DNA from: a virus
Reading direction: 5' to 3' (one strand)
Length of the DNA stretch: 64,000 bases
IMG/VR virus record: IMGVR_UViG_3300045119_000157
Coordinates: 19,579-83,578 of that record
Shown one piece after another: positions 1 through 64,000 of the stretch. Both the position numbers and the translations under genes were made by a program. The notes under the pieces were generated by a model. That model worked only from the letters and a program-made list of their open reading frames with translations, had not been told where the DNA came from and searched no databases. Positions within the stretch are counted from its first letter, which is position 1. Every line of letters starts with the position of its first letter.

Positions 1-1
1 C

Positions 2-1189
2 GGCGACCTCGACGAGACGAAGTGGTCGTTCTCCCGTGTCCAGCAGAACACGAACCCGACGCAGGGACTCGTCAACAACTACGCCCCTGTCAACGCCGAC
101 TTCTGCATCACGAAACAGGTCCGCCTCGCGGACAACGACAGCTTCATCTGCGGCGCCCAGTTCGGTGAATCGAATCACTGGATGGAGGCGATGAACGACA
201 ACGAGCAGTACGCCTCGCAGGGCGCACGGATCCTTCAGCCGTTCGACTTCGCCAACCGCACCGGGACCATCGACTTCAGCGTTGACGCCAAGAGCGAGGG
301 GACGCACTCGTCGTGGCCTGACATCTTCATCGCCGCCGACCCGGTCCAGCAGCCGCACGAAGACTTCCCCGGCACGCACATCTACCCGCGTGAGGGCGTC
401 CAGATCTCGCTCAACGCCGACTGGTGTCCCGGCCAGTACACCGGCAACAAGGCGACACAGACCTTCACGTCGAACGCCGTCCGAGACATCAACGTGTACG
501 ACAACTATCAGGAGAGCCAGTCGAACGATCACTCGTCGTCGTGCTTCTCGACGGCGCCGGACATGGCGAACCACTTCCAGATCCGCATCTCACAGACACG
601 CGTCGAGGTGTGGGCCTCGAACGACGACGGCTCGAACTTCTCGCTCCGGCTCGCCCGCAACGTCAACCTCGGGTTCACCCGCGGCTACGTGTCCTTCGAA
701 CACGCGCAGTACAACGCCGACAAGTTCAACGACATGAACCCGACGACGTACCACTGGCACGCCATCAGCTTCGACGGTCCCGTGCTTCCGCTGGATCGTG
801 ACTATCAGGTCCCCGACGCGCTGGTGCCACGCCCGGACGGGACAGTGAACCTCGGCTACCAGACGCCGACGCAGACGTTCTCGCTGCCGGGCGGTAACCC
901 GTCGGGCGCGTCGAAGGCGTACGTCACCGCGAACGTGTACTGGTACTCGTCGCCGCTCGCGCTCACCGTCACCGTGAACGGTCACGCGTACACGGCTCCC
1001 GCGCCTGATCCGAACACGAATCAGGATCCGTTCGGGGTCAGTCACCGTTACCAGTGGAGCTACATCCTGCTGCCCGTGAACCTGGCGGATCTGGCGGCGG
1101 GGACGAACACGGTGCAGATCGCGAACACGGGCTGCTCGGATCAGTGCCCGACGGTCGCGAACGTCGACTTGGAGGTCGTCCCCGGATAA
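2..1189 (+). CDS. Partial beta-rich protein, possible glycan-binding virion protein (5' end outside window)
   Basis: The frame is open from base 2, so the gene starts left of the window; at least 395 residues remain. The sequence is rich in Asn, Thr, Tyr and Trp, has scattered cysteines, and looks like consecutive beta-strands. A strand such as HWHAISFDGP closes a first part of about 270 residues, and a smaller C-terminal beta domain of about 120 residues resembles a carbohydrate-binding module. I see no catalytic motif. The fold (concanavalin-like or jelly roll) and a role in binding host glycans are inference. It ends just upstream of an operator-bearing promoter, so it closes its transcription unit. 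Confidence 0.6.
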   Translation, partial: GDLDETKWSFSRVQQNTNPTQGLVNNYAPVNADFCITKQVRLADNDSFICGAQFGESNHWMEAMNDNEQYASQGARILQPFDFANRTGTIDFSVDAKSEGTHSSWPDIFIAADPVQQPHEDFPGTHIYPREGVQISLNADWCPGQYTGNKATQTFTSNAVRDINVYDNYQESQSNDHSSSCFSTAPDMANHFQIRISQTRVEVWASNDDGSNFSLRLARNVNLGFTRGYVSFEHAQYNADKFNDMNPTTYHWHAISFDGPVLPLDRDYQVPDALVPRPDGTVNLGYQTPTQTFSLPGGNPSGASKAYVTANVYWYSSPLALTVTVNGHAYTAPAPDPNTNQDPFGVSHRYQWSYILLPVNLADLAAGTNTVQIANTGCSDQCPTVANVDLEVVPG

Positions 1190-1194
1190 GGGAC

Positions 1195-1232
1195 TGGACA
1201 ACGGTGTGCACCGGGTGTACGTTGTGGGCATG
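1195..1232 (+). promoter_or_regulatory. P1: operator-bearing promoter, family 1
   Basis: The -35 box TGGACA is at 1195-1200, followed by a 17-base spacer and the -10 box TACGTT at 1218-1223. An ATG starts 6 bases later at 1230. The palindrome TGCACCGGGTGTA (1207-1219, one mismatch from TACACC-G-GGTGTA) covers the end of the spacer and the first two bases of the -10. It begins 5 bases after the stop of the upstream gene. Confidence 0.8.
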
Positions 1233-1283
1233 GAGCGCACAGCCAACACCAGCAGCGGGAACTTCCCGCAGAAAGGGGACACC

Positions 1284-1517
1284 ATGTCCTTCTCAGTGCA
1301 GGCCGCTTGCCCCATCTGCCGCGAGGCGGTCGTCGAGACGACCGATCCCGGCTTCCACGCCTGCCAGGTCGAAGTCCCGACCTGTCCCGGCTGCCGGTTC
1401 GAGTCCGGCATCACGTCGGCCACTGTCCGCCGGACAGCGTTCATGGCGCTGATCGGCATGGCAGCGAAGCCGGAGACGGTGCTCATGCACCGTGACGGTC
1501 TGGTGGCGTTCGGATGA
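1284..1517 (+). CDS. Small zinc-ribbon protein
   Basis: This 77-residue protein has CPIC near its N-terminus and CPGC about 30 residues later, the pattern of a four-Cys zinc ribbon. Its role is unknown; such proteins are common among small phage genes. I chose the ATG at 1284 because AAAGGGG lies just upstream. An in-frame ATG at 1230, at the predicted +1 of promoter P1, would give a leaderless 95-residue form. Its stop overlaps the next start (ATGA). Confidence 0.65.
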   Translation: MSFSVQAACPICREAVVETTDPGFHACQVEVPTCPGCRFESGITSATVRRTAFMALIGMAAKPETVLMHRDGLVAFG

Positions 1518-1651
1518 GCGCCAAGTTCATCGTCGTGTGCGACGACTACCGCATCGAGTGCTCGACGTTGGAGCAGGCGGAACGGCGGCTCGCCGAGATC
1601 GAGCGCGCCGGTCACTGCCGCAACGAGCATCAGATCAAGCCGGTCGGGTAG
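1514..1651 (+). CDS. Small hypothetical protein, 45 aa
   Basis: The start ATG overlaps the previous stop by 4 bases, the normal coupling in this genome. The short, mixed-charge protein has a central helix-like EQAERRLAEIERAG segment and cysteines at both ends (VVCDD, IECS, HCRN). I do not recognise a family. Its last codons overlap the family-2 palindrome at 1646-1661. Confidence 0.6.
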   Translation: MSAKFIVVCDDYRIECSTLEQAERRLAEIERAGHCRNEHQIKPVG

Positions 1652-1662
1652 GCGGCTACCCT
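1646..1662 (+). promoter_or_regulatory. Family-2 palindrome with -10-like box
   Basis: GGGTAG (1646-1651), four bases, then CTACCC (1656-1661) form an inverted repeat. TACCCT (1657-1662) sits 7 bases before the GTG at 1670, a leaderless geometry. No convincing -35 is present. Confidence 0.6.
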
Positions 1663-1669
1663 GCCCGGC

Positions 1670-3409
1670 GTGATCCCGGTCCTGTGGACGACGTTCCATC
1701 CCGACGCGCCGTGCCGCGGCTACTGGGATCAGGGTTGGCTTGAACGTGTCCTATCTGGCCGGGTGCGGCGCACACGCCACGAGTTCGAGTCGGTCGAGGT
1801 GCGTTCGCCTGCACACTGGCCGCATCCAGAGATCGGCGCTGTCGTGGTGCTCCCTGGCAGCTACAACGCTGACCGGATCGCTGAGGTCAACGCGTTCATC
1901 GACCGCCTGTCGTGGGCGGTCCTGTTCATCACTTCTGATGAGGAGTCGCTGTTCCCGGTCGAGCAGCTACGTCACCCGCGGCTCATCGTGTACGTCGAGC
2001 CGGACATGGAGCGCCTGTACGACGACGGCGTCCGGTTCCTCGGGATGCAGTGCAAGGCCGACACGCATGACCTGCTCGCTGAACGGCAGCCGGAGATGGC
2101 GTACCGGAAGGTCGACGTGTTCTTCGCCGGGCAGGTGACGCACGCACGCCGGGAGCGGTGCGCTGACGCGGTGCTGGACGCACGCCGGTACGGGCTGTCC
2201 GTGGATCAGGTGTTCACCGAGTCGTTCACGGCGGGACTGCCACGCGAGGAGTACCTGACTGCGCTGGCGGGCGCACGGGTCGCGCCGTGCCCGTCCGGTC
2301 CCGCGATCGTGGACTCGTTCCGGCTGTGGGAAGCGTTAGAGGCCGGGTGCGTGCCGGTCGCTGACGCCCGGAGGGAAGGGTCGAAGGAGGGCTACTGGCA
2401 GCGTGCGTTCGGTGACCCGGCGTTCCCGATCCTCGATGACTGGTCAGAGTTCCCGCTGGTGGCGCGCCGGATCGTGGACAACTGGCCGTCGGACGCGAAC
2501 CGGGTGCAGGCGTGGTGGCAGCGGTGGCAGCGTGACTTCACCGTCTCGTTGGACGACACGATCGACCGTCTGTCGGGTGTGGGCACGCCGGTCGCGCTGG
2601 CTGACCTGTTGACGGTGATGGTGCCGTCGTCACCGATCGAGTCGCACCCGTCGACTGCGGTGCTGGACGAAACGCTCGACTCAATCGAGGAGCGCCTGCC
2701 GGGTGTCGAGGTGATCGTCGGGTTCGACGGTGTCCGCCCGGAGCAGGCCAAGTTCGTAGGCGTGTACGGCGAGTACGTGAACCGTGCGCTCACCGGGTTC
2801 TCGTTCGGCCGCGGGAACGTGACGCCGGTCGTGCTGCCGGAGTGGGGTCACCAGGCGAACGTGACGAGGGCGATGCTCGATCTGGTGCGGACGCCCGTGG
2901 TGCTGTTCGTAGAGCATGACTGCCCGTTACAGGGCGACATCCCGTTCGACGCGCTCACGGGCCTTGTGGCGGCCGGAGAAGCGAACGTGGTGCGCCTTCT
3001 GCACGAGGCGAACATTCTGGAACCGCACCGGCATCTGATGCTCGACGACGAGCCACGCGACGTGGCCGGTGTCCCGCTGGTCGGGACGATCCAGTGGTCA
3101 CAGCGCCCGCATCTGGCGTCGACCGCGTACTACCGGCACATCTTGCACCGCTACTTCGGGCGTGAGAGCCGAACGATGATCGAGGACGTCATGCACGGTG
3201 TCGTCCAGCGGGCAGCGGAGGACGGCGGCTGGGGAATGGACCGGATCTTCATTTACGCGCCGCCGGGTGACATGAAACGGTCGACGACGTCGGACGGGCG
3301 CGGGTCGGAACCGAAGTTCGACATGCTCGTCGCGTACGACGGGGATCAGCCGGAGTGGGCGCCACGGCCGACGGTCGAGACGGACGAGTACCGGCAGCCC
3401 GCGTCGTGA
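1670..3409 (+). CDS. Two-domain glycosyltransferase-like protein
   Basis: The 579-residue protein appears to be a fusion. Residues 1 to about 290 look like a GT-B or exostosin-type half, with a DSFRLWEALEAGCVPV segment near residue 220 that matches the conserved C-terminal part of exostosin-like transferases. Residues 320-560 look like a GT-A (GT2-like) half, with ETLDSIEERLPGVEVIVGFDG early and an EHD triplet where a metal-binding DxD would lie. It is one of three sugar-transfer genes in the first 8.2 kb, so it may glycosylate virion proteins or other phage products. The substrate cannot be read from sequence. The GTG start at 1670 lies 7 bases after the -10-like box. Confidence 0.65.
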   Translation: MIPVLWTTFHPDAPCRGYWDQGWLERVLSGRVRRTRHEFESVEVRSPAHWPHPEIGAVVVLPGSYNADRIAEVNAFIDRLSWAVLFITSDEESLFPVEQLRHPRLIVYVEPDMERLYDDGVRFLGMQCKADTHDLLAERQPEMAYRKVDVFFAGQVTHARRERCADAVLDARRYGLSVDQVFTESFTAGLPREEYLTALAGARVAPCPSGPAIVDSFRLWEALEAGCVPVADARREGSKEGYWQRAFGDPAFPILDDWSEFPLVARRIVDNWPSDANRVQAWWQRWQRDFTVSLDDTIDRLSGVGTPVALADLLTVMVPSSPIESHPSTAVLDETLDSIEERLPGVEVIVGFDGVRPEQAKFVGVYGEYVNRALTGFSFGRGNVTPVVLPEWGHQANVTRAMLDLVRTPVVLFVEHDCPLQGDIPFDALTGLVAAGEANVVRLLHEANILEPHRHLMLDDEPRDVAGVPLVGTIQWSQRPHLASTAYYRHILHRYFGRESRTMIEDVMHGVVQRAAEDGGWGMDRIFIYAPPGDMKRSTTSDGRGSEPKFDMLVAYDGDQPEWAPRPTVETDEYRQPAS

Positions 3410-3427
3410 ACGTCCACCCGGCCTGAC

Positions 3428-3444
3428 AGGTAGCGGGCTACCCT
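3428..3444 (+). promoter_or_regulatory. Family-2 palindrome with -10-like box
   Basis: AGGTAG (3428-3433), four bases, then CTACCC (3438-3443). TACCCT (3439-3444) is 7 bases before the GTG at 3452, matching the site at 1646 base for base in layout. Confidence 0.6.
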
Positions 3445-3451
3445 CCCGGTC

Positions 3452-4228
3452 GTGAACATCGCGGTCATCAACGAGTCAACCCTGCTCGAAGAAGCATCCG
3501 TCCAGTTGATTGTCGACGCGCTCCGTACGTCGCTGCGGGTGTTCTCGTACGACTGGGATCTGGTCATGCCGAACGTCGAGCACGGCCACCGCGGTCAGGA
3601 ACAGATCGAACTCGCGGAACGGCATCCGTGCATCATCGTGCTCCTCGATGACGCTGATCAGGCTGGCGCGCTCGGGTATCACGCGACGACACCGGACGGG
3701 AAGCCGTACGCCGCAGTGTTCGTGCGTGACTCCGTCCATGACCTCGGGAACGTGTCCGCTGTGCCGTCCCCGGTGCCGGTGCAGATGGTCGCTGACTACG
3801 TCGTGCAGGTCGTCGACCACGAGGCGAAGGAAGCACTCCTCGACCCTGACGCGGCGGACTTCGTGGACGCTGGCGACGGTTCGCTGTGGGCGAAGGAGGC
3901 GTGCGACGCGGTCGAGTCGGAGGTGCTGTACGTGACCGCGTCGGCGACGGAGACACGATGCGTCGTGTCGGACTATGTGATGCCGTCGTTCTTCATGGTC
4001 GGGTCGCCGGGTCCGTATGACCGGGCGGGCGTGTTGAAGGCTCCGTTCACGTTGGCGCCGGGCGGGTACACGATCGTCGAGCAGGGCGGCACGGTGTCGC
4101 AACGGTTCGGTGACATGGCGGACGGGTGGCGGCGCGCGAAGCATGAGGCAGCGTTCACAGCGGACCCGACGGCGACGGCGACGGCGTCTCGTACGGGCTG
4201 GCGGGTCGTGCGCGCAGCCATCCAGTGA
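3452..4228 (+). CDS. Conserved-looking phage protein of unknown function
   Basis: This 258-residue soluble protein begins MNIAVINEST, then has alternating helix and strand patterns with several acidic stretches. There is no signal peptide, membrane segment or catalytic motif that I recognise. It sits between glycosyltransferase-like genes and two Cys-rich small genes with 4-base overlaps, so it belongs to that unit. Its start is predicted leaderless (GTG 7 bases after TACCCT). Confidence 0.6.
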   Translation: MNIAVINESTLLEEASVQLIVDALRTSLRVFSYDWDLVMPNVEHGHRGQEQIELAERHPCIIVLLDDADQAGALGYHATTPDGKPYAAVFVRDSVHDLGNVSAVPSPVPVQMVADYVVQVVDHEAKEALLDPDAADFVDAGDGSLWAKEACDAVESEVLYVTASATETRCVVSDYVMPSFFMVGSPGPYDRAGVLKAPFTLAPGGYTIVEQGGTVSQRFGDMADGWRRAKHEAAFTADPTATATASRTGWRVVRAAIQ

Positions 4229-4419
4229 TCCGCTACTACGTCCGCTGCGCTACATGCGCCGTCGAGTACGAGTTGACGCGGGAGATCATCCACGGGCCGT
4301 TCCCGCTCGAAGATGGCGGTGTGTTACGTGAGGCCGTCTGCCCGCGGGACAAGACGATGATGTGGCGGCAGGTCGACTATCCCGACGTGGAACCTGAGAT
4401 CCATCGGCGGGTCCAGTGA
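4225..4419 (+). CDS. Small zinc-ribbon protein
   Basis: The 64-residue protein starts at a GTG overlapping the previous stop by 4 bases. A CATC pair near residue 8 and a single later Cys (AVCPRD) suggest a partial zinc site. The middle contains a short acidic stretch. Function unknown. It overlaps the following gene in the same way, so the three genes are translationally coupled. Confidence 0.6.
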   Translation: MIRYYVRCATCAVEYELTREIIHGPFPLEDGGVLREAVCPRDKTMMWRQVDYPDVEPEIHRRVQ

Positions 4420-4817
4420 CGGAGTGCAACGGCTGCGGGTCATGCTGCGACCCGGTCACGATCCCGTATACGAAACTCGACGCTGCGACGGACTACACGC
4501 TCGACGACCGGACGCGGCGCTGGGTGCTCGACGACCTGACACCCATGTCACGCCGTGACGTGCTGGACCGGGAGCCGTGGCTGCTCGACAAGTCGACCCG
4601 TCTCTCCGCCGCTGTCGACGGCGGCGACCTGTTCGTCCCGTACTTCTATTCGTGCCGCTGGTTCGATGAGACGGAGCGGCGGTGCACGAACTGGGATGAC
4701 CGTCCGGCGCCGTGCCGGATGTACCCGTGGCTTGACGAGCCGCAGCCGACGGCTGCGTTGCCGCCGACGTGTTCGTTCCGGGCGGACATCGGGCAGCCCG
4801 TCGAGATCCGTGCCTGA
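4416..4817 (+). CDS. YkgJ-like (UPF0153) cysteine-cluster protein
   Basis: The 133-residue protein begins with CNGCGSCC (residues 4-11), followed by a central CRWFDETERRC and a CRMYP motif near residue 105. These are hallmarks of the YkgJ/UPF0153 family, whose members are thought to bind iron-sulfur clusters or zinc. The biochemical role of the family is not established. It lies within the glycosyltransferase neighbourhood and overlaps its neighbours by 4 bases or less, so it may assist that pathway. Confidence 0.7.
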   Translation: MTECNGCGSCCDPVTIPYTKLDAATDYTLDDRTRRWVLDDLTPMSRRDVLDREPWLLDKSTRLSAAVDGGDLFVPYFYSCRWFDETERRCTNWDDRPAPCRMYPWLDEPQPTAALPPTCSFRADIGQPVEIRA

Positions 4818-4819
4818 TC

Positions 4820-4939
4820 GTGATCGTTCGGGTGTGGTGCCGGGTCCGTGAGCACAAGTGGGGTCCGTGGCAGTTTCTCACCTGCCGAGATCAGTACCGG
4901 GACTGTTCGCGTTGCGGGATGCGCGGATGGAAACGGTGA
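4820..4939 (+). CDS. Very small Cys-rich protein, 39 aa
   Basis: GTG at 4820 gives a 39-residue basic protein with one Cys near residue 7, then CRDQ and CSRC near the end, a common phage mini zinc-finger pattern. It fills the gap between two clear genes, and its stop overlaps the next start (GTGA at 4936), which supports it as real. Confidence 0.55.
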   Translation: MIVRVWCRVREHKWGPWQFLTCRDQYRDCSRCGMRGWKR

Positions 4940-5931
4940 CCCGTCTCGGCGTTATCGCCAGAGCGGACGACGGCGGCCTTGGCCAACAGACTCGTGAGGT
5001 CGTAGAGCGGCTTGACGCGGACGTGACGCTCGCTGTGCTCCTCGGGCCGAACGCCCGTGGTGTCGAGAACTTCGCCCGGTTCGCCGGACGGGAGACGGTC
5101 GTGAACCGTGGGCCACGGTTGGAGGACGACGTCCTCGACGCGGTCCTGTCGAAGTGCGACGTGCTGTACACGATCGAAGGACCGTACGCGCCGGACCTGT
5201 TCGAGCGGTGCTGCGCTGCTGGTGTGCGGCTCGTGATCCACGCGAACCCGGAACTGTGGCGCGGATGGGACTGCCACAAGCTGATCGTCCCGACCGACTG
5301 GCGTGTCCCGCACGACGCTGAAGTGTTCCCGTTCCCGGTCGACACCGTCCGGCTGCGCCCGTCAGCGCGGGCTGAGATCCCGACGTTCGTGCATGTGACC
5401 GGACCGGCGATGCTCGACCGTCAGGGCACACAGCTAGTCGAGGGAGCGTTCCGCCACATCCGCCACGAGTGCGAAGTCATCCTCCGCTGCGACGGCATCG
5501 ACGACACGCACGGTGTCGGCAACGTCCGGGTCCGCACGATGCCACGGACCCGCGACTACTGGGAAGCGATCCCCGACGGCTGCTGGGCGCTATTGCAGCC
5601 ACGCCGGTACGGCGGACTTTCGCTGCCGATACAGGAGGCCGCGGCACGGGGACTGCCGACGATCTGCCTGGACCGGGAGCCGGAGTCGACGTTCTACGGT
5701 CTGGTGACGGTCCGCTGCCCGGTCACGGAGACGCAGCCGCATCACATGGCCGGAGGCACGATCGACGTCGCTGACTGCGACCCGGAGGTGTTGGCTGCGA
5801 CGGTCGACGAGTTCATCGACCGGGAACGGGACCGGCCGCTGCTGTCGTACGCGCCGCATGAGCCGCGCTGGTGGGCGGAACGCCACTCATGGGACCGGCT
5901 CCTGCCCGTGTACGAGGCGCTCCTCCGATAG
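4936..5931 (+). CDS. GT4-like (GT-B) glycosyltransferase
   Basis: The 331-residue protein has the GT-B pattern. An N-terminal Rossmann half begins TRLGVIARADDGGLGQQ, where the Gly-rich loop is typical of GT4 enzymes. A C-terminal half contains GGLSLPIQEAAARGLPTI (about residues 230-250), the nucleotide-sugar-binding region with its conserved glutamate. GT4 enzymes are retaining transferases using NDP-sugars. I prefer GTG at 4936 because it overlaps the previous stop; ATG at 4927 is an alternative. The acceptor is unknown. Confidence 0.75.
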   Translation: MTRLGVIARADDGGLGQQTREVVERLDADVTLAVLLGPNARGVENFARFAGRETVVNRGPRLEDDVLDAVLSKCDVLYTIEGPYAPDLFERCCAAGVRLVIHANPELWRGWDCHKLIVPTDWRVPHDAEVFPFPVDTVRLRPSARAEIPTFVHVTGPAMLDRQGTQLVEGAFRHIRHECEVILRCDGIDDTHGVGNVRVRTMPRTRDYWEAIPDGCWALLQPRRYGGLSLPIQEAAARGLPTICLDREPESTFYGLVTVRCPVTETQPHHMAGGTIDVADCDPEVLAATVDEFIDRERDRPLLSYAPHEPRWWAERHSWDRLLPVYEALLR

Positions 5932-5935
5932 GGGC

Positions 5936-5973
5936 TGGACAGATGCGTACACCGGGTGTACGGTGTCTACATG
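5936..5973 (+). promoter_or_regulatory. P2: operator-bearing promoter, family 1
   Basis: TGGACA at 5936-5941, 17-base spacer, TACGGT at 5959-5964, and ATG 6 bases later at 5971. The palindrome is the full 15-base form GTACACCGGGTGTAC (5947-5961). It starts 5 bases after the stop of the upstream glycosyltransferase. Confidence 0.82.
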
Positions 5974-6186
5974 ACCCGGAACCACACCCTCCACTTCGAG
6001 ATCACGACCACCAGCGGCGAGATCTTCACCGAGCAGTCCCGGAACAGCCTCGGCGGTCACTTCAACATGATGCGCCGCATCGCTGCCCGCTTCGGTGTGG
6101 ACAGGGTGACGCCGGTCGATGAGTCCGGGCGCAACTGGAACGCCGGGAGCACGACCTTCACGATGGCCGAAGTCAACAAGCTGTAA
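5971..6186 (+). CDS. Small hypothetical protein, 71 aa, probably leaderless
   Basis: The protein starts MTRNHTLHFEITTT and has the look of a small alpha/beta domain. No family is recognised. No Shine-Dalgarno precedes the ATG at 5971; instead the ATG lies exactly at the predicted +1 of promoter P2, so it is one of the clearest leaderless genes here. Expression should follow the family-1 regulator. Confidence 0.65.
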   Translation: MTRNHTLHFEITTTSGEIFTEQSRNSLGGHFNMMRRIAARFGVDRVTPVDESGRNWNAGSTTFTMAEVNKL

Positions 6187-6215
6187 TCCACCACCTGAGA
6201 GACATGGAGAAGCCG

Positions 6216-6554
6216 ATGAGCACCATCTGGACGGCAGGCCCGCAGGAGGCCCGTCGCTGCACAGAGACAGTCCTGATGCAGTTCGGGATCTTCGGGCGCC
6301 GACCGCACACTGGCATCGGCGTCCTCGGCGCTCTCATGGAAAACGGCTGGACGTACCGACCCGTCGAGGTCGACGGCGCTGAGTACCGCGGCACTGTCCG
6401 ACGGTTCTGCCGGGAGCACCCGACCGGCCGCTACTACGTGGCGACATCGGGTCATGCGATGGCGGTCATCGACGGTGTCCTCGTCGACTCCGCAGAGCGC
6501 GGCCCGGACGGCCGTCGAGTGATCGGCGCGTTCGAGGTTTACCCCGCCGCCTGA
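6216..6554 (+). CDS. Possible papain-like/C39-type cysteine-peptidase fold protein
   Basis: The 112-residue protein has an early Cys (EARRCTE), then GRYYVATSGHAMAVIDG followed by LVDSA. The SGHAMAV-xDG-xxxD order is the His-Asp half of papain-like or C39-like phage proteins. Whether it is an active peptidase is unproven. The start at 6216 follows GGAG with good spacing; the in-frame ATG at 6204 contains that GGAG, the same double-ATG module seen after several family-1 promoters. It should be co-transcribed from P2. Confidence 0.6.
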   Translation: MSTIWTAGPQEARRCTETVLMQFGIFGRRPHTGIGVLGALMENGWTYRPVEVDGAEYRGTVRRFCREHPTGRYYVATSGHAMAVIDGVLVDSAERGPDGRRVIGAFEVYPAA

Positions 6555-6608
6555 CCACTCTCAGCGGTCCGCATAGTCGAGGCGCGTTGTCGGGTACAGT
6601 CCCCGGCG

Positions 6609-6962
6609 ATGCGCGATGAGGACATCCACGTCCACGTTCACGTCCACGCGGACGACGAAGTGTTGCGTGTCCTCCGCACCCTCGAACAGCAAGGAACCGT
6701 CATCATGGCTGACCTGTCCCAACTCACCTCCGACGTCACCGCGAACGGGTCGGTCGTCGACTCCGCCGTCACGCTCCTGAACAGCCTGGCGCAGCAGATC
6801 CGTGACCTGTCCACCGATCCCGCCGCGCTCGCTGACCTCGCCGCGTCGCTCGAAGGCCAGTCCGCTGACCTCGCCGCCGCGGTCCAGGCGAACACGCCCG
6901 CCGCGCCCGAGCCTGCCCCGGCACCGGAACCCGCACCGGCACCCGAGGCTCCTCCCGCCTGA
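6609..6962 (+). CDS. His-rich, coiled-coil and Pro/Ala-tailed hypothetical protein
   Basis: The 117-residue protein has an N-terminal HVHVHVH strand, a central helical heptad-like region (about residues 35-90), and a C-terminal Pro-Ala-Glu repeat tail. Similar coiled-coil proteins with PAP tails occur near structural genes of actinophages, but no function is known. ATG at 6609 lies 8 bases after TACAGT (6595-6600), so a leaderless start is plausible; ATG at 6704 is an alternative. Confidence 0.6.
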   Translation: MRDEDIHVHVHVHADDEVLRVLRTLEQQGTVIMADLSQLTSDVTANGSVVDSAVTLLNSLAQQIRDLSTDPAALADLAASLEGQSADLAAAVQANTPAAPEPAPAPEPAPAPEAPPA

Positions 6963-6968
6963 ACCCCT

Positions 6969-7010
6969 GTCCGGGTCGCGGCTACTTCCCAGGGCGGTCG
7001 CGACCCGGAC
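6969..7010 (+). terminator. Strong hairpin, probable terminator
   Basis: GTCCGGGTCGCG (6969-6980) pairs perfectly with CGCGACCCGGAC (6999-7010), a 12-base-pair stem with an 18-base loop. It is followed by an A-rich stretch rather than a T-run. It separates the P2 unit from promoter P3. Confidence 0.6.
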
Positions 7011-7023
7011 TACCAACAAACAC

Positions 7024-7062
7024 TGGACAGCATCGGTGCACCGGGTGTACGTTGAGTACATG
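7024..7062 (+). promoter_or_regulatory. P3: operator-bearing promoter, family 1
   Basis: TGGACA at 7024-7029, 18-base spacer, TACGTT at 7048-7053, ATG at 7060. The operator TGCACCGGGTGTA spans 7037-7049. It directly follows a terminator hairpin. Confidence 0.8.
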
Positions 7063-7071
7063 GAAAAGCCG

Positions 7072-7302
7072 ATGAGCACCTACGTCGAGGAGATCCCCGC
7101 CGCCGCCGTATGCGCCGGAGACTGGATCAAGACCACGGGGCGCCCGTCACCGATGCTCGTGCTCGGCAACCTCCGCCAGCGGACCGCAGACGGTCGCCGT
7201 GGTCGCCGTGCTCGTCCGTGGGCAGCGACTGTCCAGACCGATGACGGTCCGATGGATCTCTACATCGGTGAGACGGTCATCCTCTGCCGCCCGCCTGCGT
7301 GA
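7072..7302 (+). CDS. Small hypothetical protein, 76 aa
   Basis: The protein begins MSTYVEEIPAAAVCAGDW and contains a basic RRGRRARP stretch followed by beta-strand-like sequence, perhaps a small SH3-like barrel. No family is recognised. The start at 7072 follows GGAAAAG; an in-frame ATG at 7060 coincides with the predicted +1 of P3 and would add four residues. Control by the family-1 operator is predicted. Confidence 0.6.
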   Translation: MSTYVEEIPAAAVCAGDWIKTTGRPSPMLVLGNLRQRTADGRRGRRARPWAATVQTDDGPMDLYIGETVILCRPPA

Positions 7303-7316
7303 ACTAGACAGACGTC

Positions 7317-8204
7317 GTGGTCGACGTCTTCTGCTCAGCGGCTCACTACGCCCGGCAGATACGCCCGATCTACGACCTGCTCCCCGACACGCATCGGGGG
7401 ACGTGGTACGACGCGCATGAGGATCCCGGCGGCGGAGACGTCATCGTCGTCGGCGCATACCGCGACCTCAGATGGGTCCGCGGCCGCTACCGCCGCTGCT
7501 GCCTCGTGGAGCACGGCATCGGCCAGTCCTATGCGACGCAGCCGGATCACCCGGCGTATCCGGGCGGCAACCGCGACGCGTATGATCTACTCCTCGCACC
7601 GGGTCCGGCTGTCGTCGATGCGTCCGCCTGCTCGACGGTGTATGTCGGATCCCCGACGGCACGGCAGGCCGGGTCGGATAGTTCTCCCCGCACCCGGTTC
7701 GCCGTGTCGTTTCACTGGGACTGCGGGATAGCGGTCGAGGCTGGGACCGCGTTTTGGGAGTATCTCCCGCACTTGGCGCGGCAGGCCGAGAAGCTGCCCG
7801 GCGGTCTACTGGTGCACGCGCACCCGCGGATCGCTGACGAAGTGTTCGGCCAGACGGCACGGGTGGCGGGGTTGGAGCCGTGCCCGTCGTTCGAGCAGGT
7901 TGTGGACGAGGCGTGCGTGTACGCGGTGGATAACTCATCGACGTTGTACGAGTTCGCTGCGCTTGACCGTCCCGTGGTCGTGTTGAACTCGCAGTTGTGG
8001 CGCCGGGACGTGTTTCACGGGAAACGTTTCTGGCAGTGGGCGGACGTCGGCGAGCAGATCGAGAGCGGCGGACAGTTGGCGGGCGCGATGCTCCGTGCCG
8101 TCGAGGTGGACCCGTGGGCTGAACGTCGCCGCGTGATCGTCGGTGAGGTGTATGCGGGTGATACGCAGGCTGGCGTCGATGCGCTAGTACGGTTGCCGCC
8201 GTGA
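7317..8204 (+). CDS. TagB/TagF-like (CDP-glycerol glycerophosphotransferase family) protein
   Basis: The 295-residue protein has a GT-B layout. Its best signature is VDNSSTLYEFAALDRPVVVLN (split here for length: VDNSSTLYEFAAL, then DRPVVVLN) at about residues 203-223, which matches the conserved C-terminal block of the CDP-glycerol:poly(glycerophosphate) transferase family. An earlier VEHGIGQSY segment fits the same family. These enzymes transfer polyol phosphates or sugars. It is the third sugar-transfer gene upstream of the portal. It is shorter than full TagF (about 400 residues for the catalytic domain). Confidence 0.65.
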   Translation: MVDVFCSAAHYARQIRPIYDLLPDTHRGTWYDAHEDPGGGDVIVVGAYRDLRWVRGRYRRCCLVEHGIGQSYATQPDHPAYPGGNRDAYDLLLAPGPAVVDASACSTVYVGSPTARQAGSDSSPRTRFAVSFHWDCGIAVEAGTAFWEYLPHLARQAEKLPGGLLVHAHPRIADEVFGQTARVAGLEPCPSFEQVVDEACVYAVDNSSTLYEFAALDRPVVVLNSQLWRRDVFHGKRFWQWADVGEQIESGGQLAGAMLRAVEVDPWAERRRVIVGEVYAGDTQAGVDALVRLPP

Positions 8205-8476
8205 TCGAAGCGGTCGAGGACATGTTGGCCGTGTTCCGGCTGACTCGTCTGGCGACTGTGGACACGTTCCCGCCCGTGCAGCGGCTCCGATGGAAGATCC
8301 TGCAACGCTGGCCGGAGACGGACTGGCGGGTCGAACTCCTCACCTGCCCGTGGTGCCTGTCGTTCTGGTTCGCTCTCGCTGCTGTGATCGTCAGAGACCG
8401 GCCTGTGTGGCGTCGTGTGCTCGCCCCGGCGCTCGCGGGTAGCGCTGTGGCCGGGATCCTGAGCGAGCGAACGTGA
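8201..8476 (+). CDS. DUF1360-like phage protein
   Basis: The 91-residue protein has FRLTRLATVDTFPPVQRLRW, then LLTCPWCLSFWFAL and a hydrophobic C-terminal stretch (LAPALAGSAVAGIL). The RLTRL...CxxCxxFW pattern is diagnostic of DUF1360, often found near portal and terminase genes; function unknown, probably membrane-associated. The GTG start overlaps the preceding gene by 4 bases and the stop overlaps the portal start by 4 bases. Confidence 0.75.
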   Translation: MIEAVEDMLAVFRLTRLATVDTFPPVQRLRWKILQRWPETDWRVELLTCPWCLSFWFALAAVIVRDRPVWRRVLAPALAGSAVAGILSERT

Positions 8477-10854
8477 CGCTCGTAGAGACGAACGGGCATG
8501 GCCCGGTCATGTCGTTCACGTCGTCGTCGAGTGAGGCGCTCACCGCGTCCGCCCGGAAGATCGACTATGCGTCCACGGAGGAGAAAGCCCGGTACCGGAA
8601 ACGGCAGAAGGGCTGGCAGGACGAGGCGTGGCGGTACTACGACGAATGCCCGGAGATCTGGTACGGCGCGAACTTCGTAGCGAACTGCCTCCGCAAGATC
8701 CGTCTCGTACCCGCGACGCAGCCGGACGTGTCGCAGCCGCCGACACCGATCTACGACCCGGCCGGTGTAGTCAACGAGCAGGGACCGGGCAACGACAGCG
8801 ACGAGATCACACCGCCGCCGCCGACCGAGATCGAGATGGAAGCCATCGACCTCGTGAAGCGTCTCGGGCGCGCCGACGGCGGCGTCGGGGGACTCATGGC
8901 CGGGTTCGGGTTGAACCTTTCGATCCCCGGCGAATGTGTCCTCGTCGCCGCTGACGACGAACTCGGGAACGAACACTGGGCGGTGTACTCGACGGACCAG
9001 GTGTTCGTGAACTCGCAGGGTGTGTGGGCGATCCGCACCGCCGCGGGCGACAAGAAGGGCACGCCGCTCCCCGACAACAGCGTCGCGTATCGTTTCTGGC
9101 GTCCGCATCCGCGGTGGTCGGAGACGGCCGACTCGCCGATGCGTCCCCTGCTGGACGTGGTCGAGGAGTTGATGATCCTGTCCCGCACGATCCGCGCTAC
9201 GGGCCGGTCGCGGCTAGCGGGCGCAGGGATGCTCCTGTGGCCCGCCGAAGCGAACCTCGGGTCCGCTACACCGTCGACTGACCCGACGGTGTCCGGGCAG
9301 GCTGTCGACCCGGTCCTCGCGGACATGATGCAAGCGATGATGACCCCGATCGGTGACGAAGGTGTCGCCGCCGCGGTCGTGCCGCTCCTCATGCGTGTCC
9401 CCGACCAGTACATCAAGAGCATCCAGCACCTTCACTTCGACCGGCCGATCGACCCGGAGATGGCGAAGCAGCGCGACGAGTTGCGCCGCCGCATCGCGAC
9501 GGGTCTCGACATTCCCGCTCAGGTGATCCTCGGTCTCGAAGACCTGAACCACTGGAATGCATGGATGGTCGACGAGCAGACGTTCAAGGCGCACCTCGAA
9601 CCGCTCGTCGTGCAGATCTGCGGGAGTCTCACGTCCGCGTATCTGCGGCCGCTGCTCGGCATCAACGACGAACTCGACTCTGACCTGCTCGTCTGGTATG
9701 ACGCGACGGCGCTGATCGGGCACCCGAACCGGGAGCAGTCAGCGAAGGACGCGTTCGACCGTTACCTCATCAGCGAGGACGCGGGACGCCGGTATCTCGG
9801 GTTCAGCGACGAGGACGAACCGTCCGATCAGGAAGTGCAGGAACGCGTCGCCCGGAAGTCGATCGAACGCCTCGGTCCGCTCCGCACTGGCGAGGTGCTC
9901 GGCGAGACGACGGAAGTGTCCGGCGCGGAGACAGTCGAGCCGGGCATCCCCGCTACCGGACCCGACGCAGGCCAGGCGCCGACGCCTGTGACCGCGTCGG
10001 CTGGGCGCCGTACGGCACGGTCCGGGTGGAAACTCGCTCACCGTGACCGGGACATGCGTACACGTCTCACGACCGCCGCTGACGCTGCGGTGTTCCGTGC
10101 GTTGGAGCGTGCCGGGGCGACGCTGCGCCGCCACACGTCGAAGGACGCGACGGTGAAGTCGATCCTCACGGACGTCCCGAACCATCAGGTCGCATCAGTC
10201 CTCGGGGCGGAAGCGGTCCTGTCGTTCGGTGTCGACACGGAGCAGATGCTGGCCGACTCGTTCGATTCGCTGTCGATGCAGTTCGACCGGATCGTGCAAC
10301 GCGCACAGCAGGACGTGCGGGACATGATCGACGAACTCGACGACGACGACGAGATCGACATGGACGCTGTCGCCGCGCAGCAGGGCGAGGACCGCCGCGA
10401 AGCCGCCGCGCTGCTCGTCGCTGCTCTCGCTGCGCTCGCGACGGCCCGGATCTTCGACCCGCACCCGGAGGCCGCACCTCTCGGCGAGCACGACACCGAA
10501 CTTCTCGTCCCGCCCGGCTACCTCCGCGAGGCGCTCGCTGTCGCTGGTGGCAGTCCGGCGCCGTCCGCGCTCGACGGGACCGTGGATGCTGCGACGGGCG
10601 GCATCTTCACGGGCGACCTGATCTCGTCGGTGTGGAACAAGCTCGGTGTCGGTCCCCGCGGGTACGAGTGGTTCGTGGGTGCTCCGGCCCGGCCGTTCGA
10701 GCCGCATCAGGATCTCGACGGAGTCCAGTTCGAGACGTTCTCGGATGACGTGCTGGCCGCTGATGGCGGGGAGTTCCCGTTCGTGGATTTCTACCGGCCC
10801 GGCGACCATCTCGGGTGCCAGTGCGACTTCGCGCCGATCCTGGCGGAGGAATAG
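8473..10854 (+). CDS. Portal protein fused to a MuF-like C-terminal domain
   Basis: The 793-residue protein is longer than a typical actinophage portal (about 450-550). Residues 1 to about 500 carry portal features: an early basic helical segment, the RPLLDVVEELMILSRTIRATGRSRLAGAG helix-loop region, and EMAKQRDELRRRIATGLDIPAQVILGL before an NHWNAWM motif, all typical of phage portals. Residues of about 520-793 are helical and acidic, and end in DHLGCQCDF, the Cys pair that closes MuF-type head-assembly proteins. The portal forms the dodecameric DNA channel; MuF domains are minor head proteins. GTG at 8473 overlaps the previous stop. Confidence 0.85.
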   Translation: MTLVETNGHGPVMSFTSSSSEALTASARKIDYASTEEKARYRKRQKGWQDEAWRYYDECPEIWYGANFVANCLRKIRLVPATQPDVSQPPTPIYDPAGVVNEQGPGNDSDEITPPPPTEIEMEAIDLVKRLGRADGGVGGLMAGFGLNLSIPGECVLVAADDELGNEHWAVYSTDQVFVNSQGVWAIRTAAGDKKGTPLPDNSVAYRFWRPHPRWSETADSPMRPLLDVVEELMILSRTIRATGRSRLAGAGMLLWPAEANLGSATPSTDPTVSGQAVDPVLADMMQAMMTPIGDEGVAAAVVPLLMRVPDQYIKSIQHLHFDRPIDPEMAKQRDELRRRIATGLDIPAQVILGLEDLNHWNAWMVDEQTFKAHLEPLVVQICGSLTSAYLRPLLGINDELDSDLLVWYDATALIGHPNREQSAKDAFDRYLISEDAGRRYLGFSDEDEPSDQEVQERVARKSIERLGPLRTGEVLGETTEVSGAETVEPGIPATGPDAGQAPTPVTASAGRRTARSGWKLAHRDRDMRTRLTTAADAAVFRALERAGATLRRHTSKDATVKSILTDVPNHQVASVLGAEAVLSFGVDTEQMLADSFDSLSMQFDRIVQRAQQDVRDMIDELDDDDEIDMDAVAAQQGEDRREAAALLVAALAALATARIFDPHPEAAPLGEHDTELLVPPGYLREALAVAGGSPAPSALDGTVDAATGGIFTGDLISSVWNKLGVGPRGYEWFVGAPARPFEPHQDLDGVQFETFSDDVLAADGGEFPFVDFYRPGDHLGCQCDFAPILAEE

Positions 10855-10855
10855 C

Positions 10856-10893
10856 TGGACAGTCAGGTACACCGGGTGTACGGTGCGGGTATG
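10856..10893 (+). promoter_or_regulatory. P4: operator-bearing promoter, family 1
   Basis: TGGACA at 10856-10861, 17-base spacer, TACGGT at 10879-10884, ATG at 10891. Operator TACACCGGGTGTA at 10868-10880. It begins 1 base after the portal stop codon and interrupts the head gene block. Confidence 0.82.
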
Positions 10894-10902
10894 GAAAAGC
10901 CG

Positions 10903-11046
10903 ATGGCGCAGAAGTTCACAGTCGAGATCACCCTGAACGAGACCTCACTGCGGCTGACGGGTGCGGCCACCCAAGACGAGATCGAGGAGGCCATCCGCCG
11001 CCACTTCGCGTCGTCGCTCGAAGACGTCACAGTCTCGGGCGGCTGA
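10903..11046 (+). CDS. Very small hypothetical protein, 47 aa
   Basis: This short gene lies between portal and protease under promoter P4. It encodes a beta strand (KFTVEITLNET), a helix (DEIEEAIRRHFAS) and a final strand, like half of a ferredoxin-type fold. No family is recognised. ATG at 10903 follows GGAAAAG; ATG at 10891 lies at the predicted +1. Confidence 0.6.
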   Translation: MAQKFTVEITLNETSLRLTGAATQDEIEEAIRRHFASSLEDVTVSGG

Positions 11047-11057
11047 CGGGTTCCACG

Positions 11058-11095
11058 GGCTAGGACCGTCCGAAGGGTACGCTCCCGACCTAGCC
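11058..11095 (+). other. Inverted repeat in the 5' region of the protease gene
   Basis: GGCTAGG (11058-11064) pairs with CCTAGCC (11089-11095) around a 24-base loop that contains GGGTACGCT. It could be a terminator for the P4 transcript, or it could include a -10-like TACGCT for the protease. Low certainty. Confidence 0.35.
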
Positions 11096-11114
11096 GTCAG
11101 AGGAGTGGACCGTC

Positions 11115-13046
11115 ATGCTCATACCCGTCCGAGGTATCGCCGTCAACGTGGGAGAGCAGACCGGCGACGGCCGGTACATCGTGCCCGGCGCGGTCACGTT
11201 CGCTGACCTGCCGTTGCCGATCGGCTGGCTTGTCGACGGCGACCAGCACGCACAGATGTCGTTCCGTGACCCGCAGATCGGGAACATCACGTCAATGTCG
11301 TACGTGCCCGGCGGTGTCGCGTTCCAGGGTGTCATCGACGACCAGATCCCTGACGGGGCGGAGGCGTTGCGGCGCATGGCGGCAGGGTCCGCGCCGACGG
11401 GGATGACGTTCCCGGTGTCGATCGACCCGGACGACTGGGCTGTCCAACTCGTCGACCCGTCCGGTGACAGCTTGGGCGGCGGGATGGTGATGCTGGCGTC
11501 ATCGGGTGTCGTGAAGCCGGGCGAACGGTTCGATCCGGCGTGGACGGTGAAGTCACTCCGGTTGGCGTTGCAGCGGTCCGGTGTCCTCGTCGCCGCGTCG
11601 GGCGCTGGTGACCCGTCGGTGGACGGCAGCGTCGTGTTCGAGGATGCGTCGGATTCGCTGGTGGCACGGTTCACCCGTCTCCGTATCCGCGGGTTGACGA
11701 TGTGCAGCGTCGCCGCGTTCGCGGGTTCGTACATGGAGCAGGATCCGGGACCCGACCCGATGGACGGCTCTCTCGCTGACGTGGCCTCTGTGGTCGCCGC
11801 TGGCGCCAGGATGTCGGGGTCGTACGCGAACACGGCTCCGTCAACGTGGGGGAGTCTCACGTCACCCGGTCCGGCCACGGACGGCAACGTCGAAGTGGAC
11901 ACGGAGTTCAAGGCGCTCCCGGTGCATCACACCGCGACCACGGACGTCGCGTGGGACGGCGGCGCCGCGACCGCGGCCGCGAACGGTGCAGCCGAGTTGA
12001 AGTACATGAACGCCTGGCAGGACTCCTCCGCGGGCGCCGACCCGGATCTGAAGGGGTCCTACAAGTTCCCGCATCACGCTGCGGGCACGGACACGCCAGC
12101 GAACCTGAACGGCGTCCGGAACGCCCTGTCTCGGCTCCCGCAGTCGAAGATCCCGGATGGTGACGTCGAGGGCGTGAAGGCACATCTTCAGGCGCACCTC
12201 GATGACGGTGACAACGGGAAGGCTGTCGCCGCGTCGTCGTCCCCGGTGCGGGTGAAGGTGAACCTCGCGGAGCCGCCGCTCGCATGGTTCCAGAATCCGG
12301 GTCTCGCTCTCGCGTCGCCGCTGACGATCACGAACGAGGGACGCATCCTCGGCCACATCGCCCTGAAGTATTCGTGCCACACGGGCTACACGGACCGCTG
12401 CGTCGTCCCGCCGATGGGCGGCTCGTACGACCGTTTTCATGTCGGTGAGACAGTCTGCTCGGACGGGTCGACCGTCGCGTCGGGCGTGTTCGCGTGGGGG
12501 ATCCCGCACGCTGACCTGTCCGTGTCACTCCTCGAAGCGTGGGCGCACTACGCGGACGCCCGGTACGGGTTCGGCCGTTCCGTCGTCGGCGAGGACGAGT
12601 ACGGCATCTGGTTCTCGGGTGCACTGTTCCCCGACATCGAAGCGAACGACATCTCGGTCCTCCGTGCCCTGTCCATGTCCGGCGACTGGCGCCGCGACGC
12701 GCGCAGCGGGAAGCTGTCCCTCATCGCTGCGCTGGCGGTGAACTTCCCCGGCTTCCCTATCCCGCGGACCGCGATCACCGCGTCCGGCGGCGAAGTCATC
12801 GACGCCGACTCGTGGGAACTCGACTCGCCGGAACCGTTCTTCGATGTCGACGACAACGGTGACGTCCGCTCGCTCGTAGCGTGCGGCCGGGTGGCGCCTC
12901 GCGCGCTGACCGCCGGGTGCGGCTGCGACGACGACCTGTCCGGCGAGGTGGCGCTCCTGAAGGCTCAGGTGACGCGCATGGAGCGTCTCCTGTCGCCGCT
13001 GTACCCGACGATCGCTGAGCGGCTCGACGAGCGCACGGCGCGCTGA
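11115..13046 (+). CDS. Capsid maturation protease (prohead protease) with C-terminal extension
   Basis: The 643-residue protein starts with a prohead-protease-like region (about 1-190): DGDQHAQMSFRDPQIGN, LPIGWL and a MTFPVSIDPD segment. The middle region contains AAATAAANGAAEL and YKFPHHAAGTDTPANLNGVRNAL, the W-D-G...KFPHH pattern found in the tail of many actinophage head-maturation proteases. The C-terminal third (about 380-643) repeats beta-rich sequence and ends in a coiled coil. Known members cleave the capsid delta domain during HK97-type maturation. The active-site Ser/His pair cannot be fixed with certainty by eye. It directly precedes the capsid gene, as expected. Confidence 0.8.
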   Translation: MLIPVRGIAVNVGEQTGDGRYIVPGAVTFADLPLPIGWLVDGDQHAQMSFRDPQIGNITSMSYVPGGVAFQGVIDDQIPDGAEALRRMAAGSAPTGMTFPVSIDPDDWAVQLVDPSGDSLGGGMVMLASSGVVKPGERFDPAWTVKSLRLALQRSGVLVAASGAGDPSVDGSVVFEDASDSLVARFTRLRIRGLTMCSVAAFAGSYMEQDPGPDPMDGSLADVASVVAAGARMSGSYANTAPSTWGSLTSPGPATDGNVEVDTEFKALPVHHTATTDVAWDGGAATAAANGAAELKYMNAWQDSSAGADPDLKGSYKFPHHAAGTDTPANLNGVRNALSRLPQSKIPDGDVEGVKAHLQAHLDDGDNGKAVAASSSPVRVKVNLAEPPLAWFQNPGLALASPLTITNEGRILGHIALKYSCHTGYTDRCVVPPMGGSYDRFHVGETVCSDGSTVASGVFAWGIPHADLSVSLLEAWAHYADARYGFGRSVVGEDEYGIWFSGALFPDIEANDISVLRALSMSGDWRRDARSGKLSLIAALAVNFPGFPIPRTAITASGGEVIDADSWELDSPEPFFDVDDNGDVRSLVACGRVAPRALTAGCGCDDDLSGEVALLKAQVTRMERLLSPLYPTIAERLDERTAR

Positions 13047-13053
13047 TCCACCT

Positions 13054-13068
13054 GCCCGTTCTTCGGGC
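13054..13068 (+). terminator. Weak hairpin between protease and capsid genes
   Basis: GCCCG (13054-13058) and CGGGC (13064-13068) form a 5-base-pair stem with loop TTCTT. The rest of the 152-base gap (13047-13198) shows no gene, only the capsid ribosome-binding site CTCGGAGG just before 13199. The hairpin may attenuate transcription into the capsid gene. Confidence 0.3.
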
Positions 13069-13198
13069 GTGCTACACATTCGGATTCAAGAGCGGTCGAT
13101 CTAGTGAGGTCGGCTGACTACGAGGTCGTCTGGCAGTCGCCGGGCCATCGGTGCTCGCAAGACGTCAGACACAGCAGGGACCGACCTCGGAGGCTCAG

Positions 13199-15007
13199 AT
13201 GGACCGCTTGCTCGAACTGCTCGCTCGGATCGCCGCGCTCGTCGCGGAGGCCGCTGACTCGGAGCGGCCACTGGCCGAAGTGCCGCAGGAGGAGTTGGAG
13301 TCGCTCCTGTCGGACCTTCAGGAGGCGTACGCCGAAGCCCGTGAAGGGTCGCTCACCACGTCGGTCATCGACGCTCTCGAACAGGGTGCGTCCGCGATCC
13401 AGACCGTCGTCGCTGAGGACAACACCCGCGTCGAGGAGCATGAGGCTCTCGAAGCTCGGGCTGCTGAACTGGACGCTCTCGCGATCCCGGTCGTCGAGGC
13501 GGAAGCCGACGAGGCCGAAGCTGCCGACGGTGAGACCGACCCCATCGACGCCGCCGAGGCGGTCATCGACGTGGCCAGCGAGGAGGCACCGGAGCCGGAG
13601 GCGGCGCCGCAGGCTGATGAGCGTGTCCTCGTGCCCGCCACGGCCGCACCCGCACCCGCACCCGCTGCCCGTGTCCGTGTCCCGCTCGCTCGTATGCGTG
13701 AGCGGCAGCCCGCCAGTGCCCGTCCGACACCGCCCGAGATCCAGCGCCGCCGTGTCATCGCCGCTGCTGGCCTCCCGAACGTCGCTCCCGGCGGCGAGTT
13801 CTCGTCACGTCGGGAACTGTCCGAGACGTTCATCCGGACGTGGGACGCGAACGTCGGCGCAGCCGGTGACGGCGTGCAGGTCGCGGTCGCTCGCATCGAG
13901 ACGCCGTACCCGGATGACCATCGCATCGGCCCGGACGCTTCGCCGTTCATGACGACGTCGATCATGGAGCGCGCGGTCACTGACTTCACCGACTCGATCG
14001 TCGCTGCTGGCGGTATCTGCGCTCCGACCGAGCCGTACTACCCGCAGGCGATGATCTCGACGTCGGCTCGTCCGGTGTTCGACGGCCTCCCTCGGATCCA
14101 GGCGACCCGCGGTGGCATCAACTGGGTCAGCCCGCCGACGCTGTCGTCGATCCTGACATCGCCGTCCGGTCAGACCGCCGGGACCGCGATCTCGCAGGTC
14201 ACCGCCGCGCAGGACCTCGCGAACGCAACGAAGCCGCATCAGCTTGTGACGTGCGGCGCGACGCAGAACGCGCAGATCTACGCGGTCACGAACATTCTGG
14301 AGTTCGGCAACATGCAGGGCCGGACGTACCCGGAACTCGTCGATGCGTGGTCCGGGTTGGCGGAGGCGGCGTGGGCACGGTTCGCTGAGAACCTGCTCCT
14401 GTCCGGCATCGTGTCCGGCTCGACCGCTGTCACGTCGGTACAGGTCCTCGGTGTCGCCCGCGACATCCTGAACCAGGCGACCGTCGCGGCGGAGGCGTAC
14501 CGCAACCGGCATCGCATGGACCCGATGGCGACCATCGTGTGCATGTTCCCCCGCTGGCTGATCGGCGCGATCCAGTCGGACATCTGGTCGGCGTTCAACA
14601 CGGGCGACGACGAAGCGAACACCGTGTCGCAGGCCAGCATCGAAAGCTGGTTCCGTGTCCGGAACATCCGGGTGATCTGGTTCCAGGACGGTGTCGGTCC
14701 AGGCAACCCGGCCGCGCAGATCTTCCCGGCGCAGGCCGCGGGCGCTCTCCTGTCATGGCCGAAGGTGTGCCAGTGGTACATGTTCCACGAGGGCGCATGG
14801 CTGATCCTCGACGGTGGCACCCTCGACCTCGGCATCGTCCGAGACTCGACGCTGAACGCGGCGAACAAGTACCAGATGTTCTTCGAGTCGTTCGAGAACA
14901 TCGCGTTCGTCGGGATCGAGTCGCTGCGTATCCGCTCGACGATCTGTGTGAACGGCGCTACCGCCGGGACCATCGATCCGTCCACGATCTGCGACGGCGG
15001 CTCCTGA
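13199..15007 (+). CDS. Major capsid protein (HK97-type) with long N-terminal delta-like domain
   Basis: The 602-residue protein begins with about 170 residues of acidic, Ala-rich helical sequence (coiled-coil-like, then a Pro/Ala-rich linker) that resembles a scaffolding delta domain removed by the upstream protease. The remaining ~400 residues carry HK97-fold features: PYYPQAMISTSARPVFDGLPRIQ, QTAGTAISQV, a long central helix, and a C-terminal GTLDLGIVRDSTLNAANKYQMFFE segment. Known capsids assemble as hexamers and pentamers of the shell. ATG at 13199 follows CTCGGAGG. Confidence 0.88.
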   Translation: MDRLLELLARIAALVAEAADSERPLAEVPQEELESLLSDLQEAYAEAREGSLTTSVIDALEQGASAIQTVVAEDNTRVEEHEALEARAAELDALAIPVVEAEADEAEAADGETDPIDAAEAVIDVASEEAPEPEAAPQADERVLVPATAAPAPAPAARVRVPLARMRERQPASARPTPPEIQRRRVIAAAGLPNVAPGGEFSSRRELSETFIRTWDANVGAAGDGVQVAVARIETPYPDDHRIGPDASPFMTTSIMERAVTDFTDSIVAAGGICAPTEPYYPQAMISTSARPVFDGLPRIQATRGGINWVSPPTLSSILTSPSGQTAGTAISQVTAAQDLANATKPHQLVTCGATQNAQIYAVTNILEFGNMQGRTYPELVDAWSGLAEAAWARFAENLLLSGIVSGSTAVTSVQVLGVARDILNQATVAAEAYRNRHRMDPMATIVCMFPRWLIGAIQSDIWSAFNTGDDEANTVSQASIESWFRVRNIRVIWFQDGVGPGNPAAQIFPAQAAGALLSWPKVCQWYMFHEGAWLILDGGTLDLGIVRDSTLNAANKYQMFFESFENIAFVGIESLRIRSTICVNGATAGTIDPSTICDGGS

Positions 15008-15070
15008 GTCTTCGGACCTCTGGCCGGGTTCGAGGAATAGGGGATGGGATGACGAGGGGAGGTGGACTGA

Positions 15071-15973
15071 ATGGCTGATCTGCTGAGAGTGGTAGACCCG
15101 ACGCCTTACGGTCCGCCTCGCCTCGGCCTACTCGCCTCGATCGAAGTGATCGAGGAGGCCGACGAGGATCTCCGCACCGGAATCAAGTTCGTACCTGAGC
15201 CGTGCGGCGGCGAGGGCGGCGCATACGACATCACCTGCGGCGCGACCGTGGACGTGTCCGGCGACAAGTCGACGGTCCCGCCGTACGAGCAGTTCTCCAC
15301 GTTCGGCGTGTACGAACCGGAGTCGTGCTCCACGTTCGGCATGGCCGGTGTCAACACGGACCAGCGCGCTCAGCGAGCGATGCTGCTTGACGAGTCGAAG
15401 CAGGTCGAGAAAGAGTTCTGGACCGGCACGATCGCTCAGGCCCGCGACGGTGGAGCAGCGAACAGCAACGCGCGATGGCTGGCACGCCAGACGGCAGGTC
15501 CGCAGAACGGCGCGACGTTCCCGCCCGCGGTCACCCAGTTGAACGGCGGCGCCGCGACGATCGCGGTCCGCGCTCTCGCTGATCTAGAGCAGGCGATCGC
15601 CGCAGCCCGGTCCGGTGGACGGGGGATGATCCACTGCACCCGTGTCACCGCGTCGTACTGGATCCGCGAGCAGATGCTCTACCGGAGCGGCAACCTGCTC
15701 CTCACTCACTGCTCCGACACGATCGTCGTCGCGGGCGAGGGCTACCCCGGTTCTTCACCTGCGGGGTCAGGGATGCCCTCTGACCACAACACCGCATGGG
15801 CGTACGCGACCGGGCTGATCCGGGCGCGACGCACACCCGTCGAGGTTTACACGCCAGCGTCGCCGGAACTCACGACCTCGAACCGTCGCACCTCCATCGC
15901 CACCCGCACCTACGCACTGGAAATCGACCCGTGCGTATACGTCGGGATCAACGTCACCAACAGCACCTCATGA
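15071..15973 (+). CDS. Second head structural protein, possibly capsid-related
   Basis: The 300-residue protein lies directly behind the major capsid gene after a strong GGGGAGGTGG site. It has SCSTFGMAGVNTDQRAQRAML, VEKEFWTGTIAQ, RGMIHCTRVTASYW, a VVAGEGYPG loop, and a C-terminal RTSIATRTYALEIDPCVYV strand. This order resembles HK97-like shell proteins, so it could be a pentamer-forming or minor capsid subunit. A head-tail role is an alternative. Confidence 0.6.
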   Translation: MADLLRVVDPTPYGPPRLGLLASIEVIEEADEDLRTGIKFVPEPCGGEGGAYDITCGATVDVSGDKSTVPPYEQFSTFGVYEPESCSTFGMAGVNTDQRAQRAMLLDESKQVEKEFWTGTIAQARDGGAANSNARWLARQTAGPQNGATFPPAVTQLNGGAATIAVRALADLEQAIAAARSGGRGMIHCTRVTASYWIREQMLYRSGNLLLTHCSDTIVVAGEGYPGSSPAGSGMPSDHNTAWAYATGLIRARRTPVEVYTPASPELTTSNRRTSIATRTYALEIDPCVYVGINVTNSTS

Positions 15974-15986
15974 GGAGATTCACCTA

Positions 15987-16676
15987 ATGGCCGGTACCTG
16001 CTTCACGTCTTTGCAGTTGTGCGCCCTCCGGGTCGCGCAGTTGTCGACCGCCGGGCGCCCACAGGTTCCCGGCACGAACAAGGGTTACGTCACCGACGCG
16101 GCGATCAAGCTGCAAGTCGGCGTGACCCTCACGACCGGCGCGGACTTGGAGCAGCAGAACGGCTGCGGTGCCGTGTGCGCGGCGTTCAAGCAGCCGGACC
16201 GCATCAAGCGTGTCGACCTGTCGATGGACCTCTGCCAGTTCGACGCACAGATCGTGGCGCTTCTCACCGACGGCGGTGTCATCTCGTCCGGCGGTAACGC
16301 GGTCGGGTTCCAGTTCCCGTCCACGACCGGCGCCGACCCTCGACCCGTGTGCATCGAAGCATGGTCGAAGGCGTGGAACGGATCGCAGCAGGCCAGCCCG
16401 ACGTTCACCGCACCGAACGCGGCATACATCCACTGGGTGTTCCCGTTCGTGCAGTTCACGTTCGGCCAGTTCACGATCGACAACACCCTTCAGGTGCTGC
16501 CGCTCACCGGGCCGGGCACACCGAACGCGTTCATCACCGCGAACGGCCCGTTCGACGACTGGCCTGTCAGCGTCGCGAACGCTGGCGGCATCACGCAGGT
16601 CGGCGGCTGGTTCCTCGACGGCAACCTCCCGAACGTGGCCTGCAACTACATCAACACCACCAGCGCAGCGTCATGA
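15987..16676 (+). CDS. Major tail tube protein
   Basis: The 229-residue protein has GTNKGYVTDAAIKLQVGVTL near the N-terminus, then NGCGAVCAAFKQPDRIKR and VDLSMDLCQFDAQIVALLTDG, a pattern I associate with actinophage major tail proteins (tail tube fold). It is rich in beta-strand and has several cysteines. Tail tube subunits stack as hexameric rings. Its position before, not after, the connector genes is unusual. A GAGGAG site precedes the ATG. Confidence 0.72.
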   Translation: MAGTCFTSLQLCALRVAQLSTAGRPQVPGTNKGYVTDAAIKLQVGVTLTTGADLEQQNGCGAVCAAFKQPDRIKRVDLSMDLCQFDAQIVALLTDGGVISSGGNAVGFQFPSTTGADPRPVCIEAWSKAWNGSQQASPTFTAPNAAYIHWVFPFVQFTFGQFTIDNTLQVLPLTGPGTPNAFITANGPFDDWPVSVANAGGITQVGGWFLDGNLPNVACNYINTTSAAS

Positions 16677-16707
16677 GGCGGGGCTAGCTATACGGTGAAG
16701 GTAGCCG

Positions 16708-16721
16708 TATCGTTGGCCCTA
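16708..16721 (+). promoter_or_regulatory. -10-like box for a leaderless HNH gene
   Basis: TATCGT (16708-16713) lies 7 bases before ATG at 16721. No clear -35 is present. It suggests that the inserted HNH gene carries its own promoter. Confidence 0.4.
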
Positions 16722-17251
16722 TGGCACAGAGAACACGGACTCGACCCGGAGATGAGATCGGACCGTTCACAATCCTCGAAGTCGGAGAGCGTCGAGTGCT
16801 CCCCGACAACCGGGGAACCGTCGTCCTCTGGAGAGTGCGCTGTGGACTATGCGGCAGCGATGACTACCAGGGCACGACGGGTGACCTCCGCCGCAACAAG
16901 AGTTGCGGCTGCGTCCCGCAGGGACGGTGGACTGGTCCTCGATCCGACGAGTTCAAGGCGAAGGTGTCGGCATCGCTCAAAGGCAAGCGGTCCGGCGCTG
17001 ATAACCCGAACTGGCGAGGCGATGAAGCTGGCTATTACGCGCTCCACGCCTATGTCAACCGGCACTTCGAAGCGTGTCCATGTGAGAACTGCGGGCGCAC
17101 CGATGGCCGGTTGGAGTGGGCGCAGAAACATGACGCCACGCCGACGCGGGAGCGTTCTGGCTGGCTCCGACTGTGCGTCCGATGCCACCGACTGTACGAC
17201 GAGAACCCGCTCGCGACGGGCGCGTACTGGGCAGCGCATCGCACGGAGTAG
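16721..17251 (+). CDS. Free-standing HNH homing-type endonuclease
   Basis: The 176-residue protein has an N-terminal zinc knuckle (CGLCG, then CGC about 25 residues later), a NUMOD-like DNPNWRG segment at about residue 91, and a C-terminal HNH region: CENCGR, EWAQKHD, and WLRLCVRCHRLYDE. HNH homing enzymes nick or cut DNA and often sit as intruders between structural genes, as here between the tail tube and tail-fibre genes. An upstream RBS is absent; a leaderless start is likely. Confidence 0.82.
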   Translation: MAQRTRTRPGDEIGPFTILEVGERRVLPDNRGTVVLWRVRCGLCGSDDYQGTTGDLRRNKSCGCVPQGRWTGPRSDEFKAKVSASLKGKRSGADNPNWRGDEAGYYALHAYVNRHFEACPCENCGRTDGRLEWAQKHDATPTRERSGWLRLCVRCHRLYDENPLATGAYWAAHRTE

Positions 17252-17272
17252 CTGCCGCTGGGAGGCGGTGGC

Positions 17273-20026
17273 ATGACTTATCCGTACGGTTCGATCGACG
17301 CCACGAAGGTCGACGCGACCGTCCTCCTCGGCGACCATGCGCCGCATCACGACACGCTCGCGTCGGCGCTGAATGATCTGCTCGCTGAGTTAGGCGTCGA
17401 CCCGTCCGGGGCGTTCGCGTCGCTGACCGCGCGGCTCACGAACAGTGACAGCCTGATCAACCCGTTGGCGTTGTCGCGTGGCGGTACGGGCACCACGGTC
17501 GCACCGGACGCGCTCGTCGCTCTCGCCGCTGAGGTCCTCGGCGCTGCGGGCGCGCACGCTCTACCTCCGGCGGGCGAGTCATCGACGGTGCAACGGTTCC
17601 ACCGTGACTTCGTGAACCGTTCCACGACGCCGCTGAAGATCATGTACATCGGGGACAGCGAGTTCGACTTCTCGCAGTGCAACCGTTCCGCGACGTACCA
17701 GATGGGCAAGATCTGTAACCCGCAGAACCGGCAGTTCTCCGGTCCCGGCGCGCTCCTCGCTGCCGGGTCGACGATGCCGGGAGACGTGGCGTTCGGGCTG
17801 GGTGCCGTGTCTCCTTCGACGTGGGTGTCTGTCGGGTCGCCGACGATCACGTCCGCGGCGGTGCAGAACCATCGCGGCATGGCGGGCTGCGCGTTGAAGA
17901 TGACCGACGGGCAGGCGTGCCAGTTGATCTCGGCGGTGTGGGATCACGCGAAGTTCTTCTGGCTGACACCGCTCGCGGGGTCGGGCGCGACGTTGGAGTT
18001 CTTCGTGGACGGCGTGTCAGTCCACACGTCCACGTCCACGGCAGCGGGATCGTTCGACTATTCGACGGGGACGGCGCCCGCGGCGCATGTCATCAAGATC
18101 GTGTCGCACGGGGAGAACCTGTTCGACTTCGTGCAGATGTACAGCGGGAACCATGACGCATGGTTGCAGCCGATCAGCGCGGTGCATTCGGGCTACACGA
18201 CTGGCGACTTCGCGAACTCGTGCACTGATCTCGCCGGGTACATCGCGTCGTTCGACCCGTCCGTAGTGGTCCTCGAACCGGGCGTGAACGACGCTGACGC
18301 GCCGACGTATTACACGGACATGACCACGCTGATCGGGACGGTCCGGGCGAACACGACGGCGACGGTCCTGCTGTTCCTCCCGAACGCGGTCCTCGGGCGC
18401 ACGACGTGGAACGGGTGGCGTCAGCGGGCGAAGCGGTTAGAGGCCGAGCAGAACGTTCTCCTGTGCGACGTGTCGAACTGGATGCCGGACCTGTCGGTGT
18501 CGGATCCGCTGGGGTACACGTCCGACGGTGTCCACATGCAGCCGACGGGAGCGAACGGCCGTGACATTTGGGCGAACGCGATTGTCGCTTCGCTGTTCAC
18601 CGGGCGGGTGCGTGACTTCCCGCTGTGGGAGTCCGGGTCGACGTTCGGCGGGTTCCCCGGACACGTCCGCGTCTACGACAACAATCAGGGCGGCATCGCG
18701 CTCGGGTGGTTCCTTCAGCGTGCCGACACGCAGCCGTACATCCGGATCTCGTCGGAGCCGAACAATGCGCTGAACGGAATGTTCATGGGTCCGGGCGGCA
18801 CGTCCGGGGCGGACTGCTACATCATCCGGTTGCGTCCCGGTGTCATGGGTGTCGAGGACTCGTTCTCGTTGGGTGCGTCGGGGTCCGGCGCGCTGGTCAC
18901 GGGCGCACGGCTCGCGACGAACGCTCCGCTCCCGGCGTGCACTGCTGCCGGGTCGGGTGCAGGCAAGACGCTGACCGGGAACTCGAACGGCGCTCTCGCG
19001 GCGATCGACTTCGTGACGCCAGCGGCGAACAACCGGATCATCGTGAAGGACCAGGCGAACCAGGCGGACAACGGCCTGTACGCGCTCACACAGCTAGGCG
19101 ACGTCTCGCATCCGTTCATCCTCACTCGCACGACCGGCTCTGATTCGTCGAACGACTATGCGTCCGGGATCGTGTGCTTCATCGGTGAGGGCTTGAACTA
19201 CGGCGGCTCGTACGTCCGCTCCCGGCCGACGACGGTTACCGTCGACACGACCCCGATCATCTGGACGGGACCGGGCCGGTCGAACACGACACCCGCGGAC
19301 ATCCGCTTCGGGTCGAACCGGGCGCAGCAGCGGTATGACTCCGATTTCGAGGACACTGACGGCACCGTCTCCGGGGCGGGCGGAAGGTGGGCTGTCGGGC
19401 AGCCGACGATCATCTTCCTGTCGGGCACCACGGGCGCGCAGGCAAGCCAGCAGCAGAACGCCGAGGTCCGCTGCGGTGTCATCGGGTTGGAGACGGGAAC
19501 GAACGTGGCGGGATGGGCGACGTTCACAGCGTCAGCGAGGCCGTGCACGTTCAACACTGGGCGCCGTCACAGGTACTTCGCGCTTCAGCGGCTCGACACG
19601 AACCTGCCCGTCGTGTCACCCGGCGACGACTACACGGTATGGCAGGGGTTCCTCGACTCGACGGGACTGTCAGCGGTCACGGACCCGACGGCGGGAATGT
19701 TCTTCCGCACCGACCGCGCCACAGGCAATTGGTTCGCCGTGTGCCGCCACGCCGGGACCGAAACCGCTACCAACTCCGGCGTCCCGTACTCGTCGGCGTA
19801 CACGAACCTGCGGATCGACTACGACGAGACGGCACAGACGGCGTCGTTCTTCATCAACACGACGGCCATCCCGCCCATCTCGACGAACCTGCCGACGTCC
19901 GGTGATGTGCTCCACGCCGGATGCAAAGTGAAGAAGCTGTCCGGCACAGCGAACCGGATCATTTACACCGACTACTTCGAGGCGGACATGGTGAACAGCC
20001 GGTCCCTGAACCAGAGCATCCCGTGA
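17273..20026 (+). CDS. Tail-fibre protein with SGNH/GDSL esterase-type domain
   Basis: The 917-residue protein follows a GGGAGG site. Residues about 120-445 form an SGNH hydrolase-like domain: IMYIGDSE (nucleophile Ser129), EPGVNDAD (Asn339) and SDGVHMQPTG (Asp418 and His421) are the conserved blocks I, III and V; block II is less clear. Enzymes of this type deacetylate or cleave esters on glycans. The remainder is beta-rich, with two probable carbohydrate-binding or fibre modules (about 450-700 and 700-917). I infer a receptor-binding tail protein that removes acyl groups from the host surface. Confidence 0.72.
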   Translation: MTYPYGSIDATKVDATVLLGDHAPHHDTLASALNDLLAELGVDPSGAFASLTARLTNSDSLINPLALSRGGTGTTVAPDALVALAAEVLGAAGAHALPPAGESSTVQRFHRDFVNRSTTPLKIMYIGDSEFDFSQCNRSATYQMGKICNPQNRQFSGPGALLAAGSTMPGDVAFGLGAVSPSTWVSVGSPTITSAAVQNHRGMAGCALKMTDGQACQLISAVWDHAKFFWLTPLAGSGATLEFFVDGVSVHTSTSTAAGSFDYSTGTAPAAHVIKIVSHGENLFDFVQMYSGNHDAWLQPISAVHSGYTTGDFANSCTDLAGYIASFDPSVVVLEPGVNDADAPTYYTDMTTLIGTVRANTTATVLLFLPNAVLGRTTWNGWRQRAKRLEAEQNVLLCDVSNWMPDLSVSDPLGYTSDGVHMQPTGANGRDIWANAIVASLFTGRVRDFPLWESGSTFGGFPGHVRVYDNNQGGIALGWFLQRADTQPYIRISSEPNNALNGMFMGPGGTSGADCYIIRLRPGVMGVEDSFSLGASGSGALVTGARLATNAPLPACTAAGSGAGKTLTGNSNGALAAIDFVTPAANNRIIVKDQANQADNGLYALTQLGDVSHPFILTRTTGSDSSNDYASGIVCFIGEGLNYGGSYVRSRPTTVTVDTTPIIWTGPGRSNTTPADIRFGSNRAQQRYDSDFEDTDGTVSGAGGRWAVGQPTIIFLSGTTGAQASQQQNAEVRCGVIGLETGTNVAGWATFTASARPCTFNTGRRHRYFALQRLDTNLPVVSPGDDYTVWQGFLDSTGLSAVTDPTAGMFFRTDRATGNWFAVCRHAGTETATNSGVPYSSAYTNLRIDYDETAQTASFFINTTAIPPISTNLPTSGDVLHAGCKVKKLSGTANRIIYTDYFEADMVNSRSLNQSIP

Positions 20027-20037
20027 GGGCGTGACCG

Positions 20038-22782
20038 ATGCCTGACGAACCGATCTCATCTCTCGCGGCGCAGACCAGCGGCGCTGTCGCGGCGAACGAC
20101 CTGTTCGAAACGGTCGACGTCAGTGACACGTCGCTCGCTCCGACGGGCACGAACAAGAAGCTCGCGTACTCGGATCTTGTCGCGGCGCTCACCACGTCAC
20201 TCGCGTCGAGCTTCCAGCCGGAGGACGCGGACCTCACCGCGATCGCTGCGCTCACGACGGCACCGTACGGGCGCAGCCTCCTGACGCTCACCGACCCGAC
20301 CGGCCTCGCCGGATCACTCAGCCTCGGCACGCTCGCGTTCCTCGATTCTGTCGACTCCGCGCACATCACCGACGGCACGATCGTCGATGCCGACATCAAC
20401 GCTGCGGCGGGTATCGCGTACACGAAACTCGCGCTCGCTGGGACGATCACGTCCAGTGACATCGTGAACGGCACGATCGTCGATGCGGACATAAACGGTG
20501 CCGCCGCCATCGCGCCGTCGAAGATCAGCGGCACCGCTCTCGTCACGTCCGCTATCGGAACGTCGGTGCAGGGGTTCGACGCGGAACTGTCCGCTCTCGC
20601 TGGCCTGGTGTCCGCCGCGAACAAGATCCCGTACTTCACCGGGTCGCAGACCGCGGCGCTGCTCACGCTCGACACGGACGGGACACTCGGCGCGAACCTC
20701 GACACGAACGTCGCGACGCAGAAGGCCGTGAAGACCTTCGTGGGCGCTCAGATCACGGCGCTGTCGCTCGGGTCGTTGGCGTTCCTCAGCAGCGTCGACT
20801 CCGCGCACATCACGGACGGCACCATCGTCAACGGGGACGTGAACGCGGCGGCGGCGGTTGCGTACAGCAAGTTGGCGCTGACCGGGTCGATCGTCAACGC
20901 GGACGTGAACGCGGCGGCGGCGATCGCGTATTCGAAGCTGAACCTGGCGGGCAGCATCGTGTCAGCGGACATCACGGACGGCACGATCGTGAACGCGGAC
21001 ATCAACGCGTCGGCCGCGATCGCGCAGTCGAAGATCAGCGGGCTGGGCACGATGGCGTCGCAGAACGCGTCCGCTGTGTCGATCACGGGCGGCTCCATTG
21101 CTCTGCCCGCTGGCGGCACGCTGACCGCTCCGGCGAACGGTGTCGCGATTCAGGATGCCAGCGACGCGACGAGGCAACTGGTGTTCTCGACCAGCCTGAT
21201 GTCGACGACCGGCGTCACTGTCACGGTGCAGGTCCCGAACGTGGGAGTGAGCACCGCTGACGTGCTCGTCCTGAAGGCGCTCTCGGCGGCCCTAACGAAC
21301 AAGCGGCTCACGACCGCGTCGGCGTACACGACCGGCGTCACATCGCAGATCGAGGCGCAGGGCAACGCGAACTTCCCGTTCCACGCGACGGGCGGGTTCC
21401 TCGGCCTCGACTATGTCGCCACCGAGTTCAACGGCGTAGCCGCCTGTGTCGATCTCCGCTCGACCGCCGGGACCGACATGAACAACCTCGCAGCGACGGC
21501 GTCGGGGAAAGTCATCGCCGCGTTCCACGTCGGCGGCTCGCATGACACGACCCGCGGCATGGTCGACTGCGCCGAGATCGACAACGTCGCGTCGGAGGCG
21601 TTCTCCTCGACGGACCTGACCGCGTCCGGGAACCGTTGGACGTTCTGGCAGACACCGAACGGGATGGGCGACACCGCGAAGTATCTGGCGTGGACGCTCG
21701 ACCATGACGGCCAGATGTATCCCGGCTCCCCGGATGCCCTTCAGTCCGGTGTCACCGCGACGCGGGAGTACACGACGTCGGGGATGAAGCCGCAGTCCCT
21801 GTTCGGGACTAAGAGCGGGCAGACGATCAAGGCGTCGTTCTCGACGCCGACGCTGCCGTCAGCGTTCCGCCACTCAGCGACGCAGATCATCAACGCTGCG
21901 TTCAGCGGCGCGACGTTCTACCAGGGCGGCTTCTTCCACAACCCGACGATCACGAACGACCCGACGAATGGGACGGGTGCGTGGGCGAGCGGGCTGACCG
22001 TCGGGGCGTACGGGTTCCGTGACGCGGTCACACTTCAGGTCGACACGAAGACCGGGATCAGCGTCGGCACGTACCGGGCGTTCTCGTCGCTGACGACGGT
22101 CACCGTCGCGAACAGCGGCACCATCACGAACGGTCTCATCTACGGGTACGTCGCCGGGTTGACGCTCACGTCCGGCGCGCTGTCCGCGTACTCCGGGTTC
22201 GCGACGACGGGTGTCAGTCTCGCTGCCAGCCAGAGCGTGACCACGATCCGCGGCGTCGACATCGGCCAGATCACACTGAACACGTCCGCTACCGCGACGA
22301 GCATCATCGGGTTCAATACGAGCGGCGTCACCGTCGGCCAGTCCGCGACCGTCACGACGGTCACGGGCTACACGATCGCGGACTCTGCGGTGACGGGATC
22401 ACCGATCGGTGTGATCACCACGCAGTACGGCATCGACATTCCGGCTCTGTCCGCGGCGGGCACGAACGTCGGGATCCGGAACAAGTCGACGATGCGTCAG
22501 ACGGCAGCGGTCACGCTCGGCGCTGACGCTGCCGCGACGTGGCTGCTCCATATGCAGGGCGGCAACGCGTCGACCGCCGCTATCGGGATGGACACGTCCA
22601 CGACGGGACCGGCGAACCATCCGACGTCGAGCGGCGGCGGGTCGATCTCGATCTACCACGGAGCGACGCACTGGTATCTGCTCATCTCGTTCAACAAGGC
22701 CGGGACGCAGCAGTACAAGTATCTTCTCCTCGACGACAACACGACAGTCGCGTGGGCCACTGGCACCTCACTCCCCGTCTAA
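20038..22782 (+). CDS. Repetitive tail-fibre protein
   Basis: The 914-residue protein begins with a fibre-type N-terminus (SSLAAQTSGAVAANDLFETVDVSDTS). Residues of about 100-340 contain repeats of the form SAHITDGTIV, NADINAAAAIAYSKL and LAGSI, typical of trimeric beta-helical phage fibres. Later parts are Thr/Ser/Gly-rich, with strand repeats up to a C-terminal GGGSISIYHGATHWYLLIS domain. I infer a trimeric fibre acting with the esterase-bearing neighbour. No chaperone domain is evident. Confidence 0.7.
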   Translation: MPDEPISSLAAQTSGAVAANDLFETVDVSDTSLAPTGTNKKLAYSDLVAALTTSLASSFQPEDADLTAIAALTTAPYGRSLLTLTDPTGLAGSLSLGTLAFLDSVDSAHITDGTIVDADINAAAGIAYTKLALAGTITSSDIVNGTIVDADINGAAAIAPSKISGTALVTSAIGTSVQGFDAELSALAGLVSAANKIPYFTGSQTAALLTLDTDGTLGANLDTNVATQKAVKTFVGAQITALSLGSLAFLSSVDSAHITDGTIVNGDVNAAAAVAYSKLALTGSIVNADVNAAAAIAYSKLNLAGSIVSADITDGTIVNADINASAAIAQSKISGLGTMASQNASAVSITGGSIALPAGGTLTAPANGVAIQDASDATRQLVFSTSLMSTTGVTVTVQVPNVGVSTADVLVLKALSAALTNKRLTTASAYTTGVTSQIEAQGNANFPFHATGGFLGLDYVATEFNGVAACVDLRSTAGTDMNNLAATASGKVIAAFHVGGSHDTTRGMVDCAEIDNVASEAFSSTDLTASGNRWTFWQTPNGMGDTAKYLAWTLDHDGQMYPGSPDALQSGVTATREYTTSGMKPQSLFGTKSGQTIKASFSTPTLPSAFRHSATQIINAAFSGATFYQGGFFHNPTITNDPTNGTGAWASGLTVGAYGFRDAVTLQVDTKTGISVGTYRAFSSLTTVTVANSGTITNGLIYGYVAGLTLTSGALSAYSGFATTGVSLAASQSVTTIRGVDIGQITLNTSATATSIIGFNTSGVTVGQSATVTTVTGYTIADSAVTGSPIGVITTQYGIDIPALSAAGTNVGIRNKSTMRQTAAVTLGADAAATWLLHMQGGNASTAAIGMDTSTTGPANHPTSSGGGSISIYHGATHWYLLISFNKAGTQQYKYLLLDDNTTVAWATGTSLPV
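20350..21050 (+). repeat. Tandem imperfect coding repeats in the tail fibre
   Basis: Sequence encoding SAHITDGTIV-type units occurs at about 20350, 20460, 20800 and 20970, with intervening NADINAAAAIAYSKL-type units. The repeats are similar at DNA level but not identical, consistent with fibre-shaft expansion and recombination. Confidence 0.6.
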
Positions 22783-22799
22783 GGAGAGAACATTCACTC

Positions 22800-23006
22800 A
22801 TGACGAATCAGGAAGCGTTGCAGGTGGTCGTGAACGTGTGCGAGGCGCACCTGTGCAACGGGCAGGACCGGAACATCATCCGCGAGGCGCTGAACACGGT
22901 CGCGGCAGCACTCGACGCTCAGGCTGCTCCGGCACCGGAGCCGGAGGAGGCCGCTGAGACTGCGGCGGCGAACGGACGGAAGCGTGCCTCGGCGTCGACT
23001 GCTTGA
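22800..23006 (+). CDS. Small helical hypothetical protein, 68 aa
   Basis: The protein begins MTNQEALQVVVNVCEAHLC, is mostly helical, and ends in a Glu/Ala-rich tail with a basic RKRAS end. It follows an AAGGAGAG site with 10-base spacing. No family is recognised. It lies between the fibre and connector genes and overlaps the next small gene by 23 bases. Confidence 0.55.
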   Translation: MTNQEALQVVVNVCEAHLCNGQDRNIIREALNTVAAALDAQAAPAPEPEEAAETAAANGRKRASASTA

Positions 23007-23133
23007 GGACGGCAGCGTCCGGCTGTTGGAGGACGGGACGGCCCGGCTGCTGGAAGGCGTCGACATCGGCGTGACCGTGGATGAGGTCCGCCGTCTCGTC
23101 GGGTCGCTGGACGGGCCAGTCACGAACGGATAG
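22984..23133 (+). CDS. Very small protein with Leu-Leu-Glu-Asp repeats, 49 aa
   Basis: GTG at 22984 opens a frame with three short repeats (RLLEDGSV, RLLEDGTA, RLLEGVD), followed by a helix. Such repeated LLEDG strands occur in small phage tail-region proteins; function unknown. It is supported by filling the gap before the next gene. Confidence 0.5.
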   Translation: MPRRRLLEDGSVRLLEDGTARLLEGVDIGVTVDEVRRLVGSLDGPVTNG

Positions 23134-23163
23134 CTGATCCCGCTAGGCGCACGCTGCGGGAAG

Positions 23164-23178
23164 TAGCCTCGCCCGTCG
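23164..23178 (+). promoter_or_regulatory. -10-like box for a leaderless connector gene
   Basis: TAGCCT (23164-23169) lies 8 bases before GTG at 23178. A weak hairpin (TCCCGC 23138-23143 with GCGGGA 23156-23161) precedes it. Confidence 0.35.
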
Positions 23179-24323
23179 TGGCGCAGACGTTCTCCATCGG
23201 CATCGGTGACACCGGACCGGACCTCGTCGAGAACCTGTACGAAGTCCTAGCCGACGGGACCGTCCAGCCCGCGAACCTGACCGGCGTCTCGAACCTCCGG
23301 TTCCATCTCCGCGACGCGTCCGGTACCGAGGTCATCAACGCGGCTGCGACGCTGATCACACCGTTCCCGGCGCAAGTGTCCTACACCTGGTCGCCGGGCG
23401 ACACGGCTGCCGCTGGGATGTTCCTGCGCCGCTGGACGTACACCGTCAACGGTGAGGACAAGTCGACCCCGAACGATGTAGACGGCTACCCCGTCGAGAT
23501 CGTCGACCCGAACGTGACTCCGGCGACGAACCGGCTGACATGCTCGGCGTGGTGCACGCCCGGCGACGTCGTCGTGTGCGGGCCGTGCAGCGGCACGACG
23601 CTGAACCTCGACGCTGTCGACTTCGCGATTCAGGTGGCGTCGGACCTGCTGTTCTACCTGTCGGGACGCCAGTTCACGGGTGTGTGTCCGGACACGATCC
23701 GCCCGATTCGCGATGACGCGACGGGGAACTGGTGGCGTGGCATCGGGGAGGTGCAGGTCGACTCGTCGTTCGTGTCGCGCGACTCGAACTACCGCTCCGC
23801 TGACTTCGTGAACGACCGGCGGAACATCTACTCCGAGTTGCGGCTACCGGCCTACCCGATCCGGGCGATCACGCAGGTCCGGATCGACGGGCAGGTCGTC
23901 CCGTCGTCGCAGTACCGGATCGCGGATGACAGGTTCCTGCTCGCGGTGAACGGCCAGTCGTGGCCGTACTGGCAGGACCTCACGAAGGATCCGACGCAGG
24001 TCGGGACGTTCGAGGTGCAGTACACGTATGGTGTCCCGATCCCGCCGCTCGGTGTCCGCGCCGCCGCGGCGTACGCGTGTCAGGTGGCGTTGGCGTGCGG
24101 GACGGGGGCGGGCGATTCGTGTGCGCTTCCGGTGCGGACGCAGCAGATCGTGCGGCAGGGGTTGACGGTCCGCACGAACACCGCGGACGACTACCTCGAC
24201 AACGGGAAGACGGGCGTACCGGAGGCCGACGCGTTCATCCGGGCAGTGAACCCGCACGGGTTGCAGGAACGTGCCGCGGTGATGAGTCCAGATTTCGACT
24301 GGCCTGCGTACAGGATCAGGTGA
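23178..24323 (+). CDS. BppU-like N-terminal domain fused to a head-tail adaptor
   Basis: The 381-residue protein appears to be a fusion. Residues 1 to about 105 (GDTGPDLVENLYEVLADGT, then VSNLRFHLRDASG, then SYTWSPGDTAAAGMFLRRW) match the immunoglobulin-like baseplate BppU N-terminal pattern. Residues of about 140-381 match the helical head-to-tail adaptor family: DFAIQVASDLLFYLSGRQF, IYSELRLPAYPIRAITQVRIDG, and GVRAAAAYACQVALACG. Adaptors attach below the portal. The added domain may face the capsid or tail surface. The start lacks an RBS and may be leaderless. Confidence 0.7.
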   Translation: MAQTFSIGIGDTGPDLVENLYEVLADGTVQPANLTGVSNLRFHLRDASGTEVINAAATLITPFPAQVSYTWSPGDTAAAGMFLRRWTYTVNGEDKSTPNDVDGYPVEIVDPNVTPATNRLTCSAWCTPGDVVVCGPCSGTTLNLDAVDFAIQVASDLLFYLSGRQFTGVCPDTIRPIRDDATGNWWRGIGEVQVDSSFVSRDSNYRSADFVNDRRNIYSELRLPAYPIRAITQVRIDGQVVPSSQYRIADDRFLLAVNGQSWPYWQDLTKDPTQVGTFEVQYTYGVPIPPLGVRAAAAYACQVALACGTGAGDSCALPVRTQQIVRQGLTVRTNTADDYLDNGKTGVPEADAFIRAVNPHGLQERAAVMSPDFDWPAYRIR

Positions 24324-24327
24324 CCCG

Positions 24328-24618
24328 ATGACAGTGTCGAAAGCGAAGCTGGCGGACGAGATCCGAGAGTTGGGCGCGGTGCCGCCTGCTGACGCGACAG
24401 CGAACGAACTGGAAGTGCTCCTCCGGCGCATCAAGGCGCTCCGGAGCGGTGCTAACCCGCAGATGCCGGAGCGGCGCCGTACAGCGCCGTTTAGCGGCCA
24501 ATCCGGGGATCCTGTGGTCACGCCCGCACCGTCGCCTGCGGCGGCGTTGGCGTCGGCGCGGATGCCGGGTGTCAGCGACCACAAGCGGCGCCCGTACGAC
24601 CCGCACGCCGGGTGGTGA
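24328..24618 (+). CDS. Small protein with possible SAP/HeH-like helical start
   Basis: The 96-residue protein begins MTVSKAKLADEIRELGAV and continues with a second helix ending in LRRIKALRSG, a pattern like SAP or HeH two-helix DNA-binding motifs. The rest is Pro/Ala/Arg-rich and likely disordered. It lies in the connector cluster; a head-tail role is possible but unproven. Confidence 0.55.
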   Translation: MTVSKAKLADEIRELGAVPPADATANELEVLLRRIKALRSGANPQMPERRRTAPFSGQSGDPVVTPAPSPAAALASARMPGVSDHKRRPYDPHAGW

Positions 24619-25058
24619 CCGTGGCGAACCTCGACGGGCTACGAACCGCGCTCAGCGACAAGGTGTTGGAGATCAGCGCCGCCGCGCTCGCGACGGTCGT
24701 GTCCGAGACGCAGGATGCGGCACCGGAGAAGACGGGCGCGCTGCGCGCGTCGATTCACGGGTCAGGCCCGGACCTTCAGGGTGACTTCCGGGCGACCGCG
24801 ACGATCGCTGCCGACGTCGCGTACGCGGGCTATACGGACGCGGGGACACCGCCGCACACGATCGAGGGGAAGCCGTGGCTGGCGTTCTTTTGGGATCTGA
24901 AGGGCTACTGGGTCATCTCCGCTGAGCGTGACGGTCACCCACCGATGTACGTGAACCATCCGGGCACGACCGGCACACAATGGTTCAACAGCGGCATCGA
25001 CGACGGCGAACCGATGGCGTCCCGATGGGAGTCTGCACTCACCGACGCGGCAGCCTGA
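24615..25058 (+). CDS. HK97 gp10-like head-tail/neck protein
   Basis: The protein of about 147 residues has LSDKVLEISAAALATVVSETQDAAPEKTGALRASI, the typical start of HK97 gp10-type tail completion proteins (AP-x-KTGxLRxSI), and YAGYTDAGTPPHTIEGKPWLAF. It ends with a WFNSGIDD helix. Known members seal the neck between connector and tail. GTG starts at 24612, 24615 and 24621 are all possible; 24615 overlaps the previous stop. Confidence 0.75.
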   Translation: MTVANLDGLRTALSDKVLEISAAALATVVSETQDAAPEKTGALRASIHGSGPDLQGDFRATATIAADVAYAGYTDAGTPPHTIEGKPWLAFFWDLKGYWVISAERDGHPPMYVNHPGTTGTQWFNSGIDDGEPMASRWESALTDAAA

Positions 25059-25567
25059 TGCCCGGCCAGCCGCCGGTCCCCGGCACGAACCCGAACTGGC
25101 TCGGACAGTTCCTCGAAGCCATCCTCGCCGCCGCTGTCACGGTCCTCGGCGCGGACGCACCGCCGCGGCGGTTCGTGTCCGCGGGACGCCCGGTGCCGGA
25201 CTGCGGCCAGTTGACCGTCAACCTCACAGCCATCCGGTCGTCAGGTCAGCCGTTCACCCGCCCCGCGATCCTCCCGCAAGGCAGCCTCGAATACACGCCC
25301 GTCGCGACGCTCGACGTGACCCTGTACGAATGCGTCGCGGTCGCGACGGAGCGGGGCGCACCGACGGTCGCGTCGATGAACGCCGACGGTCTACGGTTCG
25401 CTGACCTCGGACAGCGGCTCTGGTACGGCCTGATCCAGAAGACCGTGGACGGCACCCTGTTCCCGCTTCAACTGAAGCCGTCGATCCTGTGGCGGGACAT
25501 GACACCGATCGACCCGCAGGCAGGCTTCGCCGGGTGGCGACTCCCCGGCGAGATCTCGTTGACCTGA
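25058..25567 (+). CDS. Head-tail joining or tail terminator protein
   Basis: The 169-residue protein starts at an ATG that shares its A with the previous stop (TGATG). It has a beta-rich alpha/beta composition (QLTVNLTAIRSSG, ATLDVTLYECVAVATE). Position after the gp10-like gene and before the tail assembly chaperones fits a tail terminator or neck protein. Sequence motifs are not decisive. Confidence 0.6.
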   Translation: MPGQPPVPGTNPNWLGQFLEAILAAAVTVLGADAPPRRFVSAGRPVPDCGQLTVNLTAIRSSGQPFTRPAILPQGSLEYTPVATLDVTLYECVAVATERGAPTVASMNADGLRFADLGQRLWYGLIQKTVDGTLFPLQLKPSILWRDMTPIDPQAGFAGWRLPGEISLT

Positions 25568-25608
25568 GCCGCATCCATCCCCGAATGAAACCCTTGAAGG
25601 AGGGCGCA

Positions 25609-25995
25609 GTGACAGTCACAGAACCAGAGGTCACCGTCAGTGAGAACGGCACCACGACACCGGCACCGGAAGTGCAGGACGGCATCGACTACCTCCCATC
25701 CGGCAAGGCGGTGTTCACCATCGACGGGAAGCCGTACACGCTCCGGCTCCCGAAGTTCGGCGAGTTCCGGGCGCTCCACACCGCGTGGACGGAAGGCACC
25801 GGCCTCGCACCGAAGGACCAGTTGGCGCATCAGGTCGACTGGGTGTCGAACCTGTTCTCGATGCTGTCGGATCATCCGCTCCCCGAGGGCGAGGATGCAT
25901 GGCCCGCGTGGCTCGGTGTCGGCGCCTACCAGGCGAAGCTCATGATCCATTTCCGTGATGTCCCTTTGGCCCGTGGCGGCGGGGGCGTGGGGTAG
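25609..25995 (+). CDS. Tail assembly chaperone, short (G-type) product
   Basis: The 128-residue protein begins MTVTEPEVTVSENG at a GTG preceded by AAGGAGG. It contains YTLRLPKFGEFRALHTAWTEG and a helical C-terminus, as in actinophage tail assembly chaperones. These proteins bind the tape measure protein during tail assembly and are absent from the virion. The longer product is probably made by a -1 ribosomal shift near 25962-25985. Confidence 0.75.
   Translation: MTVTEPEVTVSENGTTTPAPEVQDGIDYLPSGKAVFTIDGKPYTLRLPKFGEFRALHTAWTEGTGLAPKDQLAHQVDWVSNLFSMLSDHPLPEGEDAWPAWLGVGAYQAKLMIHFRDVPLARGGGGVG
25962..25968 (+). other. Candidate -1 ribosomal frameshift site (slippery heptamer)
   Basis: In the chaperone frame the bases read C-CCT-TTG, an X-XXY-YYZ heptamer. 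Slippage moves reading into the frame of the following segment, which is open through to 26351 with no stop. A G-rich run at 25980-25986 (C-GGG-GGC in frame) is a second candidate. Confidence 0.5.
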
Positions 25996-26351
25996 CGGAG
26001 GAGCATCCGCTCGATGCCGTCGATCTCACGATGTTCGCCAGCGTGTACCGCGCCATGCGCGGCGCGGGTCTACCCGATCCGCGCCGCGTCGACGCGCTGT
26101 ACCTGTGGGAGATCGCCGTGCTGATCGGCGCTGACGGATACGACCGTGACCCGGAAACGGGCACACCGCGCGCCCGGAACGACGAGCACTCCCATCTCCG
26201 CGCCGACCTCGAATACCGGCGGCAGATGGCAGCGTTCGCGGCTGGGATGGGTCCGGAACCGGACCGTGCGACGCATTACACATGGGACGACGACGAACCG
26301 GACGACGGCGCCTATCTAGCGTCCGTGCTCGCTGACGGAAGCAGCCTCTAA
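25968..26351 (+). CDS. C-terminal part of the long (G-T) tail assembly chaperone, read by frameshift
   Basis: This frame has no good RBS or start near 25970. It opens upstream of the short product's stop (TAG 25993-25995) and encodes EEHPLDAVDLTMFASVYRAM followed by a RRVDALYLWEIAVLI helix, typical of the T half of actinophage chaperones. The ATG at 26031 would truncate that conserved start. The stop (TAA) shares its last base with the tape measure ATG. Confidence 0.65.
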   Translation, partial: GPWRRGRGVAEEHPLDAVDLTMFASVYRAMRGAGLPDPRRVDALYLWEIAVLIGADGYDRDPETGTPRARNDEHSHLRADLEYRRQMAAFAAGMGPEPDRATHYTWDDDEPDDGAYLASVLADGSSL

Positions 26352-29300
26352 TGGCGATCGAACAGGAACTCGTACTCGACGCTTCCAGCGCCGAGGACGT
26401 CATCGCTCAGATCGACTCGCAGCTTTCGCAGGTCAGCGAAACGTTCAAGGTCGGGTTGGCCGACGCGCTCAGCGTGCTCGGCCAGCCGATCGTCGCCCCC
26501 GTCACCGCTGACGTCACCGAGGCGCAGGCGCAGCTAGCGGAGATCCAGACTCCGCCGCCGGTCGACATCCCGGTCGTCACCGACCTCGCGACCGTCGCCA
26601 CGGAGATAGCGGCACTGGACGAGCAGCCGCCGATCGACCTGGCTGTCGACGCGGTCACCGCCCCGGCGGAGCAGTCCCTCACGGACCTTCACGACCAGCC
26701 GGACGTGTCGATCACCGCGGACGCGGACACGGCTACCGCCGCGGCGGACATCGCCGCGCTGAGTGATGTTCAAACGGTCGACGTGCTCGTCGATGCGGAC
26801 ACGTCATCGGCGGTCACCTCGATCGCGGAGGTCACGGCGGAGACACCGTCGACTTCGGTCACCGTCACCGCTGACACCGCCGACGCGACTGCCGCGATCG
26901 AGACGCTCGGGTCGGAGTCCGTCACCGCGATGGTCACCGCTGAAGCGGACACGTCGTCGGCGCAGGAGCAGCTATCCCTCCTGGACTCGCAGCCCGAGAT
27001 CGTCGTTCCCGCTACGGCGGACACGTCCGCGGCGGAGACAGAGATCGCAGCGTTGCAGGCGCAACCGGACGTCACTGTCCCGGTCGACGCGAACACGGAC
27101 GCGGCCGGGTCAGCCGTCGCACAGTTCACGTCGGACGTGCCGACCGCGACGATCACGGTCGACGCGAACACCGACGCCGTGTCCGGCGACGTCGCCGCCG
27201 CGATCGGGGACATCCCGCAGGCGAACATCGACATTTCTGCGACGGTCGATGACTCGCAGGCCGTGTCGACGCTCGACTCGTTGCAGTCTCCGCCGCCGGT
27301 CGTGGTGCCAGTCGAGGCGGATGACACGGCAGCGCAGGCCGCGATCGAGACGCTTCAGGCTCAACCGTCGGTCACGGTCACAGTCGAAGCCGACACGTCA
27401 GCGGCGGTCACCACTGTCAGCGACTTCCAGTCGCAGCAGCCCGTCGTCATTCCCGTCGAGGCCGACGATTCGGCGGCGCAGACCACCATCGCGGGTCTAG
27501 CGGTCCAGCCGACCGTCACCGTTCCCGTCGAAGCCGACACTGGCACCGCTGCCGCGCAGATCGCTGACGTCGCTGGGAACACACCGTCGGCGTCCATCAC
27601 GGTCGACGCGGACGTGTCCGCCGTGCCAGGCGAGATCGCTGACGCGTTCGGGAACCTCCCCGGCGCCGACGTGGTCATCACCGCCACAGCCGACACCGCC
27701 GACGCGACCGCCGAGATCAGCGCGCTCCAAGCGCAGCCGCCCATCACTGTCCCTGTCGAAGCGGACGTGTCCGGTGCCGTCTCCACCATCGACGAACTTC
27801 AGTCGCAGGCCACCATCACTGTCCCGGTCGAGGCGGACACCGCGAACGCTGCGGCGTCGCTCGACGCGTTGCAGGCGCAGCCGACGGTCACCGTCGAGAC
27901 GACGGTCGATGACGCTGCCGCCGCCGCGGTCCTCGACTCACTTCAGACGCAGCCGACTGTCATCATTTCTGTTGAAGCGGATGATACGGCCGCCGCCGCG
28001 GTGCTGGAAACGTTGCAGTCCGAGCCGCCGGTCGTGCTCTCCGTCGAAGCCGACGATGCGGCCGCGGCGGCGGTGCTGGCCGGACTCGAACAGCCGCCGA
28101 CCGTCACCGTCGAAGTCGACGCGAACATCGACGCGGCGTCGCAGGTCATCGACGGGCTACAAGCGCAGCAGCCCGTGTCGGTGGTGGTCGACGCGGACGT
28201 CACACAGGCGTCGTCCGCGATCGAGTCGCTTCAGGCGGTCACACCCGTCGATGTGCCCGTCATCGCGGACACCGGAGAAGCGTCAGCGTCGCTGGACACG
28301 CTTCAGGCGCAGCCGACGATCGTGGTCCCAGTCGACGCGGACACCGCGCAGATCACCGGAGCGATCGACGGGCTACAAGCGCAGCCTCCCGTCACGGTCC
28401 CTGTGGATGCGGACGTGTCCAGCGCGGACGCCACGATCGCCGGGTTACAGACGCAGGAAGCGGTCACGGTCCCCGTCGAAGCGGACATTGCCGGTGCCGA
28501 CGCGACGCTCGCTGACCTTGCTGCGCCGCCGCCGATCGTCGTCACCGCTGACACTTCAGCCGTCCCCGGCGAAGTCGAGGATGTCGTCGGGAACCTTCCG
28601 AGCGGCACTGTCGATGTCACCGCTGTCATCGACGACGCGGAAGCGTCCGCCGCTCTCGACGCGCTCCACACGCAGCCGCCCGTCGACCTGTCCGCCACAG
28701 TCGACGACAGCGAAGCCGTCACCGTCCTCGACGCGTTGCAGGCGCAGCCGACAGTGCAGGTGCCTGTCGAAGCGGACACGGTCGACGCGACCGCCGCGCT
28801 CGACGCCCTTCAGTCACAGCCGACCGTCTCGATCACCGCCGACGCGGATACGGCCAGCGCCGTCGCGTCGCTCCACGAACTTGACGCTCAGCCGCCCGTC
28901 ACCGTCATCGTGGACGCGGACACGTCCACCGCGGCCACGACTATCGCGGCGCTCGAAGCGCAGCCGCCGGTCATCATCCAAGTCGAAGCGGACGACGCCG
29001 CAGCCGCCGCTTCCATCGCGGCGCTCGACGTCCAGTCGCCGATCATCATCCCCGTCGAAGCGGACACCGCTGTCGCCGACAGTGAGATCCAGCAGACGCA
29101 GTCCGACGCCGGACAGCAGCTAACCATCCCGGTCGACGCGGACACGTCCACGGCTGACACCGAGATCGCAGCCGTCGCGGACACGGTGCCGTCGGCCACG
29201 ATCCCGGTCGACGCGGACGTCACCGCCGCCGAATCAGCGATCACCACGACCGCGGACACGGTGCCGTCAGCGGTCATCCCGGTCGACGCGGACACGTCCG

Positions 29301-32300
29301 CTGCGCTGTCCAGCCTGGACGAGGTCCGGTCCGTGGCGGAGCAGACGCTCACCGCTCCCGTCACGGCGGACACTTCCGAAGCCGAACAGCTAATCCTCGG
29401 GCTTGATAACCCGGACCCCATCGTGGTCCCCGTCACGGCGGACACGACCGAAGCGATCACAGAAATCCAGGCCGCGCAGGACGAAGCACAGCAGCCGGTC
29501 GACATCCCGGTCACAGCAGACACGTCCGGCGCATCATCCGGTGTCGATGCCCTGAAGGGTTCCGTGACCGGCCTCGGTGCCGCAGTCGGGATCGGTGAAG
29601 GCTCGGTCAAGGGACTCATCGGAGCGTTCGGTGACATGGGACCGGCCGCGGAGGCCACGGCGGGCGGTGTCCTCGCGGTCGGCGCGGCGACGGCCGCGTT
29701 CTTCAGCCACGGCCTCGACGCCGTGTCTGCTGGACAGCATTTCGATCTAATCCTCGGTGACCTCGCGGAGTCGGCGCAGCACGTAAACGTCCTCGGGCTG
29801 AACACCTCTCTCGACCAGTTGGGGATCACGTTCGGGTCGACCGGCTCGCAGATGGAGAACGCCACCTCGAAGCTCGTGCAGTTCGCGGTGAACAGCGGCA
29901 AGTCGAAGGATCAGGCGCTTCAGTTCGCGCAGAACATCACGGCACTGTCAGCGCGTGCGATCTCGCTGAACCCGGCACTCGGTGATCTAGCGGACGTTAC
30001 CGACAGTCTCGGTCTACGAATCGGTCGAGGCGGACGGTTCGCTCAACAGTTCGGTCTCGACCTTTCGACAGCGGAAATCCAGACCCGAGCGTTCTCGGAC
30101 ACAGGCAAGTCGTCGGCGTCGGATCTGACGTTCATGGAGAAGGCGATCGCGGCCACCGAAGTCGCGGCCGAGAAATACGGCGGCACGCTCGCCGGGACCG
30201 TCGCTGCTGGATCCCATAACGCTGCTATCGAACTCGAATCGCTGAAGGCGTCCTTCACGGAAGCGGCCGAGAAGATCGGTGAACCGCTCGTCGCTCCGGT
30301 CATCGCGCTCCTTCAGCAGAGCATCCCGATCGCGGAGGAGTTCGGGCAGACCCTCGGGTTAGTCGCTGAGGACGTGCTCCCTATCTTGCAGGCCGCGCTC
30401 GACGCGATCGGACCGCCGATCGGGCTGATCGCTGACGCACTCCAACTCGTGAACCCGGCGCTCGAAGCGTTCGCGAACGTGATCGGGAGCATCCCCGCCC
30501 CGATCATCGACGCTGGCGTCGCTATCGCCGCTCTCGTCGTCGGGTCGGACATTCTCGTCGGTGTCTTCCTCTCGATCCCCGAACTGATCGCAGGAGCGTT
30601 CGCCGCGATCGGTGGAGTGATCGACTCGGCCGTGGTCGCGATCGCTGCGGCTAACCCGGTGATCCTCGGGATCGCTGCGGCCATCGCGGTCGTCGTCTCC
30701 GCGATCAGCATCTTCGACGGGTCACTGTTCGGGGAGACGAAGTTCCACGATGACGTCACCGACGCCATCGACAGGCAGGTCACGTCCCTCAGCGATCTGA
30801 GCACCGCGACCCGAGACAGCGTCGAAGCGACCGTGGACACCGCAGCCAAGACCGGCGACTTCGCCGATCGTCTGAACGCGGCAGGCGTGTCCATCGACGA
30901 CCTCACGAACGCGCTCATCGACGGCGGCGACGCGTTCAAGACCTATGCCGACAAGATCCTGATCGCCGCGATCGCTAACGGGGCGAGCTTCGACACCGTC
31001 AAGAACCTCGCCGGTGAACTACAGCACCTAAAGCAGGAGACGGAAGACACCGCACAGTCGACCCTCGACCATGCTGTCGCGGCTAAGCAGATCACAGCTG
31101 AACAGGAAAAGCAGGAGATCGCCACGCACGGCGTCGTCGGCGCGCTCGCTGATCTTCAGCCGCAGATCGACGCGGCGACGCAAGGCCAGAAGGACCAGGC
31201 CGACGCGGCCGCGGCGAACGTGCAGCAGCAGAACAAGCTCACCGACGCATACAACGCGCTCGGCACCGCAGCCCCGGCGGTAGCCGCATCCCTCGCCGCG
31301 ATCGCGTCGAGTTCGGCGGACACGAGCAGCGCGCTCGGGTTCTTCGCGATCTCGGTGCAGCAAGCGAACCTTTCCACCGATCAGTTGCAGGCCGTGGCGG
31401 ACCACCTCGGGGTCAGCGTCGACCAGCTAAAGGCGTTCGTGAAGGGAGTGAACGACGAACTCGACAACTTCGTGAAGGGCGCCACCTCGAAGCTGCCGAC
31501 GATCCAGACAGCCATCGACGACGCGCTCGATCCGTCGAAGCGCCCGAAGCCGGTGATCGTCGACCCGAAGGCGCTGGAAGCCCAGTTCCAACAGGTGATC
31601 GATGACACCAACGCGTTCAATCTTCGGATCGCGTTCCTTCAGCAGCAGGGGTTCAACAACCTCGCGGGCGCGGCCGCTACCGCGGGACCGGAGTTCACTA
31701 AGGGTCTTGTCGATGCGATCCAGTCGGGCGGACCGGATGTCGGTGCGGCGATGGATAAGACCGTCGGCGCGGCGAATCAGGTGGTGGCGAATGAGCCGGA
31801 CAAGCTGCGGACGGCCGGGTTCCAGATCATCGACGCGACGGGTCAGATCTTCTCGACTGCGGCGGCGACGATCGGTCCGAACTTCACGGTCGCGAAGGGT
31901 GTCCAGACCGGACTCGATACGGCAGCGTCGGTCCTGTTCGGTAACACGTCCGTGTCCGGTGCGGCTCAAACGTCAGCGCAGAACACGGCGGCGGCGTACA
32001 GCGCCGGGATGACGCTCGACCAAGCCGTCCAGAACGGACTCGTTCAAGCCGGGAAAGTCTTCGGGGGACCGGACGCCATCGTCGCTGGACAGTCCGCAGA
32101 GAAGGCCGCCGAGGCGATGGCGCAGAGCTTCGGGCAAGGTCTGACGTTGGAGCAGTCCGTCGAACTGGGACTCACGACAGTCGGGACCGTGTTCGGCGGT
32201 CCGAGCGCGAACGTGGCGGGCCAGTCCGCGCAGACCGCTGCGGCGAACGTCGCGGCTAGCTGGGGTGACGGTCTGACGTTGGAGCAGGCGACGGAACTCG

Positions 32301-33802
32301 GCATCCAGAACGTGCCCGGTGTCATCAAGAAGTCGACGGACTCGTCCGTCGCCCCGGCTGCTCAGGCGGCGGGAACGCAGACGGCGGGGAGTTTCAGTAC
32401 CGGACTCGCCGGGGCGCCCGGCCAGGCGCAGCAGGTGTTCACTCAGGTCGGTACGGGCATCGTCGGGTCCGCTGAACCTCTGAGCATCCTGGCTGCGACG
32501 GCCGGAGGAATCATCGGGAAGGAGTTCTCGAAGGGTGTCGGGTCCGGCATCTCTGACGCGGACAGTGTGAACACGTCCGGCACGAACCTGATCGACGCGA
32601 TGGTCGAGATCTTCACTCCGCAGGCGACCGCGGCGGGCACGTTCATCGGGGCGGTGTTCGATAACGGCATCGGTGCTGGTATCGGTGATGCGGGCACGAT
32701 CGGCGCGCAGGGGACGACCCTGTTCGATGCGATGGCGGAGGTGTTCACGCCGGAGGCGGTAGCGGCGGGCACGACGGTCGGAGCGGCGTTCGTTGGCGGC
32801 ATGTCCCTCGGGATCGCGACGACAGGCGATATCGGTCCGCAGGGCATCGCTGTGATCGACGCGACGTCTCAGGTGCTTTCCGTCACGGCTATGGCCGACG
32901 GGCGTCTCGTCGGTTTGGCGTTCGACGCTGGCATCGGTGCGGGACTGATCGAACGGTCCGGTGCCGTGTCGGCCGTCGCTCAGGCTGAGATCGAGATCGC
33001 GGCGACGAGCGCTGGGCACACGGCAGAGGAGGGCGGCGTCCTCGTCGGGAGGATCTACTCCGAAGCGACGGCTGTGGGCATCGAGTCGCAGGGCAACTTC
33101 GTGGAACAGGCCGCGCAGGACACGATCGGCGCGGCAGCGATCGACGCCGGGAACTTCGCGGGCGCGGCGGGCATCCTCGTCGGCCGCACGTTCGATGAGG
33201 GCGTCACCGTCGGAATGGTGCAGCAGGTCGGGAACATCGCCGGGATCGCGGATGAGGTGACCGCCGCCGCGGCCGGATCCGCGGCCGGGTTCGCGTTCCA
33301 GGCGGGACGGTTCGTCGGCGGCGAGTTCGACCTCGGCCTGGCCGAGGGCATGATCCAGTTCTCGGGCGGCGTGCAGCAGGCCGCGGCGGCAGCGGTGAAC
33401 GCAGCCGAAGCAGCAGCGCGGGCGGCGGCGGGCGCTCATTCCCCGTCGCTGCTGTTCGCTGAACTCGGGAAGGACATCAGCGACGGCATCGCCGCCGGGA
33501 TCACGTCCCGCCAGTCCGCGGTGACATCCGCCGTGTCCGGTGTCGTGAAGGCCGCAGCGAACACGCCGGTCACGGCGGTCGCGTCAGTGCCGTTCACCGG
33601 GCTTCAGGCGGCGGCGGGATCCGCGGCGACAGGCGACGCGCCGGTCACGATCGGTCCCTTCACCATTGACGTGCAGGCACCGCCGGGGATGACGACACAG
33701 CAGGCAGCCGCACTCGGGCAGACCATCGGAGACTCGATCGTGGACCGGATCACACCCGCAGCGGCACGCCGGTTGACGACCGCTACACGGGTCGCGTCCT
33801 GA
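26351..33802 (+). CDS. Tape measure protein with extensive internal repeats
   Basis: At 2483 residues this is the largest gene, in the expected position after the chaperones. Residues 50 to about 1070 consist of 42 tandem units, mostly 24 residues, with a consensus like PVEADTSAAxxxIxxLQAQPPVTV. Residues of about 1385-1457 are long hydrophobic stretches, usual for the membrane-associated part of tape measures. Residues of about 1863-1994 hold three 44-residue repeats, and about 2050-2360 hold seven units with an xxGxxFxxGxxxGI core. The end has HSPSLLFAELGKDISDGIAAGI, a common tape-measure C-terminal signature. The protein sets tail length and may be injected with DNA. Confidence 0.9.
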   Translation: MAIEQELVLDASSAEDVIAQIDSQLSQVSETFKVGLADALSVLGQPIVAPVTADVTEAQAQLAEIQTPPPVDIPVVTDLATVATEIAALDEQPPIDLAVDAVTAPAEQSLTDLHDQPDVSITADADTATAAADIAALSDVQTVDVLVDADTSSAVTSIAEVTAETPSTSVTVTADTADATAAIETLGSESVTAMVTAEADTSSAQEQLSLLDSQPEIVVPATADTSAAETEIAALQAQPDVTVPVDANTDAAGSAVAQFTSDVPTATITVDANTDAVSGDVAAAIGDIPQANIDISATVDDSQAVSTLDSLQSPPPVVVPVEADDTAAQAAIETLQAQPSVTVTVEADTSAAVTTVSDFQSQQPVVIPVEADDSAAQTTIAGLAVQPTVTVPVEADTGTAAAQIADVAGNTPSASITVDADVSAVPGEIADAFGNLPGADVVITATADTADATAEISALQAQPPITVPVEADVSGAVSTIDELQSQATITVPVEADTANAAASLDALQAQPTVTVETTVDDAAAAAVLDSLQTQPTVIISVEADDTAAAAVLETLQSEPPVVLSVEADDAAAAAVLAGLEQPPTVTVEVDANIDAASQVIDGLQAQQPVSVVVDADVTQASSAIESLQAVTPVDVPVIADTGEASASLDTLQAQPTIVVPVDADTAQITGAIDGLQAQPPVTVPVDADVSSADATIAGLQTQEAVTVPVEADIAGADATLADLAAPPPIVVTADTSAVPGEVEDVVGNLPSGTVDVTAVIDDAEASAALDALHTQPPVDLSATVDDSEAVTVLDALQAQPTVQVPVEADTVDATAALDALQSQPTVSITADADTASAVASLHELDAQPPVTVIVDADTSTAATTIAALEAQPPVIIQVEADDAAAAASIAALDVQSPIIIPVEADTAVADSEIQQTQSDAGQQLTIPVDADTSTADTEIAAVADTVPSATIPVDADVTAAESAITTTADTVPSAVIPVDADTSAALSSLDEVRSVAEQTLTAPVTADTSEAEQLILGLDNPDPIVVPVTADTTEAITEIQAAQDEAQQPVDIPVTADTSGASSGVDALKGSVTGLGAAVGIGEGSVKGLIGAFGDMGPAAEATAGGVLAVGAATAAFFSHGLDAVSAGQHFDLILGDLAESAQHVNVLGLNTSLDQLGITFGSTGSQMENATSKLVQFAVNSGKSKDQALQFAQNITALSARAISLNPALGDLADVTDSLGLRIGRGGRFAQQFGLDLSTAEIQTRAFSDTGKSSASDLTFMEKAIAATEVAAEKYGGTLAGTVAAGSHNAAIELESLKASFTEAAEKIGEPLVAPVIALLQQSIPIAEEFGQTLGLVAEDVLPILQAALDAIGPPIGLIADALQLVNPALEAFANVIGSIPAPIIDAGVAIAALVVGSDILVGVFLSIPELIAGAFAAIGGVIDSAVVAIAAANPVILGIAAAIAVVVSAISIFDGSLFGETKFHDDVTDAIDRQVTSLSDLSTATRDSVEATVDTAAKTGDFADRLNAAGVSIDDLTNALIDGGDAFKTYADKILIAAIANGASFDTVKNLAGELQHLKQETEDTAQSTLDHAVAAKQITAEQEKQEIATHGVVGALADLQPQIDAATQGQKDQADAAAANVQQQNKLTDAYNALGTAAPAVAASLAAIASSSADTSSALGFFAISVQQANLSTDQLQAVADHLGVSVDQLKAFVKGVNDELDNFVKGATSKLPTIQTAIDDALDPSKRPKPVIVDPKALEAQFQQVIDDTNAFNLRIAFLQQQGFNNLAGAAATAGPEFTKGLVDAIQSGGPDVGAAMDKTVGAANQVVANEPDKLRTAGFQIIDATGQIFSTAAATIGPNFTVAKGVQTGLDTAASVLFGNTSVSGAAQTSAQNTAAAYSAGMTLDQAVQNGLVQAGKVFGGPDAIVAGQSAEKAAEAMAQSFGQGLTLEQSVELGLTTVGTVFGGPSANVAGQSAQTAAANVAASWGDGLTLEQATELGIQNVPGVIKKSTDSSVAPAAQAAGTQTAGSFSTGLAGAPGQAQQVFTQVGTGIVGSAEPLSILAATAGGIIGKEFSKGVGSGISDADSVNTSGTNLIDAMVEIFTPQATAAGTFIGAVFDNGIGAGIGDAGTIGAQGTTLFDAMAEVFTPEAVAAGTTVGAAFVGGMSLGIATTGDIGPQGIAVIDATSQVLSVTAMADGRLVGLAFDAGIGAGLIERSGAVSAVAQAEIEIAATSAGHTAEEGGVLVGRIYSEATAVGIESQGNFVEQAAQDTIGAAAIDAGNFAGAAGILVGRTFDEGVTVGMVQQVGNIAGIADEVTAAAAGSAAGFAFQAGRFVGGEFDLGLAEGMIQFSGGVQQAAAAAVNAAEAAARAAAGAHSPSLLFAELGKDISDGIAAGITSRQSAVTSAVSGVVKAAANTPVTAVASVPFTGLQAAAGSAATGDAPVTIGPFTIDVQAPPGMTTQQAAALGQTIGDSIVDRITPAAARRLTTATRVAS
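26498..29560 (+). repeat. 42 tandem ~24-residue (72-base) coding repeats
   Basis: I counted 42 units from residue 50 of the tape measure protein. Most are exactly 24 residues; a few are 25-27. Three longer or divergent units that share an AVPGE...GNLP or SGDV...GDIP core fall at positions 10, 16 and 29. Each unit reads as a beta strand (VTVPVEAD), a helix (TSAAxxxIxxLQ) and a turn. DNA copies differ by many silent changes. Confidence 0.9.
31937..32332 (+). repeat. Three 44-residue coding repeats in the tape measure
   Basis: Units begin at FGNTS, FGGPDAI and FGGPSAN, each followed by a helix and then a G-x-(T)LxQ(A/S)xxxG motif near residue 28-38 of the unit. The spacing is 132 bases. Confidence 0.7.
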
Positions 33803-33803
33803 C

Positions 33804-36152
33804 ATGCCCGGCAACGTTTGGAACCCGGCTGCACCTTCGATCCTCGGGTTCGAATGGCTCGTCGACACGTACGGCACGACGGGTGTCCCGTACGCGCAGC
33901 GGATCCGGTCGACGGGAGCGGAGACGATCAACCGTCTCGACTCGCTCGCCGGTCCGACCGTGTCGGACTCGTCGCGGCTTTTCGCCGAGATCATCACGGC
34001 GGGAAACGAGGTCCCGTCCGGCAGCGTGCAGGTCGCGAAGTACGAGCCGAACAGTGACGTCCTCGTCACGAACTGGACGTCCTCGGGGCTGACGACGACG
34101 AACCTGTACACGTTCATCGACGAGGGCGTCGACACGTACAACGTGGCCGACTGGATCACCGCTCCCGGCTCCCTGGCGAACAGCTACAAGATGTCGTTCG
34201 GGTCGGCCGGGTTCTCGTCGTCGGCGCGGGTGCTGAACGTGACGTTCCGGATGCGTGCCGCGGTGCAGTCCGCGGGCGGCGGCATCGTGGAGGTGTCGTT
34301 CATGCAGCGCGCCAGCGGGACACGCTGGAAGCCGTTCGGGTGGCAGGCGTCATGCTCCGCGATCTACTCCGCGTCGCAGCTATTCGAAATCGACCTCGGG
34401 GAAGTGAACCCGGCGACCGGGCTGCCGTGGACGCCCGTCGACATTCAGGGGTTCGACAACGGCACGTCGGTCAACTGCATGGAGTTGGAGGCGGCGTCGG
34501 GGAACCCGGCGAACGTGATCGTGATCGCGTGCGAGCTTCAGGTCACCTACCAGACGGTCGAGAACCGGGTCGCGTGCGCGGTGCGGAAGAAGTCGGACAC
34601 GGTGAACAGGTTCCCGGCGTTCTGTGCGCTCCCGACGGCGGGCGCGACGTGGGCGAAGCCAGCGTCCGGTGACTTCACGGTCATGTACCGGCAGCCGCAC
34701 GACACGTTCGGTCCCGTGTCACCGCAGCAGTTCACGCTTCAATGGTTGGCGTCAGCGACGCAGGATTGTGTCGTGCCCGGTGTCGTGTCCGCGTATCCGT
34801 CCGTCGACATGTACGGGCAGATAACCGCGGTCGACTTCACCGGGGCGACGAACTCGCGCACGAACGCTGTGCTGCTGTGGAACAGCGGTCCCGCGATCTC
34901 GAACGATTCGCTCCCGTACGCGCTCGCGACTGACACGGCGCACGGCCCGTACATCGACGCGTTCACCACGATCCAGCAGACCTTCACGGGCGGGACGGGC
35001 AGCTACTCGTTCATCAAGCTGATCCTCGACCCGCAGGCCGCGACGGCGGCGCTGCTAGTGAAGATCAAACGGGTCAGCGACAACGCACAGTTCGGTTCGA
35101 CGATCACGATCCAGGCGAACGACGTGGCGCTCGACACGCCGACAGCGGGGAACTGGCGGGTGTGGACGGACACGTTCCTCACTCCGGCCACGCTCGTCGC
35201 GGGGACGCGGTATTACGTCGAGTTGTCGACGGCGGACATCAGCCCGTTCGGTACCGGGTGGCACACGGTCCTGTCCGGTGACAGCGGCCTCGCGGGCGGA
35301 CCGGCGACGTTCCAGGGGACCACCGATTTCGCGATCGTGGCGGGCGTGTCGAAGACCGATTTCGACATGCCGTTCAAGCTGATCATCCCGCCCGCCGCGC
35401 CGACTGGCCTGCTCGCCGCGATCACGCAGACCACGAACCACATCAACGCTCCCATGCAGGGCTGCGTCCCCGGCACCATCTCCGCAGCGGTCGTCGGGTG
35501 GACTGGCACTGCGCTCGGCGGCGGGTTCGGCGCATACCGGCTTCAGCGGGGCGTCGCGTCGGAGGGGATATGGGCCGACATTGCGGTCATCAACGAGGAG
35601 TCGACGCACACCTTCACCGACTACGAACTGGTCCGCACCGTCGAGCAGCAGTACCGGCTCCGTGTCGAACGGAGCGACGGTGTCACGTCCGCCTGGTCCG
35701 CTCCGTCGTCGTCAGTGGTGGCTCCGGTGACGGGCTGCGAAATGCTGTTCGTGTCGAACGTCGACCCGCTCCTCAACTGCGCGTACGACTACGAGCCAGG
35801 GTTGGAGTACACGTTCGTCGCTCCGCAGCGGGATGAGATCGTCGAGATCTACGGGTCGAACTTCGCGGTCGCGTTCATGGAACCCGAGGACGCTGGCATC
35901 ACCATCGCGGCACGGCTCGTCGTGAACTTCGGGGTCGTGCCGAACGTGCGGGACGTGTCGATCTTTGACCCGATCCGGGTCATCAGCCGTGCACCGTTGC
36001 CGTACGTGTGCGTCATGGACTACGTCGGGAACCAGTTCTTCGCTCACGTCCAGCTAATGAAGGGCGAGTGGGACGCCCCGAACGCGCACTCGTACCACGG
36101 CGATATTCAGATAACGCAGGTGTCAGGCATCCCGTCCCCCGCGGTCATCTGA
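33804..36152 (+). CDS. Distal tail/minor tail protein with fibronectin-III-like domain
   Basis: The 782-residue protein follows the tape measure by one base. The N-terminal 520 residues are beta-rich, with jelly-roll-like stretches. Residues of about 527-650 look like a fibronectin type III domain: APTGLLAAIT, then YRLQRGVASEG, then YRLRVERSDGVTSAWS. The C-terminal part (about 660-782) resembles the Dit-like ending of minor tail proteins. It probably forms part of the tail tip. Confidence 0.7.
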   Translation: MPGNVWNPAAPSILGFEWLVDTYGTTGVPYAQRIRSTGAETINRLDSLAGPTVSDSSRLFAEIITAGNEVPSGSVQVAKYEPNSDVLVTNWTSSGLTTTNLYTFIDEGVDTYNVADWITAPGSLANSYKMSFGSAGFSSSARVLNVTFRMRAAVQSAGGGIVEVSFMQRASGTRWKPFGWQASCSAIYSASQLFEIDLGEVNPATGLPWTPVDIQGFDNGTSVNCMELEAASGNPANVIVIACELQVTYQTVENRVACAVRKKSDTVNRFPAFCALPTAGATWAKPASGDFTVMYRQPHDTFGPVSPQQFTLQWLASATQDCVVPGVVSAYPSVDMYGQITAVDFTGATNSRTNAVLLWNSGPAISNDSLPYALATDTAHGPYIDAFTTIQQTFTGGTGSYSFIKLILDPQAATAALLVKIKRVSDNAQFGSTITIQANDVALDTPTAGNWRVWTDTFLTPATLVAGTRYYVELSTADISPFGTGWHTVLSGDSGLAGGPATFQGTTDFAIVAGVSKTDFDMPFKLIIPPAAPTGLLAAITQTTNHINAPMQGCVPGTISAAVVGWTGTALGGGFGAYRLQRGVASEGIWADIAVINEESTHTFTDYELVRTVEQQYRLRVERSDGVTSAWSAPSSSVVAPVTGCEMLFVSNVDPLLNCAYDYEPGLEYTFVAPQRDEIVEIYGSNFAVAFMEPEDAGITIAARLVVNFGVVPNVRDVSIFDPIRVISRAPLPYVCVMDYVGNQFFAHVQLMKGEWDAPNAHSYHGDIQITQVSGIPSPAVI

Positions 36153-36153
36153 C

Positions 36154-37317
36154 GTGTCGACGTACGGTGAGCCGGGATGGACGTACGGCCAATTGCTCGT
36201 CAACTACGGCGGGCAGGCGATCATCGACATTCTCCCGATCGTCCCCGGCACGCCGTTCGGTGACGACGAACTCCTCGACTTCCTGAACGGTGTCCGCCAG
36301 CGGGTCGACACGTTCCGGTTCGACCTCGTGGACGGGCAGGGCAACGCGTACGGGCAGCTACACCCGATCCGCAGCAGCCAGGCCGTGTCGATCGACAACG
36401 ACACGACGCGTGGGATCTTCCGGACGATGACGAACTTCAACTTGACCGCATCGGAGGAGTCCGCCGTCGACACGGAACGCGACTTCGTGCGGCCGGTGAT
36501 GGTGCTTCAGAACGGGAAAGAGTTCCCGCTCGGGACGTTCCTGTTCACGGATGCGTCGCGGCCGCGAATGTCGTGGGGGTTGGAGTTGGCCGGGACGCTC
36601 GGGGATCAGGGCACGATCCTCGATCAGGAGATCGGGCGCAGCTACTCGATCCCGGTCGGGTCGCCTGTCATCGCGTCAGCGGTGCAGGTCGCGCGTGAAG
36701 TGTTGACGTGCCCGATCTTCGCTCAGGCCGTCGGGACCACGAACGCGCAGCCGATGGCGTGGAAGCTGAACGACACCCGGCTGAAGATCATCACGGACAT
36801 CTGCACGCTGTGCGGGTTCCTGCCGCCGTACTTCGACAACACCGGGAGCCTGATTCTGCGGCCGGTGCCGTACCCGCCGGTCACGTCGAACATCCCGGCG
36901 TACGAGGCGGACACCCGGATCATCAAGGACTCGATCCTTCAGTCGGAGGAGCAGCTACGCGCACCGAACAGGTACATCGCGTACGACTCGGGGACGTCAG
37001 CGACGCCGGTCGTGGCGATCTTCGACATTCCGGCGTCAGCGCCGAACTCGTACGCGAACCGTGGGTTCCGGGTCACGAAGTCGACCGGCATCCAGGGGCT
37101 TGCGACACCGGCCGCGGCGCTGGCGGCGGCAACGTCGGCGGCGTACCGGGATCCGGATCAGCACACGCAGGTCACGTTCGAGTCGACGCTCGACCCGCGG
37201 CATGACACGTTCGAGGTGGTCACGTTCCTCGGTGACCTGTACCGCGAGTTCTCGTGGTCGATGGACCTGCAAGCGGGCGGGCACATGAAGCATTCGCTGC
37301 GGAGGATCTACGGGTGA
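36154..37317 (+). CDS. Baseplate hub/Tal-like minor tail protein
   Basis: The 387-residue protein has YGQLHPIRSSQAVSIDNDTTRG, then LQNGKEFPLGTFLFTDASRP, then TRLKIITDICTLCGFLPPYFDNTGSL and QLRAPNRYIAYDSG. These match the gp27/gp44-like hub fold of siphophage tail-tip proteins. It likely caps the tail tube. The GTG start is 2 bases after the previous stop; the end overlaps the next start by 4 bases. Confidence 0.75.
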   Translation: MSTYGEPGWTYGQLLVNYGGQAIIDILPIVPGTPFGDDELLDFLNGVRQRVDTFRFDLVDGQGNAYGQLHPIRSSQAVSIDNDTTRGIFRTMTNFNLTASEESAVDTERDFVRPVMVLQNGKEFPLGTFLFTDASRPRMSWGLELAGTLGDQGTILDQEIGRSYSIPVGSPVIASAVQVAREVLTCPIFAQAVGTTNAQPMAWKLNDTRLKIITDICTLCGFLPPYFDNTGSLILRPVPYPPVTSNIPAYEADTRIIKDSILQSEEQLRAPNRYIAYDSGTSATPVVAIFDIPASAPNSYANRGFRVTKSTGIQGLATPAAALAAATSAAYRDPDQHTQVTFESTLDPRHDTFEVVTFLGDLYREFSWSMDLQAGGHMKHSLRRIYG

Positions 37318-38027
37318 CGCAGCCAGCCCTCGGGCAGCTTCTCGACCAGTTACGCCCGTACCTGGCGGGCATGATCTCGACGTCGTTCGACGAGTTCAAA
37401 CGGAAGCTGCCGACGACGACGTACGGGCCGGGGACGGTCGTGTCGACCGACGCGAACACCGGGATCTGCCAGGTGATACCGGACGAGTCGACGGCGGGCG
37501 AAACGATCCAGGCGCATTCCCTGACTGGGATCCCGGCGAAGTCGGCGCGGGTGATGCTTCAGTTCTCGCCGCCGAGCGGCGTGTACATCGTCGGGTACCT
37601 GTCCTCGATGCGGGGCTGCCAGCCGATCGGGTTCAGCGTCCGCCTCAACACACCGCAGACGGTCGCGACGGGCGGTTCCGGGGCGACGCTGCTGTGGGAC
37701 ACGACTGTCAGTGACGACTACGGGTTCCTCTCCGGCGGTGTCGCGACGGTCCCCGCGGCGCTCGGTGGCCGGTACGTGATCTCGCTGACCGGCCAGTACG
37801 ACACGGCACCGACGGCCGGGCAGAACGCGTCGCTCGACATTCGTGTCACGACGGGAGCGGCGCTGACCCTGTTCCGTGGCGGCTGCCCGCCTGGCGAGAT
37901 CGTGTCGTCGCCGTGCGCGGCGGTGACGTTGTATCCGGGGACGCAGGTCATCCTCGCTGCGTTCCACACGACCGGCGCGCCTCGCACCGTCATCGCGTCA
38001 GCCGAGCTATGGCGGCTCGGCGACTGA
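37314..38027 (+). CDS. Tail-tip protein with C1q-like C-terminal domain
   Basis: The 237-residue protein has an OB-like segment (TTYGPGTVVSTDANTGICQVIPD) up to about residue 105. From about residue 110 the pattern IGFSVRLNTPQTV, LLWDTTVSDDYG, VPAALGGRYVISLTGQYD and VILAAFHTTG follows the C1q/TNF-like jelly roll often used for receptor binding. The GTG overlaps the previous stop by 4 bases. Confidence 0.7.
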   Translation: MTQPALGQLLDQLRPYLAGMISTSFDEFKRKLPTTTYGPGTVVSTDANTGICQVIPDESTAGETIQAHSLTGIPAKSARVMLQFSPPSGVYIVGYLSSMRGCQPIGFSVRLNTPQTVATGGSGATLLWDTTVSDDYGFLSGGVATVPAALGGRYVISLTGQYDTAPTAGQNASLDIRVTTGAALTLFRGGCPPGEIVSSPCAAVTLYPGTQVILAAFHTTGAPRTVIASAELWRLGD

Positions 38028-38115
38028 TCCCCGACCCGAAAGGGCAGCCTAAGTACCATGCGAACGCATGGGAGCCGATGTCTGTGCGCGGGAACGTCTC
38101 CCCGTTTGATGGCCT

Positions 38116-38472
38116 GTGGACCTCTTTCTCGTATGGGTGCTCGCGCAGTCCGCGCCCGGTCCGCCGGACCTGTCACCGCTCGCGTACTACGGCGTCGCCG
38201 GACTGTTCCTCGCGACGCTGCTGTGGCTGCTCATCTTCCTGCTCATGGCGGAACGACGGGAACACAAGGAGCTTCAGAAGAAGGTGCTCGAAGAGTTCCT
38301 CCCCGCGATCATCGCGGCGACAGCGCAGCAGCGCGAGGCCACGGAGGCGCTCCGGGAGGTAGCGTCGAGACCGACGTTAGAACCTACGGCTATGGCCGAA
38401 TGGGTGCGGACGATGGACCGACTTCAGGATCGTCTCAATGCTGACGAGGTACGACGAAGGCGGGCCGATTGA
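38116..38472 (+). CDS. Membrane protein, possible holin-like component
   Basis: The 118-residue protein has an N-terminal hydrophobic start (MDLFLVWVLAQSA), one clear transmembrane segment (YYGVAGLFLATLLWLLIFLL) and a long helical cytoplasmic tail with repeated Glu/Lys/Ala. This layout occurs in holin-accessory (XhlA/BhlA-like) phage proteins. It sits in a cluster of membrane genes before a second holin candidate. The GTG start has only weak RBS support. Confidence 0.6.
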   Translation: MDLFLVWVLAQSAPGPPDLSPLAYYGVAGLFLATLLWLLIFLLMAERREHKELQKKVLEEFLPAIIAATAQQREATEALREVASRPTLEPTAMAEWVRTMDRLQDRLNADEVRRRRAD

Positions 38473-38665
38473 CGTGCCCGTGCCGTTCCCGCGTTTTCTC
38501 ATCAAGGAGACGGTCCTGATCGACCTCCTCGACCAGGCGATTGCTGAGTCGCTGGTCGCGACGGAGCACGCGCGCCGGGTGACGGAACGCGTGAAGGTAC
38601 GATTGCATTCACAGGTGAGGGCGGCGGACGAATCGAGTGAAGGTGGCGGGGGACGACACGATTGA
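38438..38665 (+). CDS. Small hypothetical protein overlapping two membrane-protein genes
   Basis: The 75-residue protein overlaps the previous gene by 35 bases and the next by 29. It has a hydrophobic PFPRFLIKETVLIDLLDQ segment and a helical, charged tail. No family is recognised. It is supported by position and by the overlapping start/stop arrangement rather than by motifs. Confidence 0.45.
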   Translation: MLTRYDEGGPIDVPVPFPRFLIKETVLIDLLDQAIAESLVATEHARRVTERVKVRLHSQVRAADESSEGGGGRHD

Positions 38666-39332
38666 CCTCACTGAGCCGGTGTCGAATGAGCGGCTCTATG
38701 GGGAGATGGTCACGTTACGTGGGGCGCTGAACCGTGAACGCTGGCATAAGCGGCTCCTGCTCATCGCCGTCGTCGCGCTGTTCATTCTTGGGTCGGTTGC
38801 GGCGTGGAATCGCGCCGAGATCCAGCGGGAGGTCAACCAGAACGCGACAACGCTGCATCGACTCGATGACACGCAGCGGCTCCTCGATGAGCAGGGTGCC
38901 CGGCTGAATGCTCAGAGCGCCACGACGAACGTCGCTCTCTGCGGCGCGGTCGAGGGACTCCTGAACGCCGGGATCGACGAGAAGATCCCTCTCACGGTGA
39001 AGGACCAGTGGCTGCGGCAGGCGGAAATCAATCAGCGGCAGGCGGACGTCGAGGCGAATCTCATGTCGATCAACTGCCATCTGAATCTGCATCCGGTTCC
39101 GCCGCCGGAGCCGACGGCGAAGGCGACGCCGGAGCCGAAGACGACGACGCGGTCGCCGACGGCGTTCGTGCCGTCGACCTCGACGCGGTCCGCTCCGGCT
39201 GCGACCCCGGAGCCAGCGACCACGTTCGCCGTCCCGACCATGACGCTACCGCCGTCCACGGTTCCACCGAGGACCACGACCACGACCACGACCACGACGG
39301 CACCGTGTAAACGAAAGAGCGGGCGCTGCTGA
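38637..39332 (+). CDS. Type II membrane protein with Thr/Pro-rich outer tail
   Basis: The 231-residue protein has one transmembrane segment (LLLIAVVALFILGSVAAW, about residues 40-57), a coiled-coil-like outer region to about residue 145, then a Thr/Pro/Ala-rich stretch with a run of nine Thr and a basic Cys-containing end. It may act as a spanin-like or envelope-anchored protein in lysis, or a virion anchor. Function is inferred from neighbours only. Confidence 0.6.
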   Translation: MKVAGDDTIDLTEPVSNERLYGEMVTLRGALNRERWHKRLLLIAVVALFILGSVAAWNRAEIQREVNQNATTLHRLDDTQRLLDEQGARLNAQSATTNVALCGAVEGLLNAGIDEKIPLTVKDQWLRQAEINQRQADVEANLMSINCHLNLHPVPPPEPTAKATPEPKTTTRSPTAFVPSTSTRSAPAATPEPATTFAVPTMTLPPSTVPPRTTTTTTTTTAPCKRKSGRC

Positions 39333-39373
39333 TCCACGGCAGCCGACCGGGACGCCCGTTAGCATCCGGGGTC

Positions 39374-39718
39374 ATGGAAACAGTCGTGTTCGCGACGCTG
39401 GTCTTGCAGGTCACTGACTTCCTGCGGGAACTGGCGAACTTCAGATCGAACCTGTCGTCCGTGGTGACGCAGGCGACCGCGTGGATCGCGGGGATCATCC
39501 TCGTCGTGCTCGGCGCTCACGCCGCGGTCACGGCGGGACTGGTGCTGCCCGGATCGGGTCAGGCGCTCGGGACACTGGACGGGCCGTCGCAGATCCTTGT
39601 CGGGCTGCTCGTCGCGTCGCTCGGGTCGACGGTCGTGGACGTGAAGCAGGCGCTCGACGGGTCCGACTCGGCCGCGAAGCCGCCGCTGATCGGACCGCCG
39701 CCCGCGTCCGGCACCTGA
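39374..39718 (+). CDS. Holin candidate
   Basis: The 114-residue protein has an N-terminal amphipathic helix, a membrane segment (TAWIAGIILVVLGAHAAVTAGLVL) and a second hydrophobic stretch (ILVGLLVASLGSTVV), ending in a short polar tail. Size and topology match phage holins. The ATG lies 8 bases after TAGCAT (39360-39365), so a leaderless start is possible. It ends the late operon. Confidence 0.65.
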   Translation: METVVFATLVLQVTDFLRELANFRSNLSSVVTQATAWIAGIILVVLGAHAAVTAGLVLPGSGQALGTLDGPSQILVGLLVASLGSTVVDVKQALDGSDSAAKPPLIGPPPASGT

Positions 39719-39727
39719 CCTGCCCCG

Positions 39728-39775
39728 TCTGGCCTGCGTGCCCGTAACCCCCACCCGTACGGCACGCAGGCCAGA
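39728..39775 (+). terminator. Strong terminator at the end of the late operon
   Basis: TCTGGCCTGCGTGCC (39728-39742) pairs perfectly over 15 bases with GGCACGCAGGCCAGA (39761-39775). It separates the structural/lysis block from the early region that starts with promoter P5. Confidence 0.75.
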
Positions 39776-39785
39776 AACCGCCCTC

Positions 39786-39825
39786 TGGACAGGCGTGCTA
39801 CACTGAGTGTACGGGTCGGTAGATG
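39786..39825 (+). promoter_or_regulatory. P5: operator-bearing promoter, family 1 (variant half-sites)
   Basis: TGGACA at 39786-39791, 18-base spacer, TACGGG at 39810-39815. The operator is TACACTGAGTGTA (39799-39811), still a perfect palindrome but with both inner bases changed symmetrically. The gene's ATG is at 39852 after AAGGAG. Confidence 0.7.
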
Positions 39826-39851
39826 GCCGACTGTGAGTGAAGGAGAACCCG

Positions 39852-41324
39852 ATGGGCAAGACGGATGAGTGGTTCGCGGTGGACCGGAAAGGTCTGGCGC
39901 AGATCTTGGAGCGGCGCGGGAAAGCGTTCGCGGTGCTGGAACTCCTGTCGAATGCGTGGGATCAGAACGTGACGACTGTCGACGTGGCACTGGTCGCGGC
40001 GGATAAGCGGGCGACGTACAGGCTCGTCGTGACCGACGACGACCCGGACGGGTTCGCTGATCTGACGCACGCTTACACGCTGTTCGCGCCGTCGGTGAAG
40101 AAGGGTGACGCGGAGAAGCGTGGCCGGTTCAACCTCGGCGAGAAGCTCGTGTTGGCGCTGTGCGACGAGGCGGTCATCGCCTCCACGAAGGGGACGATCC
40201 ATTTCTCGGCTGCGGGGCGTACCGCTGGGACACGGAGGACGCGTGACGCCGGGTCGGAGTTCCGTGGCGTCGTGCGAATGAACCAGCGGGAGTACACCGA
40301 AGTCTGCACCGCGGTCGGGACGGTCATCCCTCCGGCCGGGATCACCACGACGTTCAATGGGGTCACGATCCCGGTGCGGGTGCCGGTCCACTTCTTCGAC
40401 GTGTCGCTGCTGACGGAGGTAGCGGACGACGAGGGGAACCTGCGCCGAGCGACACGGAAGACGCGGGTGACGTTGTACGAGCCGCTCCCCGGTGAGACAC
40501 CGACGGTGTACGAGATGGGTATCCCAGTCGTGGAGCAGGACGACCGCTGGCACATCGACGTCGGCCAGAAGGTCCCGATGAACATGGACCGCGACGGCGT
40601 CCCGCCAGCCTGGCTGCGTACCGTCCGCACCGCCATCCTGAACGAGACGTTCGACCGGCTGTCCGCGGAGGAGGCGAACTCGACGTGGGCGAAGGAAGCA
40701 GCGGAGGATCCGAGGGCGTCGACCGACGCGGTGTCGGCATGGGTGGAGAAGCGGTTCGGTGACAAGGTCGTCGCCTACGACCCGTCAGACCGGGAGGCGA
40801 ACAACATCGCCGTCGCTCAGGGGTACACCGTCGTCCACGGGTCGCAGATGTCGAAGGCCGGATGGCAGAACGTCCGGCGGGCCGAGGCGATCCAGCCTGC
40901 GGGGAAGGTGACACCGTCACCGTCGGCGCTGCTGAACGACCTGTTCGGTCCGAACGGGAAGGACATCACCGTCCCCGACGAGAAGCGCACCGACGGGCAG
41001 CACCGGATGATCGCGTACGCCAGGGACGTATCCCGGCATCTGCTCGGGTTCGAAGTGGCCGTGAACATCGTGTCGGAGATGACCGCCCCGGCGGCAGCGT
41101 GGTACGGGAGTCGGACGTTGACGTTCAACGTGGGACGCCTCGGGCACGCATGGTTCGACCGGCCGGATCAGGAACGGGTCGACGCCCTGTTGATCCACGA
41201 GTTCGCTCACGACCGGGCAGCGAACCATCTAGACCATTCGTTCCACGACGAGTGCTGCCGGTTGGGTGCCCGGCTGCGGACGTACACGGGGACGGTGCTG
41301 TCGATGGCTGTGGACGCGGGGTAG
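39852..41324 (+). CDS. GHKL ATPase fused to a zinc-metallopeptidase motif
   Basis: The 490-residue protein has Hsp90/MORC-like (GHKL) features at its N-terminus: E30-LLSNAWD37 (N-box), DDDPDGF near residues 62-68 in place of DxGxG, and GRFNLGEK near 91-98 (G2 box). A middle domain of about 120-340 follows, as in GHKL proteins. Near the C-terminus H449-EFAH-DRAAN-H459 fits HExxHxxAxxH, the extended metzincin-type zinc site with Ala for Gly. Whether both sites are active is unknown. It is the first gene of the early block under operator promoter P5, with RBS AAGGAGAACCCG. Confidence 0.72.
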   Translation: MGKTDEWFAVDRKGLAQILERRGKAFAVLELLSNAWDQNVTTVDVALVAADKRATYRLVVTDDDPDGFADLTHAYTLFAPSVKKGDAEKRGRFNLGEKLVLALCDEAVIASTKGTIHFSAAGRTAGTRRTRDAGSEFRGVVRMNQREYTEVCTAVGTVIPPAGITTTFNGVTIPVRVPVHFFDVSLLTEVADDEGNLRRATRKTRVTLYEPLPGETPTVYEMGIPVVEQDDRWHIDVGQKVPMNMDRDGVPPAWLRTVRTAILNETFDRLSAEEANSTWAKEAAEDPRASTDAVSAWVEKRFGDKVVAYDPSDREANNIAVAQGYTVVHGSQMSKAGWQNVRRAEAIQPAGKVTPSPSALLNDLFGPNGKDITVPDEKRTDGQHRMIAYARDVSRHLLGFEVAVNIVSEMTAPAAAWYGSRTLTFNVGRLGHAWFDRPDQERVDALLIHEFAHDRAANHLDHSFHDECCRLGARLRTYTGTVLSMAVDAG

Positions 41325-41347
41325 GGTCGCCGCCGCGGAGACGGCGA

Positions 41348-41395
41348 AGTGGTGGACGTCGGGTCCCTTGTTCTCCTGGCCCGGCGTCCGCCACT
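41348..41395 (+). terminator. Strong hairpin, probable terminator
   Basis: The 16-base arm at 41348-41363 (AGTGGTGGACGTCGGG) pairs with 41380-41395 using two G-U wobbles. It lies just after the GHKL-peptidase gene and before the Gam-like gene. Confidence 0.6.
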
Positions 41396-41420
41396 GTCAC
41401 ACCCCCCGCGTACGATGATG

Positions 41421-41437
41421 GTGTAGGGTGCTACCCG
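41421..41437 (+). promoter_or_regulatory. Family-2 palindrome with -10-like box
   Basis: GTGTAG (41421-41426), four bases, then CTACCC (41431-41436); the inner four bases of each arm pair (GTAG/CTAC). The transcript would start near 41445, giving a short leader with AAGGAG before ATG 41455. Confidence 0.5.
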
Positions 41438-41454
41438 TCAGGAAGGAGACGCCG

Positions 41455-42075
41455 ATGGCAACAGACGAGCTAGGTGCTGACCTTGCTGCGTTCGCCGCGG
41501 AACCATTCGAGAGCACGGACCCGTCCGTGCCGCTACCACCACCCGAGGACGCTGACGCTGCGAACCGGATCCTCCGGCGGCTGCGGTCCCATCACGCCCG
41601 CCGGGAGGAACTACTCGACCGCTACCAGGCGGAAGCGGACATGCTGACCGCGTGGCGTGATGACCGGCTCGCCGGGATCGACGCGCAGATCGACCGGCTC
41701 GCTCTGTCGCTGGAAGGCTGGATGCGGTCCCGTTCCGACGAGGCGGGTGTGGCGACGGAGCATCTGCCCGCCGGGGAACTGTGGCTCCGCACCGGACGCT
41801 CGTCGGTCATGGTCACCGACGAGCAGGCCGCGTTCGAATGGGCAGTCGCGCACGACGTGAACGTCCGGGTCCGCAGCGAGGTCGACAAGCGTGCGCTCGC
41901 TGACGTGATCCATCCCGGCCCGCTGCTCGACGCTGCACCGCATGACCCGCCCGGTTACGACTACGCCGTGGCGCTCACCGCTGACGCTGAGGTCGTGCCC
42001 GGTGTCGTGCTCCGCCGTCCGTCCCGTCCCGCTTTCACTGTCCACCCGTACAAGGAGAACCACGATGAGTCTTGA
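41455..42075 (+). CDS. Gam-like host nuclease inhibitor
   Basis: The 206-residue protein starts after AAGGAGACGCCG. Its central part is a long helical hairpin (RILRRLRSHHARREELLDRYQAEADML, shown here in parts, then DAQIDRLALSLEGWM), followed by LPAGELWLRTGRSSVMVTD and RVRSEVDKRALADVI. This order matches the phage Mu Gam-like family, which binds DNA ends and blocks RecBCD/AddAB-type nucleases. It precedes the RecT-like gene, as in recombination modules. Confidence 0.75.
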   Translation: MATDELGADLAAFAAEPFESTDPSVPLPPPEDADAANRILRRLRSHHARREELLDRYQAEADMLTAWRDDRLAGIDAQIDRLALSLEGWMRSRSDEAGVATEHLPAGELWLRTGRSSVMVTDEQAAFEWAVAHDVNVRVRSEVDKRALADVIHPGPLLDAAPHDPPGYDYAVALTADAEVVPGVVLRRPSRPAFTVHPYKENHDES

Positions 42076-43426
42076 CACCGACCCGGTAGCCGCGGCTGCT
42101 GCCCACTACGACGGGGAACCCGTCGCCTCGTTCCACACTGACGCTTTCGACAACGATGACGACCCGGTCGAGGTCGCTGACCGGCTACCTGTCCGGCATG
42201 AGGCGGACACGCTGATCCCGCTCCGCGAGGAACTCGCAGGCACCGCAGCGATGGCGGTCACGCTCGCCCGTGCTCAGGTCGTCCCGGCGGCGCTGCGGAA
42301 CCAGCCGCACAACGTGTTCGCCGTCCTCCTCACCGGCCGCGAACTCGGTGTCGCGCCGATGACCGCTGTCCGGAACTTCCATGTGATCGACGGGCAGGTC
42401 ACGATCCCGCCGAAGTTCAAGATGGGCCAGGTCCGGAAGATGGGACTCGGGACGGTGTACCCGCACTCCGGTCCCCGCCGGATGCCGTGCCCGCGGCTCG
42501 CGGACCCTGAGCACGGCGGCGACTGTGCGGCGTGCCGCGGTGAGGGGTTCGTGGTGAAGGTCTGCCCGTGCGGCAGCAGCGAACCTGACAACGACGGGGA
42601 GCGCGCCGTCTGGCACGCCGAACGGAAGGACACGCCGGGGATCATCTTCACGTCCGGGTACTCGATCGAGGAAGCCGACTCGGCCGGGCTGATCAGCAAG
42701 TCGAACTGGAAGATGTACCCGGCCCGGATGCTGTCGCACCGTGCCGCCGGATACCTCCTCGATGACGCGTTCAGCGAGGTCGCGACCGGGCTGTACACGC
42801 CCGACGAGTTGGGTGCCGTCACTGACGAGGACGGGAACGTGATCGACGTCGACTCGACGGAGTCGCTGATCGCCCCGGCGAAGTCGACGGCGCCGCCCGC
42901 TCAGCCGGACGTCCTGGCCGAGTTCAAACGGCGGATCGCGAAGCTCACGCCCGAAGCGAAGGCCCGGCTCGCGGACGAGTGGAAGGCCCGCCCGGACCTC
43001 CCGAAGCTGGATGACTTGCGGTACACGCAGCAGACGGTCGTCGCCGCGCTCATCGCTGCCGCCGAGAAGGAATCGAAGCCTGCTCTCGAACCCGCCGCGG
43101 ACGCAGCGCCGCCCGTGACACCGGAAGCCCCGGAGACACCCCTAGAAGCCGCTGTAACGCCCGACGAGCCGACGCAGGCCGTACCGCCGGTCCCGCCACC
43201 CTTCGACGCTGAGGGGCTGACCGACGAGGACGACGACATGGCATGGGCGGAACGCGCACCGGACGAGTGGGTGAGCGAAACGATCGAGGAGGTCACTGCG
43301 CTCGACGCGAAGGAAATGCGGAGCCGAGCGAAAGCCCTGTCGCTCCCGCTGACGGGCGGCGAAGCGACGATCCGCGTGGCGCTCACGTCCCGGCTGATCC
43401 GCCGCCGCATGGAACACGCCCTGTGA
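42065..43426 (+). CDS. RecT-like single-strand annealing protein with C-terminal SAP-like domain
   Basis: The 453-residue protein has NVFAVLLTGRELGVAPMTAVR and NFHVIDGQVTIPPKFKMGQVRKMG, the core of phage RecT-like recombinases. An inserted Cys-rich loop (CPRLAD, then CAACRG, then CPCGS, about residues 140-178) may bind zinc. SNWKMYPARMLSHRAAGYLLDDAFSEVATGLYT (in parts) completes the core. The middle is acidic and Pro-rich; the C-terminus (about 405-450) looks SAP-like. RecT proteins anneal homologous strands. ATG at 42065 follows AAGGAGAACCACG and overlaps the Gam-like gene by 11 bases. Confidence 0.78.
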   Translation: MSLDTDPVAAAAAHYDGEPVASFHTDAFDNDDDPVEVADRLPVRHEADTLIPLREELAGTAAMAVTLARAQVVPAALRNQPHNVFAVLLTGRELGVAPMTAVRNFHVIDGQVTIPPKFKMGQVRKMGLGTVYPHSGPRRMPCPRLADPEHGGDCAACRGEGFVVKVCPCGSSEPDNDGERAVWHAERKDTPGIIFTSGYSIEEADSAGLISKSNWKMYPARMLSHRAAGYLLDDAFSEVATGLYTPDELGAVTDEDGNVIDVDSTESLIAPAKSTAPPAQPDVLAEFKRRIAKLTPEAKARLADEWKARPDLPKLDDLRYTQQTVVAALIAAAEKESKPALEPAADAAPPVTPEAPETPLEAAVTPDEPTQAVPPVPPPFDAEGLTDEDDDMAWAERAPDEWVSETIEEVTALDAKEMRSRAKALSLPLTGGEATIRVALTSRLIRRRMEHAL

Positions 43427-44223
43427 GCAGACGCCAGACCGGGACGCTGTTCTGGCTGCCGGTCATCCTCGACTGCGAAGACCTCGACCCGACCGAGACG
43501 CTCCTGCTGGTCGCGATGGCCGACCACATCGACGCCGACGACCAGTGCTGGCCCGGCATCGACACGCTCGCCGCCGCAGCCCGTGTCTCGTACCCGACCG
43601 CAAGCCGCCGCCTGAAGGCGCTCGTCGACCGAGGGTTCATCACACGGGAACGGCGGCACAGCCAGCACGGCCACCTGAGTTCGTACACGTACACGTTCGT
43701 CCGTGAAGCGTTCGGCCTAGTGATCAAATCGATCACTGGTCCAGCGCGCAAAACCGACCCGCCTAGCGCGCACCCTGATGGTGACTGGTCCAGTGATCAC
43801 CCTGGTGCGCGAGGAACCACCCAGTCTTTAGAACCGCGTAAACAGAACCGCCCAACCCCTGCGAACAATGCTGCGAACAATGATGCTGTTCGCAAGGCGG
43901 CACGGCGGGTAGTCGATGACTGGTGGGAGGCACGGAAGGCCGCGGGCGTGTCCCCGGCGCAGCCGTACATCGCGGTCGTGAAGATCGTGGACACGGCACT
44001 GCGGAACGGTGTGAGCGTGAATGACCTCACGGCCGCGTTGCGGGACACGCCGACGGTGACGGGCGCGTCGTTGGAGTTCACGCTGTCGAAGCTGCGCGGC
44101 CGGGTGGGGCGTGCGGCGCCGAACGTGTCGTCGGCTGCGGCGGAGCAGATCGTGGCGGACTACGCGGAAACGAACGGGAGTCCACGCAACCGGCCGGGTA
44201 GCCCACTACCCTTGCCGCCGTGA
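43423..44223 (+). CDS. Replication initiator-like protein with winged helix
   Basis: The 266-residue protein starts MSRRQTGTLFWLPVILDCEDL. Residues of about 20-75 form a winged helix: LLLVAMADHID, WPGIDTLAAAARVSYPTASRRLKALVDRGFI. A low-complexity polar linker (about 100-155) follows, then a helical C-terminal domain (DDWWEARKAAGVSPAQPYIAVVKIV) like DnaD/lambda-O-type initiators. The linker-encoding DNA holds a dense repeat cluster (43719-43894), as lambda O carries its own origin. GTG overlaps the previous stop; the downstream gene looks like a helicase loader. Confidence 0.68.
   Translation: MSRRQTGTLFWLPVILDCEDLDPTETLLLVAMADHIDADDQCWPGIDTLAAAARVSYPTASRRLKALVDRGFITRERRHSQHGHLSSYTYTFVREAFGLVIKSITGPARKTDPPSAHPDGDWSSDHPGARGTTQSLEPRKQNRPTPANNAANNDAVRKAARRVVDDWWEARKAAGVSPAQPYIAVVKIVDTALRNGVSVNDLTAALRDTPTVTGASLEFTLSKLRGRVGRAAPNVSSAAAEQIVADYAETNGSPRNRPGSPLPLPP
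43719..43894 (+). repeat. Iteron-like repeats, candidate replication origin
   Basis: Direct repeats ACTGGTCCAG (43735 and 43784), AGCGCGCA (43743 and 43765) and TGCGAACAATG (43860 and 43872); inverted AGTGATC/GATCACT (43719-43725 and 43731-43737), with another AGTGATCAC at 43792; and TTCGCA (43889) inverted to TGCGAA. They fall in the linker of the initiator gene, and the local sequence is less GC-rich than around it. Confidence 0.5.
44196..44212 (+). promoter_or_regulatory. Family-2 palindrome with -10-like box
   Basis: GGGTAG (44196-44201), four bases, CTACCC (44206-44211). TACCCT (44207-44212) lies 7 bases before GTG 44220, although this region also encodes the end of the upstream gene. 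Confidence 0.55.
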
Positions 44224-44567
44224 ACGCGGTCGAGGTCGAAGCTCTGCTGCTGCGGGTCGACGTGACGTACCCGCACGGGCAACTGTCCGAGATCGAAAGG
44301 CGGATGCGGATCGAGGAATGGCTCGACTCGTCCGCCGCGGCGTTCGACTGGCCGGACGTGGGGCGTGCCGCGTGGCGGCGATGGAAGGATCAGCGGGACC
44401 GTCCGCCGACTCCTCACCAGTTCTCCGAGGTGTGCCGTGCGGTGTTGCAGGCGCAACGGTTGGACCGGCCGCGGCTGACGGAGGCGGCGCTGACGGACGA
44501 GCAGGTCAGGCAGAACCTCCGGATGATCCGCGCCACGCGTGAAGCGTTCAAGGGAGCGAAGCTGTGA
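44220..44567 (+). CDS. Helicase-loader-like protein
   Basis: The 115-residue protein has YPHGQLSEIERRMRIEEWLDSSAAAFDWPDVGRAAWRRW (in parts) and RDRPPTPHQFSEVCRAV. The pattern of an early helix, a W-x-D-x-L step and a PPTPxxF motif resembles small phage helicase loaders such as the G39P/G40P loader family. It follows the initiator gene, as in replication modules. GTG at 44220 overlaps the previous stop and may also be leaderless. Confidence 0.55.
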   Translation: MNAVEVEALLLRVDVTYPHGQLSEIERRMRIEEWLDSSAAAFDWPDVGRAAWRRWKDQRDRPPTPHQFSEVCRAVLQAQRLDRPRLTEAALTDEQVRQNLRMIRATREAFKGAKL

Positions 44568-44887
44568 CCGTCCCGATGCAGTTCACGCCCGGCTTCACCG
44601 TCACTCGCGACGGGAAGGGCAAGAAGGCGATCATCGAGGTCCTGTGCGCGGCGTGCGGCGACCGGATCGTGACGGCCGAAGCGAAGGACGAGGAACGTGC
44701 CCTCGCTCTCGCGGAGGACAGCCGGAAACGGATGGCGTGCTGCCGGTGCAGCATCCTCGCGATCGTCGCTGACGCGCTGGACGACGGGCACGGGACACCG
44801 GACGACGAGATGCCCGCTGCCGTTCAGGTGGTCGACGCGCTCGCTGCTGGCGGCTGGAAGCTCAAACGGGATCCGTGGGACCGATGA
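44564..44887 (+). CDS. Small Cys-motif hypothetical protein
   Basis: The 107-residue protein has CAACG near residue 29 and CCRC near residue 60, a zinc-ribbon-like pair separated by a helix (EERALALAEDSRKRM). The N-terminal part has a beta hairpin (PGFTVTRDGKGKKAIIEVL). Function unknown. It overlaps both neighbours by 4 bases in a run of small early genes. Confidence 0.6.
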   Translation: MTVPMQFTPGFTVTRDGKGKKAIIEVLCAACGDRIVTAEAKDEERALALAEDSRKRMACCRCSILAIVADALDDGHGTPDDEMPAAVQVVDALAAGGWKLKRDPWDR

Positions 44888-45135
44888 GCGACGACCGCTG
44901 CACGGCGTGCGAGGGGAACGGCTGGATCGACGACGCTGTCGCACCGGACGGAACCACGTTCGTTCGTCCGTGCGCCCGGTGCCGTCCCGCGCTGTACGAC
45001 CGCTGGCGTGACGGGCATCTCGATCCTGGTCACACCTGCGAGGAGTGCCGGACCCGTCGTCCGCTGAAGTCTGCACCGAAGCCGTTCACGGTCGAAAACA
45101 CGGAACCGGAACCGATACCGGAGGACGCGTTCTGA
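44884..45135 (+). CDS. Small zinc-finger protein
   Basis: The 83-residue protein has CTACEGNGW, CARC and CEEC, i.e. DnaJ-type or treble-clef-like CxxC motifs, followed by a Pro-rich acidic tail. ATG at 44884 overlaps the previous stop; ATG at 44875 is an upstream alternative. Function unknown. Confidence 0.6.
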   Translation: MSDDRCTACEGNGWIDDAVAPDGTTFVRPCARCRPALYDRWRDGHLDPGHTCEECRTRRPLKSAPKPFTVENTEPEPIPEDAF

Positions 45136-45344
45136 TGGCCGAGCAGCAGATGATGAACACGATCGACGGCCGGGTGTCGTGCACGTCGCGGGTCATGTCG
45201 ATATGGGAGCGTCCGCTGTTCACGGTCCGCTGCGCCGGATGCGGGACGGTGATGGCGTACGGGAACGACGAACCGCGGGCCGTCACGATCGCTGTCCACA
45301 ACGGCGTCCAACGGCCGTGCTGCGACCTGTGGACAACTTCGTGA
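45135..45344 (+). CDS. Small zinc-ribbon-like protein, 69 aa
   Basis: The protein contains VSCTSRV, VRCAGCGTVMAYGND and a final RPCCDLW, giving a CxxC...CC zinc-type pattern between beta strands. Its ATG shares the A of the preceding stop (TGATG). No function is recognised. Confidence 0.6.
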   Translation: MAEQQMMNTIDGRVSCTSRVMSIWERPLFTVRCAGCGTVMAYGNDEPRAVTIAVHNGVQRPCCDLWTTS

Positions 45345-45625
45345 AGCGGTCAGGGTCGCTGCGCCGCGGGACACCGCTCCGGACACGACGCCGTTCGGGT
45401 CGCGCGGAGCCGGACCGGCCGCTGGCGACGTGGTGCCAGGCGGAGGTTCACCCGGCGGTCTGCACGGGACGCGCGTCGCACCGTCACCACATTCGCCGCC
45501 GCTCGCAGGGCGGCACGGACGGGTACGAGAACACGATCGACTTGTGCTCGGCCTGCCACGCGTGGATCCACGGACACCCGGCCGAGTCCTACGAGAACGG
45601 CTGGCTCACCCGGAGCGGCCAGTGA
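45329..45625 (+). CDS. HNH endonuclease, small
   Basis: The 98-residue protein has a basic N-terminus and a clear HNH core: ATWCQAEVHPAVC, SHRHHIRRRSQGGTDGYENTIDLCSACHAWIHGHP. The HH, N and H residues are present with two Cys pairs. It may act in recombination or packaging rather than homing, since it is compact and embedded in the early operon. GTG at 45329 overlaps the previous gene; GTG at 45341 is an alternative. Confidence 0.78.
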   Translation: MDNFVKRSGSLRRGTPLRTRRRSGRAEPDRPLATWCQAEVHPAVCTGRASHRHHIRRRSQGGTDGYENTIDLCSACHAWIHGHPAESYENGWLTRSGQ

Positions 45626-46158
45626 GCGCGCTCGCACCTGACGTCCGCGCTGAGTCCGTCACGTCCGAGGACGGCCGGTACAGGTTCCGGCTCGAACGGA
45701 TATGGGACACCGCCCGCCCGCATCTCGTGTGGTGCATGTTGCATCCCGGCCTCGACGCGGTCGACTGGGACACCCGCAGCCTGACCCGCATCCAGCATTT
45801 CGCCCGGCAGTGGGGCTGGGGCGGCATCGTCGCGGTGAACCTGTTCGCGCTCCGTGTCTCCGACGCGTTCCTGTTGAAGCAGCACTGCGGTCCCGTCGGC
45901 GCCCGGAACGACGACCACATCGTCGCCGCCGCCCGCGACGCCCGAGCGAAGGCTGTGATCGCGGCGTGGGGGAACGGTGGCCGCTGGTTCGGCCGCGGCG
46001 ACGAGGTCCGTGTCCTCCTCGCCGACAACGGGATCCCACTGTGGCGGCTCGGCGGTCCGCTGACCCGGTTCGGTCAGCCCGTCTCACCGCTGGTGATGCC
46101 GTACACCGGGCTGCCTGTGCCGTGGCCTCCCCCGACGATGGAGAACGCTGATGCGTAA
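45622..46158 (+). CDS. DUF1643-family protein
   Basis: The 178-residue protein has YRFRLERIWDTARPHLVWCMLHPGLDAVDWD, TRIQHFARQWGWGGIVAVNLFALR, and AKAVIAAWGNGG. These blocks define DUF1643, a family found in phages and mobile elements with unknown biochemistry (probably nucleotide- or nucleic-acid-related). GTG overlaps the previous stop by 4 bases. Confidence 0.8.
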   Translation: MSALAPDVRAESVTSEDGRYRFRLERIWDTARPHLVWCMLHPGLDAVDWDTRSLTRIQHFARQWGWGGIVAVNLFALRVSDAFLLKQHCGPVGARNDDHIVAAARDARAKAVIAAWGNGGRWFGRGDEVRVLLADNGIPLWRLGGPLTRFGQPVSPLVMPYTGLPVPWPPPTMENADA

Positions 46159-46357
46159 CGTCTGCGACCGCTGCAAACACGACTTCGATGACCGGCTGCC
46201 CGGCACCCGACGCAAGGTGACCGGCTGGGTCGTGGAACGCACTGACGGCGGCGCGAACGCGGTCCGCGACAAGAAGTACCTCGGCCCGGTGATCTGCCCG
46301 CCGTGCGGCAAGGAAATCGACCTCGGCATCGACCCGCACCAGGAGAGCCTCCTGTGA
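46151..46357 (+). CDS. Small zinc-ribbon protein, 68 aa
   Basis: The N-terminal CDRCKHDFDDR and later VICPPCGKEID form a four-Cys zinc ribbon. In between are beta strands (RRKVTGWVVERTDGG). Its start overlaps the previous gene by 8 bases. Function unknown; possibly a single-domain nucleic-acid-binding protein. Confidence 0.65.
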   Translation: MRNVCDRCKHDFDDRLPGTRRKVTGWVVERTDGGANAVRDKKYLGPVICPPCGKEIDLGIDPHQESLL

Positions 46358-46581
46358 TCCTCTGTTACCACCTGTCGGCTGCTGCTCTCCGCACGCTCCT
46401 CGCTCTCGTCGAGGTGTACGAGGCTGATGGGCGTGCCACAGTCCGGGACGTCGCTGTCGCCGCTGAACGGTCGATTCAGGCGACGCACGCGCAGTTGCGT
46501 GTACTCCGTGCCGCGGACTTCGTTACGTGGGAGGACGGCCGTGCCGGGACGCTCCGTCCTCTGCTTCGCCGCGTCGCATGA
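46354..46581 (+). CDS. Small winged-helix DNA-binding protein
   Basis: The 75-residue protein reads as a MarR-like winged helix: AAALRTLLALVEVYEADGRATVRDVAVAAERSIQATHAQLRVLRAADFVTWE (in parts). Helix 3 (SIQATHAQLRVLRAA) would contact DNA. It could regulate early genes, though nothing links it to the palindromes seen here. GTG overlaps the previous stop. Confidence 0.6.
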   Translation: MILCYHLSAAALRTLLALVEVYEADGRATVRDVAVAAERSIQATHAQLRVLRAADFVTWEDGRAGTLRPLLRRVA

Positions 46582-46964
46582 AACCGACGCACGCCGAGTT
46601 GCAGCAGCAGATCATCGACCTCGCCCACCTCCTCGGCTGGCGACATCTTCACGTCCGCCGCTCGATCGGTAAGGGACGGAAGTGGGTCACGACCACGAAC
46701 GTCATCGGGTGGCCTGATCTGCTGCTGTGGAGTTCGCGGCAGCCGGGACGACACATCGCGATCGAAGTCAAGGTTCCCCCCGACAAGCTGGCGGAAGCGC
46801 AGCGATCCGTTCTGGATGACCTTGCCGCGTCCGGGTTCGAGGTGCACGTCATCACACCGGACACGTTCGACACGCTCGTCGCCGTGTTCGGTGTTCGCGT
46901 CGCCGAGCAGGCGATCACGGCTAGCTGGGTGAATGACCGCCAGTCCAACACGCCTACCGGGTAG
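46578..46964 (+). CDS. VRR-NUC-like nuclease
   Basis: The 128-residue protein has THAELQQQIIDLAHLLGW, VIGWPDLLLW and IAIEVKVPPDKLAEAQRSVLDDLAASGFEVHVI. The G-x-PD...ExK arrangement is the PD-(D/E)xK active site of the VRR-NUC family, which includes Holliday-junction resolvase-like phage nucleases. It lies in the recombination/replication region. ATG overlaps the previous stop by 4 bases. Confidence 0.8.
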   Translation: MKPTHAELQQQIIDLAHLLGWRHLHVRRSIGKGRKWVTTTNVIGWPDLLLWSSRQPGRHIAIEVKVPPDKLAEAQRSVLDDLAASGFEVHVITPDTFDTLVAVFGVRVAEQAITASWVNDRQSNTPTG

Positions 46965-46975
46965 TGGGCTACCCT
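46959..46975 (+). promoter_or_regulatory. Family-2 palindrome with -10-like box and an extra half-site
   Basis: GGGTAG (46959-46964), TGGG, CTACCC (46969-46974), T. An adjacent CTACC (46954-46958) creates a third half-site. Transcription would start near 46983, giving a 23-base leader with GAAGGAGG before ATG 47006. Confidence 0.6.
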
Positions 46976-47005
46976 GAGTCGATTCCCCTTGAAGGAGGCC
47001 ACGTC

Positions 47006-47485
47006 ATGTCCGAACTCGCTCCCGCCGCTGCCGCTGCGATGATGCGCGACCCGTACGCCCTCGGCAACTACATGGGCCGCGACGTGTCATCGACGTCCGT
47101 GAAGATCACGAAGGCAGGCGACGGACTGTCGAAGCAACTCGACATCGAACCGAAAGTCCTCGTCCCCGGCGAGACATACATGGTGCTACTCGAAGCGAAA
47201 GCCGGGTCGCACACGCACAAGGTGATCGAGAAGGCCGGGACGTGGGAACTGATCCAAGTCCTCGAAGCGCAGACCGTCACGTTCGTTGACGGTGAGGACA
47301 TGGAGAAGATGCTCCGCATTGCCGCCGACCGTGTGCAGGCCGCGACGGAAGCAGCGAAGGGTGTGCAACGTCTCGACGGCACCGACGCCGCCGATCTTGA
47401 AGGCTCCACGATGTACGCGCCCGACGATGACGGGCCTGCGGCGTTGACGGCCGGGCAGCCGGAACCGGAGTGGGATGACGACTAA
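47006..47485 (+). CDS. Hypothetical early protein, 159 aa
   Basis: The protein has a helical, Ala-rich start, a beta-rich middle (VKITKAGDGLSKQLDIEPKVLVPGETY) and an acidic Asp/Glu-rich tail. No catalytic motif or membrane segment is visible. A strong GAAGGAGG site and a family-2 palindrome precede it, so it may be well expressed early. An ssDNA-binding role is suggested only by the acidic tail. Confidence 0.6.
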   Translation: MSELAPAAAAAMMRDPYALGNYMGRDVSSTSVKITKAGDGLSKQLDIEPKVLVPGETYMVLLEAKAGSHTHKVIEKAGTWELIQVLEAQTVTFVDGEDMEKMLRIAADRVQAATEAAKGVQRLDGTDAADLEGSTMYAPDDDGPAALTAGQPEPEWDDD

Positions 47486-47726
47486 CGGTTCCGTCGACAT
47501 CGACGACGCTCACGCCGTGTCGTTCGCAGTGCGCCGGTTGCGTGTCATCGCGGACGAACTCGAAACGGTGAAGGACCGCCGCGACGCCCTGTACTCGGAA
47601 CGCATGGCGCTCGTGTACCAGTTGCGCGGCACCGTCTCGCAGCAGGATCTCGCGTTGGCGTGCCGGTGCGGTGTCGACATGATCAAGAACATCTCTGCTT
47701 CAGCGCGCCGGAAAGGTACCGTGTAG
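47475..47726 (+). CDS. Small helix-turn-helix-like protein
   Basis: The 83-residue protein has a long helix (FAVRRLRVIADELETVKDRRDAL) and then RGTVSQQDLALACRCGVDMIKNISA, which reads like a sigma-region-4 or RepA-type helix-turn-helix. It overlaps the previous gene by 11 bases. It is a candidate regulator. Confidence 0.55.
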   Translation: MTTNGSVDIDDAHAVSFAVRRLRVIADELETVKDRRDALYSERMALVYQLRGTVSQQDLALACRCGVDMIKNISASARRKGTV

Positions 47727-47729
47727 CTC

Positions 47730-48002
47730 ATGTCTGTGACAGGGACGTTGGCGTGCGAGTACTGCCGGGACGCTCCCGCGCTACGCCGCGTGGAGGTCCT
47801 CGTCGGCGCGCTGCCCGGTCGTGTCGTGCCGCTACTGATCGACGTGGAACCGCACCCGGACGGCCGGGTGATCGAACGGTTGGACGGCCAGTTCCGGCTC
47901 CTGTCGAGCCTGACGCGCCGCAAGGACGGTGTCGCCGGGTACCGGGTTCATGGGGCGTCGATGTACGGCGAGTGCGCCGGGTACGACCCCGAGGACGACT
48001 GA
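47730..48002 (+). CDS. Small hypothetical protein with CxxC start
   Basis: The 90-residue protein begins MSVTGTLACEYCRDAPALRR and continues with strand-rich sequence (VVPLLIDVEPHPDGRVI). The CxxC and later Cys in GECAGYD might bind zinc. Function unknown. It is the last gene before promoter P6. Confidence 0.55.
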   Translation: MSVTGTLACEYCRDAPALRRVEVLVGALPGRVVPLLIDVEPHPDGRVIERLDGQFRLLSSLTRRKDGVAGYRVHGASMYGECAGYDPEDD

Positions 48003-48021
48003 AACCGCAGGTCACACCGGC

Positions 48022-48060
48022 TGGACAGCCGGGTACACCGGGTGTACGGTGTGGGTAGTG
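48022..48060 (+). promoter_or_regulatory. P6: operator-bearing promoter, family 1
   Basis: TGGACA at 48022-48027, 17-base spacer, TACGGT at 48045-48050, operator TACACCGGGTGTA at 48034-48046. The predicted +1 (48057) reads AGTG rather than ATG, so translation here must use the AAGGAG-preceded ATG at 48079. Confidence 0.82.
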
Positions 48061-48078
48061 ACCAGCAAGGAGAACCCG

Positions 48079-49752
48079 ATGGGTGCAGGACAGGCAAGGG
48101 CTAACAAGTTCAAGGGCGTGTGCGCCGACTGCGGCGGCGACGTCCCCGCACAGCAGGGCACGCTCGGCCGTGAGGGCGACAAGTGGATCGTCCGTCACCG
48201 TGACGGCGGCTGCGGCAACGCAGCGCAGCCCGCGCCGGTCGAGTTCGCCCCGACAGCAGAGCAGTCCGAGGCGCTCGCACTGTTCGCACGCGGTGAGAGC
48301 ATGGTGATCGAGGCGGGTGCGGGTACCGGCAAGACGAGCACGCTGAAGCTGCTCGCAGAGTCCACGACCCGCACGGGCCAGTACATCGCTTTCAACAAGG
48401 CAATCGTGGATGAGTCCGCCGCGAAGTTCCCGGCGAACGTGGCGTGCAACACGGCGCACTCCCTAGCGTTCCGTGCGGTCGGCAAGACGTACTCGCACCG
48501 GATGAACACGGGACGCCAGACCAGCACGCAGATCGCAGCGATCCTCCGCATCGACCCGGTCACGGTCACCGTCGCCGGAGTCGAGCGCAAGACCCTCGCA
48601 GCCGGGTTCCTCGCCGGACGGGTGATGCAGGCCGTCAGCCGGTTCTGCCAGTCCGCCGACGACGAGCCGACTCGCCGCCACTTCCCGTACATCGACGGCA
48701 TCGACCTTCCCGACGACAACGGGCACCGCACGTTCGCTAACAACGACGAGGTCGCCGCCCGGATGATGCCCGCCGTGCAGCGCGCATGGGCTGACCTTCA
48801 GAACCGTGAAGGCGCACTCCGGTTCGGCCACGACCACTACCTGAAGCTCTGGCAGTTGAGCGGCCCGAAGATCAACGCCGAGTTCATCCTGTTCGACGAA
48901 GCGCAGGACGCGAACCCGGTCATGGCAGCGATCGTGGCGGCGCAGACGCATGCACAGGTCGTGTACGTCGGAGACAGCCAACAGGCGATCTACGAGTTCA
49001 CCGGGGCGGTCAACGCCTTGCAGAACATCGACTCCGAGCACCGGGTGTTCCTCACCCAGTCGTTCCGGTTCGGTGAGGCGATCGCAGCGGCGGCGAACGA
49101 GGTGCTCGCCAAGCTCGACGCCGACCTCCGCCTCATCGGGACGGACACCATCGACTCGGTCGTCGGGCTGATGGACCGTGAGGACGCGGTCCTGTGCCGC
49201 ACGAACGCTCTCGCAGTCGAGACGGTCCTGAACTTCCAGGAGAACGGGCGGCGCCCGTTCCTCGTCGGCGGCGGTCTTGAAGTGATCCGGTTCGCGAAGG
49301 GTGCCCGTGACCTCATGGCGCAGGGCCACACTGACCATCCGGAACTGGCGTGCTTCGGTTCGTGGGAGGACGTCGAGCGGTACGTGCAGGACGACGCTCA
49401 GGGCGGCGACCTGAAGCTGATGGTCAGCCTGGTCAACAAGTTCGGGATCCCGACGATCCTGGCGGCGCTCGACTCGATGCCCGCCGAAGCCGACGCCGAC
49501 GTCGTGGTTAGCACGGCGCACAAGGCGAAGGGCCGGGAGTGGGATCGGGTCCGGATCGGCGCCGACTTCCCCGTCGAAGCCGACAAGGTCGGCCCGGCAG
49601 AGTTGCGGCTCATCTACGTGGCGGTGACACGGGCGAAGCTGGCGCTCGACATGAGCAGCCTCGCTGAACTGTTCCCGCCCGCTGAAGACGAAGACGGTGA
49701 CGACGAGGTCGATGACCGGCGGACCCGCTGGGTCGACGGGATCGAGGACTGA
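48079..49752 (+). CDS. SF1 (UvrD/FBH1-like) DNA helicase
   Basis: The 557-residue protein has an N-terminal zinc-type segment (CADCGG...CGN, residues 14-46), then helicase motifs in order: QSEALALF, GAGTGKTS (Walker A), FDEAQDANP (motif II), GDSQQAIYEFTGA (III), TQSFRFG (IV), STAHKAKGREWDRV (V) and YVAVTRAK (VI). This is a complete SF1A set, closest in feel to the F-box/FBH1-like branch found in phages. It probably acts in replication or recombination. The start follows AAGGAGAACCCG under operator promoter P6. Confidence 0.88.
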   Translation: MGAGQARANKFKGVCADCGGDVPAQQGTLGREGDKWIVRHRDGGCGNAAQPAPVEFAPTAEQSEALALFARGESMVIEAGAGTGKTSTLKLLAESTTRTGQYIAFNKAIVDESAAKFPANVACNTAHSLAFRAVGKTYSHRMNTGRQTSTQIAAILRIDPVTVTVAGVERKTLAAGFLAGRVMQAVSRFCQSADDEPTRRHFPYIDGIDLPDDNGHRTFANNDEVAARMMPAVQRAWADLQNREGALRFGHDHYLKLWQLSGPKINAEFILFDEAQDANPVMAAIVAAQTHAQVVYVGDSQQAIYEFTGAVNALQNIDSEHRVFLTQSFRFGEAIAAAANEVLAKLDADLRLIGTDTIDSVVGLMDREDAVLCRTNALAVETVLNFQENGRRPFLVGGGLEVIRFAKGARDLMAQGHTDHPELACFGSWEDVERYVQDDAQGGDLKLMVSLVNKFGIPTILAALDSMPAEADADVVVSTAHKAKGREWDRVRIGADFPVEADKVGPAELRLIYVAVTRAKLALDMSSLAELFPPAEDEDGDDEVDDRRTRWVDGIED

Positions 49753-49753
49753 G

Positions 49754-50056
49754 ATGGGCTGCTCGATCGACGGGTGCGAGCAGGTGCCGCGTGTCCGCGG
49801 TCTCTGCTCGTACCACTACAAGCGGTGGTCGTACCTCGGGTTCCCGCGGCGCTGGATCCCCGACTGCGACCCGGCATCCGTCCCTGTCGTGTGCGTATGC
49901 GACACGCCACGCCCGGACGTCATCGGAGAATGCGCGGTCTGCGGACGCCCGTTCAAGCCGTGCCTGGCTGAGGCGCGTGCCCTCTGGCGCCGTTACGTCA
50001 TGACACTCGAATCCCGGTACGTCGACATGCCGAACACGACACGGGAGAAGGTCTGA
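49754..50056 (+). CDS. Zinc-finger protein with C-x-HY motif
   Basis: The 100-residue protein begins with CSIDGCEQ and LCSYHYKRW, the Cys-Cys-Cys-HY pattern common in small phage zinc-finger proteins, and has further CVC, CAVCGR pairs downstream, so two zinc sites are likely. Function unknown. It starts directly after the helicase and overlaps the next gene by one base. Confidence 0.65.
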   Translation: MGCSIDGCEQVPRVRGLCSYHYKRWSYLGFPRRWIPDCDPASVPVVCVCDTPRPDVIGECAVCGRPFKPCLAEARALWRRYVMTLESRYVDMPNTTREKV

Positions 50057-50481
50057 TGGGCTACAAGGACCGCCCGACCGTGATCGTGCTGCTCGGCTGC
50101 GCGGGCGTCCCCAGTGAAACGATCCGCGCCGTCATCCCGTCATGGTCGCCGCCGTGCTACATCGCCGCCTACAACCCGACCGTCGGCCTCACGTCACTGG
50201 AATGCACCCTGAACCCGGACCGTGCTCTCCGTCTCGACAGCCGCGCCGCGTTCGACCTGTGGCAGTCATCCCCGACCGTCGACCCGGTGCGTCCGGACGG
50301 GAAACCGAACCGTCCGCTCACCGGCTTCGACGTCGAGTTCACCCGCCTCGACCACCCGACCGTCCCGTACATCCGCCCATACCACGAGGAGAACCATGTC
50401 CAACAACGAGAAGTTCTCGACCGACTCGCTGACACGCGCGCTCGATCACCACGCCCGAGAGGACGCAATCGAAGGGTTTAG
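50056..50481 (+). CDS. Hypothetical early protein
   Basis: The 141-residue protein begins MGYKDRPTVIVLLGCAGVPSE, with alternating strand/helix sequence to about residue 110. Its last ~30 residues (basic, Arg-rich) overlap the next gene in another frame. No family is recognised. The ATG shares its A with the previous stop. Confidence 0.55.
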   Translation: MGYKDRPTVIVLLGCAGVPSETIRAVIPSWSPPCYIAAYNPTVGLTSLECTLNPDRALRLDSRAAFDLWQSSPTVDPVRPDGKPNRPLTGFDVEFTRLDHPTVPYIRPYHEENHVQQREVLDRLADTRARSPRPRGRNRRV

Positions 50482-50626
50482 CCCGCCGCAGCCGGGTCGC
50501 CCGCTGTGGCTCATCCACGCGTCTGCTGGAACACATGAACTGACACAAGCGCAGGTGTACGGCTACTGCCTGGCGCTCGCCGATCTCGAACGGCGGTCAT
50601 CCATGCGAGCCAGCCTGGACGTGTAG
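50396..50626 (+). CDS. Small hypothetical protein overlapping upstream gene
   Basis: The 76-residue protein begins MSNNEKFSTDSLTRALDHHARED after a GAGGAGAACC site. It contains PLWLIHASAGTHELTQAQVYGYCLALADLERR, a beta-strand and helix pattern. It overlaps the previous gene by 86 bases, so one C-terminus may be misread; the good RBS favours this one. Confidence 0.55.
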   Translation: MSNNEKFSTDSLTRALDHHAREDAIEGFSPPQPGRPLWLIHASAGTHELTQAQVYGYCLALADLERRSSMRASLDV

Positions 50627-50636
50627 CGTCCTACCC
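50621..50636 (+). promoter_or_regulatory. Family-2 palindrome at the start of the modification cassette
   Basis: GTGTAG (50621-50626), CGTC, CTACCC (50631-50636), immediately followed by the GTG start at 50637. The same core GTGTAGCGTCCTACCC recurs before the endolysin gene at 63360. Confidence 0.5.
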
Positions 50637-51440
50637 GTGCCCGCCAAGAAACCGCCACGCTGGACTGAGTACGTTGACGTTGACGCGCTGATTCCTGACG
50701 AGCGAAACCCGAAGAACCACGCCGACAAGCTCCTTGACGAATCGCTTGCACGCTTCGGGTACACCGAACAGGTCATGATCGATGAACGCACCGGCAAACT
50801 CGTCGCCGGTCACGGCCGACGAGAACTGGTACTGCGAGCACGCGACACAGGCGCCGACCCTCCTGACGGAATCGTTGTGACAGCCGGGCGGTGGCGAGTC
50901 CCGGTGCAACGCGGCTGGGCGTCCGCCAACGACGACGAATCTCTCGCATACCTTGTGGCATCCAACCGGCTCGTTGAAACCGGAGGATGGGAACAATCGA
51001 TTGCATCGACCGTCCAACAGTTGAGCGACACCGCGCTCGGCCTCGTAGGCACCGGCTATACCGAAAGTGATCTCCAACTGCTACTGGCCGAAGCCGAGGC
51101 GATAACCGCAAACGAAGGCGACGATCCCGACGCTGGGGTACTGCTTGCAGCGTCAGATGTCACGCTGGGAGAACCGCAGCACACGGTCGAACGTGGCGAC
51201 GTGTGGAACGTGGGGAAGCATGTGCTCGTGTGTGCAGACGTTATGACTGAACATGCCCTGTGGGCACCACTGCTCGCAGAAGACGTGCTGTTCTGTCCCT
51301 ACCCCGGTCCATATGTCGCTCTCGCTGGACGCATCGATGAAGTCGTGCTGCTGCTAGTCCAACCTGACACGTATCTCGCAGGCCATGTCGTCGACAAGTT
51401 CGCAGCGGTCAACGGTGAAGACGAGGTGAACCGACGGTGA
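50637..51440 (+). CDS. ParB-like domain fused to a degenerate DNA methylase remnant
   Basis: The 267-residue protein has a ParB/Srx-type N-terminus: VDVDALIPDERNPKNHADK and LVAGHGRRELV (the GHGR motif). From about residue 180, GDVWNVGKHVLVCAD resembles the start of adenine/cytosine methylases (xxGDxxxLGxHxLxCGD), but the catalytic DPPY is replaced by CPYPGPY and the remaining MTase fold is missing. It opens the 7-deazaguanine cassette and may target or license modification. Codon use is visibly less GC-biased than in upstream genes. Confidence 0.6.
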   Translation: MPAKKPPRWTEYVDVDALIPDERNPKNHADKLLDESLARFGYTEQVMIDERTGKLVAGHGRRELVLRARDTGADPPDGIVVTAGRWRVPVQRGWASANDDESLAYLVASNRLVETGGWEQSIASTVQQLSDTALGLVGTGYTESDLQLLLAEAEAITANEGDDPDAGVLLAASDVTLGEPQHTVERGDVWNVGKHVLVCADVMTEHALWAPLLAEDVLFCPYPGPYVALAGRIDEVVLLLVQPDTYLAGHVVDKFAAVNGEDEVNRR

Positions 51441-52525
51441 CGGTGCTGCAAACGACCGGCACATGGGATCCCGCTGACCGGCACACGTATTTCTTGGCTG
51501 GCGACGGGCGTCCGTCACACACCGGCTACCCACACCAGTACGTGCTTCTTGCTGTCAATGAGCTATGCGACGGTTCGGGCAATGTGAAGGCGAAGCAACG
51601 CGACCGGGTTGAAACGCTGCTGGATAACGATGTGCGTGTCGTGATCGATTCCGGCGTGTTCTGGCTAACGAACGAACACAAACGCGCTCATAACATCACG
51701 ATGGATGCGGCCCTGTCCCTTGCCCCAACAGAGATCGACGGGTTCGACTGGCTGTGGTCGTCTTACCTTGCTGTGCACCGGCTGTGGGGCGACAAGGTGT
51801 GGGGATACATCGAACTCGACCAGGGCGGCGCCGACAACAAACGAAAGACGCGAGCCAAGCTGCACGACGAAGGCATTACACCGATGCCCGTCTACCACCC
51901 ACTCAATGACGGATGGGAGTACTTCGACGAACTCGCGTCAACGCACGACCGTCTTTGCTGCGGCAACATCGTTCAAGCCCCCGCCCCGTTGAGAATGCGT
52001 CTCATCCATACCATCTCGGAACGCCACCGCGCGTATCCTGACCTGTGGGTCCACTTTCTCGGCTTCACACCGAACCAGTGGATAAACGCCCTACCAGTGG
52101 ACTCTTGTGACTCGTCAACCTGGCTCGATTCAGTTCGCTGGGCGCCAGCGAAAGACTGGGTAATGAGCGCCGCTCTCGTGATGAAGCCCGTTGTGTCGCG
52201 AACTGTCACGGTGCGATGGACGTTCGACGGATGGCATCACTGGCCTGACGCACCATCGCACCGCGCGTATCTTGCCGACAGCCACCGCCACCTGTTCCAC
52301 GCCGCAGTGACCATCTCCGTCGCACATGACAACCGCGACGTTGAGTTCCACGATCTGCAAGACACCGCGAAGGCGTGCACGCCGCCAGGTCGCGACTGGA
52401 AGGACTGGTCATGCGAACGCATCGCTGAACACGTCGCCAGCCAGATCTCTCGTGAGGTCGACGGCCCCATTGCGGTGTCGATCGGTGAGGACGGCGAGTG
52501 TGACGCCACGGTGACCATCGGATGA
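51437..52525 (+). CDS. dpdA: DpdA-like DNA transglycosylase fused to a PTPS/QueD-like domain
   Basis: The 362-residue protein has TGT/DpdA features: VVIDSGVFWL with D71 in place of the TGT DSGGFQ, YIELDQGG with D128, ITPMPVYHP with H154, CGNIVQ, and VDSCDSSTWLDSVRW near 221-234. DpdA enzymes replace guanine in DNA with a 7-deazaguanine base. Residues of about 256-362 (DGWHHWP, DSHRHLFHAAVTISV, NRDVEFHDLQ, SCERIAEHVASQI) follow the PTPS/QueD order of metal His residues and strands. That fusion is unusual. GTG overlaps the previous stop. Confidence 0.72.
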   Translation: MTVLQTTGTWDPADRHTYFLAGDGRPSHTGYPHQYVLLAVNELCDGSGNVKAKQRDRVETLLDNDVRVVIDSGVFWLTNEHKRAHNITMDAALSLAPTEIDGFDWLWSSYLAVHRLWGDKVWGYIELDQGGADNKRKTRAKLHDEGITPMPVYHPLNDGWEYFDELASTHDRLCCGNIVQAPAPLRMRLIHTISERHRAYPDLWVHFLGFTPNQWINALPVDSCDSSTWLDSVRWAPAKDWVMSAALVMKPVVSRTVTVRWTFDGWHHWPDAPSHRAYLADSHRHLFHAAVTISVAHDNRDVEFHDLQDTAKACTPPGRDWKDWSCERIAEHVASQISREVDGPIAVSIGEDGECDATVTIG

Positions 52526-52953
52526 TCGCCGTGTCGGTATGCCACAACTTCGAGACGGCTCACCGGCTGTTCGGGCAGGGACCGGGCGGGAAGTGCTGGA
52601 ACCTTCACGGCCACTCGTTCCGCTGCGAAGTCGAAGTGACCGGCGAACCGGACGAACACGGGATGATCGTCGAGTACGGGGCGTTCAAGGCAGCCCTCCG
52701 CGGCTACGTGGACGACCGGCTCGACCACGGCGCCGTGCTTTCCACCGACGACCCGCTGTGTGCGCCTCTGCTGGACAGCGGCTGCAAAGTCCTACGACTG
52801 GCTCACGATCCCACTGTCGAAGCGTTAGCAGCGCACCTGGCGACCGTCGTGGACATCCAGATCCTCGGGACGCTGGCGAACGGCGAGCATTGCCGGGTGT
52901 CCCGCGTCCGGGTCGATGAGACGGCAACGAACTCGGCGACATGGACTCCCTGA
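52522..52953 (+). CDS. queD: 6-carboxytetrahydropterin synthase (QueD)
   Basis: The 143-residue protein has FETAHRL with H14, CWNLHGHSF with Cys25, H29 and H31, MIVEYGAFK, DDRLDHG with H69, and DPTVEALAAHL. These are the three zinc His residues, catalytic Cys and Asp-His pair of QueD/PTPS. QueD converts dihydroneopterin triphosphate to 6-carboxytetrahydropterin in 7-deazaguanine synthesis. It overlaps DpdA by 4 bases and QueE by 13. Confidence 0.88.
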   Translation: MIAVSVCHNFETAHRLFGQGPGGKCWNLHGHSFRCEVEVTGEPDEHGMIVEYGAFKAALRGYVDDRLDHGAVLSTDDPLCAPLLDSGCKVLRLAHDPTVEALAAHLATVVDIQILGTLANGEHCRVSRVRVDETATNSATWTP

Positions 52954-53636
52954 CCGTCTCGGAAGTGTTCGGTCCGACAATCCAAGGCGAAGGACCGTCC
53001 TGCGGTCGGTTGGCGGCGTTCGTGCGGCTCGGGCTGTGCAACCTCGATTGCTCGTGGTGCGACACGCCGTATACGTGGGACTGGACCGGCAAGAACGGCG
53101 AACCACAAGACCGAACAAGGCTCTACCGGGCAACACCCGAAGACCTAGCCGCTGAAGTGACAGCTATGCGTGTCCCGCTAGTCGTCGTGACCGGCGGCGA
53201 ACCGCTCGTCCAGAAGGCTGCGCTCGGCCGACTCGTTGACACTCTCCACGGCTTCCATCTCCGGGTTGAGATCGAAACGAACGGATCGCTGCTGTGCCCG
53301 CCTGAGTGGCCTGTCCGGTTGAACGTGTCACCCAAACTTCGTCACTCTGGTGTTGACCCGTCATACGCGGCGACCGCGATGACGCTGTACCGCGATGACC
53401 CGCGCGCCGTGTTCAAGTTCGTCGTGGACGACGTGCTGTCGTTCCCCGAACTTGACGACCTGATCGACAAGTACGCCGTCGCACCGGAACGCGTGTGGGT
53501 CATGCCCGAAGGCCGCACCGACGGAAAGATGACCGGCAAGCGCGTCACCCGCATCGCTGAGTCCGCGATCACGCGGCGCTACAACGTGTCAACACGACTC
53601 CACGTTCTGCTGTGGGGCGACGAGAGAGGACGCTGA
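52941..53636 (+). CDS. queE: 7-carboxy-7-deazaguanine synthase (QueE)
   Basis: The 231-residue protein has VFGPTIQGEGPSCGR, then GLCNLDCSWCDTPYTW with C33, C37 and C40 (CxxxCxxC, the radical-SAM [4Fe-4S] site), then VVVTGGEPLVQ and VEIETNGSL. This is a complete QueE set. The enzyme converts 6-carboxytetrahydropterin to 7-carboxy-7-deazaguanine (CDG). It is followed by the FolE fusion; no QueC, which would make preQ0 from CDG, is seen. Confidence 0.9.
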   Translation: MDSLTVSEVFGPTIQGEGPSCGRLAAFVRLGLCNLDCSWCDTPYTWDWTGKNGEPQDRTRLYRATPEDLAAEVTAMRVPLVVVTGGEPLVQKAALGRLVDTLHGFHLRVEIETNGSLLCPPEWPVRLNVSPKLRHSGVDPSYAATAMTLYRDDPRAVFKFVVDDVLSFPELDDLIDKYAVAPERVWVMPEGRTDGKMTGKRVTRIAESAITRRYNVSTRLHVLLWGDERGR

Positions 53637-53640
53637 CCGA

Positions 53641-54531
53641 GTGGACGTCGTAACCATCACCCTCGACGAAGTGGTCGCCGCGGCGACCAGCGTCGCCCAC
53701 AGACACAACGGCAGCATCCGAAGCGTGTACGGCGTGCCGCGGGGCGGACTGTTCCCTGCTGCTGTCGTCGCGGGACAACTCCGGGTTCCCCTCAGTGCAA
53801 CACCGGAACGCGGAACGCTGGTCGTGGACGACCTTGTCGACTCAGGCGCCACGCTGACTCCGTACACGCTTGATGCTGACCTGTACGTGGATGCCCTGTT
53901 CCGTAAGTCCACGTCGCCTTCCGGCATCGCTCCACACGCCGAACTGCGCGACGGCTGGCTTGTGTTCCCGTGGGAACACAACGACTCGGCCGGACCCGAA
54001 GACGCAGTGTTGCGGCTACTCAACTTCATCGGCGAAGACGCGACGCGTGAAGGGCTTGTCGACACACCGGGTCGTGTGTGTCGTTCACTCGCAGAGTTGA
54101 CAGGCGGCTACAACGATGACCCCGCGACCATCTTGTCCACCGTGTTCACCGAGCAACACGATCAGATGGTGGTTCTCGATGGCGTCGAGTTCACGTCGCT
54201 CTGCGAACACCACATGCTCCCGTTCGTAGGCACCGCTGTCGTGGGGTACGTGCCTCGCGGCAAGGTCGTCGGGCTGTCGAAACTGGCTCGCCTGGTGGAG
54301 TGCTACGCCCGCCGCCTACAGGTGCAGGAGAGGATGACAGAGCAGATCGCTCTCGCCCTGATGACACATCTCGAACCTGAAGGTGCGGGCGTTGTCATCC
54401 GTGCTCACCATTCCTGCATGGGCTGCCGTGGTGTCCGCAAGCCGTCCGCCCGCATGACGACCAGCGCCCTTCTCGGTATCATGCGCTACTCGCCCGACGC
54501 ACGGTCTGAGTTCCTCGCCTTCGCCCATTGA
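53641..54531 (+). CDS. folE: Phosphoribosyltransferase fused to GTP cyclohydrolase I (FolE)
   Basis: The 296-residue protein has an N-terminal phosphoribosyltransferase half: VYGVPRGGLFPAA near 29-41 and VVDDLVDSGATL near 61-72, the PRPP-binding loop. From about residue 119 it is FolE: NFIGEDATREGLVDTPGRV, TSLCEHHMLPF with zinc ligands C188 and H191, VGLSKLARLVE, and HHSCMGCRGV with C259. FolE makes dihydroneopterin triphosphate, the first step toward preQ0. The phosphoribosyltransferase role is unclear; it could salvage bases. The start follows QueE by 4 bases. Confidence 0.82.
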   Translation: MDVVTITLDEVVAAATSVAHRHNGSIRSVYGVPRGGLFPAAVVAGQLRVPLSATPERGTLVVDDLVDSGATLTPYTLDADLYVDALFRKSTSPSGIAPHAELRDGWLVFPWEHNDSAGPEDAVLRLLNFIGEDATREGLVDTPGRVCRSLAELTGGYNDDPATILSTVFTEQHDQMVVLDGVEFTSLCEHHMLPFVGTAVVGYVPRGKVVGLSKLARLVECYARRLQVQERMTEQIALALMTHLEPEGAGVVIRAHHSCMGCRGVRKPSARMTTSALLGIMRYSPDARSEFLAFAH

Positions 54532-54566
54532 CCGCTAGGTTGCACTGGGTGTACGGTGTGGGTATG
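54528..54566 (+). promoter_or_regulatory. P7: operator-bearing promoter, family 1
   Basis: TTGACC at 54528-54533 (the best -35 of the set, overlapping the FolE stop), 18-base spacer, TACGGT at 54552-54557, ATG at 54564. Operator TGCACTGGGTGTA at 54541-54553. Confidence 0.75.
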
Positions 54567-54995
54567 GCGAACACCGCAGCGGCGCTCTCACGCTGGCAGA
54601 ACAAGCCGCGTGCCTGCCGCGATGAAATCGCCAGCCTGATAGGTGAGCACAGCGTTCTGACTCCTGAAGTCAGCCGTGGCATGGTCGTCGCTGGCACAGC
54701 CGCAGAGGTTGCCGCTCAGTTCAGCGGCCCGGTCACGCTGGGTCCATCGAGCTTCACGGAACTGGACGATGTGGCCGACTCGTTCGCTTCGCTTGACGCT
54801 CCGATTCCCGCTGGTCACGTGCGTGTCAAGCTGTGGACGGTCGCCGCTGCTGGGCTGCCGGTACTCGCCAACGGCGACCATGACTTCTCATGGGAACGAG
54901 AGTGGGTCGTGGCCGGTGACTTCAACGGTGCCCCCGTGGTCGACGACGAGTTCGGTGATCCGGTCGTCGTCGTGCATCTCACAGCCCTGTTCTAG
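54564..54995 (+). CDS. Hypothetical protein, 143 aa, probably leaderless
   Basis: The protein starts MANTAAALSRWQNKPRACRDEIASL, with alternating helix and strand sequence and a final VDDEFGDPVVVVHLTALF. No SD precedes the ATG, which lies at the predicted +1 of P7. It is not QueC: the PP-loop SGGxDS motif is absent. Its codon use resembles the modification cassette, so it may be an accessory to that system. Confidence 0.6.
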   Translation: MANTAAALSRWQNKPRACRDEIASLIGEHSVLTPEVSRGMVVAGTAAEVAAQFSGPVTLGPSSFTELDDVADSFASLDAPIPAGHVRVKLWTVAAAGLPVLANGDHDFSWEREWVVAGDFNGAPVVDDEFGDPVVVVHLTALF

Positions 54996-55030
54996 ACACA
55001 CGCATACACCGGGTGTACGATCAGGGCATG
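54993..55030 (+). promoter_or_regulatory. P8: operator-bearing promoter, family 1
   Basis: The -35 TAGACA (54993-54998) contains the TAG stop of the upstream gene. A 17-base spacer follows, then TACGAT at 55016-55021 and ATG at 55028. Operator TACACCGGGTGTA at 55005-55017. Confidence 0.78.
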
Positions 55031-55213
55031 ATGAATCATCTTGCTGACCACCAGTTCACCGACCACGACGACCGTATCGAGGACCACGCTGCCACGGGTC
55101 CTTGCTTTAGTTGCTGGTGCTATTCGTGTGGCGGGCGGATGGACCAGCCCCGTGTGACGCGACCGAACGACGTTGACCCCGAGAACGTGAGCCATGAGCG
55201 GTGCTTCACATGA
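55028..55213 (+). CDS. Small Cys-rich protein, 61 aa, probably leaderless
   Basis: The protein has an acidic His/Asp-rich start and a CFSCWCYSCGGR cluster, probably a zinc site. Two adjacent ATGs occur at 55028 and 55031, the first at the predicted +1 of P8. No SD is present. Function unknown. Confidence 0.6.
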   Translation: MMNHLADHQFTDHDDRIEDHAATGPCFSCWCYSCGGRMDQPRVTRPNDVDPENVSHERCFT

Positions 55214-55404
55214 CCCGGCCGTGCGAGGTGCGCGGTTGTAGTGGAACCCTCCACGCGTACAACACGGTCAACCAGAAGGGCACCGGGGACCGCCTTCACC
55301 AGTTCGAATGCGATGTGAACTGGCGGCACCGGGCTTGGCTGATTGAGTCGCTGGACCAGTTGCACAAGACGCAGCCGACACGCTGGGACACATCGAAGCT
55401 CTAG
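55210..55404 (+). CDS. Small Cys-containing hypothetical protein
   Basis: The 64-residue protein begins MTRPCEVRGCSGTLHAYN, with a later HQFECDVNWRHRAW. The three Cys and nearby His residues may bind zinc. ATG overlaps the previous stop by 4 bases. Its own stop lies within the -35 of P9. Confidence 0.55.
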   Translation: MTRPCEVRGCSGTLHAYNTVNQKGTGDRLHQFECDVNWRHRAWLIESLDQLHKTQPTRWDTSKL

Positions 55405-55439
55405 ACATGGCAGCTACACCTAGTGTACTGTCGGCGGTG
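55402..55439 (+). promoter_or_regulatory. P9: operator-bearing promoter, family 1 (degenerate)
   Basis: TAGACA at 55402-55407 contains the TAG stop of the upstream gene; 18-base spacer; TACTGT at 55426-55431. The operator TACACCTAGTGTA (55415-55427) breaks symmetry at one inner base. The gene uses an ATG at 55474 after AAAGGTGG. Confidence 0.6.
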
Positions 55440-55473
55440 ACGGGAGAACGGCTCCCGGCGAAAGGTGGCTCCG

Positions 55474-55737
55474 ATGGAGCAGACAGGTTCGATCACGAAG
55501 GTGGGAGAGTTCACCTTCGATACCGCGACCAGCACGGTCAGCGGTCCGGCGAAGTACATGCGGTCGAGCGAGTACGCGGCCTGCGTCCGGTCGATCGAGA
55601 ACGGGACGAGCCATGTGTTCCGGGCCGGGGTGGAGCACTCACCGTCGGTCGAGGTGGCGCTGCTCGTCACGATCCAGACTGACTATGCGGGCTGGCACGG
55701 GATGCAGTCCTTCAACCGGATGCGGGGTGTGTCGTGA
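55474..55737 (+). CDS. Small beta-rich hypothetical protein, 87 aa
   Basis: The protein begins MEQTGSITKVGEFTFDTATSTVSGPAKYM and is mostly beta-strand, ending in a helix with a basic tail. No motif is recognised. ATG at 55474 follows AAAGGTGG. It overlaps the next gene by 4 bases (GTGA). Confidence 0.55.
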   Translation: MEQTGSITKVGEFTFDTATSTVSGPAKYMRSSEYAACVRSIENGTSHVFRAGVEHSPSVEVALLVTIQTDYAGWHGMQSFNRMRGVS

Positions 55738-56030
55738 GCGTGAACCGCGAGAACGTGATCTGGCAGTCCGAGGACGGGACGTGGAGCCGTGGCTTCTACG
55801 ACTACGTCACGACCGGCGATGACTACGAGTGGGACGTCGAGTATCTCGACTCGTTCATGTGGGTCCGCACCGGGCTGCGGTCCGAGGACGCAGCGCATGA
55901 CGCGTGGGACGGCGCGAACCCCGGCGGCTACTCCGTCGCCCGCTGGTCCGAGACTCCCGAGTACACCGACCGGCTCGACGCGAAGGCGGCTGCGTTCAAG
56001 GCAGCCGGGAAGGGAGGTGCAGCCTGGTAG
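55734..56030 (+). CDS. Small hypothetical protein, 98 aa
   Basis: The protein is rich in Trp, Tyr and Asp (ENVIWQSEDGTWSRGFYDYVTT, in part) with a later Glu-rich helix and a Gly-containing end. Function unknown. GTG at 55734 overlaps the previous stop. The short gap after it (56031-56120) shows only the RBS for the next gene. Confidence 0.5.
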   Translation: MSVNRENVIWQSEDGTWSRGFYDYVTTGDDYEWDVEYLDSFMWVRTGLRSEDAAHDAWDGANPGGYSVARWSETPEYTDRLDAKAAAFKAAGKGGAAW

Positions 56031-56120
56031 GTCACTGGCAGGTCGGGCACCGCACGCGCGGCGTCCGCCTCCTGCCCGTCCCGGAACACGTTCGGGGCGC
56101 AAGCAGACAAGGAGAACCCG

Positions 56121-57368
56121 ATGGATACCACCACACGAAACGCGACTCTCACGGACCTCGCGGTGATGCTGCGCGAGCAGCACGCCCGGAAGCTCGACAT
56201 GGTCGTGCCCGCCAGCCAGATCCGCTCGGAGGAGGGCGTCCTCGTGGTCGCCGGAGCCGAAGCGCAGATCGACCTTGACGGTGTCACCGTCGCCGACGGC
56301 GAGTACCGGCCGACGGTGATCTGTGACGAGGGGATCGCGGACAAGCTCGGCGTCCCCGTCGCGTACCTGAAGCGGATGCGCGAGTCCCGCCCGGACCTGT
56401 ACGACGCCAACGTGAACGGCTGGCTGCACGGCTACGAAGGCCGTGTCGAGAACCTCGTCGTGACCGGCGAAGACGCAGTCGAAGCGGACACCCGGTCGTT
56501 CCTGCTCCGCTGCTTCCGCGGCGACGTCGGGAAGCAGGGCATCGCCCGTGCGTTCCTGTCGAACGGCTACAAGGTCATCGACCACCTCGACGTCCTCACC
56601 GCCACACTCGACGGGATCCGCGAGTCCGGCACGCCGGTCGACATCATCGGCTGCGACCTGACCGACCGGAAGATGTACGTCCGAGTCGCGGCACCCGAGA
56701 TCGCGGTCCTCGCGCCGACGCTGCTCGCCGGGTACCGCTCACCGGCTTTCGAGCACGGCCGCGGCCGTGACGCCTGGTCCTCGATCGACCGGATCCGCGA
56801 GGTCGCCGCGCGTGAGGGGAAGGGCTACGAGCCGGGGAAGGAGCCGGTCGTGTTCGCCGGGTTCGAGATCAGCAACAGCGAGACGGGCGGCGGCGCATCG
56901 ACGATCACGCCTCGCCTGATCGTGGAGATCTGCCGGAACGGGTTGAAGATCCAGCAGGACATTCTCCGTGCCGTGCATCTCGGGTCGAAGATGGACGACG
57001 GGATCGTCCGCTGGTCCGATGACACGCAGCGGAAGCAGTTGCAGTTGATCACCGCTCAGGCCCGCGACGCGGTCGCGACGTTCCTCGACGTCGAGTACGT
57101 CAAGACGGCTGTCGGCCGGTTGGAGGCGAAGGCGGGCACGCCGGTCCGCCACGCGGCGGAGACAGTCGAGACGGTCTGCAAGACGCTCCGGTTCAGCGAG
57201 GAGCACACCGCGGGCGTCCTCGATCACTTCATCCAGGGCGGGCAGATGACGGCGGGTGGCGTGATGCAGGCGGTCACGTCGTTCGCTCAGACCATCATGG
57301 ACGCCGACGACGCGGCAGCGTTCGAAGCGCAGGGTGTCCGTGCACTGGAACTCGCGGCACAGTCGTAG
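56121..57368 (+). CDS. DUF932-family phage protein
   Basis: The 415-residue protein has LGVPVAYLKRMRESRPDLYDANVNGWL, LRCFRGDVGKQGIARAFLSNGYKVIDHLDVL (in parts), ISNSETGGGASTITP, and LIVEICRNGLKI. These are features of DUF932, a phage/plasmid family of unknown function often near recombination genes. ATG at 56121 follows CAAGGAGAACCCG, the shared translation-initiation module. A long hairpin follows its stop. Confidence 0.75.
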   Translation: MDTTTRNATLTDLAVMLREQHARKLDMVVPASQIRSEEGVLVVAGAEAQIDLDGVTVADGEYRPTVICDEGIADKLGVPVAYLKRMRESRPDLYDANVNGWLHGYEGRVENLVVTGEDAVEADTRSFLLRCFRGDVGKQGIARAFLSNGYKVIDHLDVLTATLDGIRESGTPVDIIGCDLTDRKMYVRVAAPEIAVLAPTLLAGYRSPAFEHGRGRDAWSSIDRIREVAAREGKGYEPGKEPVVFAGFEISNSETGGGASTITPRLIVEICRNGLKIQQDILRAVHLGSKMDDGIVRWSDDTQRKQLQLITAQARDAVATFLDVEYVKTAVGRLEAKAGTPVRHAAETVETVCKTLRFSEEHTAGVLDHFIQGGQMTAGGVMQAVTSFAQTIMDADDAAAFEAQGVRALELAAQS

Positions 57369-57378
57369 CCGCTAGGTC

Positions 57379-57426
57379 GCTCGACGGCCGGGTTCTCGTA
57401 TCGCCCCGAGACCCGGTCCGTCGAGC
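57379..57426 (+). terminator. Long stem-loop, probable terminator
   Basis: GCTCGACGG (57379-57387) pairs with CCGTCGAGC (57418-57426), and CCGGGTTCTCG (57388-57398) pairs with CGAGACCCGG (57407-57416) with one bulge. The total is about 19 base pairs. It lies between the DUF932 gene and the next small gene. Confidence 0.65.
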
Positions 57427-57451
57427 ATTCAACTTGTCCGAGGGAGAACTG

Positions 57452-57658
57452 ATGATGGAGGGAGTCGAGTTATGCGCGAGGTGCCGAGGGGAACGCCGGG
57501 TCGTCCGGAACGGGCTGCCGGTGAAGTGCCCGGCCTGTCATGGGTCTGGCTTGTGGTCGCCGTCGCCGTTGGAGCCGTCGCGGCGGGTGCGGCTGGTGTG
57601 GCTGTCATCTGGATCGCGGGCGTCGGCGGCTGGTTCCGGTTCACCGTCGCGCTGCTGA
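57452..57658 (+). CDS. Small DnaJ-type zinc-finger protein
   Basis: The 68-residue protein has CARCRG and CPACHGSG, separated by a short hairpin, a minimal DnaJ-like CxxCxG zinc finger. ATG at 57452 follows GAGGGAG. After the finger the sequence becomes Ser/Arg-rich and poorly structured, while the overlapping -1 frame encodes a good membrane segment, so the true C-terminus is uncertain. Confidence 0.5.
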   Translation: MMEGVELCARCRGERRVVRNGLPVKCPACHGSGLWSPSPLEPSRRVRLVWLSSGSRASAAGSGSPSRC

Positions 57659-57702
57659 TCGTGGGGATCTGCGCGCCGATCATCCACAGGTCGCAGCCGT
57701 GA
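57553..57702 (+). CDS. Small membrane protein overlapping the zinc-finger gene
   Basis: GTG at 57553 (in-frame ATG at 57472) gives a protein with two hydrophobic segments: GAVAAGAAGVAVIWIAGVGGW and FTVALLIVGICAPII. It lies in the -1 frame relative to the zinc-finger frame, so it could also be reached by a ribosomal shift. It overlaps the next gene by 4 bases. Confidence 0.45.
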   Translation: MVAVAVGAVAAGAAGVAVIWIAGVGGWFRFTVALLIVGICAPIIHRSQP

Positions 57703-57881
57703 CCGCCGCCGATGACGTGTTGTCTCTAGATGAATGGCTCTCGATCGCCTCGGCCATCGGGCGCGCCGAACGTCAGATGCGGTCGCTCACCAAAGTCGGG
57801 GATGTGCGAGCGGAGGATCTGTCTCTGCTCGACGATGCCTGGAATCATCTATGGCGGATGCGTCGGGAAGGGCGCATCTAA
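57699..57881 (+). CDS. Small helical protein, 60 aa
   Basis: The protein begins MTAADDVLSLDEWLSIASAIGRAERQM and is helical throughout, with a charged end. It may dimerise by a short coiled coil. GTG overlaps the previous stop and the final TAA shares an A with the next ATG. Function unknown. Confidence 0.5.
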   Translation: MTAADDVLSLDEWLSIASAIGRAERQMRSLTKVGDVRAEDLSLLDDAWNHLWRMRREGRI

Positions 57882-58273
57882 TGAGCACGCCGGGTCCGGC
57901 TTCGCGGCTGCGGACGCTGTATCGCCGCCGGGAGTGGCTGAAGGACAGGCTGACTGGCGATCTGACACCGGGCGCTCACCGTGCCGCTGCGGAGGAGCTA
58001 GAAGCGTTCGAGTGGATGCTCCCGATCGTTGAGCAGGTCGTCGTGAACGTCAACGCTGAGGCGTACGACGTGAACAGGCAGCGCGTCGAGAACGGGTGGC
58101 GTGTCGTGGCGAAGCGCGCTGCGAGGTTCATGTTCAGCGTCGACATCGAGGAGTGGGACCGACTCGTGTCGGGTGTCCCGCCGCAGGTTGAAAGGTCGCT
58201 CCGTGGCGACGTGGAACGCTGTCTCGCTCGCGCGAGCGGCGCATCGCCCCCGTGGCACAGGCAGATGCCGTAA
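57881..58273 (+). CDS. Hypothetical helical protein, 130 aa
   Basis: The protein is strongly helical and basic (LRTLYRRREWLKDRL, then AAAEELEAFEWMLPIVEQVVVNV), with a C-terminal SGVPPQVERSLRGDVERCL helix. There is no catalytic motif or membrane segment. It follows the previous gene without a gap and ends the unit before a 157-base gap. Confidence 0.5.
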   Translation: MSTPGPASRLRTLYRRREWLKDRLTGDLTPGAHRAAAEELEAFEWMLPIVEQVVVNVNAEAYDVNRQRVENGWRVVAKRAARFMFSVDIEEWDRLVSGVPPQVERSLRGDVERCLARASGASPPWHRQMP

Positions 58274-58291
58274 CGTTTCCGTAACGACGAT

Positions 58292-58384
58292 ATGAGGGCG
58301 AGCGGCCCGGCCAGCGACGACGACGTCCAGGCCAGCGCCACGCCGGGCGAGACCATCGTGTCCGCCGGGTGCTTCACTCGCTAG
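58292..58384 (+). CDS. Possible 30-residue ORF in a gene-poor gap
   Basis: ATG at 58292 opens a 30-residue acidic frame, but there is no clear RBS. The gap 58274-58430 otherwise holds a direct repeat GTAACG at 58270 and 58281, and the GGAGGGG site for the next gene. The ORF may be a leader peptide or chance. Confidence 0.2.
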   Translation: MRASGPASDDDVQASATPGETIVSAGCFTR

Positions 58385-58430
58385 ACCTCGGCGTAACCGC
58401 GCTGCCCCGACCGACCCTCGGAGGGGACAG

Positions 58431-58988
58431 TTGCGCCGATTCCTAGCCGTATCCTGCTTTGCCGTTCTCGTGTTCGGAGCCGTAGCGGCTCACCACCCGC
58501 AAGCCCCGACAGCGTCCGTGACGGCCGCAGCGCCGGGTAGCCCGTTCCCGCCCGTCTGGTCGCTCTCACAGGCACCTAGCGCCGTATCCGCGGCTTCCAT
58601 GACCGCAGCCGGGATACGAGCACGGGACGTGGACCGCTGGTACGCGACCGCCGCCGCGGACGCCCCGGTCGTGTACGAGATCCGCGGCAAGAACCGGGTC
58701 GTGTCGCTACCGCGGAAGTCGGACACGCCCACGACGACGGCGGGGAACGGGACGTGCGGCGGCGACCTCCCATCGTGCTCGATCATGCGATGCGAGTCCG
58801 GCGGCAACACGACCGCGGTGAACCACAACTCGATCCGCCCGGCCGGTAAATGGCAGATCACGACCGGAACGTGGGGCGGGTACGGCGGCTACGCGACAGC
58901 GGATCAGGCGCCTGAAGCGGTGCAGGACGCGAAGGCGCGGGAGCTATGGCGGGGCGGCGCCGGGCGAGGCCAGTGGGCGTGCCGCTGA
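58431..58988 (+). CDS. Secreted Rpf-like transglycosylase/lysozyme
   Basis: The 185-residue protein starts at TTG after GGAGGGG. Residues 1-20 are a signal peptide (MRRFLAVSCFAVLVFGAVAA). After a Pro/Ala-rich region, residues of about 105-185 match the resuscitation-promoting-factor fold: SCSIMRCESGGN (catalytic Glu122), GKWQITTGTWGGYGGYA, and QDAKARELWRGGAGRGQWACR. Rpf proteins cleave peptidoglycan and occur in actinobacteria and their phages. A second lysozyme besides the endolysin suggests either lysis support or entry/host manipulation. Confidence 0.75.
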   Translation: MRRFLAVSCFAVLVFGAVAAHHPQAPTASVTAAAPGSPFPPVWSLSQAPSAVSAASMTAAGIRARDVDRWYATAAADAPVVYEIRGKNRVVSLPRKSDTPTTTAGNGTCGGDLPSCSIMRCESGGNTTAVNHNSIRPAGKWQITTGTWGGYGGYATADQAPEAVQDAKARELWRGGAGRGQWACR

Positions 58989-59051
58989 CTGTTCACCGGC
59001 CGTTCGTGGACAGGTTGTGGATATGACCGTTTGCCGGGTCGGGTAGCTGGG

Positions 59052-59066
59052 TACACTCGACGGGCG
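59052..59066 (+). promoter_or_regulatory. -10-like box for the MerR-like gene
   Basis: TACACT (59052-59057) lies 8 bases before GTG 59066, with TTTGCC (59030-59035) 16 bases upstream as a weak -35. A GGGTAG half-site (59041-59046 region) is nearby. Confidence 0.4.
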
Positions 59067-59419
59067 TGGACATGTTCACCGCCCGCGAAGTCCGTGTCAC
59101 CGCCGGGCTAACCCCGGAGGCGCTCGACTACTGGACCCGCACCGCTCTCATCGTTCCCGACGGCGGTCTGTACTCGGCCCGGTCGCTGAGCCTCGCTGTC
59201 GTGCTCGCTGAGGCGTCCCGGCTCGGCGCTCCCGGCATCACCCTCGCTCGTATCGCTGCCCGCCTGACGGGCGAGCCGCACGAGTGGCCGGACCTGTGGA
59301 TCACGTCGCACGGCGAGGTCCACTTCGACGACGACGCGCCCGCGTCGATCGTGCTGCACACCCGCCGGGTGCTCGCGCACGCCGCGCCGATGCTGCACCA
59401 CGCCCTCTCCGCCGCGTAG
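59066..59419 (+). CDS. MerR-like winged-helix regulator
   Basis: The 117-residue protein begins MDMFTAREVRVTAGLTPEALDYWTR and has YSARSLSLAVVLAEASRLG, the usual MerR-type helix-turn-helix plus wing order. The C-terminal part may be for dimerisation (VLHTRRVLAHAAPMLHHAL). It has a possible own promoter and a terminator after it. It is the best regulator candidate in the window for the dispersed palindromes, but nothing in sequence proves binding. Confidence 0.62.
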   Translation: MDMFTAREVRVTAGLTPEALDYWTRTALIVPDGGLYSARSLSLAVVLAEASRLGAPGITLARIAARLTGEPHEWPDLWITSHGEVHFDDDAPASIVLHTRRVLAHAAPMLHHALSAA

Positions 59420-59470
59420 CCTCAGGGTTCGCCGACCCGTGTCTCCTCGGGGACCGGGCTGCGGAGGCCC

Positions 59471-59490
59471 GCCCGCCGTGGCGGGCTTCT
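59471..59490 (+). terminator. Terminator after the MerR-like gene
   Basis: GCCCGC (59471-59476), CGTG loop, GCGGGC (59481-59486), then TTCT. A short GC stem with a partial T-run. Confidence 0.55.
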
Positions 59491-59522
59491 GCGTATCCCG
59501 CGCCGGGCCGGGTGTGGACATC

Positions 59523-59538
59523 TACCGTTCCGGGTGTG
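59523..59538 (+). promoter_or_regulatory. -10-like box for a leaderless small gene
   Basis: TACCGT (59523-59528) lies 7 bases before GTG 59536. No clear -35. The layout matches other leaderless starts here. Confidence 0.35.
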
Positions 59539-59682
59539 GACGTGTGGGCGGACCTCGGCGACGACGAGCTTCGTGCACGCCTGTCGGCCCGGCTGTCTGA
59601 CGCCGGGTTCGTGGACTGGCTGGTGTGGCAGCGCGAGAACGAGGACGTGATCCCGCACCTCGCCGCCGTCCTCGCAGATTAG
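59536..59682 (+). CDS. Very small hypothetical protein, 48 aa
   Basis: The protein begins MDVWADLGDDELRARLSARLSDAGFV and has a helix, then WLVWQRENEDVIPHLAAVLAD. No family is recognised. The GTG has no RBS and follows a -10-like box by 7 bases. It ends just before promoter P10. Confidence 0.5.
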   Translation: MDVWADLGDDELRARLSARLSDAGFVDWLVWQRENEDVIPHLAAVLAD

Positions 59683-59685
59683 GAC

Positions 59686-59723
59686 TGGACAAGCCCGTAC
59701 ACCGGGTGTACGTTGTACCCATG
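59686..59723 (+). promoter_or_regulatory. P10: operator-bearing promoter, family 1
   Basis: TGGACA at 59686-59691, 17-base spacer, TACGTT at 59709-59714, ATG at 59721. The operator is the full 15-base form at 59697-59711. The gene's SD start is 59742. Confidence 0.82.
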
Positions 59724-59741
59724 ACCACGAAGGAGACTCCG

Positions 59742-60017
59742 ATGGAGACCACGACAGCGAAGAACCCCGGCGAGCAGGTGCTCGTCGATGCCGGTATCAC
59801 CAGCCCGACTGCATGGCGAGCCTTCAAGGCCGAAGCCCACTACGTCATGAACTGCACGGGCGGCCGGTACTCCGACGCCATGCGGACCGCCGTGAGCCAC
59901 GGCCTGAATGACCTCACCAGCCCGGTAGCGCAGGGCATCGTGGCCGAGTGGGCGGCGCAGGACATCAACCTTCCCGGCACGCCTGAGCGTGACCTCAACG
60001 CAGGCTGGGGGCTGTGA
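59742..60017 (+). CDS. Hypothetical early protein, 91 aa
   Basis: The protein begins METTTAKNPGEQVLVDAGI, with helices (AWRAFKAEAHYVMNC, AMRTAVSHGLNDL) and a polar tail. No family is recognised. ATG at 59742 follows AAGGAGACTCCG; an in-frame ATG at 59721 lies at the predicted +1 of P10. It overlaps the next start by one base. Confidence 0.6.
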   Translation: METTTAKNPGEQVLVDAGITSPTAWRAFKAEAHYVMNCTGGRYSDAMRTAVSHGLNDLTSPVAQGIVAEWAAQDINLPGTPERDLNAGWGL

Positions 60018-60163
60018 TGAGTGCGAAGCCGAACTGCCCGTTCTGCGGCGAGACCGGCCGTGAGCGCGATACAGACCGCGAGCCACGACCCATGTGGGTT
60101 TGCGCGGGTTGCGGAATGACATGGGACGAGGCACGGCAAGCGGCGAAGGAGGCGGCGCGCTGA
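60017..60163 (+). CDS. Small zinc-ribbon protein, 48 aa
   Basis: The protein has CPFCG and CAGCG separated by about 19 residues, a compact zinc ribbon, followed by a helical end. ATG shares its A with the previous stop, and its stop shares an A with the next ATG. Function unknown. Confidence 0.65.
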   Translation: MSAKPNCPFCGETGRERDTDREPRPMWVCAGCGMTWDEARQAAKEAAR

Positions 60164-60834
60164 TGCCGCGGGGTCTACGAGCCGCGGTGCTGAACACCGA
60201 AGCGGCGATGCGCGAGCAGGCGTACGTGACGATGATCTTCGCCGCGGAGGCGTGGCTGCCCGCTGCGTGCTGGTGTGACACGGAGATGATCGGGGTGCAG
60301 CAGCGCGAGGTCTGGTGGGGCGTGACGCGGTCCTGCGGCCGTCCGCGCTGTGTGCACCCGGAGACGGGCGAGCAGCGCCTCGGGATGGGCGTCAGCCCGG
60401 CGGGCGTCGTGTACGACGTCTCGTGCCTCGAATGGGACGGCGTCGGCCTGTACACGTCGGGACGGTCGGGCGGTCCCGTCGGGCCACGGAACCCGGCACG
60501 CGTGCTCGCCCGCCGTGTCCGGAGAAGCGACGGAGACGCCCCTGTGTGCGCCCCTAAGCGCCGCGAGGCGGCACACCCGCCGTACCGGGCACCGAACCGG
60601 GTGCAGACGGCGAGACAGGGACGGCAGCCGGACCCGGAAGTCGCTCGGCGTCGTGACCTCGTCGCCGGGCTGTACGAACTCGGCCTCGGGTACCGCGAGA
60701 TCCACGCCCGCCTCGAAGCCCAGTTTCCTGGCGTGTCCGTGGCGGCGATCCAGCAGGACTTCCAGCTTGTCCGCGGTCGTGGCGTGTTGGCGGGAAGATG
60801 GACTGGACAGCCAGGTACACCGGGTGTACATTGA
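60163..60834 (+). CDS. Hypothetical protein with C-terminal helix-turn-helix-like part
   Basis: The 223-residue protein has a Cys-containing N-terminal half (AACWCDTEM, then CGRPRCVHPETGE) and a Pro/Arg-rich basic linker of about 120-165. Near the end, DLVAGLYELGLGYREIHARLEAQFPGVSVAAIQQDF reads like a recombinase-type or transposase-like helix-turn-helix. Its last dozen residues are encoded by promoter P11 sequence, which suggests the ancestral stop was lost. Confidence 0.55.
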   Translation: MPRGLRAAVLNTEAAMREQAYVTMIFAAEAWLPAACWCDTEMIGVQQREVWWGVTRSCGRPRCVHPETGEQRLGMGVSPAGVVYDVSCLEWDGVGLYTSGRSGGPVGPRNPARVLARRVRRSDGDAPVCAPKRREAAHPPYRAPNRVQTARQGRQPDPEVARRRDLVAGLYELGLGYREIHARLEAQFPGVSVAAIQQDFQLVRGRGVLAGRWTGQPGTPGVH

Positions 60835-60841
60835 GCACATG
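60804..60841 (+). promoter_or_regulatory. P11: operator-bearing promoter, family 1
   Basis: TGGACA at 60804-60809, 17-base spacer, TACATT at 60827-60832, ATG at 60839. Operator TACACCGGGTGTA at 60816-60828. It lies within the 3' end of the upstream gene. Confidence 0.82.
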
Positions 60842-60850
60842 GAGAAGCCG

Positions 60851-61057
60851 ATGAGCATGAACAGCGAGAAGTCCACGGTCAGGGTGCAGCCGATGTTCGG
60901 CTCCAACAGCCGCTGGTACGTCGAGGTCGAGACGGTCCGCACCATCAAGGGTGCCACGACAGTCGAGTACCGGACGGCCGGGAAGTTCGCAGCCAAGTCC
61001 GTCGCAGACCGGGCAGCCGCCAAGGTGGCAGCCGAAGTCCACGGGACCGTCCGATGA
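60851..61057 (+). CDS. Small hypothetical early protein, 68 aa
   Basis: The protein begins MSMNSEKSTVRVQPM and reads as two or three beta strands (RWYVEVETVRTIKGATTVEYRT, in part) and a helix (SVADRAAAKVAAEV), like a DUF1508/WGR-like mini domain. ATG at 60851 follows GGAGAAGCCG; ATG 60839 is at the predicted +1. It overlaps the next gene by 4 bases. Confidence 0.6.
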   Translation: MSMNSEKSTVRVQPMFGSNSRWYVEVETVRTIKGATTVEYRTAGKFAAKSVADRAAAKVAAEVHGTVR

Positions 61058-61311
61058 GCGTGACACCGCACACGGACGGCATGATCCGCGTCCAACACGA
61101 CTCACTCCCGTACGGGTACGCCGACGGCTACCTGACCGACGACGGCCTGTTCGTCACCCGCCGCGACGGCGCCGGATGGCTGTGGGACGTGTGGGCCAGC
61201 GTCGAAGCGTTCTGCACGCACCGCAACAACCCGGCGGCACTCGTCGCCGGGAACATGAACCTCGCCGCCGCGCTCGCGGCAGCGACCGAACAAGGAGAAT
61301 CCGATGGATGA
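61054..61311 (+). CDS. Small hypothetical early protein, 85 aa
   Basis: The protein has an N-terminal beta-rich part (YADGYLTDDGLFVTRRDGAGWLWDVW) and a helix at the end. No motif is recognised. It overlaps both neighbours. The first in a run of five small coupled genes behind P11. Confidence 0.55.
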   Translation: MSVTPHTDGMIRVQHDSLPYGYADGYLTDDGLFVTRRDGAGWLWDVWASVEAFCTHRNNPAALVAGNMNLAAALAAATEQGESDG

Positions 61312-61582
61312 CATGACCATGACCGCACCGGGCGTAGACGCCTGGTTCCGTGAGGAAGGCCGGTCGCCGTTCCAGACAGCGGTCGCGTGGTGCCGCCTCG
61401 TAGACGCCGAGAACTCGGTGAACTTCGTGACGGGCACGCTGAACCATCCCGCCGTCGAAGCACTCGCCGCGCTGCGCCGCGAGGTGTGGAACCTGCTCTC
61501 GGAGCAGACCGCGTCAGACGCCGAGACACGCCAGATGTTCCTCGACCGTGCCCGCAGCTACGTGAGAGGCGAAGACCGATGA
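61304..61582 (+). CDS. Small hypothetical early protein, 92 aa
   Basis: ATG at 61304 follows CAAGGAGAATCCG, the shared RBS module. The helical protein includes FQTAVAWCRLVDAENSVNFV and RREVWNLLSEQTASDAETRQMFL. No family is recognised; helical DNA-mimic or nucleotide-metabolism accessory roles cannot be judged. It overlaps the next gene by 4 bases. Confidence 0.55.
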   Translation: MDDMTMTAPGVDAWFREEGRSPFQTAVAWCRLVDAENSVNFVTGTLNHPAVEALAALRREVWNLLSEQTASDAETRQMFLDRARSYVRGEDR

Positions 61583-61809
61583 CCCGCACGGTGAACGTCC
61601 CGCTCCGCTGGCTGCCCGGCACGAACGGCACCCAGTGGGCGAACGCGAAGACCCGCAGCAACCTGCTGGTGAAGGTCACGTTCCACCCGTCGTCGGGTTA
61701 CACGGTCGAGGAGGTCGACGAACTGACCGGCCAGCCGGTGAAGACGCTGTCCGGGTCGTTCGCGACGCAGGCCGAAGCCGTCATGGCGTACGGGTTGGAG
61801 GCACCATGA
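61579..61809 (+). CDS. Small beta-rich hypothetical protein, 76 aa
   Basis: The protein begins MTRTVNVPLRWLPGTNGTQWAN and continues with strands (LLVKVTFHPSSGYTVEEVD) and a final helix. No motif. ATG overlaps the previous stop by 4 bases, and the stop overlaps the next ATG. Confidence 0.5.
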   Translation: MTRTVNVPLRWLPGTNGTQWANAKTRSNLLVKVTFHPSSGYTVEEVDELTGQPVKTLSGSFATQAEAVMAYGLEAP

Positions 61810-62075
61810 AGACCTACGAGGTGGACGTGACAGCGCAGGCGCTCCGGGTCATGAAAGTCCGGGCAGCGTCAGCACGCGAAGCGCTCGAACTGGCGTCGCT
61901 CCGTATCCGAGGGCGTTCCGGGCCGTGGACGATCGACTTCCCCGGCGTAGAGGACGAACACTTCACAGTCAGCCTGGACGGCGAAATCCTCGGCCCGAAC
62001 TCCGAGGGCGACTTCAGCGAGTACATGACCTACGACGATGAGGAGCAGCAGGACGATGACGACGAAGACGCCTGA
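61806..62075 (+). CDS. Small acidic-tailed hypothetical protein, 89 aa
   Basis: The protein has a beta-alpha-beta start (TYEVDVTAQALRVMKVRAASAREALELASLRI, in parts) and a highly acidic C-terminus (DDEEQQDDDDEDA). Acidic tails can mimic DNA or recruit partners. Function unknown. It overlaps the next gene by 20 bases. Confidence 0.55.
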   Translation: MKTYEVDVTAQALRVMKVRAASAREALELASLRIRGRSGPWTIDFPGVEDEHFTVSLDGEILGPNSEGDFSEYMTYDDEEQQDDDDEDA

Positions 62076-62271
62076 CGGGCTGGCCGACGTGAAACGCGCG
62101 GCGCGGGCTGTCACCCGGATCGAGACACGCCTCGACACAGCGAAGGCGATCCGCGACGCCGCGATCGCTGACGCGTTCTCGTCGGGGGTCGGGACACGCC
62201 CGATCGCTGCGGTGACGGGCCTGTCGAACTCGGGTGTCCGCAAGATCCTCGGCATCGGCAGTCCACAGTGA
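62056..62271 (+). CDS. Small helix-turn-helix-like protein, 71 aa
   Basis: The protein has two early helices (VKRAARAVTRIETRLDTAKAIRDAAIADAF, in parts) and then GTRPIAAVTGLSNSGVRKILG, a clear helix-turn-helix-like segment, so it may bind DNA. ATG at 62056 follows GAGGAGCAG; ATG 62038 is an alternative. A second candidate regulator for the dispersed operators. Confidence 0.6.
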   Translation: MTTKTPDGLADVKRAARAVTRIETRLDTAKAIRDAAIADAFSSGVGTRPIAAVTGLSNSGVRKILGIGSPQ

Positions 62272-62423
62272 ACGTCGAGATCACGGTCGACGTCACCGTC
62301 GCTGATGATGCTGATGTCAGCGCGCTCGGTGACGACCTGTTCGGGTTCCTCTGCGATGATCCTGACGACCTGTTCCCGGCCATCGAGACGGTCTGGTCAT
62401 GGCGCGGGCGGACGCTGCCGTGA
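62268..62423 (+). CDS. Very small acidic protein, 51 aa
   Basis: GTG overlaps the previous stop by 4 bases. The protein reads MNVEITVDVTVADDADVSAL, then FLCDDPDDLFPAI, strongly acidic with a Trp-containing basic end. No family is recognised. It overlaps the next gene by 4 bases if that starts at 62420. Confidence 0.5.
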   Translation: MNVEITVDVTVADDADVSALGDDLFGFLCDDPDDLFPAIETVWSWRGRTLP

Positions 62424-62629
62424 CGATCACGTTCGAGCCGCTCCCGGTGCGTCCGCTCCCATCCCGCGTCGAGGCACGCGAGGCACGCCAGCGGGTAGCG
62501 GCGGAGATGCGCCGCCGTCGCCTGTGGACGAAGGCGGAGACACGGGCGTTCTACGATCGGCTCGTGCACCACGACAAGCTGCGTCTCGGGCGCGCTGTCA
62601 TCGACGCGATCAGCCAGGCCGGACGATGA
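62420..62629 (+). CDS. Small basic helical protein, 69 aa
   Basis: The protein begins MTITFEPLPVRPL and is Arg-rich (EAREARQRVAAEMRRRRLW), with a helix at the end (LRLGRAVIDAISQ). GTG at 62420 overlaps the previous stop; ATG at 62399 is an upstream alternative. Nucleic-acid binding is possible from charge only. Confidence 0.5.
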   Translation: MTITFEPLPVRPLPSRVEAREARQRVAAEMRRRRLWTKAETRAFYDRLVHHDKLRLGRAVIDAISQAGR

Positions 62630-62730
62630 CGACGCCGTCCAAGAGCCGATGGGCGCTCGATCCCGTCGTGGCGGTCGGGATGATCGTGGCGGTCCTCGCC
62701 GCGTGGCTGCTAGTCGAGTTCGTCCTATGA
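62626..62730 (+). CDS. Tiny membrane protein, 34 aa
   Basis: ATG overlaps the previous stop. A single transmembrane segment (VVAVGMIVAVLAAWLLVEFVL) follows a short basic start. Small membrane proteins of this kind may affect superinfection or lysis. Function unknown. Confidence 0.5.
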   Translation: MTTPSKSRWALDPVVAVGMIVAVLAAWLLVEFVL

Positions 62731-62737
62731 GACCTCA

Positions 62738-62775
62738 GGTGTCGGCGCCGCTTTAGCGGTACCGGCGATAGCACC
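62738..62775 (+). other. Possible structured leader
   Basis: GGTG (62738-62741) can pair with CACC (62772-62775), TCG with CGA inside it, and CCGC (62748-62751) with GCGG (62756-62759) around TTTA. It lies just upstream of a strong RBS (GGGGAGGTGAAAG). Confidence 0.25.
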
Positions 62776-62794
62776 CGAGGGGAGGTGAAAGCTC

Positions 62795-62953
62795 ATGCCG
62801 TTCCACAGCACCATCACGGACAACATCGCGGGTAACGCGGAGGCGTCCAAGCTGGCAGCGACGGGACTAGTGGCGCTGCTCATGGCGTACGCCGGTCGCG
62901 TGATCGTGAAGCGCAAGGATCTCCGCGCTGACGAGACGTTCGACGCCGCCTGA
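62795..62953 (+). CDS. Small protein with one membrane segment, 52 aa
   Basis: The protein begins MPFHSTITDNIAGNAEASK and has a hydrophobic stretch (LAATGLVALLMAYAGRVIV) followed by a charged KRKDLRADE end, similar to the short membrane or capsid-linked phage proteins with a KRKDLRAD tail. It has the strongest RBS of the small genes. Followed by a terminator hairpin. Confidence 0.55.
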   Translation: MPFHSTITDNIAGNAEASKLAATGLVALLMAYAGRVIVKRKDLRADETFDAA

Positions 62954-62962
62954 CAAGTTCGT

Positions 62963-63007
62963 GGTGGCGGCTCTCCTACGTCGGGGGACTGCCGGGGAGC
63001 CGCCATC
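62963..63007 (+). terminator. Hairpin terminator before P12
   Basis: GGTGGCGGCTCTCC (62963-62976) pairs with GGGGAGCCGCCATC (62994-63007) over 14 pairs, including two G-U pairs. Promoter P12 begins 11 bases later. Confidence 0.6.
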
Positions 63008-63017
63008 ACCGCACCGC

Positions 63018-63055
63018 TGGACAGATCCGTACACCGGGTGTATATTGACGGTATG
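63018..63055 (+). promoter_or_regulatory. P12: operator-bearing promoter, family 1
   Basis: TGGACA at 63018-63023, 17-base spacer, TATATT at 63041-63046 (the best -10 of the set), ATG at 63053. Operator TACACCGGGTGTA at 63030-63042. Confidence 0.85.
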
Positions 63056-63064
63056 GAGACGCCG

Positions 63065-63343
63065 ATGAGCACGCAGATCGAGCAGGCAGCAGCAGCCGCA
63101 GACTTCGGTGAGCCGACCGCCCGCAAGGCGGGGCGGGATACCCGCTGGCCGTATGTGCCCGTGCTCCTTGTGGAGGGACGGCAGGCGCAGATCCGGGGAC
63201 TCGCCTACGAGACCCGCGCTGAGGCCGTCGAAGCAGCCGAGCGCCACATCACCGCAGCACGCCGGACACTGGCGGCCCGCCTCGCTGAGCCTCGCTGTCG
63301 GGCGCTCCGCGAGCAGTACGGGCTACCCCGCGACATCCGCTAG
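63065..63343 (+). CDS. Small hypothetical early protein, 92 aa
   Basis: The protein begins MSTQIEQAAAAADFGEPTARKAGRD, then a strand-rich middle (RWPYVPVLLVEGRQAQIRGLAYET) and a helix (EAVEAAERHITAARRTLAARL). No family is recognised. ATG at 63065 follows GGAGACGCCG; ATG 63053 lies at the predicted +1 of P12. Confidence 0.6.
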   Translation: MSTQIEQAAAAADFGEPTARKAGRDTRWPYVPVLLVEGRQAQIRGLAYETRAEAVEAAERHITAARRTLAARLAEPRCRALREQYGLPRDIR

Positions 63344-63359
63344 CCGACCGGCTCGCGCC

Positions 63360-63375
63360 GTGTAGCGTCCTACCC
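63360..63375 (+). promoter_or_regulatory. Family-2 palindrome before the endolysin gene
   Basis: GTGTAG (63360-63365), CGTC, CTACCC (63370-63375), two bases before ATG 63378. It shares the exact core of the site at 50621. Confidence 0.5.
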
Positions 63376-63377
63376 CG

Positions 63378-64000
63378 ATGCCCGGCGCTACTCGTTGCCC
63401 GTTCGCTGCATGGCGACCCATCTCCGCGAACTACACGCCCCGCGGCCGCAAGACGATCCGAGGGTTCGTCCCGCACGTACAGGTCGGATACGGATCACTA
63501 TGGGAGTTCTTCAACACCCCGAAGCCGCCCGGCCAGGGCGCGTCCGCTGACTTCTGGTGCAGCCAGTCCGGCGTCCTCGAACAGTACGTCGACCTTCGCG
63601 ACGCAGCATGGGCGCAGGGCAGCACGACGCACAACGGGAACCCGTACATGGCGTCCTGCGAGTTCGAAGGCCAACCGAGCGAACCGATGACTCCCGCTCA
63701 GATCCAGATGGGCGGACATCTCATCGCGTGGCTGCGCGCCGAGAACGCTGACTGGCCGCTGGTCATCTCGTATGACCCGAACGCTGCGGGCGTCATGCCG
63801 CACCACGTCTTCGGCGGCGGACACACTTGTCCTTGCCCGCCGTCCGGCCCGTGCGTCCGCGAAGCTCAGTTCCCCGACCTCGTCGCTGCCGCGTCCGGCC
63901 CGAAACCACCACCTACACCCGTCCCGGCACCGCCGGTCAACCTAGAGGACTACCCCGTGAACTTCATTCTCAGCGACAGCGGTCGGGGAACTGAGCTTCG
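63378..64000 (+). CDS. Partial endolysin, amidase-2/PGRP-type (3' end outside window)
   Basis: The frame is open from ATG 63378 to the window end (207 residues visible). Residues 1 to about 165 look like a peptidoglycan-recognition amidase: VPHVQVGYGS (His33), ADFWCSQSGVLEQYVDLRDAAWAQG, MASCEFEG, TPAQIQMGGHLIAWL, ISYDPNA and MPHHVFGGGHTCPCP, which supply the conserved zinc His pattern. A Pro-rich linker (PKPPPTPVPAPP) then leads into a second, cut-off domain. Amidases cleave the peptidoglycan stem peptide from muramic acid during lysis. Confidence 0.82.
   Translation, partial: MPGATRCPFAAWRPISANYTPRGRKTIRGFVPHVQVGYGSLWEFFNTPKPPGQGASADFWCSQSGVLEQYVDLRDAAWAQGSTTHNGNPYMASCEFEGQPSEPMTPAQIQMGGHLIAWLRAENADWPLVISYDPNAAGVMPHHVFGGGHTCPCPPSGPCVREAQFPDLVAAASGPKPPPTPVPAPPVNLEDYPVNFILSDSGRGTEL

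Follow-up and report, generated by a model that had tools for sequence, protein, structure and literature searches.

A tape measure protein (TMP) in which strand-helix repeats make up 41% of the chain raises the question of whether the rule of about 1.5 Å per residue needs a helical TMP, and the locus described here offers a test case. The window, meaning the whole 64,000-nucleotide stretch that was analysed, comprises bases 19579-83578 of an 83,578-base metagenomic virus record. The features of the locus are as follows.

23178..24323, plus strand: head-to-tail adaptor (PHROG 783, E 2.4e-52), the anchor for finding relatives
26351..33802, plus strand: TMP gene, 2483 aa, assigned by PHROG 1272 match and tail-gene neighbourhood
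26351..26500, plus strand: TMP N-terminus including a diverged unit 0 (near residues 8-30), from tiling
26501..29581, plus strand: 42 tandem strand-helix units, TMP residues 51-1077, from cyclic tiling and HMM
27158..27238, plus strand: unit 10, 27 aa, with a distinctive core (residue 270)
27602..27682, plus strand: unit 16, 27 aa, with a distinctive core (residue 418)
28541..28621, plus strand: unit 29, 27 aa, with a distinctive core (residue 731)
29582..30616, plus strand: conserved TMP core segment 1, residues 1078-1422, 35% identical to the TMP of contig L166 (phmmer)
32003..33457, plus strand: second array, about 11 copies of a 44-aa repeat, residues 1885-2369, from the lag-44 self-score
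33804..37317, plus strand: two genes downstream of the TMP gene, the second a tail protein; homologues also follow the TMP gene in L166

The ORF at 26351-33802 starts with ATG and has no internal stops. In a profile search, PHROG 1272 (tape measure) matched residues 1289-2133 with an E-value of 7.8e-9. Portal, major capsid, major tail and head-tail adaptor genes lie upstream and tail genes downstream, so that the ORF is a long gene lying between genes for tail assembly and for minor tail proteins, the gene order that characterizes siphophage TMPs. Arthrobacter phage Atuin and Actinomycetia phage DSL-LC01 share this order, and their major capsid proteins rank among the annotated ones closest to that of the window. 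Because the PHROG match and the tail-gene neighbourhood are joined by a core homologous to those of two other TMPs, the ORF encodes a TMP, as the preliminary description had proposed from the letters of the DNA, and most likely a functional siphophage one.

Several neighbouring genes have features of their own. At its N-terminus the adaptor is about 120 residues longer than the DSL-LC01 and Atuin homologues, which lack this extension. A 917-aa protein among the structural genes (17273-20026) matches GDSL-like lipase/acylhydrolase (PF13472, E 7e-8), and a 66-bp tandem repeat of 2.2 copies (20818-20960) lies within a 914-aa minor tail protein-like ORF. Further downstream, a cassette at 51437-54531 resembles those for 7-deazaguanine DNA modification, and a ParB-like/DNA methyltransferase-like protein (50637-51440) is encoded immediately upstream of it. 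The cassette consists of the following genes.

51437-52525: queuine tRNA-ribosyltransferase-like protein
52522-52953: QueD-like protein
52941-53636: QueE-like protein
53641-54531: GTP cyclohydrolase I

Cyclic profile tiling of the TMP placed units end to end between residue 51 and about residue 1077, with a score of 1410 compared with 41-64 for five shuffles of the protein. The units follow the consensus VEADTSAAxxxIaaLQAQPPVTVP and are mostly 24 aa long (range 22-27). An HMM built from 17 units recognized 44 domains in the TMP (E = 1.6e-156), and the count of 42 units was made by hand. These results bear out the 42 units of about 24 residues, covering 41% of the protein, that had been reported before; the array itself stood, and its bounds moved from 26498-29560 to 26501-29581. 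By its position, the diverged unit 0 would be the counterpart of the conserved IGSAYVxIRA strand-helix start of relatives. Units 10, 16 and 29, previously singled out for a longer shared core, are indeed all 27 aa long and have a SAVPGE..D..GNLP-type core in common, the likeness being clearest between units 16 and 29.

The composition of the array is extreme. It contains 171 Asp and Glu residues against 2 Lys and Arg, a net charge of about -169, and only 3 aromatic residues in 1027, compared with 65 in the remainder of the TMP. With so few aromatics, it lacks Trp/Phe marks at a fixed 11- or 18-residue spacing. A composition check found no long hydrophobic segment in the array, and together with the charge and the scarcity of aromatics this speaks against the earlier suggestion of a membrane-active or injected domain. 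Proline accounts for 7.1% of residues in the array and 2.9% in the remainder of the TMP, corresponding to 1.7 prolines per unit.

The strand-helix reading is based on per-position propensities and a low-confidence AlphaFold model. The V.V.V.A segment has strand propensity and a single hydrophobic face; from DTS to LQ the propensity is for helix, with A8, I12 and L15 lying on the same side; and the prolines are placed between the strand and helix segments. AlphaFold modelling of seven units gave a pLDDT of 43, with helix and strand alternating along part of the chain, and that of the relatives' N-termini gave a pLDDT of 38. The strand-helix character proposed in the preliminary description thus agrees with both lines of evidence. 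Being proline-rich, the array is not one continuous helix; since 1.7 prolines per unit and strand-favouring segments rule out a continuous α-helix, a rise of 1.5 Å per residue is not structurally guaranteed.

We then considered the age of the array. Units share on average 36% identity in protein and 58% in DNA, the best DNA pair reaches 75%, and no exact DNA repeat is longer than 26 bp. At identical residues, codon identity is 0.57, close to the 0.51 expected from codon usage alone. Compared with shuffled unit order, unit similarity was strong at lag 1 (neighbours being most alike) and at lag 13 (p 0.0005), and weakly raised at lags 6 and 10 (p about 0.02); each p-value refers to a single lag, with no correction for the 29 that were tried. 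Units 10, 16 and 29 are spaced by 6 and 13 units, which fits the lag signals. The block duplications suspected earlier are therefore supported, for a putative block of 13 units and more weakly for one of 6. Judged by its divergence, the array is an old expansion by tandem and block duplication; the low unit identity and the 26-bp longest exact repeat argue against an artefact of read mapping, which the preliminary description had named as one finding that would overturn it. As a whole, the reading of the repeats as an assembly artefact or as non-functional drift is barely credible. The record is metagenomic, as such a reading would have it, but no two units exceed 75% DNA identity, all 2483 codons are open, and the consensus has stayed constant despite near-saturated codon differences.

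Comparison with relatives, also asked for at the outset, identified two TMPs with homologous cores. One, in L166/G417, has 1032 aa and about 4 units (phmmer whole-protein E 2e-60) and matches four tail/tape-measure PHROGs; the other, 928 aa long in L428/G416, likewise carries about 4 units, its partial copy L415 matching with E 3e-44. The capsid and adaptor proteins of both are homologous to those of the window. Like the TMP of the window, these TMPs start with acidic, aromatic-free strand-helix units of about 24 aa, whereas they have about 4 units rather than 42 and a 44-aa array that is short or absent. Set against their lengths of 1032 and 928 aa, most of the excess of the 2483-aa protein is the array. 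By this comparison, the array of the window is a roughly tenfold expansion of a module already present in TMPs.

Smaller versions of the module are more widespread. TMPs starting with a strand-helix unit plus 0-6 more were found in contigs L034, L080, L087, L098, L148 and L337-L383 and in Rhodococcus phage Braxoaddie, Corynebacterium phage PSonyx and Arthrobacter phage Atuin; unit counts in relatives were partly made by eye. No strand-helix unit was seen in the TMP of DSL-LC01, despite the shared gene order. A 3-unit profile, which recovers both the window and all 11 known small arrays used as positive controls, found no match at 1e-5 and no comparable array in 396 actinobacterial genomes; near relatives with large arrays may nonetheless exist, since the collections may lack records very similar to the window. 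When the TMP was compared with annotated phages by blastn and tblastn, there was no match. The low-complexity filter of BLAST probably masks the array, and BLAST with the array alone gave only weak matches, to TMPs of Rhodococcus and Mycobacterium phages. A related-locus search with the whole TMP confirmed no locus. DNA patterns (V[DE]ADTSAA, and two V[DE]AD motifs 24 residues apart) were searched in viral and GTDB contigs; the matches were mostly chance, yet they yielded L034, L087, L098, L148 and L166. Streptomyces phage Mischief19 encodes a homologue of the adaptor (L412, 10001-10852) and has no annotated tape measure gene within 10 kb of it. None of the matched models in Pfam and NCBIfam describes the N-terminal module, through which TMPs can lengthen, and no paper on strand-helix repeats in TMPs was found in the open-access literature.

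The rest of the protein has grown as well. Core segment 1 begins with a Gly/Ala-rich hydrophobic stretch. Outside the 24-aa array the TMP of the window has 1406 aa, compared with 900 and 798 aa in the two core-homologous relatives, so its core has not been shortened by the array. The second array has a lag-44 self-score of 174, against at most 45 in shuffles, and F, W or Y stands at or near the start of most of its units. A short version is present in L166 (score 81 at lag 42), while the score of 34 in G416 is shuffle-like. Jointly, the two arrays make up most of the 1450-residue length difference between the TMPs of the window and L166. Enlargement at two places is what would be expected if total length is under selection.

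Previous work on other phages bears on whether such an array would be counted. In TP901-1, tail length tracks TMP length across deletions of repeats and of the hydrophobic region, with an N- plus C-terminal part worth about 127 residues excluded from the count (PMC5099701). That uncounted terminal part is a point against a tape role, as the array of the window is N-terminal. In mycobacteriophage TM4, tails became about 20 nm shorter when a 114-residue TMP region bearing a peptidoglycan-hydrolase motif was deleted, which means that an enzyme-like region counts as tape at about 1.5-1.75 Å per residue (PMC1796659). The TMP is oriented with its C-terminus at the tail tip and its N-terminus headward, and it forms a hexamer in HFTV1, where the lumen is about 36 Å wide, and a trimer in Douge (PMC12494034, PMC13033339, PMC10721106).

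On balance, we lean towards the array being extra tape in a siphophage ruler, in an uncultured phage whose tail length is predicted from the gene alone. A strand-helix module at the TMP N-terminus would have been expanded to 42 copies by old tandem and block duplication, and during tail assembly the array would be threaded through the lumen of the tube, on the side nearer the head. The growing tube would count it at roughly 1.5 Å per residue, i.e., about 3.6 nm per unit and about 154 nm in total. The predicted virion tail is then about 350-370 nm long, about 2.4 times the tails that the closest relatives would have. Were the array compact or located outside the tube, the expected tail would measure about 220-240 nm. 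With 41% of its TMP in strand-helix repeats, and two core-homologous relatives that have about a tenth of the units, the phage provides a natural test of rulers.

The amphipathic strand and helix faces would also be expected of a folded two-layer α/β solenoid. The array may be a compact parallel α/β solenoid or a head-proximal cap, rising about 5 Å per unit to about 21 nm and not setting length, and the proline break between the one-sided hydrophobic strand and the helix, as well as the helices and strands along the chain of the low-confidence model, would fit this fold. However, neither AlphaFold run produced a confident tertiary fold. The unit consensus lacks the LxxLxLxxN of leucine-rich repeats, a Pfam search of the TMP found no leucine-rich repeat or other α/β solenoid family up to E 1, and a PDB sequence search returned nothing meaningful, with no solved relative under E 0.1. 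A lumen of about 36 Å, as in HFTV1, would leave scant room for several solenoids side by side in a hexamer or trimer, and the TM4 region was counted as tape in spite of its enzyme motif. We consider this compact form unlikely, though worth keeping in view; the absence of a predicted fold and the TM4 result likewise leave unsupported the earlier argument that the array must fold compactly and would be unable to scale with tail length.

An extended form other than a plain helix can also be envisaged, in which the helix of each unit is a short coiled-coil bead and the strand an inter-chain β link, giving a segmented oligomer with its own rise per residue. The helix hydrophobics are 4 and 3 residues apart, like a coiled-coil stripe, TMPs are known as trimers and hexamers, and the 24-aa pitch is regular, almost all units containing a proline break. 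The argument is purely geometrical, and we regard this arrangement as quite improbable. That the TMP measures with a non-helical α/β repeat, its 42 units lined up in the lumen as an extended, segmented oligomer that has a particular rise per unit, appears decidedly improbable. Possibly one unit would correspond to one tail-tube ring, since 24 aa at 1.5 Å each make 36 Å; if this reading were true, an α/β tape would carry physical graduations different from those of a coiled coil. Finally, the units may be docking sites for tail assembly chaperones, which bind the TMP in lambda, or an electrostatic sleeve beside the DNA end, the copies serving solubility or ejection and not length. The extreme acidity of the array, shared by the two relatives, agrees with such a role, but the Atuin-type homologues of the N-terminal module lack this acidity, which means that charge is not conserved, and we hold this proposal to be very improbable. 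The preferred reading thus remains that of extra tape.

Among known systems, the TM4 TMP resembles that of the window in having probably non-coiled-coil sequence within a TMP, and differs in that this is one motif with enzyme similarity rather than a repeat array (PMC1796659). TMP repeats of 11 or 18 aa with Trp/Phe marks, 44-aa blocks and aromatic-marked 11-aa periods have been described (Belcaid et al. 2011, PMC3271669). As in these and in TP901-1 (PMC5099701), the window has tandem duplicated units whose number alters protein length, and its 44-aa array resembles the 44-aa blocks. The 24-aa array, in contrast, lies at the N-terminus, has strands and prolines but no aromatic marks, and reaches 42 copies. 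It belongs with the N-terminal modules of actinophage-type TMPs (Atuin, Braxoaddie, PSonyx and the IMG/VR contigs), which likewise place tandem V.V.ADTS.A..I..L units ahead of the first hydrophobic segment, but these have 0-6 units, often of 26-30 aa, and are not acidic. The expansion is unusual in degree and not in kind, an extreme copy number of a common N-terminal TMP module.

What the first reader, a model, noticed from the sequence alone, without database searches (positions are those of the whole stretch)
50637..54531. Compact 7-deazaguanine DNA-modification cassette with no visible QueC
ParB/decayed methylase, DpdA, QueD, QueE and FolE follow each other with overlaps or gaps of at most 4 bases. 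Known pathway: FolE, QueD and QueE give CDG, QueC gives preQ0, DpdA inserts the base in DNA. No PP-loop QueC gene is seen in the window. Either the host supplies QueC, it is outside the window, or the inserted base is CDG or a derivative. Genomic DNA may therefore be unusually modified and restriction-resistant. Codon use in 50.6-55.4 kb looks less GC-biased, hinting at transfer.
Basis: partly seen in the sequence, partly recalled or inferred. Interest (0 to 1): 0.85.

Follow-up and report, generated by a model that had tools for sequence, protein, structure and literature searches.

The report
QueC-less DNA-guanine modification cassette, fused DpdA
A virus, probably of actinobacteria, carries a compact set of genes for swapping guanines in its DNA for a modified base; the usual last enzyme of the pathway is missing, and a small, overlooked, QueD-like protein (here fused to the base-swapping enzyme) sits in its place, so the DNA probably carries a rarer base than the common one.

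Summary
The cassette is real. Five ORFs at 50637-54531, nearly all overlapping, encode a ParB-like protein, DpdA, QueD, QueE and a phosphoribosyltransferase-FolE fusion. QueC is absent from the window and from the whole 83.6-kb virus record. (1) The last ~110 residues of the DpdA ORF are a second, QueD-like tunnel-fold (T-fold) domain (phrog_17812, unannotated). In relatives it is a separate gene between dpdA and queD; here it replaces the C-terminal helix of DpdA. It keeps QueD's three zinc histidines and its base-anchoring Glu but lacks the CPH4-synthase catalytic residues. (2) The 'decayed methylase' tail of ParB is conserved in about 30 such cassettes, so it is not decay. The order ParB-DpdA-T-QueD-QueE-FolE recurs in actinobacterial prophages. 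In nine of those host genomes no full-length QueC was found, so host supply is unlikely there. Among 79 QueE-bearing virus records 50 have QueC, 10 the T-fold, none both. Best reading: the T-fold enzyme takes QueC's place and acts on CDG, probably decarboxylating it to 7-deazaguanine, which DpdA inserts. This may be the DpdL function of Cui et al. 2023 (paper not held; unverified). The base is undetermined. The DpdA-T fusion rests on one contig.

The parts
50637..51440 (+). ParB-like protein (267 aa): ParB/Srx N-terminal domain plus a conserved C-terminal domain resembling a methyltransferase without DPPY (FCPYPGPY ... VQPDTYLAGH). Proposed DNA-targeting or ATPase partner of DpdA.
   Evidence: phrog_620 1e-19, phrog_498 7e-25; C-terminal domain conserved in ~30 T-fold cassettes; ParB profile scores 199-330 bits in nearly all T-fold cassettes against at most 138 bits in QueC cassettes
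51437..52183 (+). DpdA (TGT-like) domain of the fused ORF, with DSGVF, DQGG, PVYHPLNDG, GNIVQA and DSCDSSTW; lacks the C-terminal hairpin and helix of its relatives
   Evidence: phrog_887; alignment of 28 homologues; model of relative L002 matches TGTs, probability 1.00
52184..52522 (+). QueD-like T-fold domain (phrog_17812) fused in frame to DpdA; invariant residues H17, H33, H35, F37, R50, E53, S75-C76-E77 and E101 kept; proposed CDG-processing enzyme in QueC's place
   Evidence: phrog_17812 2.3e-15; 113-sequence alignment; model pLDDT 94, best PDB match E. coli QueD, E 7e-7, probability 1.00; hhalign to QueD 94%, E 1e-7
52522..52953 (+). QueD (CPH4 synthase) with AHRL, KCWNLHGH and LDH motifs intact
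   Evidence: PF01242 3.8e-24; phrog_2389
52941..53636 (+). QueE (CDG synthase, radical SAM), CNLDCSWC intact
   Evidence: phrog_2076 7.4e-53; TIGR03365 3.7e-28
53641..53985 (+). Phosphoribosyltransferase domain (xanthine/guanine type, PRPP motif TLVVDDLVDSGAT), N-terminal part of the FolE ORF; possibly recycles the guanine released by DpdA
   Evidence: phrog_8995 1.1e-6; NF006613 xanthine PRT 1.3e-7
53986..54531 (+). FolE (GTP cyclohydrolase I), C-terminal part of the same ORF
   Evidence: PF01227 6.3e-67
54528..54995 (+). Unknown protein (155 aa) overlapping folE by 4 bases; perhaps in the same transcript, no evidence of a role
   Evidence: ORF list; no supported family match

Best explanation
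This is a QueC-independent 7-deazaguanine DNA-modification cassette. FolE, QueD and QueE turn GTP into CDG (inferred from family). The QueD-like T-fold domain, with its zinc-site histidines and base-anchoring glutamate, then acts on CDG in QueC's place, most likely removing the carboxylate to give 7-deazaguanine. The DpdA domain exchanges guanine in DNA for the product. Because the two activities sit in one polypeptide here, the base may pass directly between them. The ParB-like protein probably targets or powers DpdA on DNA, as ParB-like DpdB does in bacterial dpd islands. The phosphoribosyltransferase fused to FolE probably salvages the guanine that DpdA releases. Shown here: gene order, domains, folds, residue conservation, absence of QueC, and T-fold/QueC exclusion. 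Inferred: the reaction, the inserted base, channelling, and the ParB and PRT roles.
For: QueC is absent from the record. Of 79 QueE-bearing virus records 50 have QueC, 10 the T-fold, 0 both (Fisher 1.4e-5). T-fold carriers: 0 of 22 actinophage-like records, 1 of 12 GenBank phages over the cut-off (a partial match, positions 133-201) and 2 of 50 further records (partial) match QueC. The order ParB-DpdA-T-QueD-QueE-FolE recurs in virus contigs and in prophages of Streptomyces, Kitasatospora, Amycolatopsis, Pseudonocardia and Haloactinopolyspora; nine of these host genomes have no full-length QueC. The T-fold co-occurs with a canonical QueD in these operons, so it does not replace QueD. Its fold is QueD with zinc histidines and anchoring Glu invariant in 113 sequences and QueD's Cys and Asp-His lost. 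T-fold cassettes use their own DpdA subfamily (365-476 bits against at most 66 in QueC cassettes) and ParB type. Substrate channelling has precedent in phage 9g (PMC6884629).
Against: No activity is shown, and a zinc T-fold does not prove decarboxylation. Several large T-fold phages keep glycosyltransferase genes, and Xanthomonas phage X1 also a deacetylase-like gene, beside the T-fold, which could mean that a C7 substituent is retained and elaborated. Exclusion with QueC is partly phylogenetic: only 6 independent pairs on supported branches, of which 2-3 differ in QueC, always in the opposite direction; sign test not significant. The known CDG-derived decarboxylation, in tubercidin biosynthesis, is assigned to a UbiD enzyme acting on the nucleotide (PMC6112128). 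The window's DpdA lacks the last helix that its relatives have, so it might be impaired.
Confidence: 0.55

Rival explanations
1. The base inserted is CDG itself (dCDG), and the T-fold domain is a CDG-binding chaperone or delivery module for DpdA rather than an enzyme.
For: Pathway genes stop at CDG; no QueC; CDG was proposed for the QueC-less phage Bipper (PMC6884629), whose cassette has no T-fold of this family.
Against: Zinc histidines, Cys76, Arg50, Glu53 and Glu101 are invariant across 113 sequences, which looks like an active site rather than a mere binding site. Bipper has another small protein in the same slot.
Confidence: 0.2
2. The T-fold enzyme modifies the base differently (amidation, reduction, ester or other C7 chemistry), or acts on the base after its insertion in DNA, giving a handle for further modification in some phages.
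For: Glycosyltransferase and deacetylase-like neighbours or fusions in several T-fold phages; fusion to DpdA would also suit an enzyme working on the freshly modified DNA.
Against: No such tailoring gene was recognised among the window's neighbouring genes tested; amidation would need an ATP-using activity that a ~110-residue T-fold lacks.
Confidence: 0.15
3. Host or environment supplies QueC or preQ0, and the cassette makes ordinary dPreQ0 or dADG.
For: QueC is widespread in bacteria; one T-fold host (Bradyrhizobium) has a full QueC.
Against: Nine actinobacterial genomes carrying the cassette show only partial ~60-residue matches and no full-length QueC; T-fold and QueC never co-occur in the 79 QueE-bearing records; the DpdA subfamily differs.
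Confidence: 0.07
4. The cassette is decaying: DpdA lost its C-terminus by deletion and the DpdA-T fusion is inactive, or the fusion is an assembly error in one metagenomic contig.
For: All other window-type DpdA homologues found have 52-83 further residues and a separate T-fold gene; no second fusion to DpdA was found; single contig, no reads available.
Against: The reading frame is preserved through the junction; all invariant DpdA and T-fold residues are kept; in a relative's model the barrel strands end before the lost part, which is a low-confidence hairpin and one helix.
Confidence: 0.12

Closest known systems
Mycobacterium phage Bipper cassette (KU728633)
   Same: Same order ParB-like, DpdA, small protein, QueD, QueE, FolE; no QueC; published suggestion that CDG may be inserted (PMC6884629).
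   Different: The small protein gp4 belongs to another family, with no detectable relation to the T-fold; its DpdA and ParB are of another subfamily; no DpdA fusion.
DpdL (predicted CDG decarboxylase) and dDG/dCDG phages, Cui et al. 2023, NAR gkad657 (from memory; not held)
   Same: QueC-less synthesis of deazaguanines in phage DNA. The T-fold family occurs in Cellulophaga phage phiST and Acidovorax phage ACP17, which I believe were among the phages studied.
   Different: Could not check whether DpdL is the same family; fusion to DpdA and the actinophage cassette with its own ParB type are not recalled from it.
Rosebush/CAjan preQ0 cassettes
   Same: FolE, QueD, QueE and DpdA are present (PMC6884629).
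   Different: They have QueC and insert dPreQ0; QueC-type records in this study have another DpdA subfamily and a shorter-matching ParB.
E. coli QueD / 6-pyruvoyl tetrahydropterin synthases
   Same: Fold (TM 0.80, probability 1.00), three zinc histidines, base-anchoring Glu.
   Different: QueD's catalytic Cys and Asp-His are missing; new invariant R50, E53 and SCE motif; co-occurs with a true QueD.
Bacterial DpdB (ParB-like ATPase)
   Same: ParB-like partner encoded beside DpdA (PMC12839542).
   Different: No dpd or DndB family match in PADLOC; here it carries a methyltransferase-like tail; ATPase activity untested.
Tubercidin pathway (TubE PRT, TubF decarboxylase)
   Same: GTP cyclohydrolase, CPH4 synthase and radical SAM steps to CDG, with a phosphoribosyltransferase and a proposed decarboxylation (PMC6112128).
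   Different: UbiD decarboxylase acting on the nucleotide; product is an antibiotic nucleoside, not DNA.

Membership tests
DpdA (DNA-guanine transglycosylase) | TGT-like TIM barrel | tested here: met
   phrog_887 6.8e-14; native relative L002 modelled, Foldseek TGT probability 1.00. The window's own truncated form was not modelled.
DpdA (DNA-guanine transglycosylase) | Conserved DSGxF and second catalytic aspartate region (SxDSS) | tested here: met
   Both retained; invariant or nearly so in 28 homologues
DpdA (DNA-guanine transglycosylase) | Inserts a deazaguanine in DNA | not testable with these tools
   Needs LC-MS
DpdA (DNA-guanine transglycosylase) | C-terminal helix seen in this DpdA subfamily (not a defining feature of DpdA as a whole) | tested here: not met
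   Absent; replaced by the T-fold domain
QueC-dependent preQ0 cassette (Rosebush type) | QueC present | tested here: not met
   PF06508 absent in whole record
QueD / CPH4 synthase (applied to the fused domain) | T-fold with three zinc histidines and anchoring Glu | tested here: met
QueD / CPH4 synthase (applied to the fused domain) | Catalytic Cys before HGH and Asp-His pair | tested here: not met
   Absent in T-fold family alignments
DpdL (CDG decarboxylase, Cui 2023) | Sequence relation to published DpdL | not tested
   Paper not held; 'DpdL' not found in the library
DpdL (CDG decarboxylase, Cui 2023) | Decarboxylates CDG | not testable with these tools
   Needs enzyme assay
DpdB | ParB-like protein encoded beside DpdA | tested here: met
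   phrog_620 match, adjacent gene
DpdB | Match to a dpd/DndB family model | tested here: inconclusive
   PADLOC gives only a type II methyltransferase model; whether PADLOC holds a DpdB model was not checked

The most novel reading that the evidence does not exclude
A second route from CDG to a DNA base: an unannotated, widespread viral T-fold enzyme family replaces QueC, travels with its own DpdA and ParB types as an exchangeable module, and in this virus is fused to DpdA as a bifunctional make-and-insert enzyme.
Probability: 0.45. Interest if true: 0.75.

Novelty: new variant of a known kind. Interest (0 to 1): 0.6.

Why it matters
It gives QueC-less deazaguanine phages a concrete candidate enzyme at the missing step. 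It predicts which viruses carry CDG-derived bases rather than preQ0 (at least 583 stretches in virus contigs encode the family). It names cultivable actinobacterial strains whose prophages can be tested. A DpdA-T fusion would be a single-chain tool for writing a non-preQ0 deazaguanine into DNA. The conserved ParB tail and the phosphoribosyltransferase-FolE fusion add testable links to target choice and guanine recycling.

Tried and rejected
Part of the window's DNA (40001-64000) against phage records: no near match. PF16760 (CBM53) on the DpdA C-terminus: below the curated cut-off, superseded by the T-fold. 'Decayed methylase': rejected because the region is conserved. Further DpdA-T fusions: long ORFs in L032, L035 and L036 are out-of-frame overlaps, since DpdA lies in another frame there. 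A mixed DpdA plus T-fold alignment for modelling the whole fusion was misaligned, so the T-fold and a native DpdA were modelled apart. Bipper gp4 as a T-fold: no support by profile comparison. Literature: Cui 2023 and the 2024 review not held.
Full report
Observation. The window is bases 19579-83578 of an 83,578-bp linear virus record. QueC (PF06508) is absent from the whole record while the same search rings in 12 of 14 control genomes.

The DpdA ORF has two parts. Residues 1 to about 248 are TGT-like. Residues 253-360 match phrog_17812, a family without function. In the relative L002 the same domain is a separate gene directly after dpdA. Separate copies lie beside deazaguanine genes in phages X1, ACP17, RHph_I1_18, BUCT-ZZ01, phiST, Paride, Phosso and others. 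An AlphaFold model of the window's domain (pLDDT 94) matches E. coli QueD (4ntk, E 7e-7, probability 1.00, TM 0.80). Profile comparison with the cassette's own QueD family gives 94% and E 1e-7. Eleven positions are invariant in 113 sequences, and all are kept in the window: H17, L29, H33, H35, F37, R50, E53, S75, C76, E77, E101. They include the three histidines aligned with QueD's zinc ligands and the glutamate that anchors the base (roles of these residues from general knowledge of the T-fold family). QueD's catalytic Cys and Asp-His pair have no counterpart. So this is a QueD-fold protein that probably binds a guanine-like ring at a metal site but is not a CPH4 synthase.

Genomic logic. The T-fold takes QueC's place. 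Among 79 records found by their QueE, 50 have QueC, 10 have the T-fold, none both (Fisher 1.4e-5). Relatedness inflates that number: on a QueE tree the T-fold label changes at least 6 times on well-supported branches, but only 2-3 of 6 independent pairs are informative; all of these go in the expected direction and the sign test is not significant. Searching from the T-fold side, 0 of 22 actinophage-like records match QueC; 1 of 12 GenBank phage records and 2 of 50 further records pass the cut-off, each only with a partial match. T-fold and a true QueD occur together in these operons, so the T-fold is not a QueD substitute.

Conserved module. ParB-DpdA-T-QueD-QueE-FolE in this order recurs in many virus contigs and in prophages of Streptomyces, Kitasatospora, Amycolatopsis, Pseudonocardia and Haloactinopolyspora, some with two tandem dpdA genes. 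In nine of these actinobacterial genomes PF06508 gives only partial matches of about 60 residues inside frames of 538 residues or more, at best E 5.8e-5; I read these as other PP-loop proteins and conclude that no full-length QueC was found, so these hosts cannot obviously supply preQ0. T-fold cassettes use their own DpdA subfamily (365-476 bits against at most 66 bits in QueC cassettes) and a ParB with an extra conserved tail. ParB-like DpdB is reported as an ATPase needed for insertion in bacterial dpd systems (PMC12839542); a similar role here is inferred.

The fusion. All other DpdA homologues of this subfamily that were found have 52-83 residues after the point where the window's DpdA ends. 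In the model of the L002 enzyme these residues form a low-confidence hairpin and one long helix, after the barrel strands and catalytic segments. In the window they are gone and the T-fold follows in frame, beginning at its usual start. No second DpdA-T fusion was found. The fusion therefore rests on a single contig and could be natural or an assembly artefact. If natural, it argues that the T-fold enzyme works with DpdA.

Mechanism. GTP to CDG by FolE, QueD and QueE is inferred from family membership. The T-fold step is inferred: position in the pathway, QueC exclusion, a zinc and base-binding site, and fusion to DpdA. Decarboxylation to 7-deazaguanine is my first choice, also because Cui et al. 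2023 reported, as I recall, dDG and dCDG in phages and a predicted decarboxylase, DpdL; that paper is not in the library and was not checked. Against it, several large T-fold phages keep glycosyltransferases, and Xanthomonas phage X1 also a deacetylase-like protein, nearby, and in tubercidin synthesis the decarboxylation is assigned to a UbiD enzyme (PMC6112128). The phosphoribosyltransferase domain on FolE resembles xanthine/guanine PRTs and has an intact PRPP motif; recycling of the guanine released by DpdA is a reasonable guess. PRT-FolE-like proteins also occur in phages such as PaMx25, so that fusion is not new.

Comparison with the known. QueC-less phages were noted before: Bipper was flagged as a possible CDG phage (PMC6884629). 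Re-reading Bipper shows the same operon order, with gp4 in the T-fold slot; gp4 and relatives in L046, L063 and L100 form another small family without detectable relation to the T-fold. The finding is therefore a new variant of phage deazaguanine modification, not a new kind. What may be new: the phrog_17812 T-fold as QueC's replacement (unless it is DpdL), its linked DpdA and ParB types, and the fused DpdA.

Limits. No chemistry was measured; the inserted base is unknown. Virus records may be incomplete. The host of this virus is not known; actinobacteria are inferred from relatives and GC content.

Noticed in passing
L218:2047-2472 (Bipper gp4); L046:7166-7558; L063:5013-5405; L100:2747-3139: A second small family (HFHTAAV, ATNEDVA motifs) fills the slot between dpdA and queD in other QueC-less cassettes; no relation to the T-fold by profile comparison. 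It may be another CDG-processing or delivery protein. L100 combines it with the window-type DpdA.
   Followed up: partly
L003:3519-4166; L139:7431-8348: A PIG-L/LmbE-like protein (PHxDDExxGC motif, by eye) lies near the T-fold in Xanthomonas phage X1 and shares an ORF with the T-fold in a metagenomic virus; glycosyltransferases lie near the T-fold in X1, ACP17, Phosso and BUCT-ZZ01. Possible further modification of the base.
   Followed up: no
L006:6452-7333: Chryseobacterium phage MA9V-3 has the T-fold in one ORF with an HNH-nuclease-like N-terminal part (by eye), next to a small kinase-like gene and a DpdA-like gene.
   Followed up: no
L008:6303-8219: Faecalibacterium phage Roos has only ParB-like, T-fold and DpdA genes together, with no FolE, QueD or QueE recognised nearby, so CDG would have to come from the host.
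   Followed up: no
L010:7977-8354: Pseudomonas phage Paride and relatives (PA5oct group) carry the T-fold near QueE; Paride has no PF06508 match in its 287-kb genome. Their DNA may hold an unreported deazaguanine.
   Followed up: partly
L002:1-1319; L206-L208; L211: Two tandem, diverged dpdA genes precede the T-fold gene in L002 and in Streptomyces and Kitasatospora prophages; meaning unknown.
   Followed up: no
window 53641-53985: Xanthine/guanine-type phosphoribosyltransferase domain fused to FolE; also fused or adjacent in several related cassettes (L026, L039, L055, L061, L087, L104; L018 separate).
   Followed up: partly
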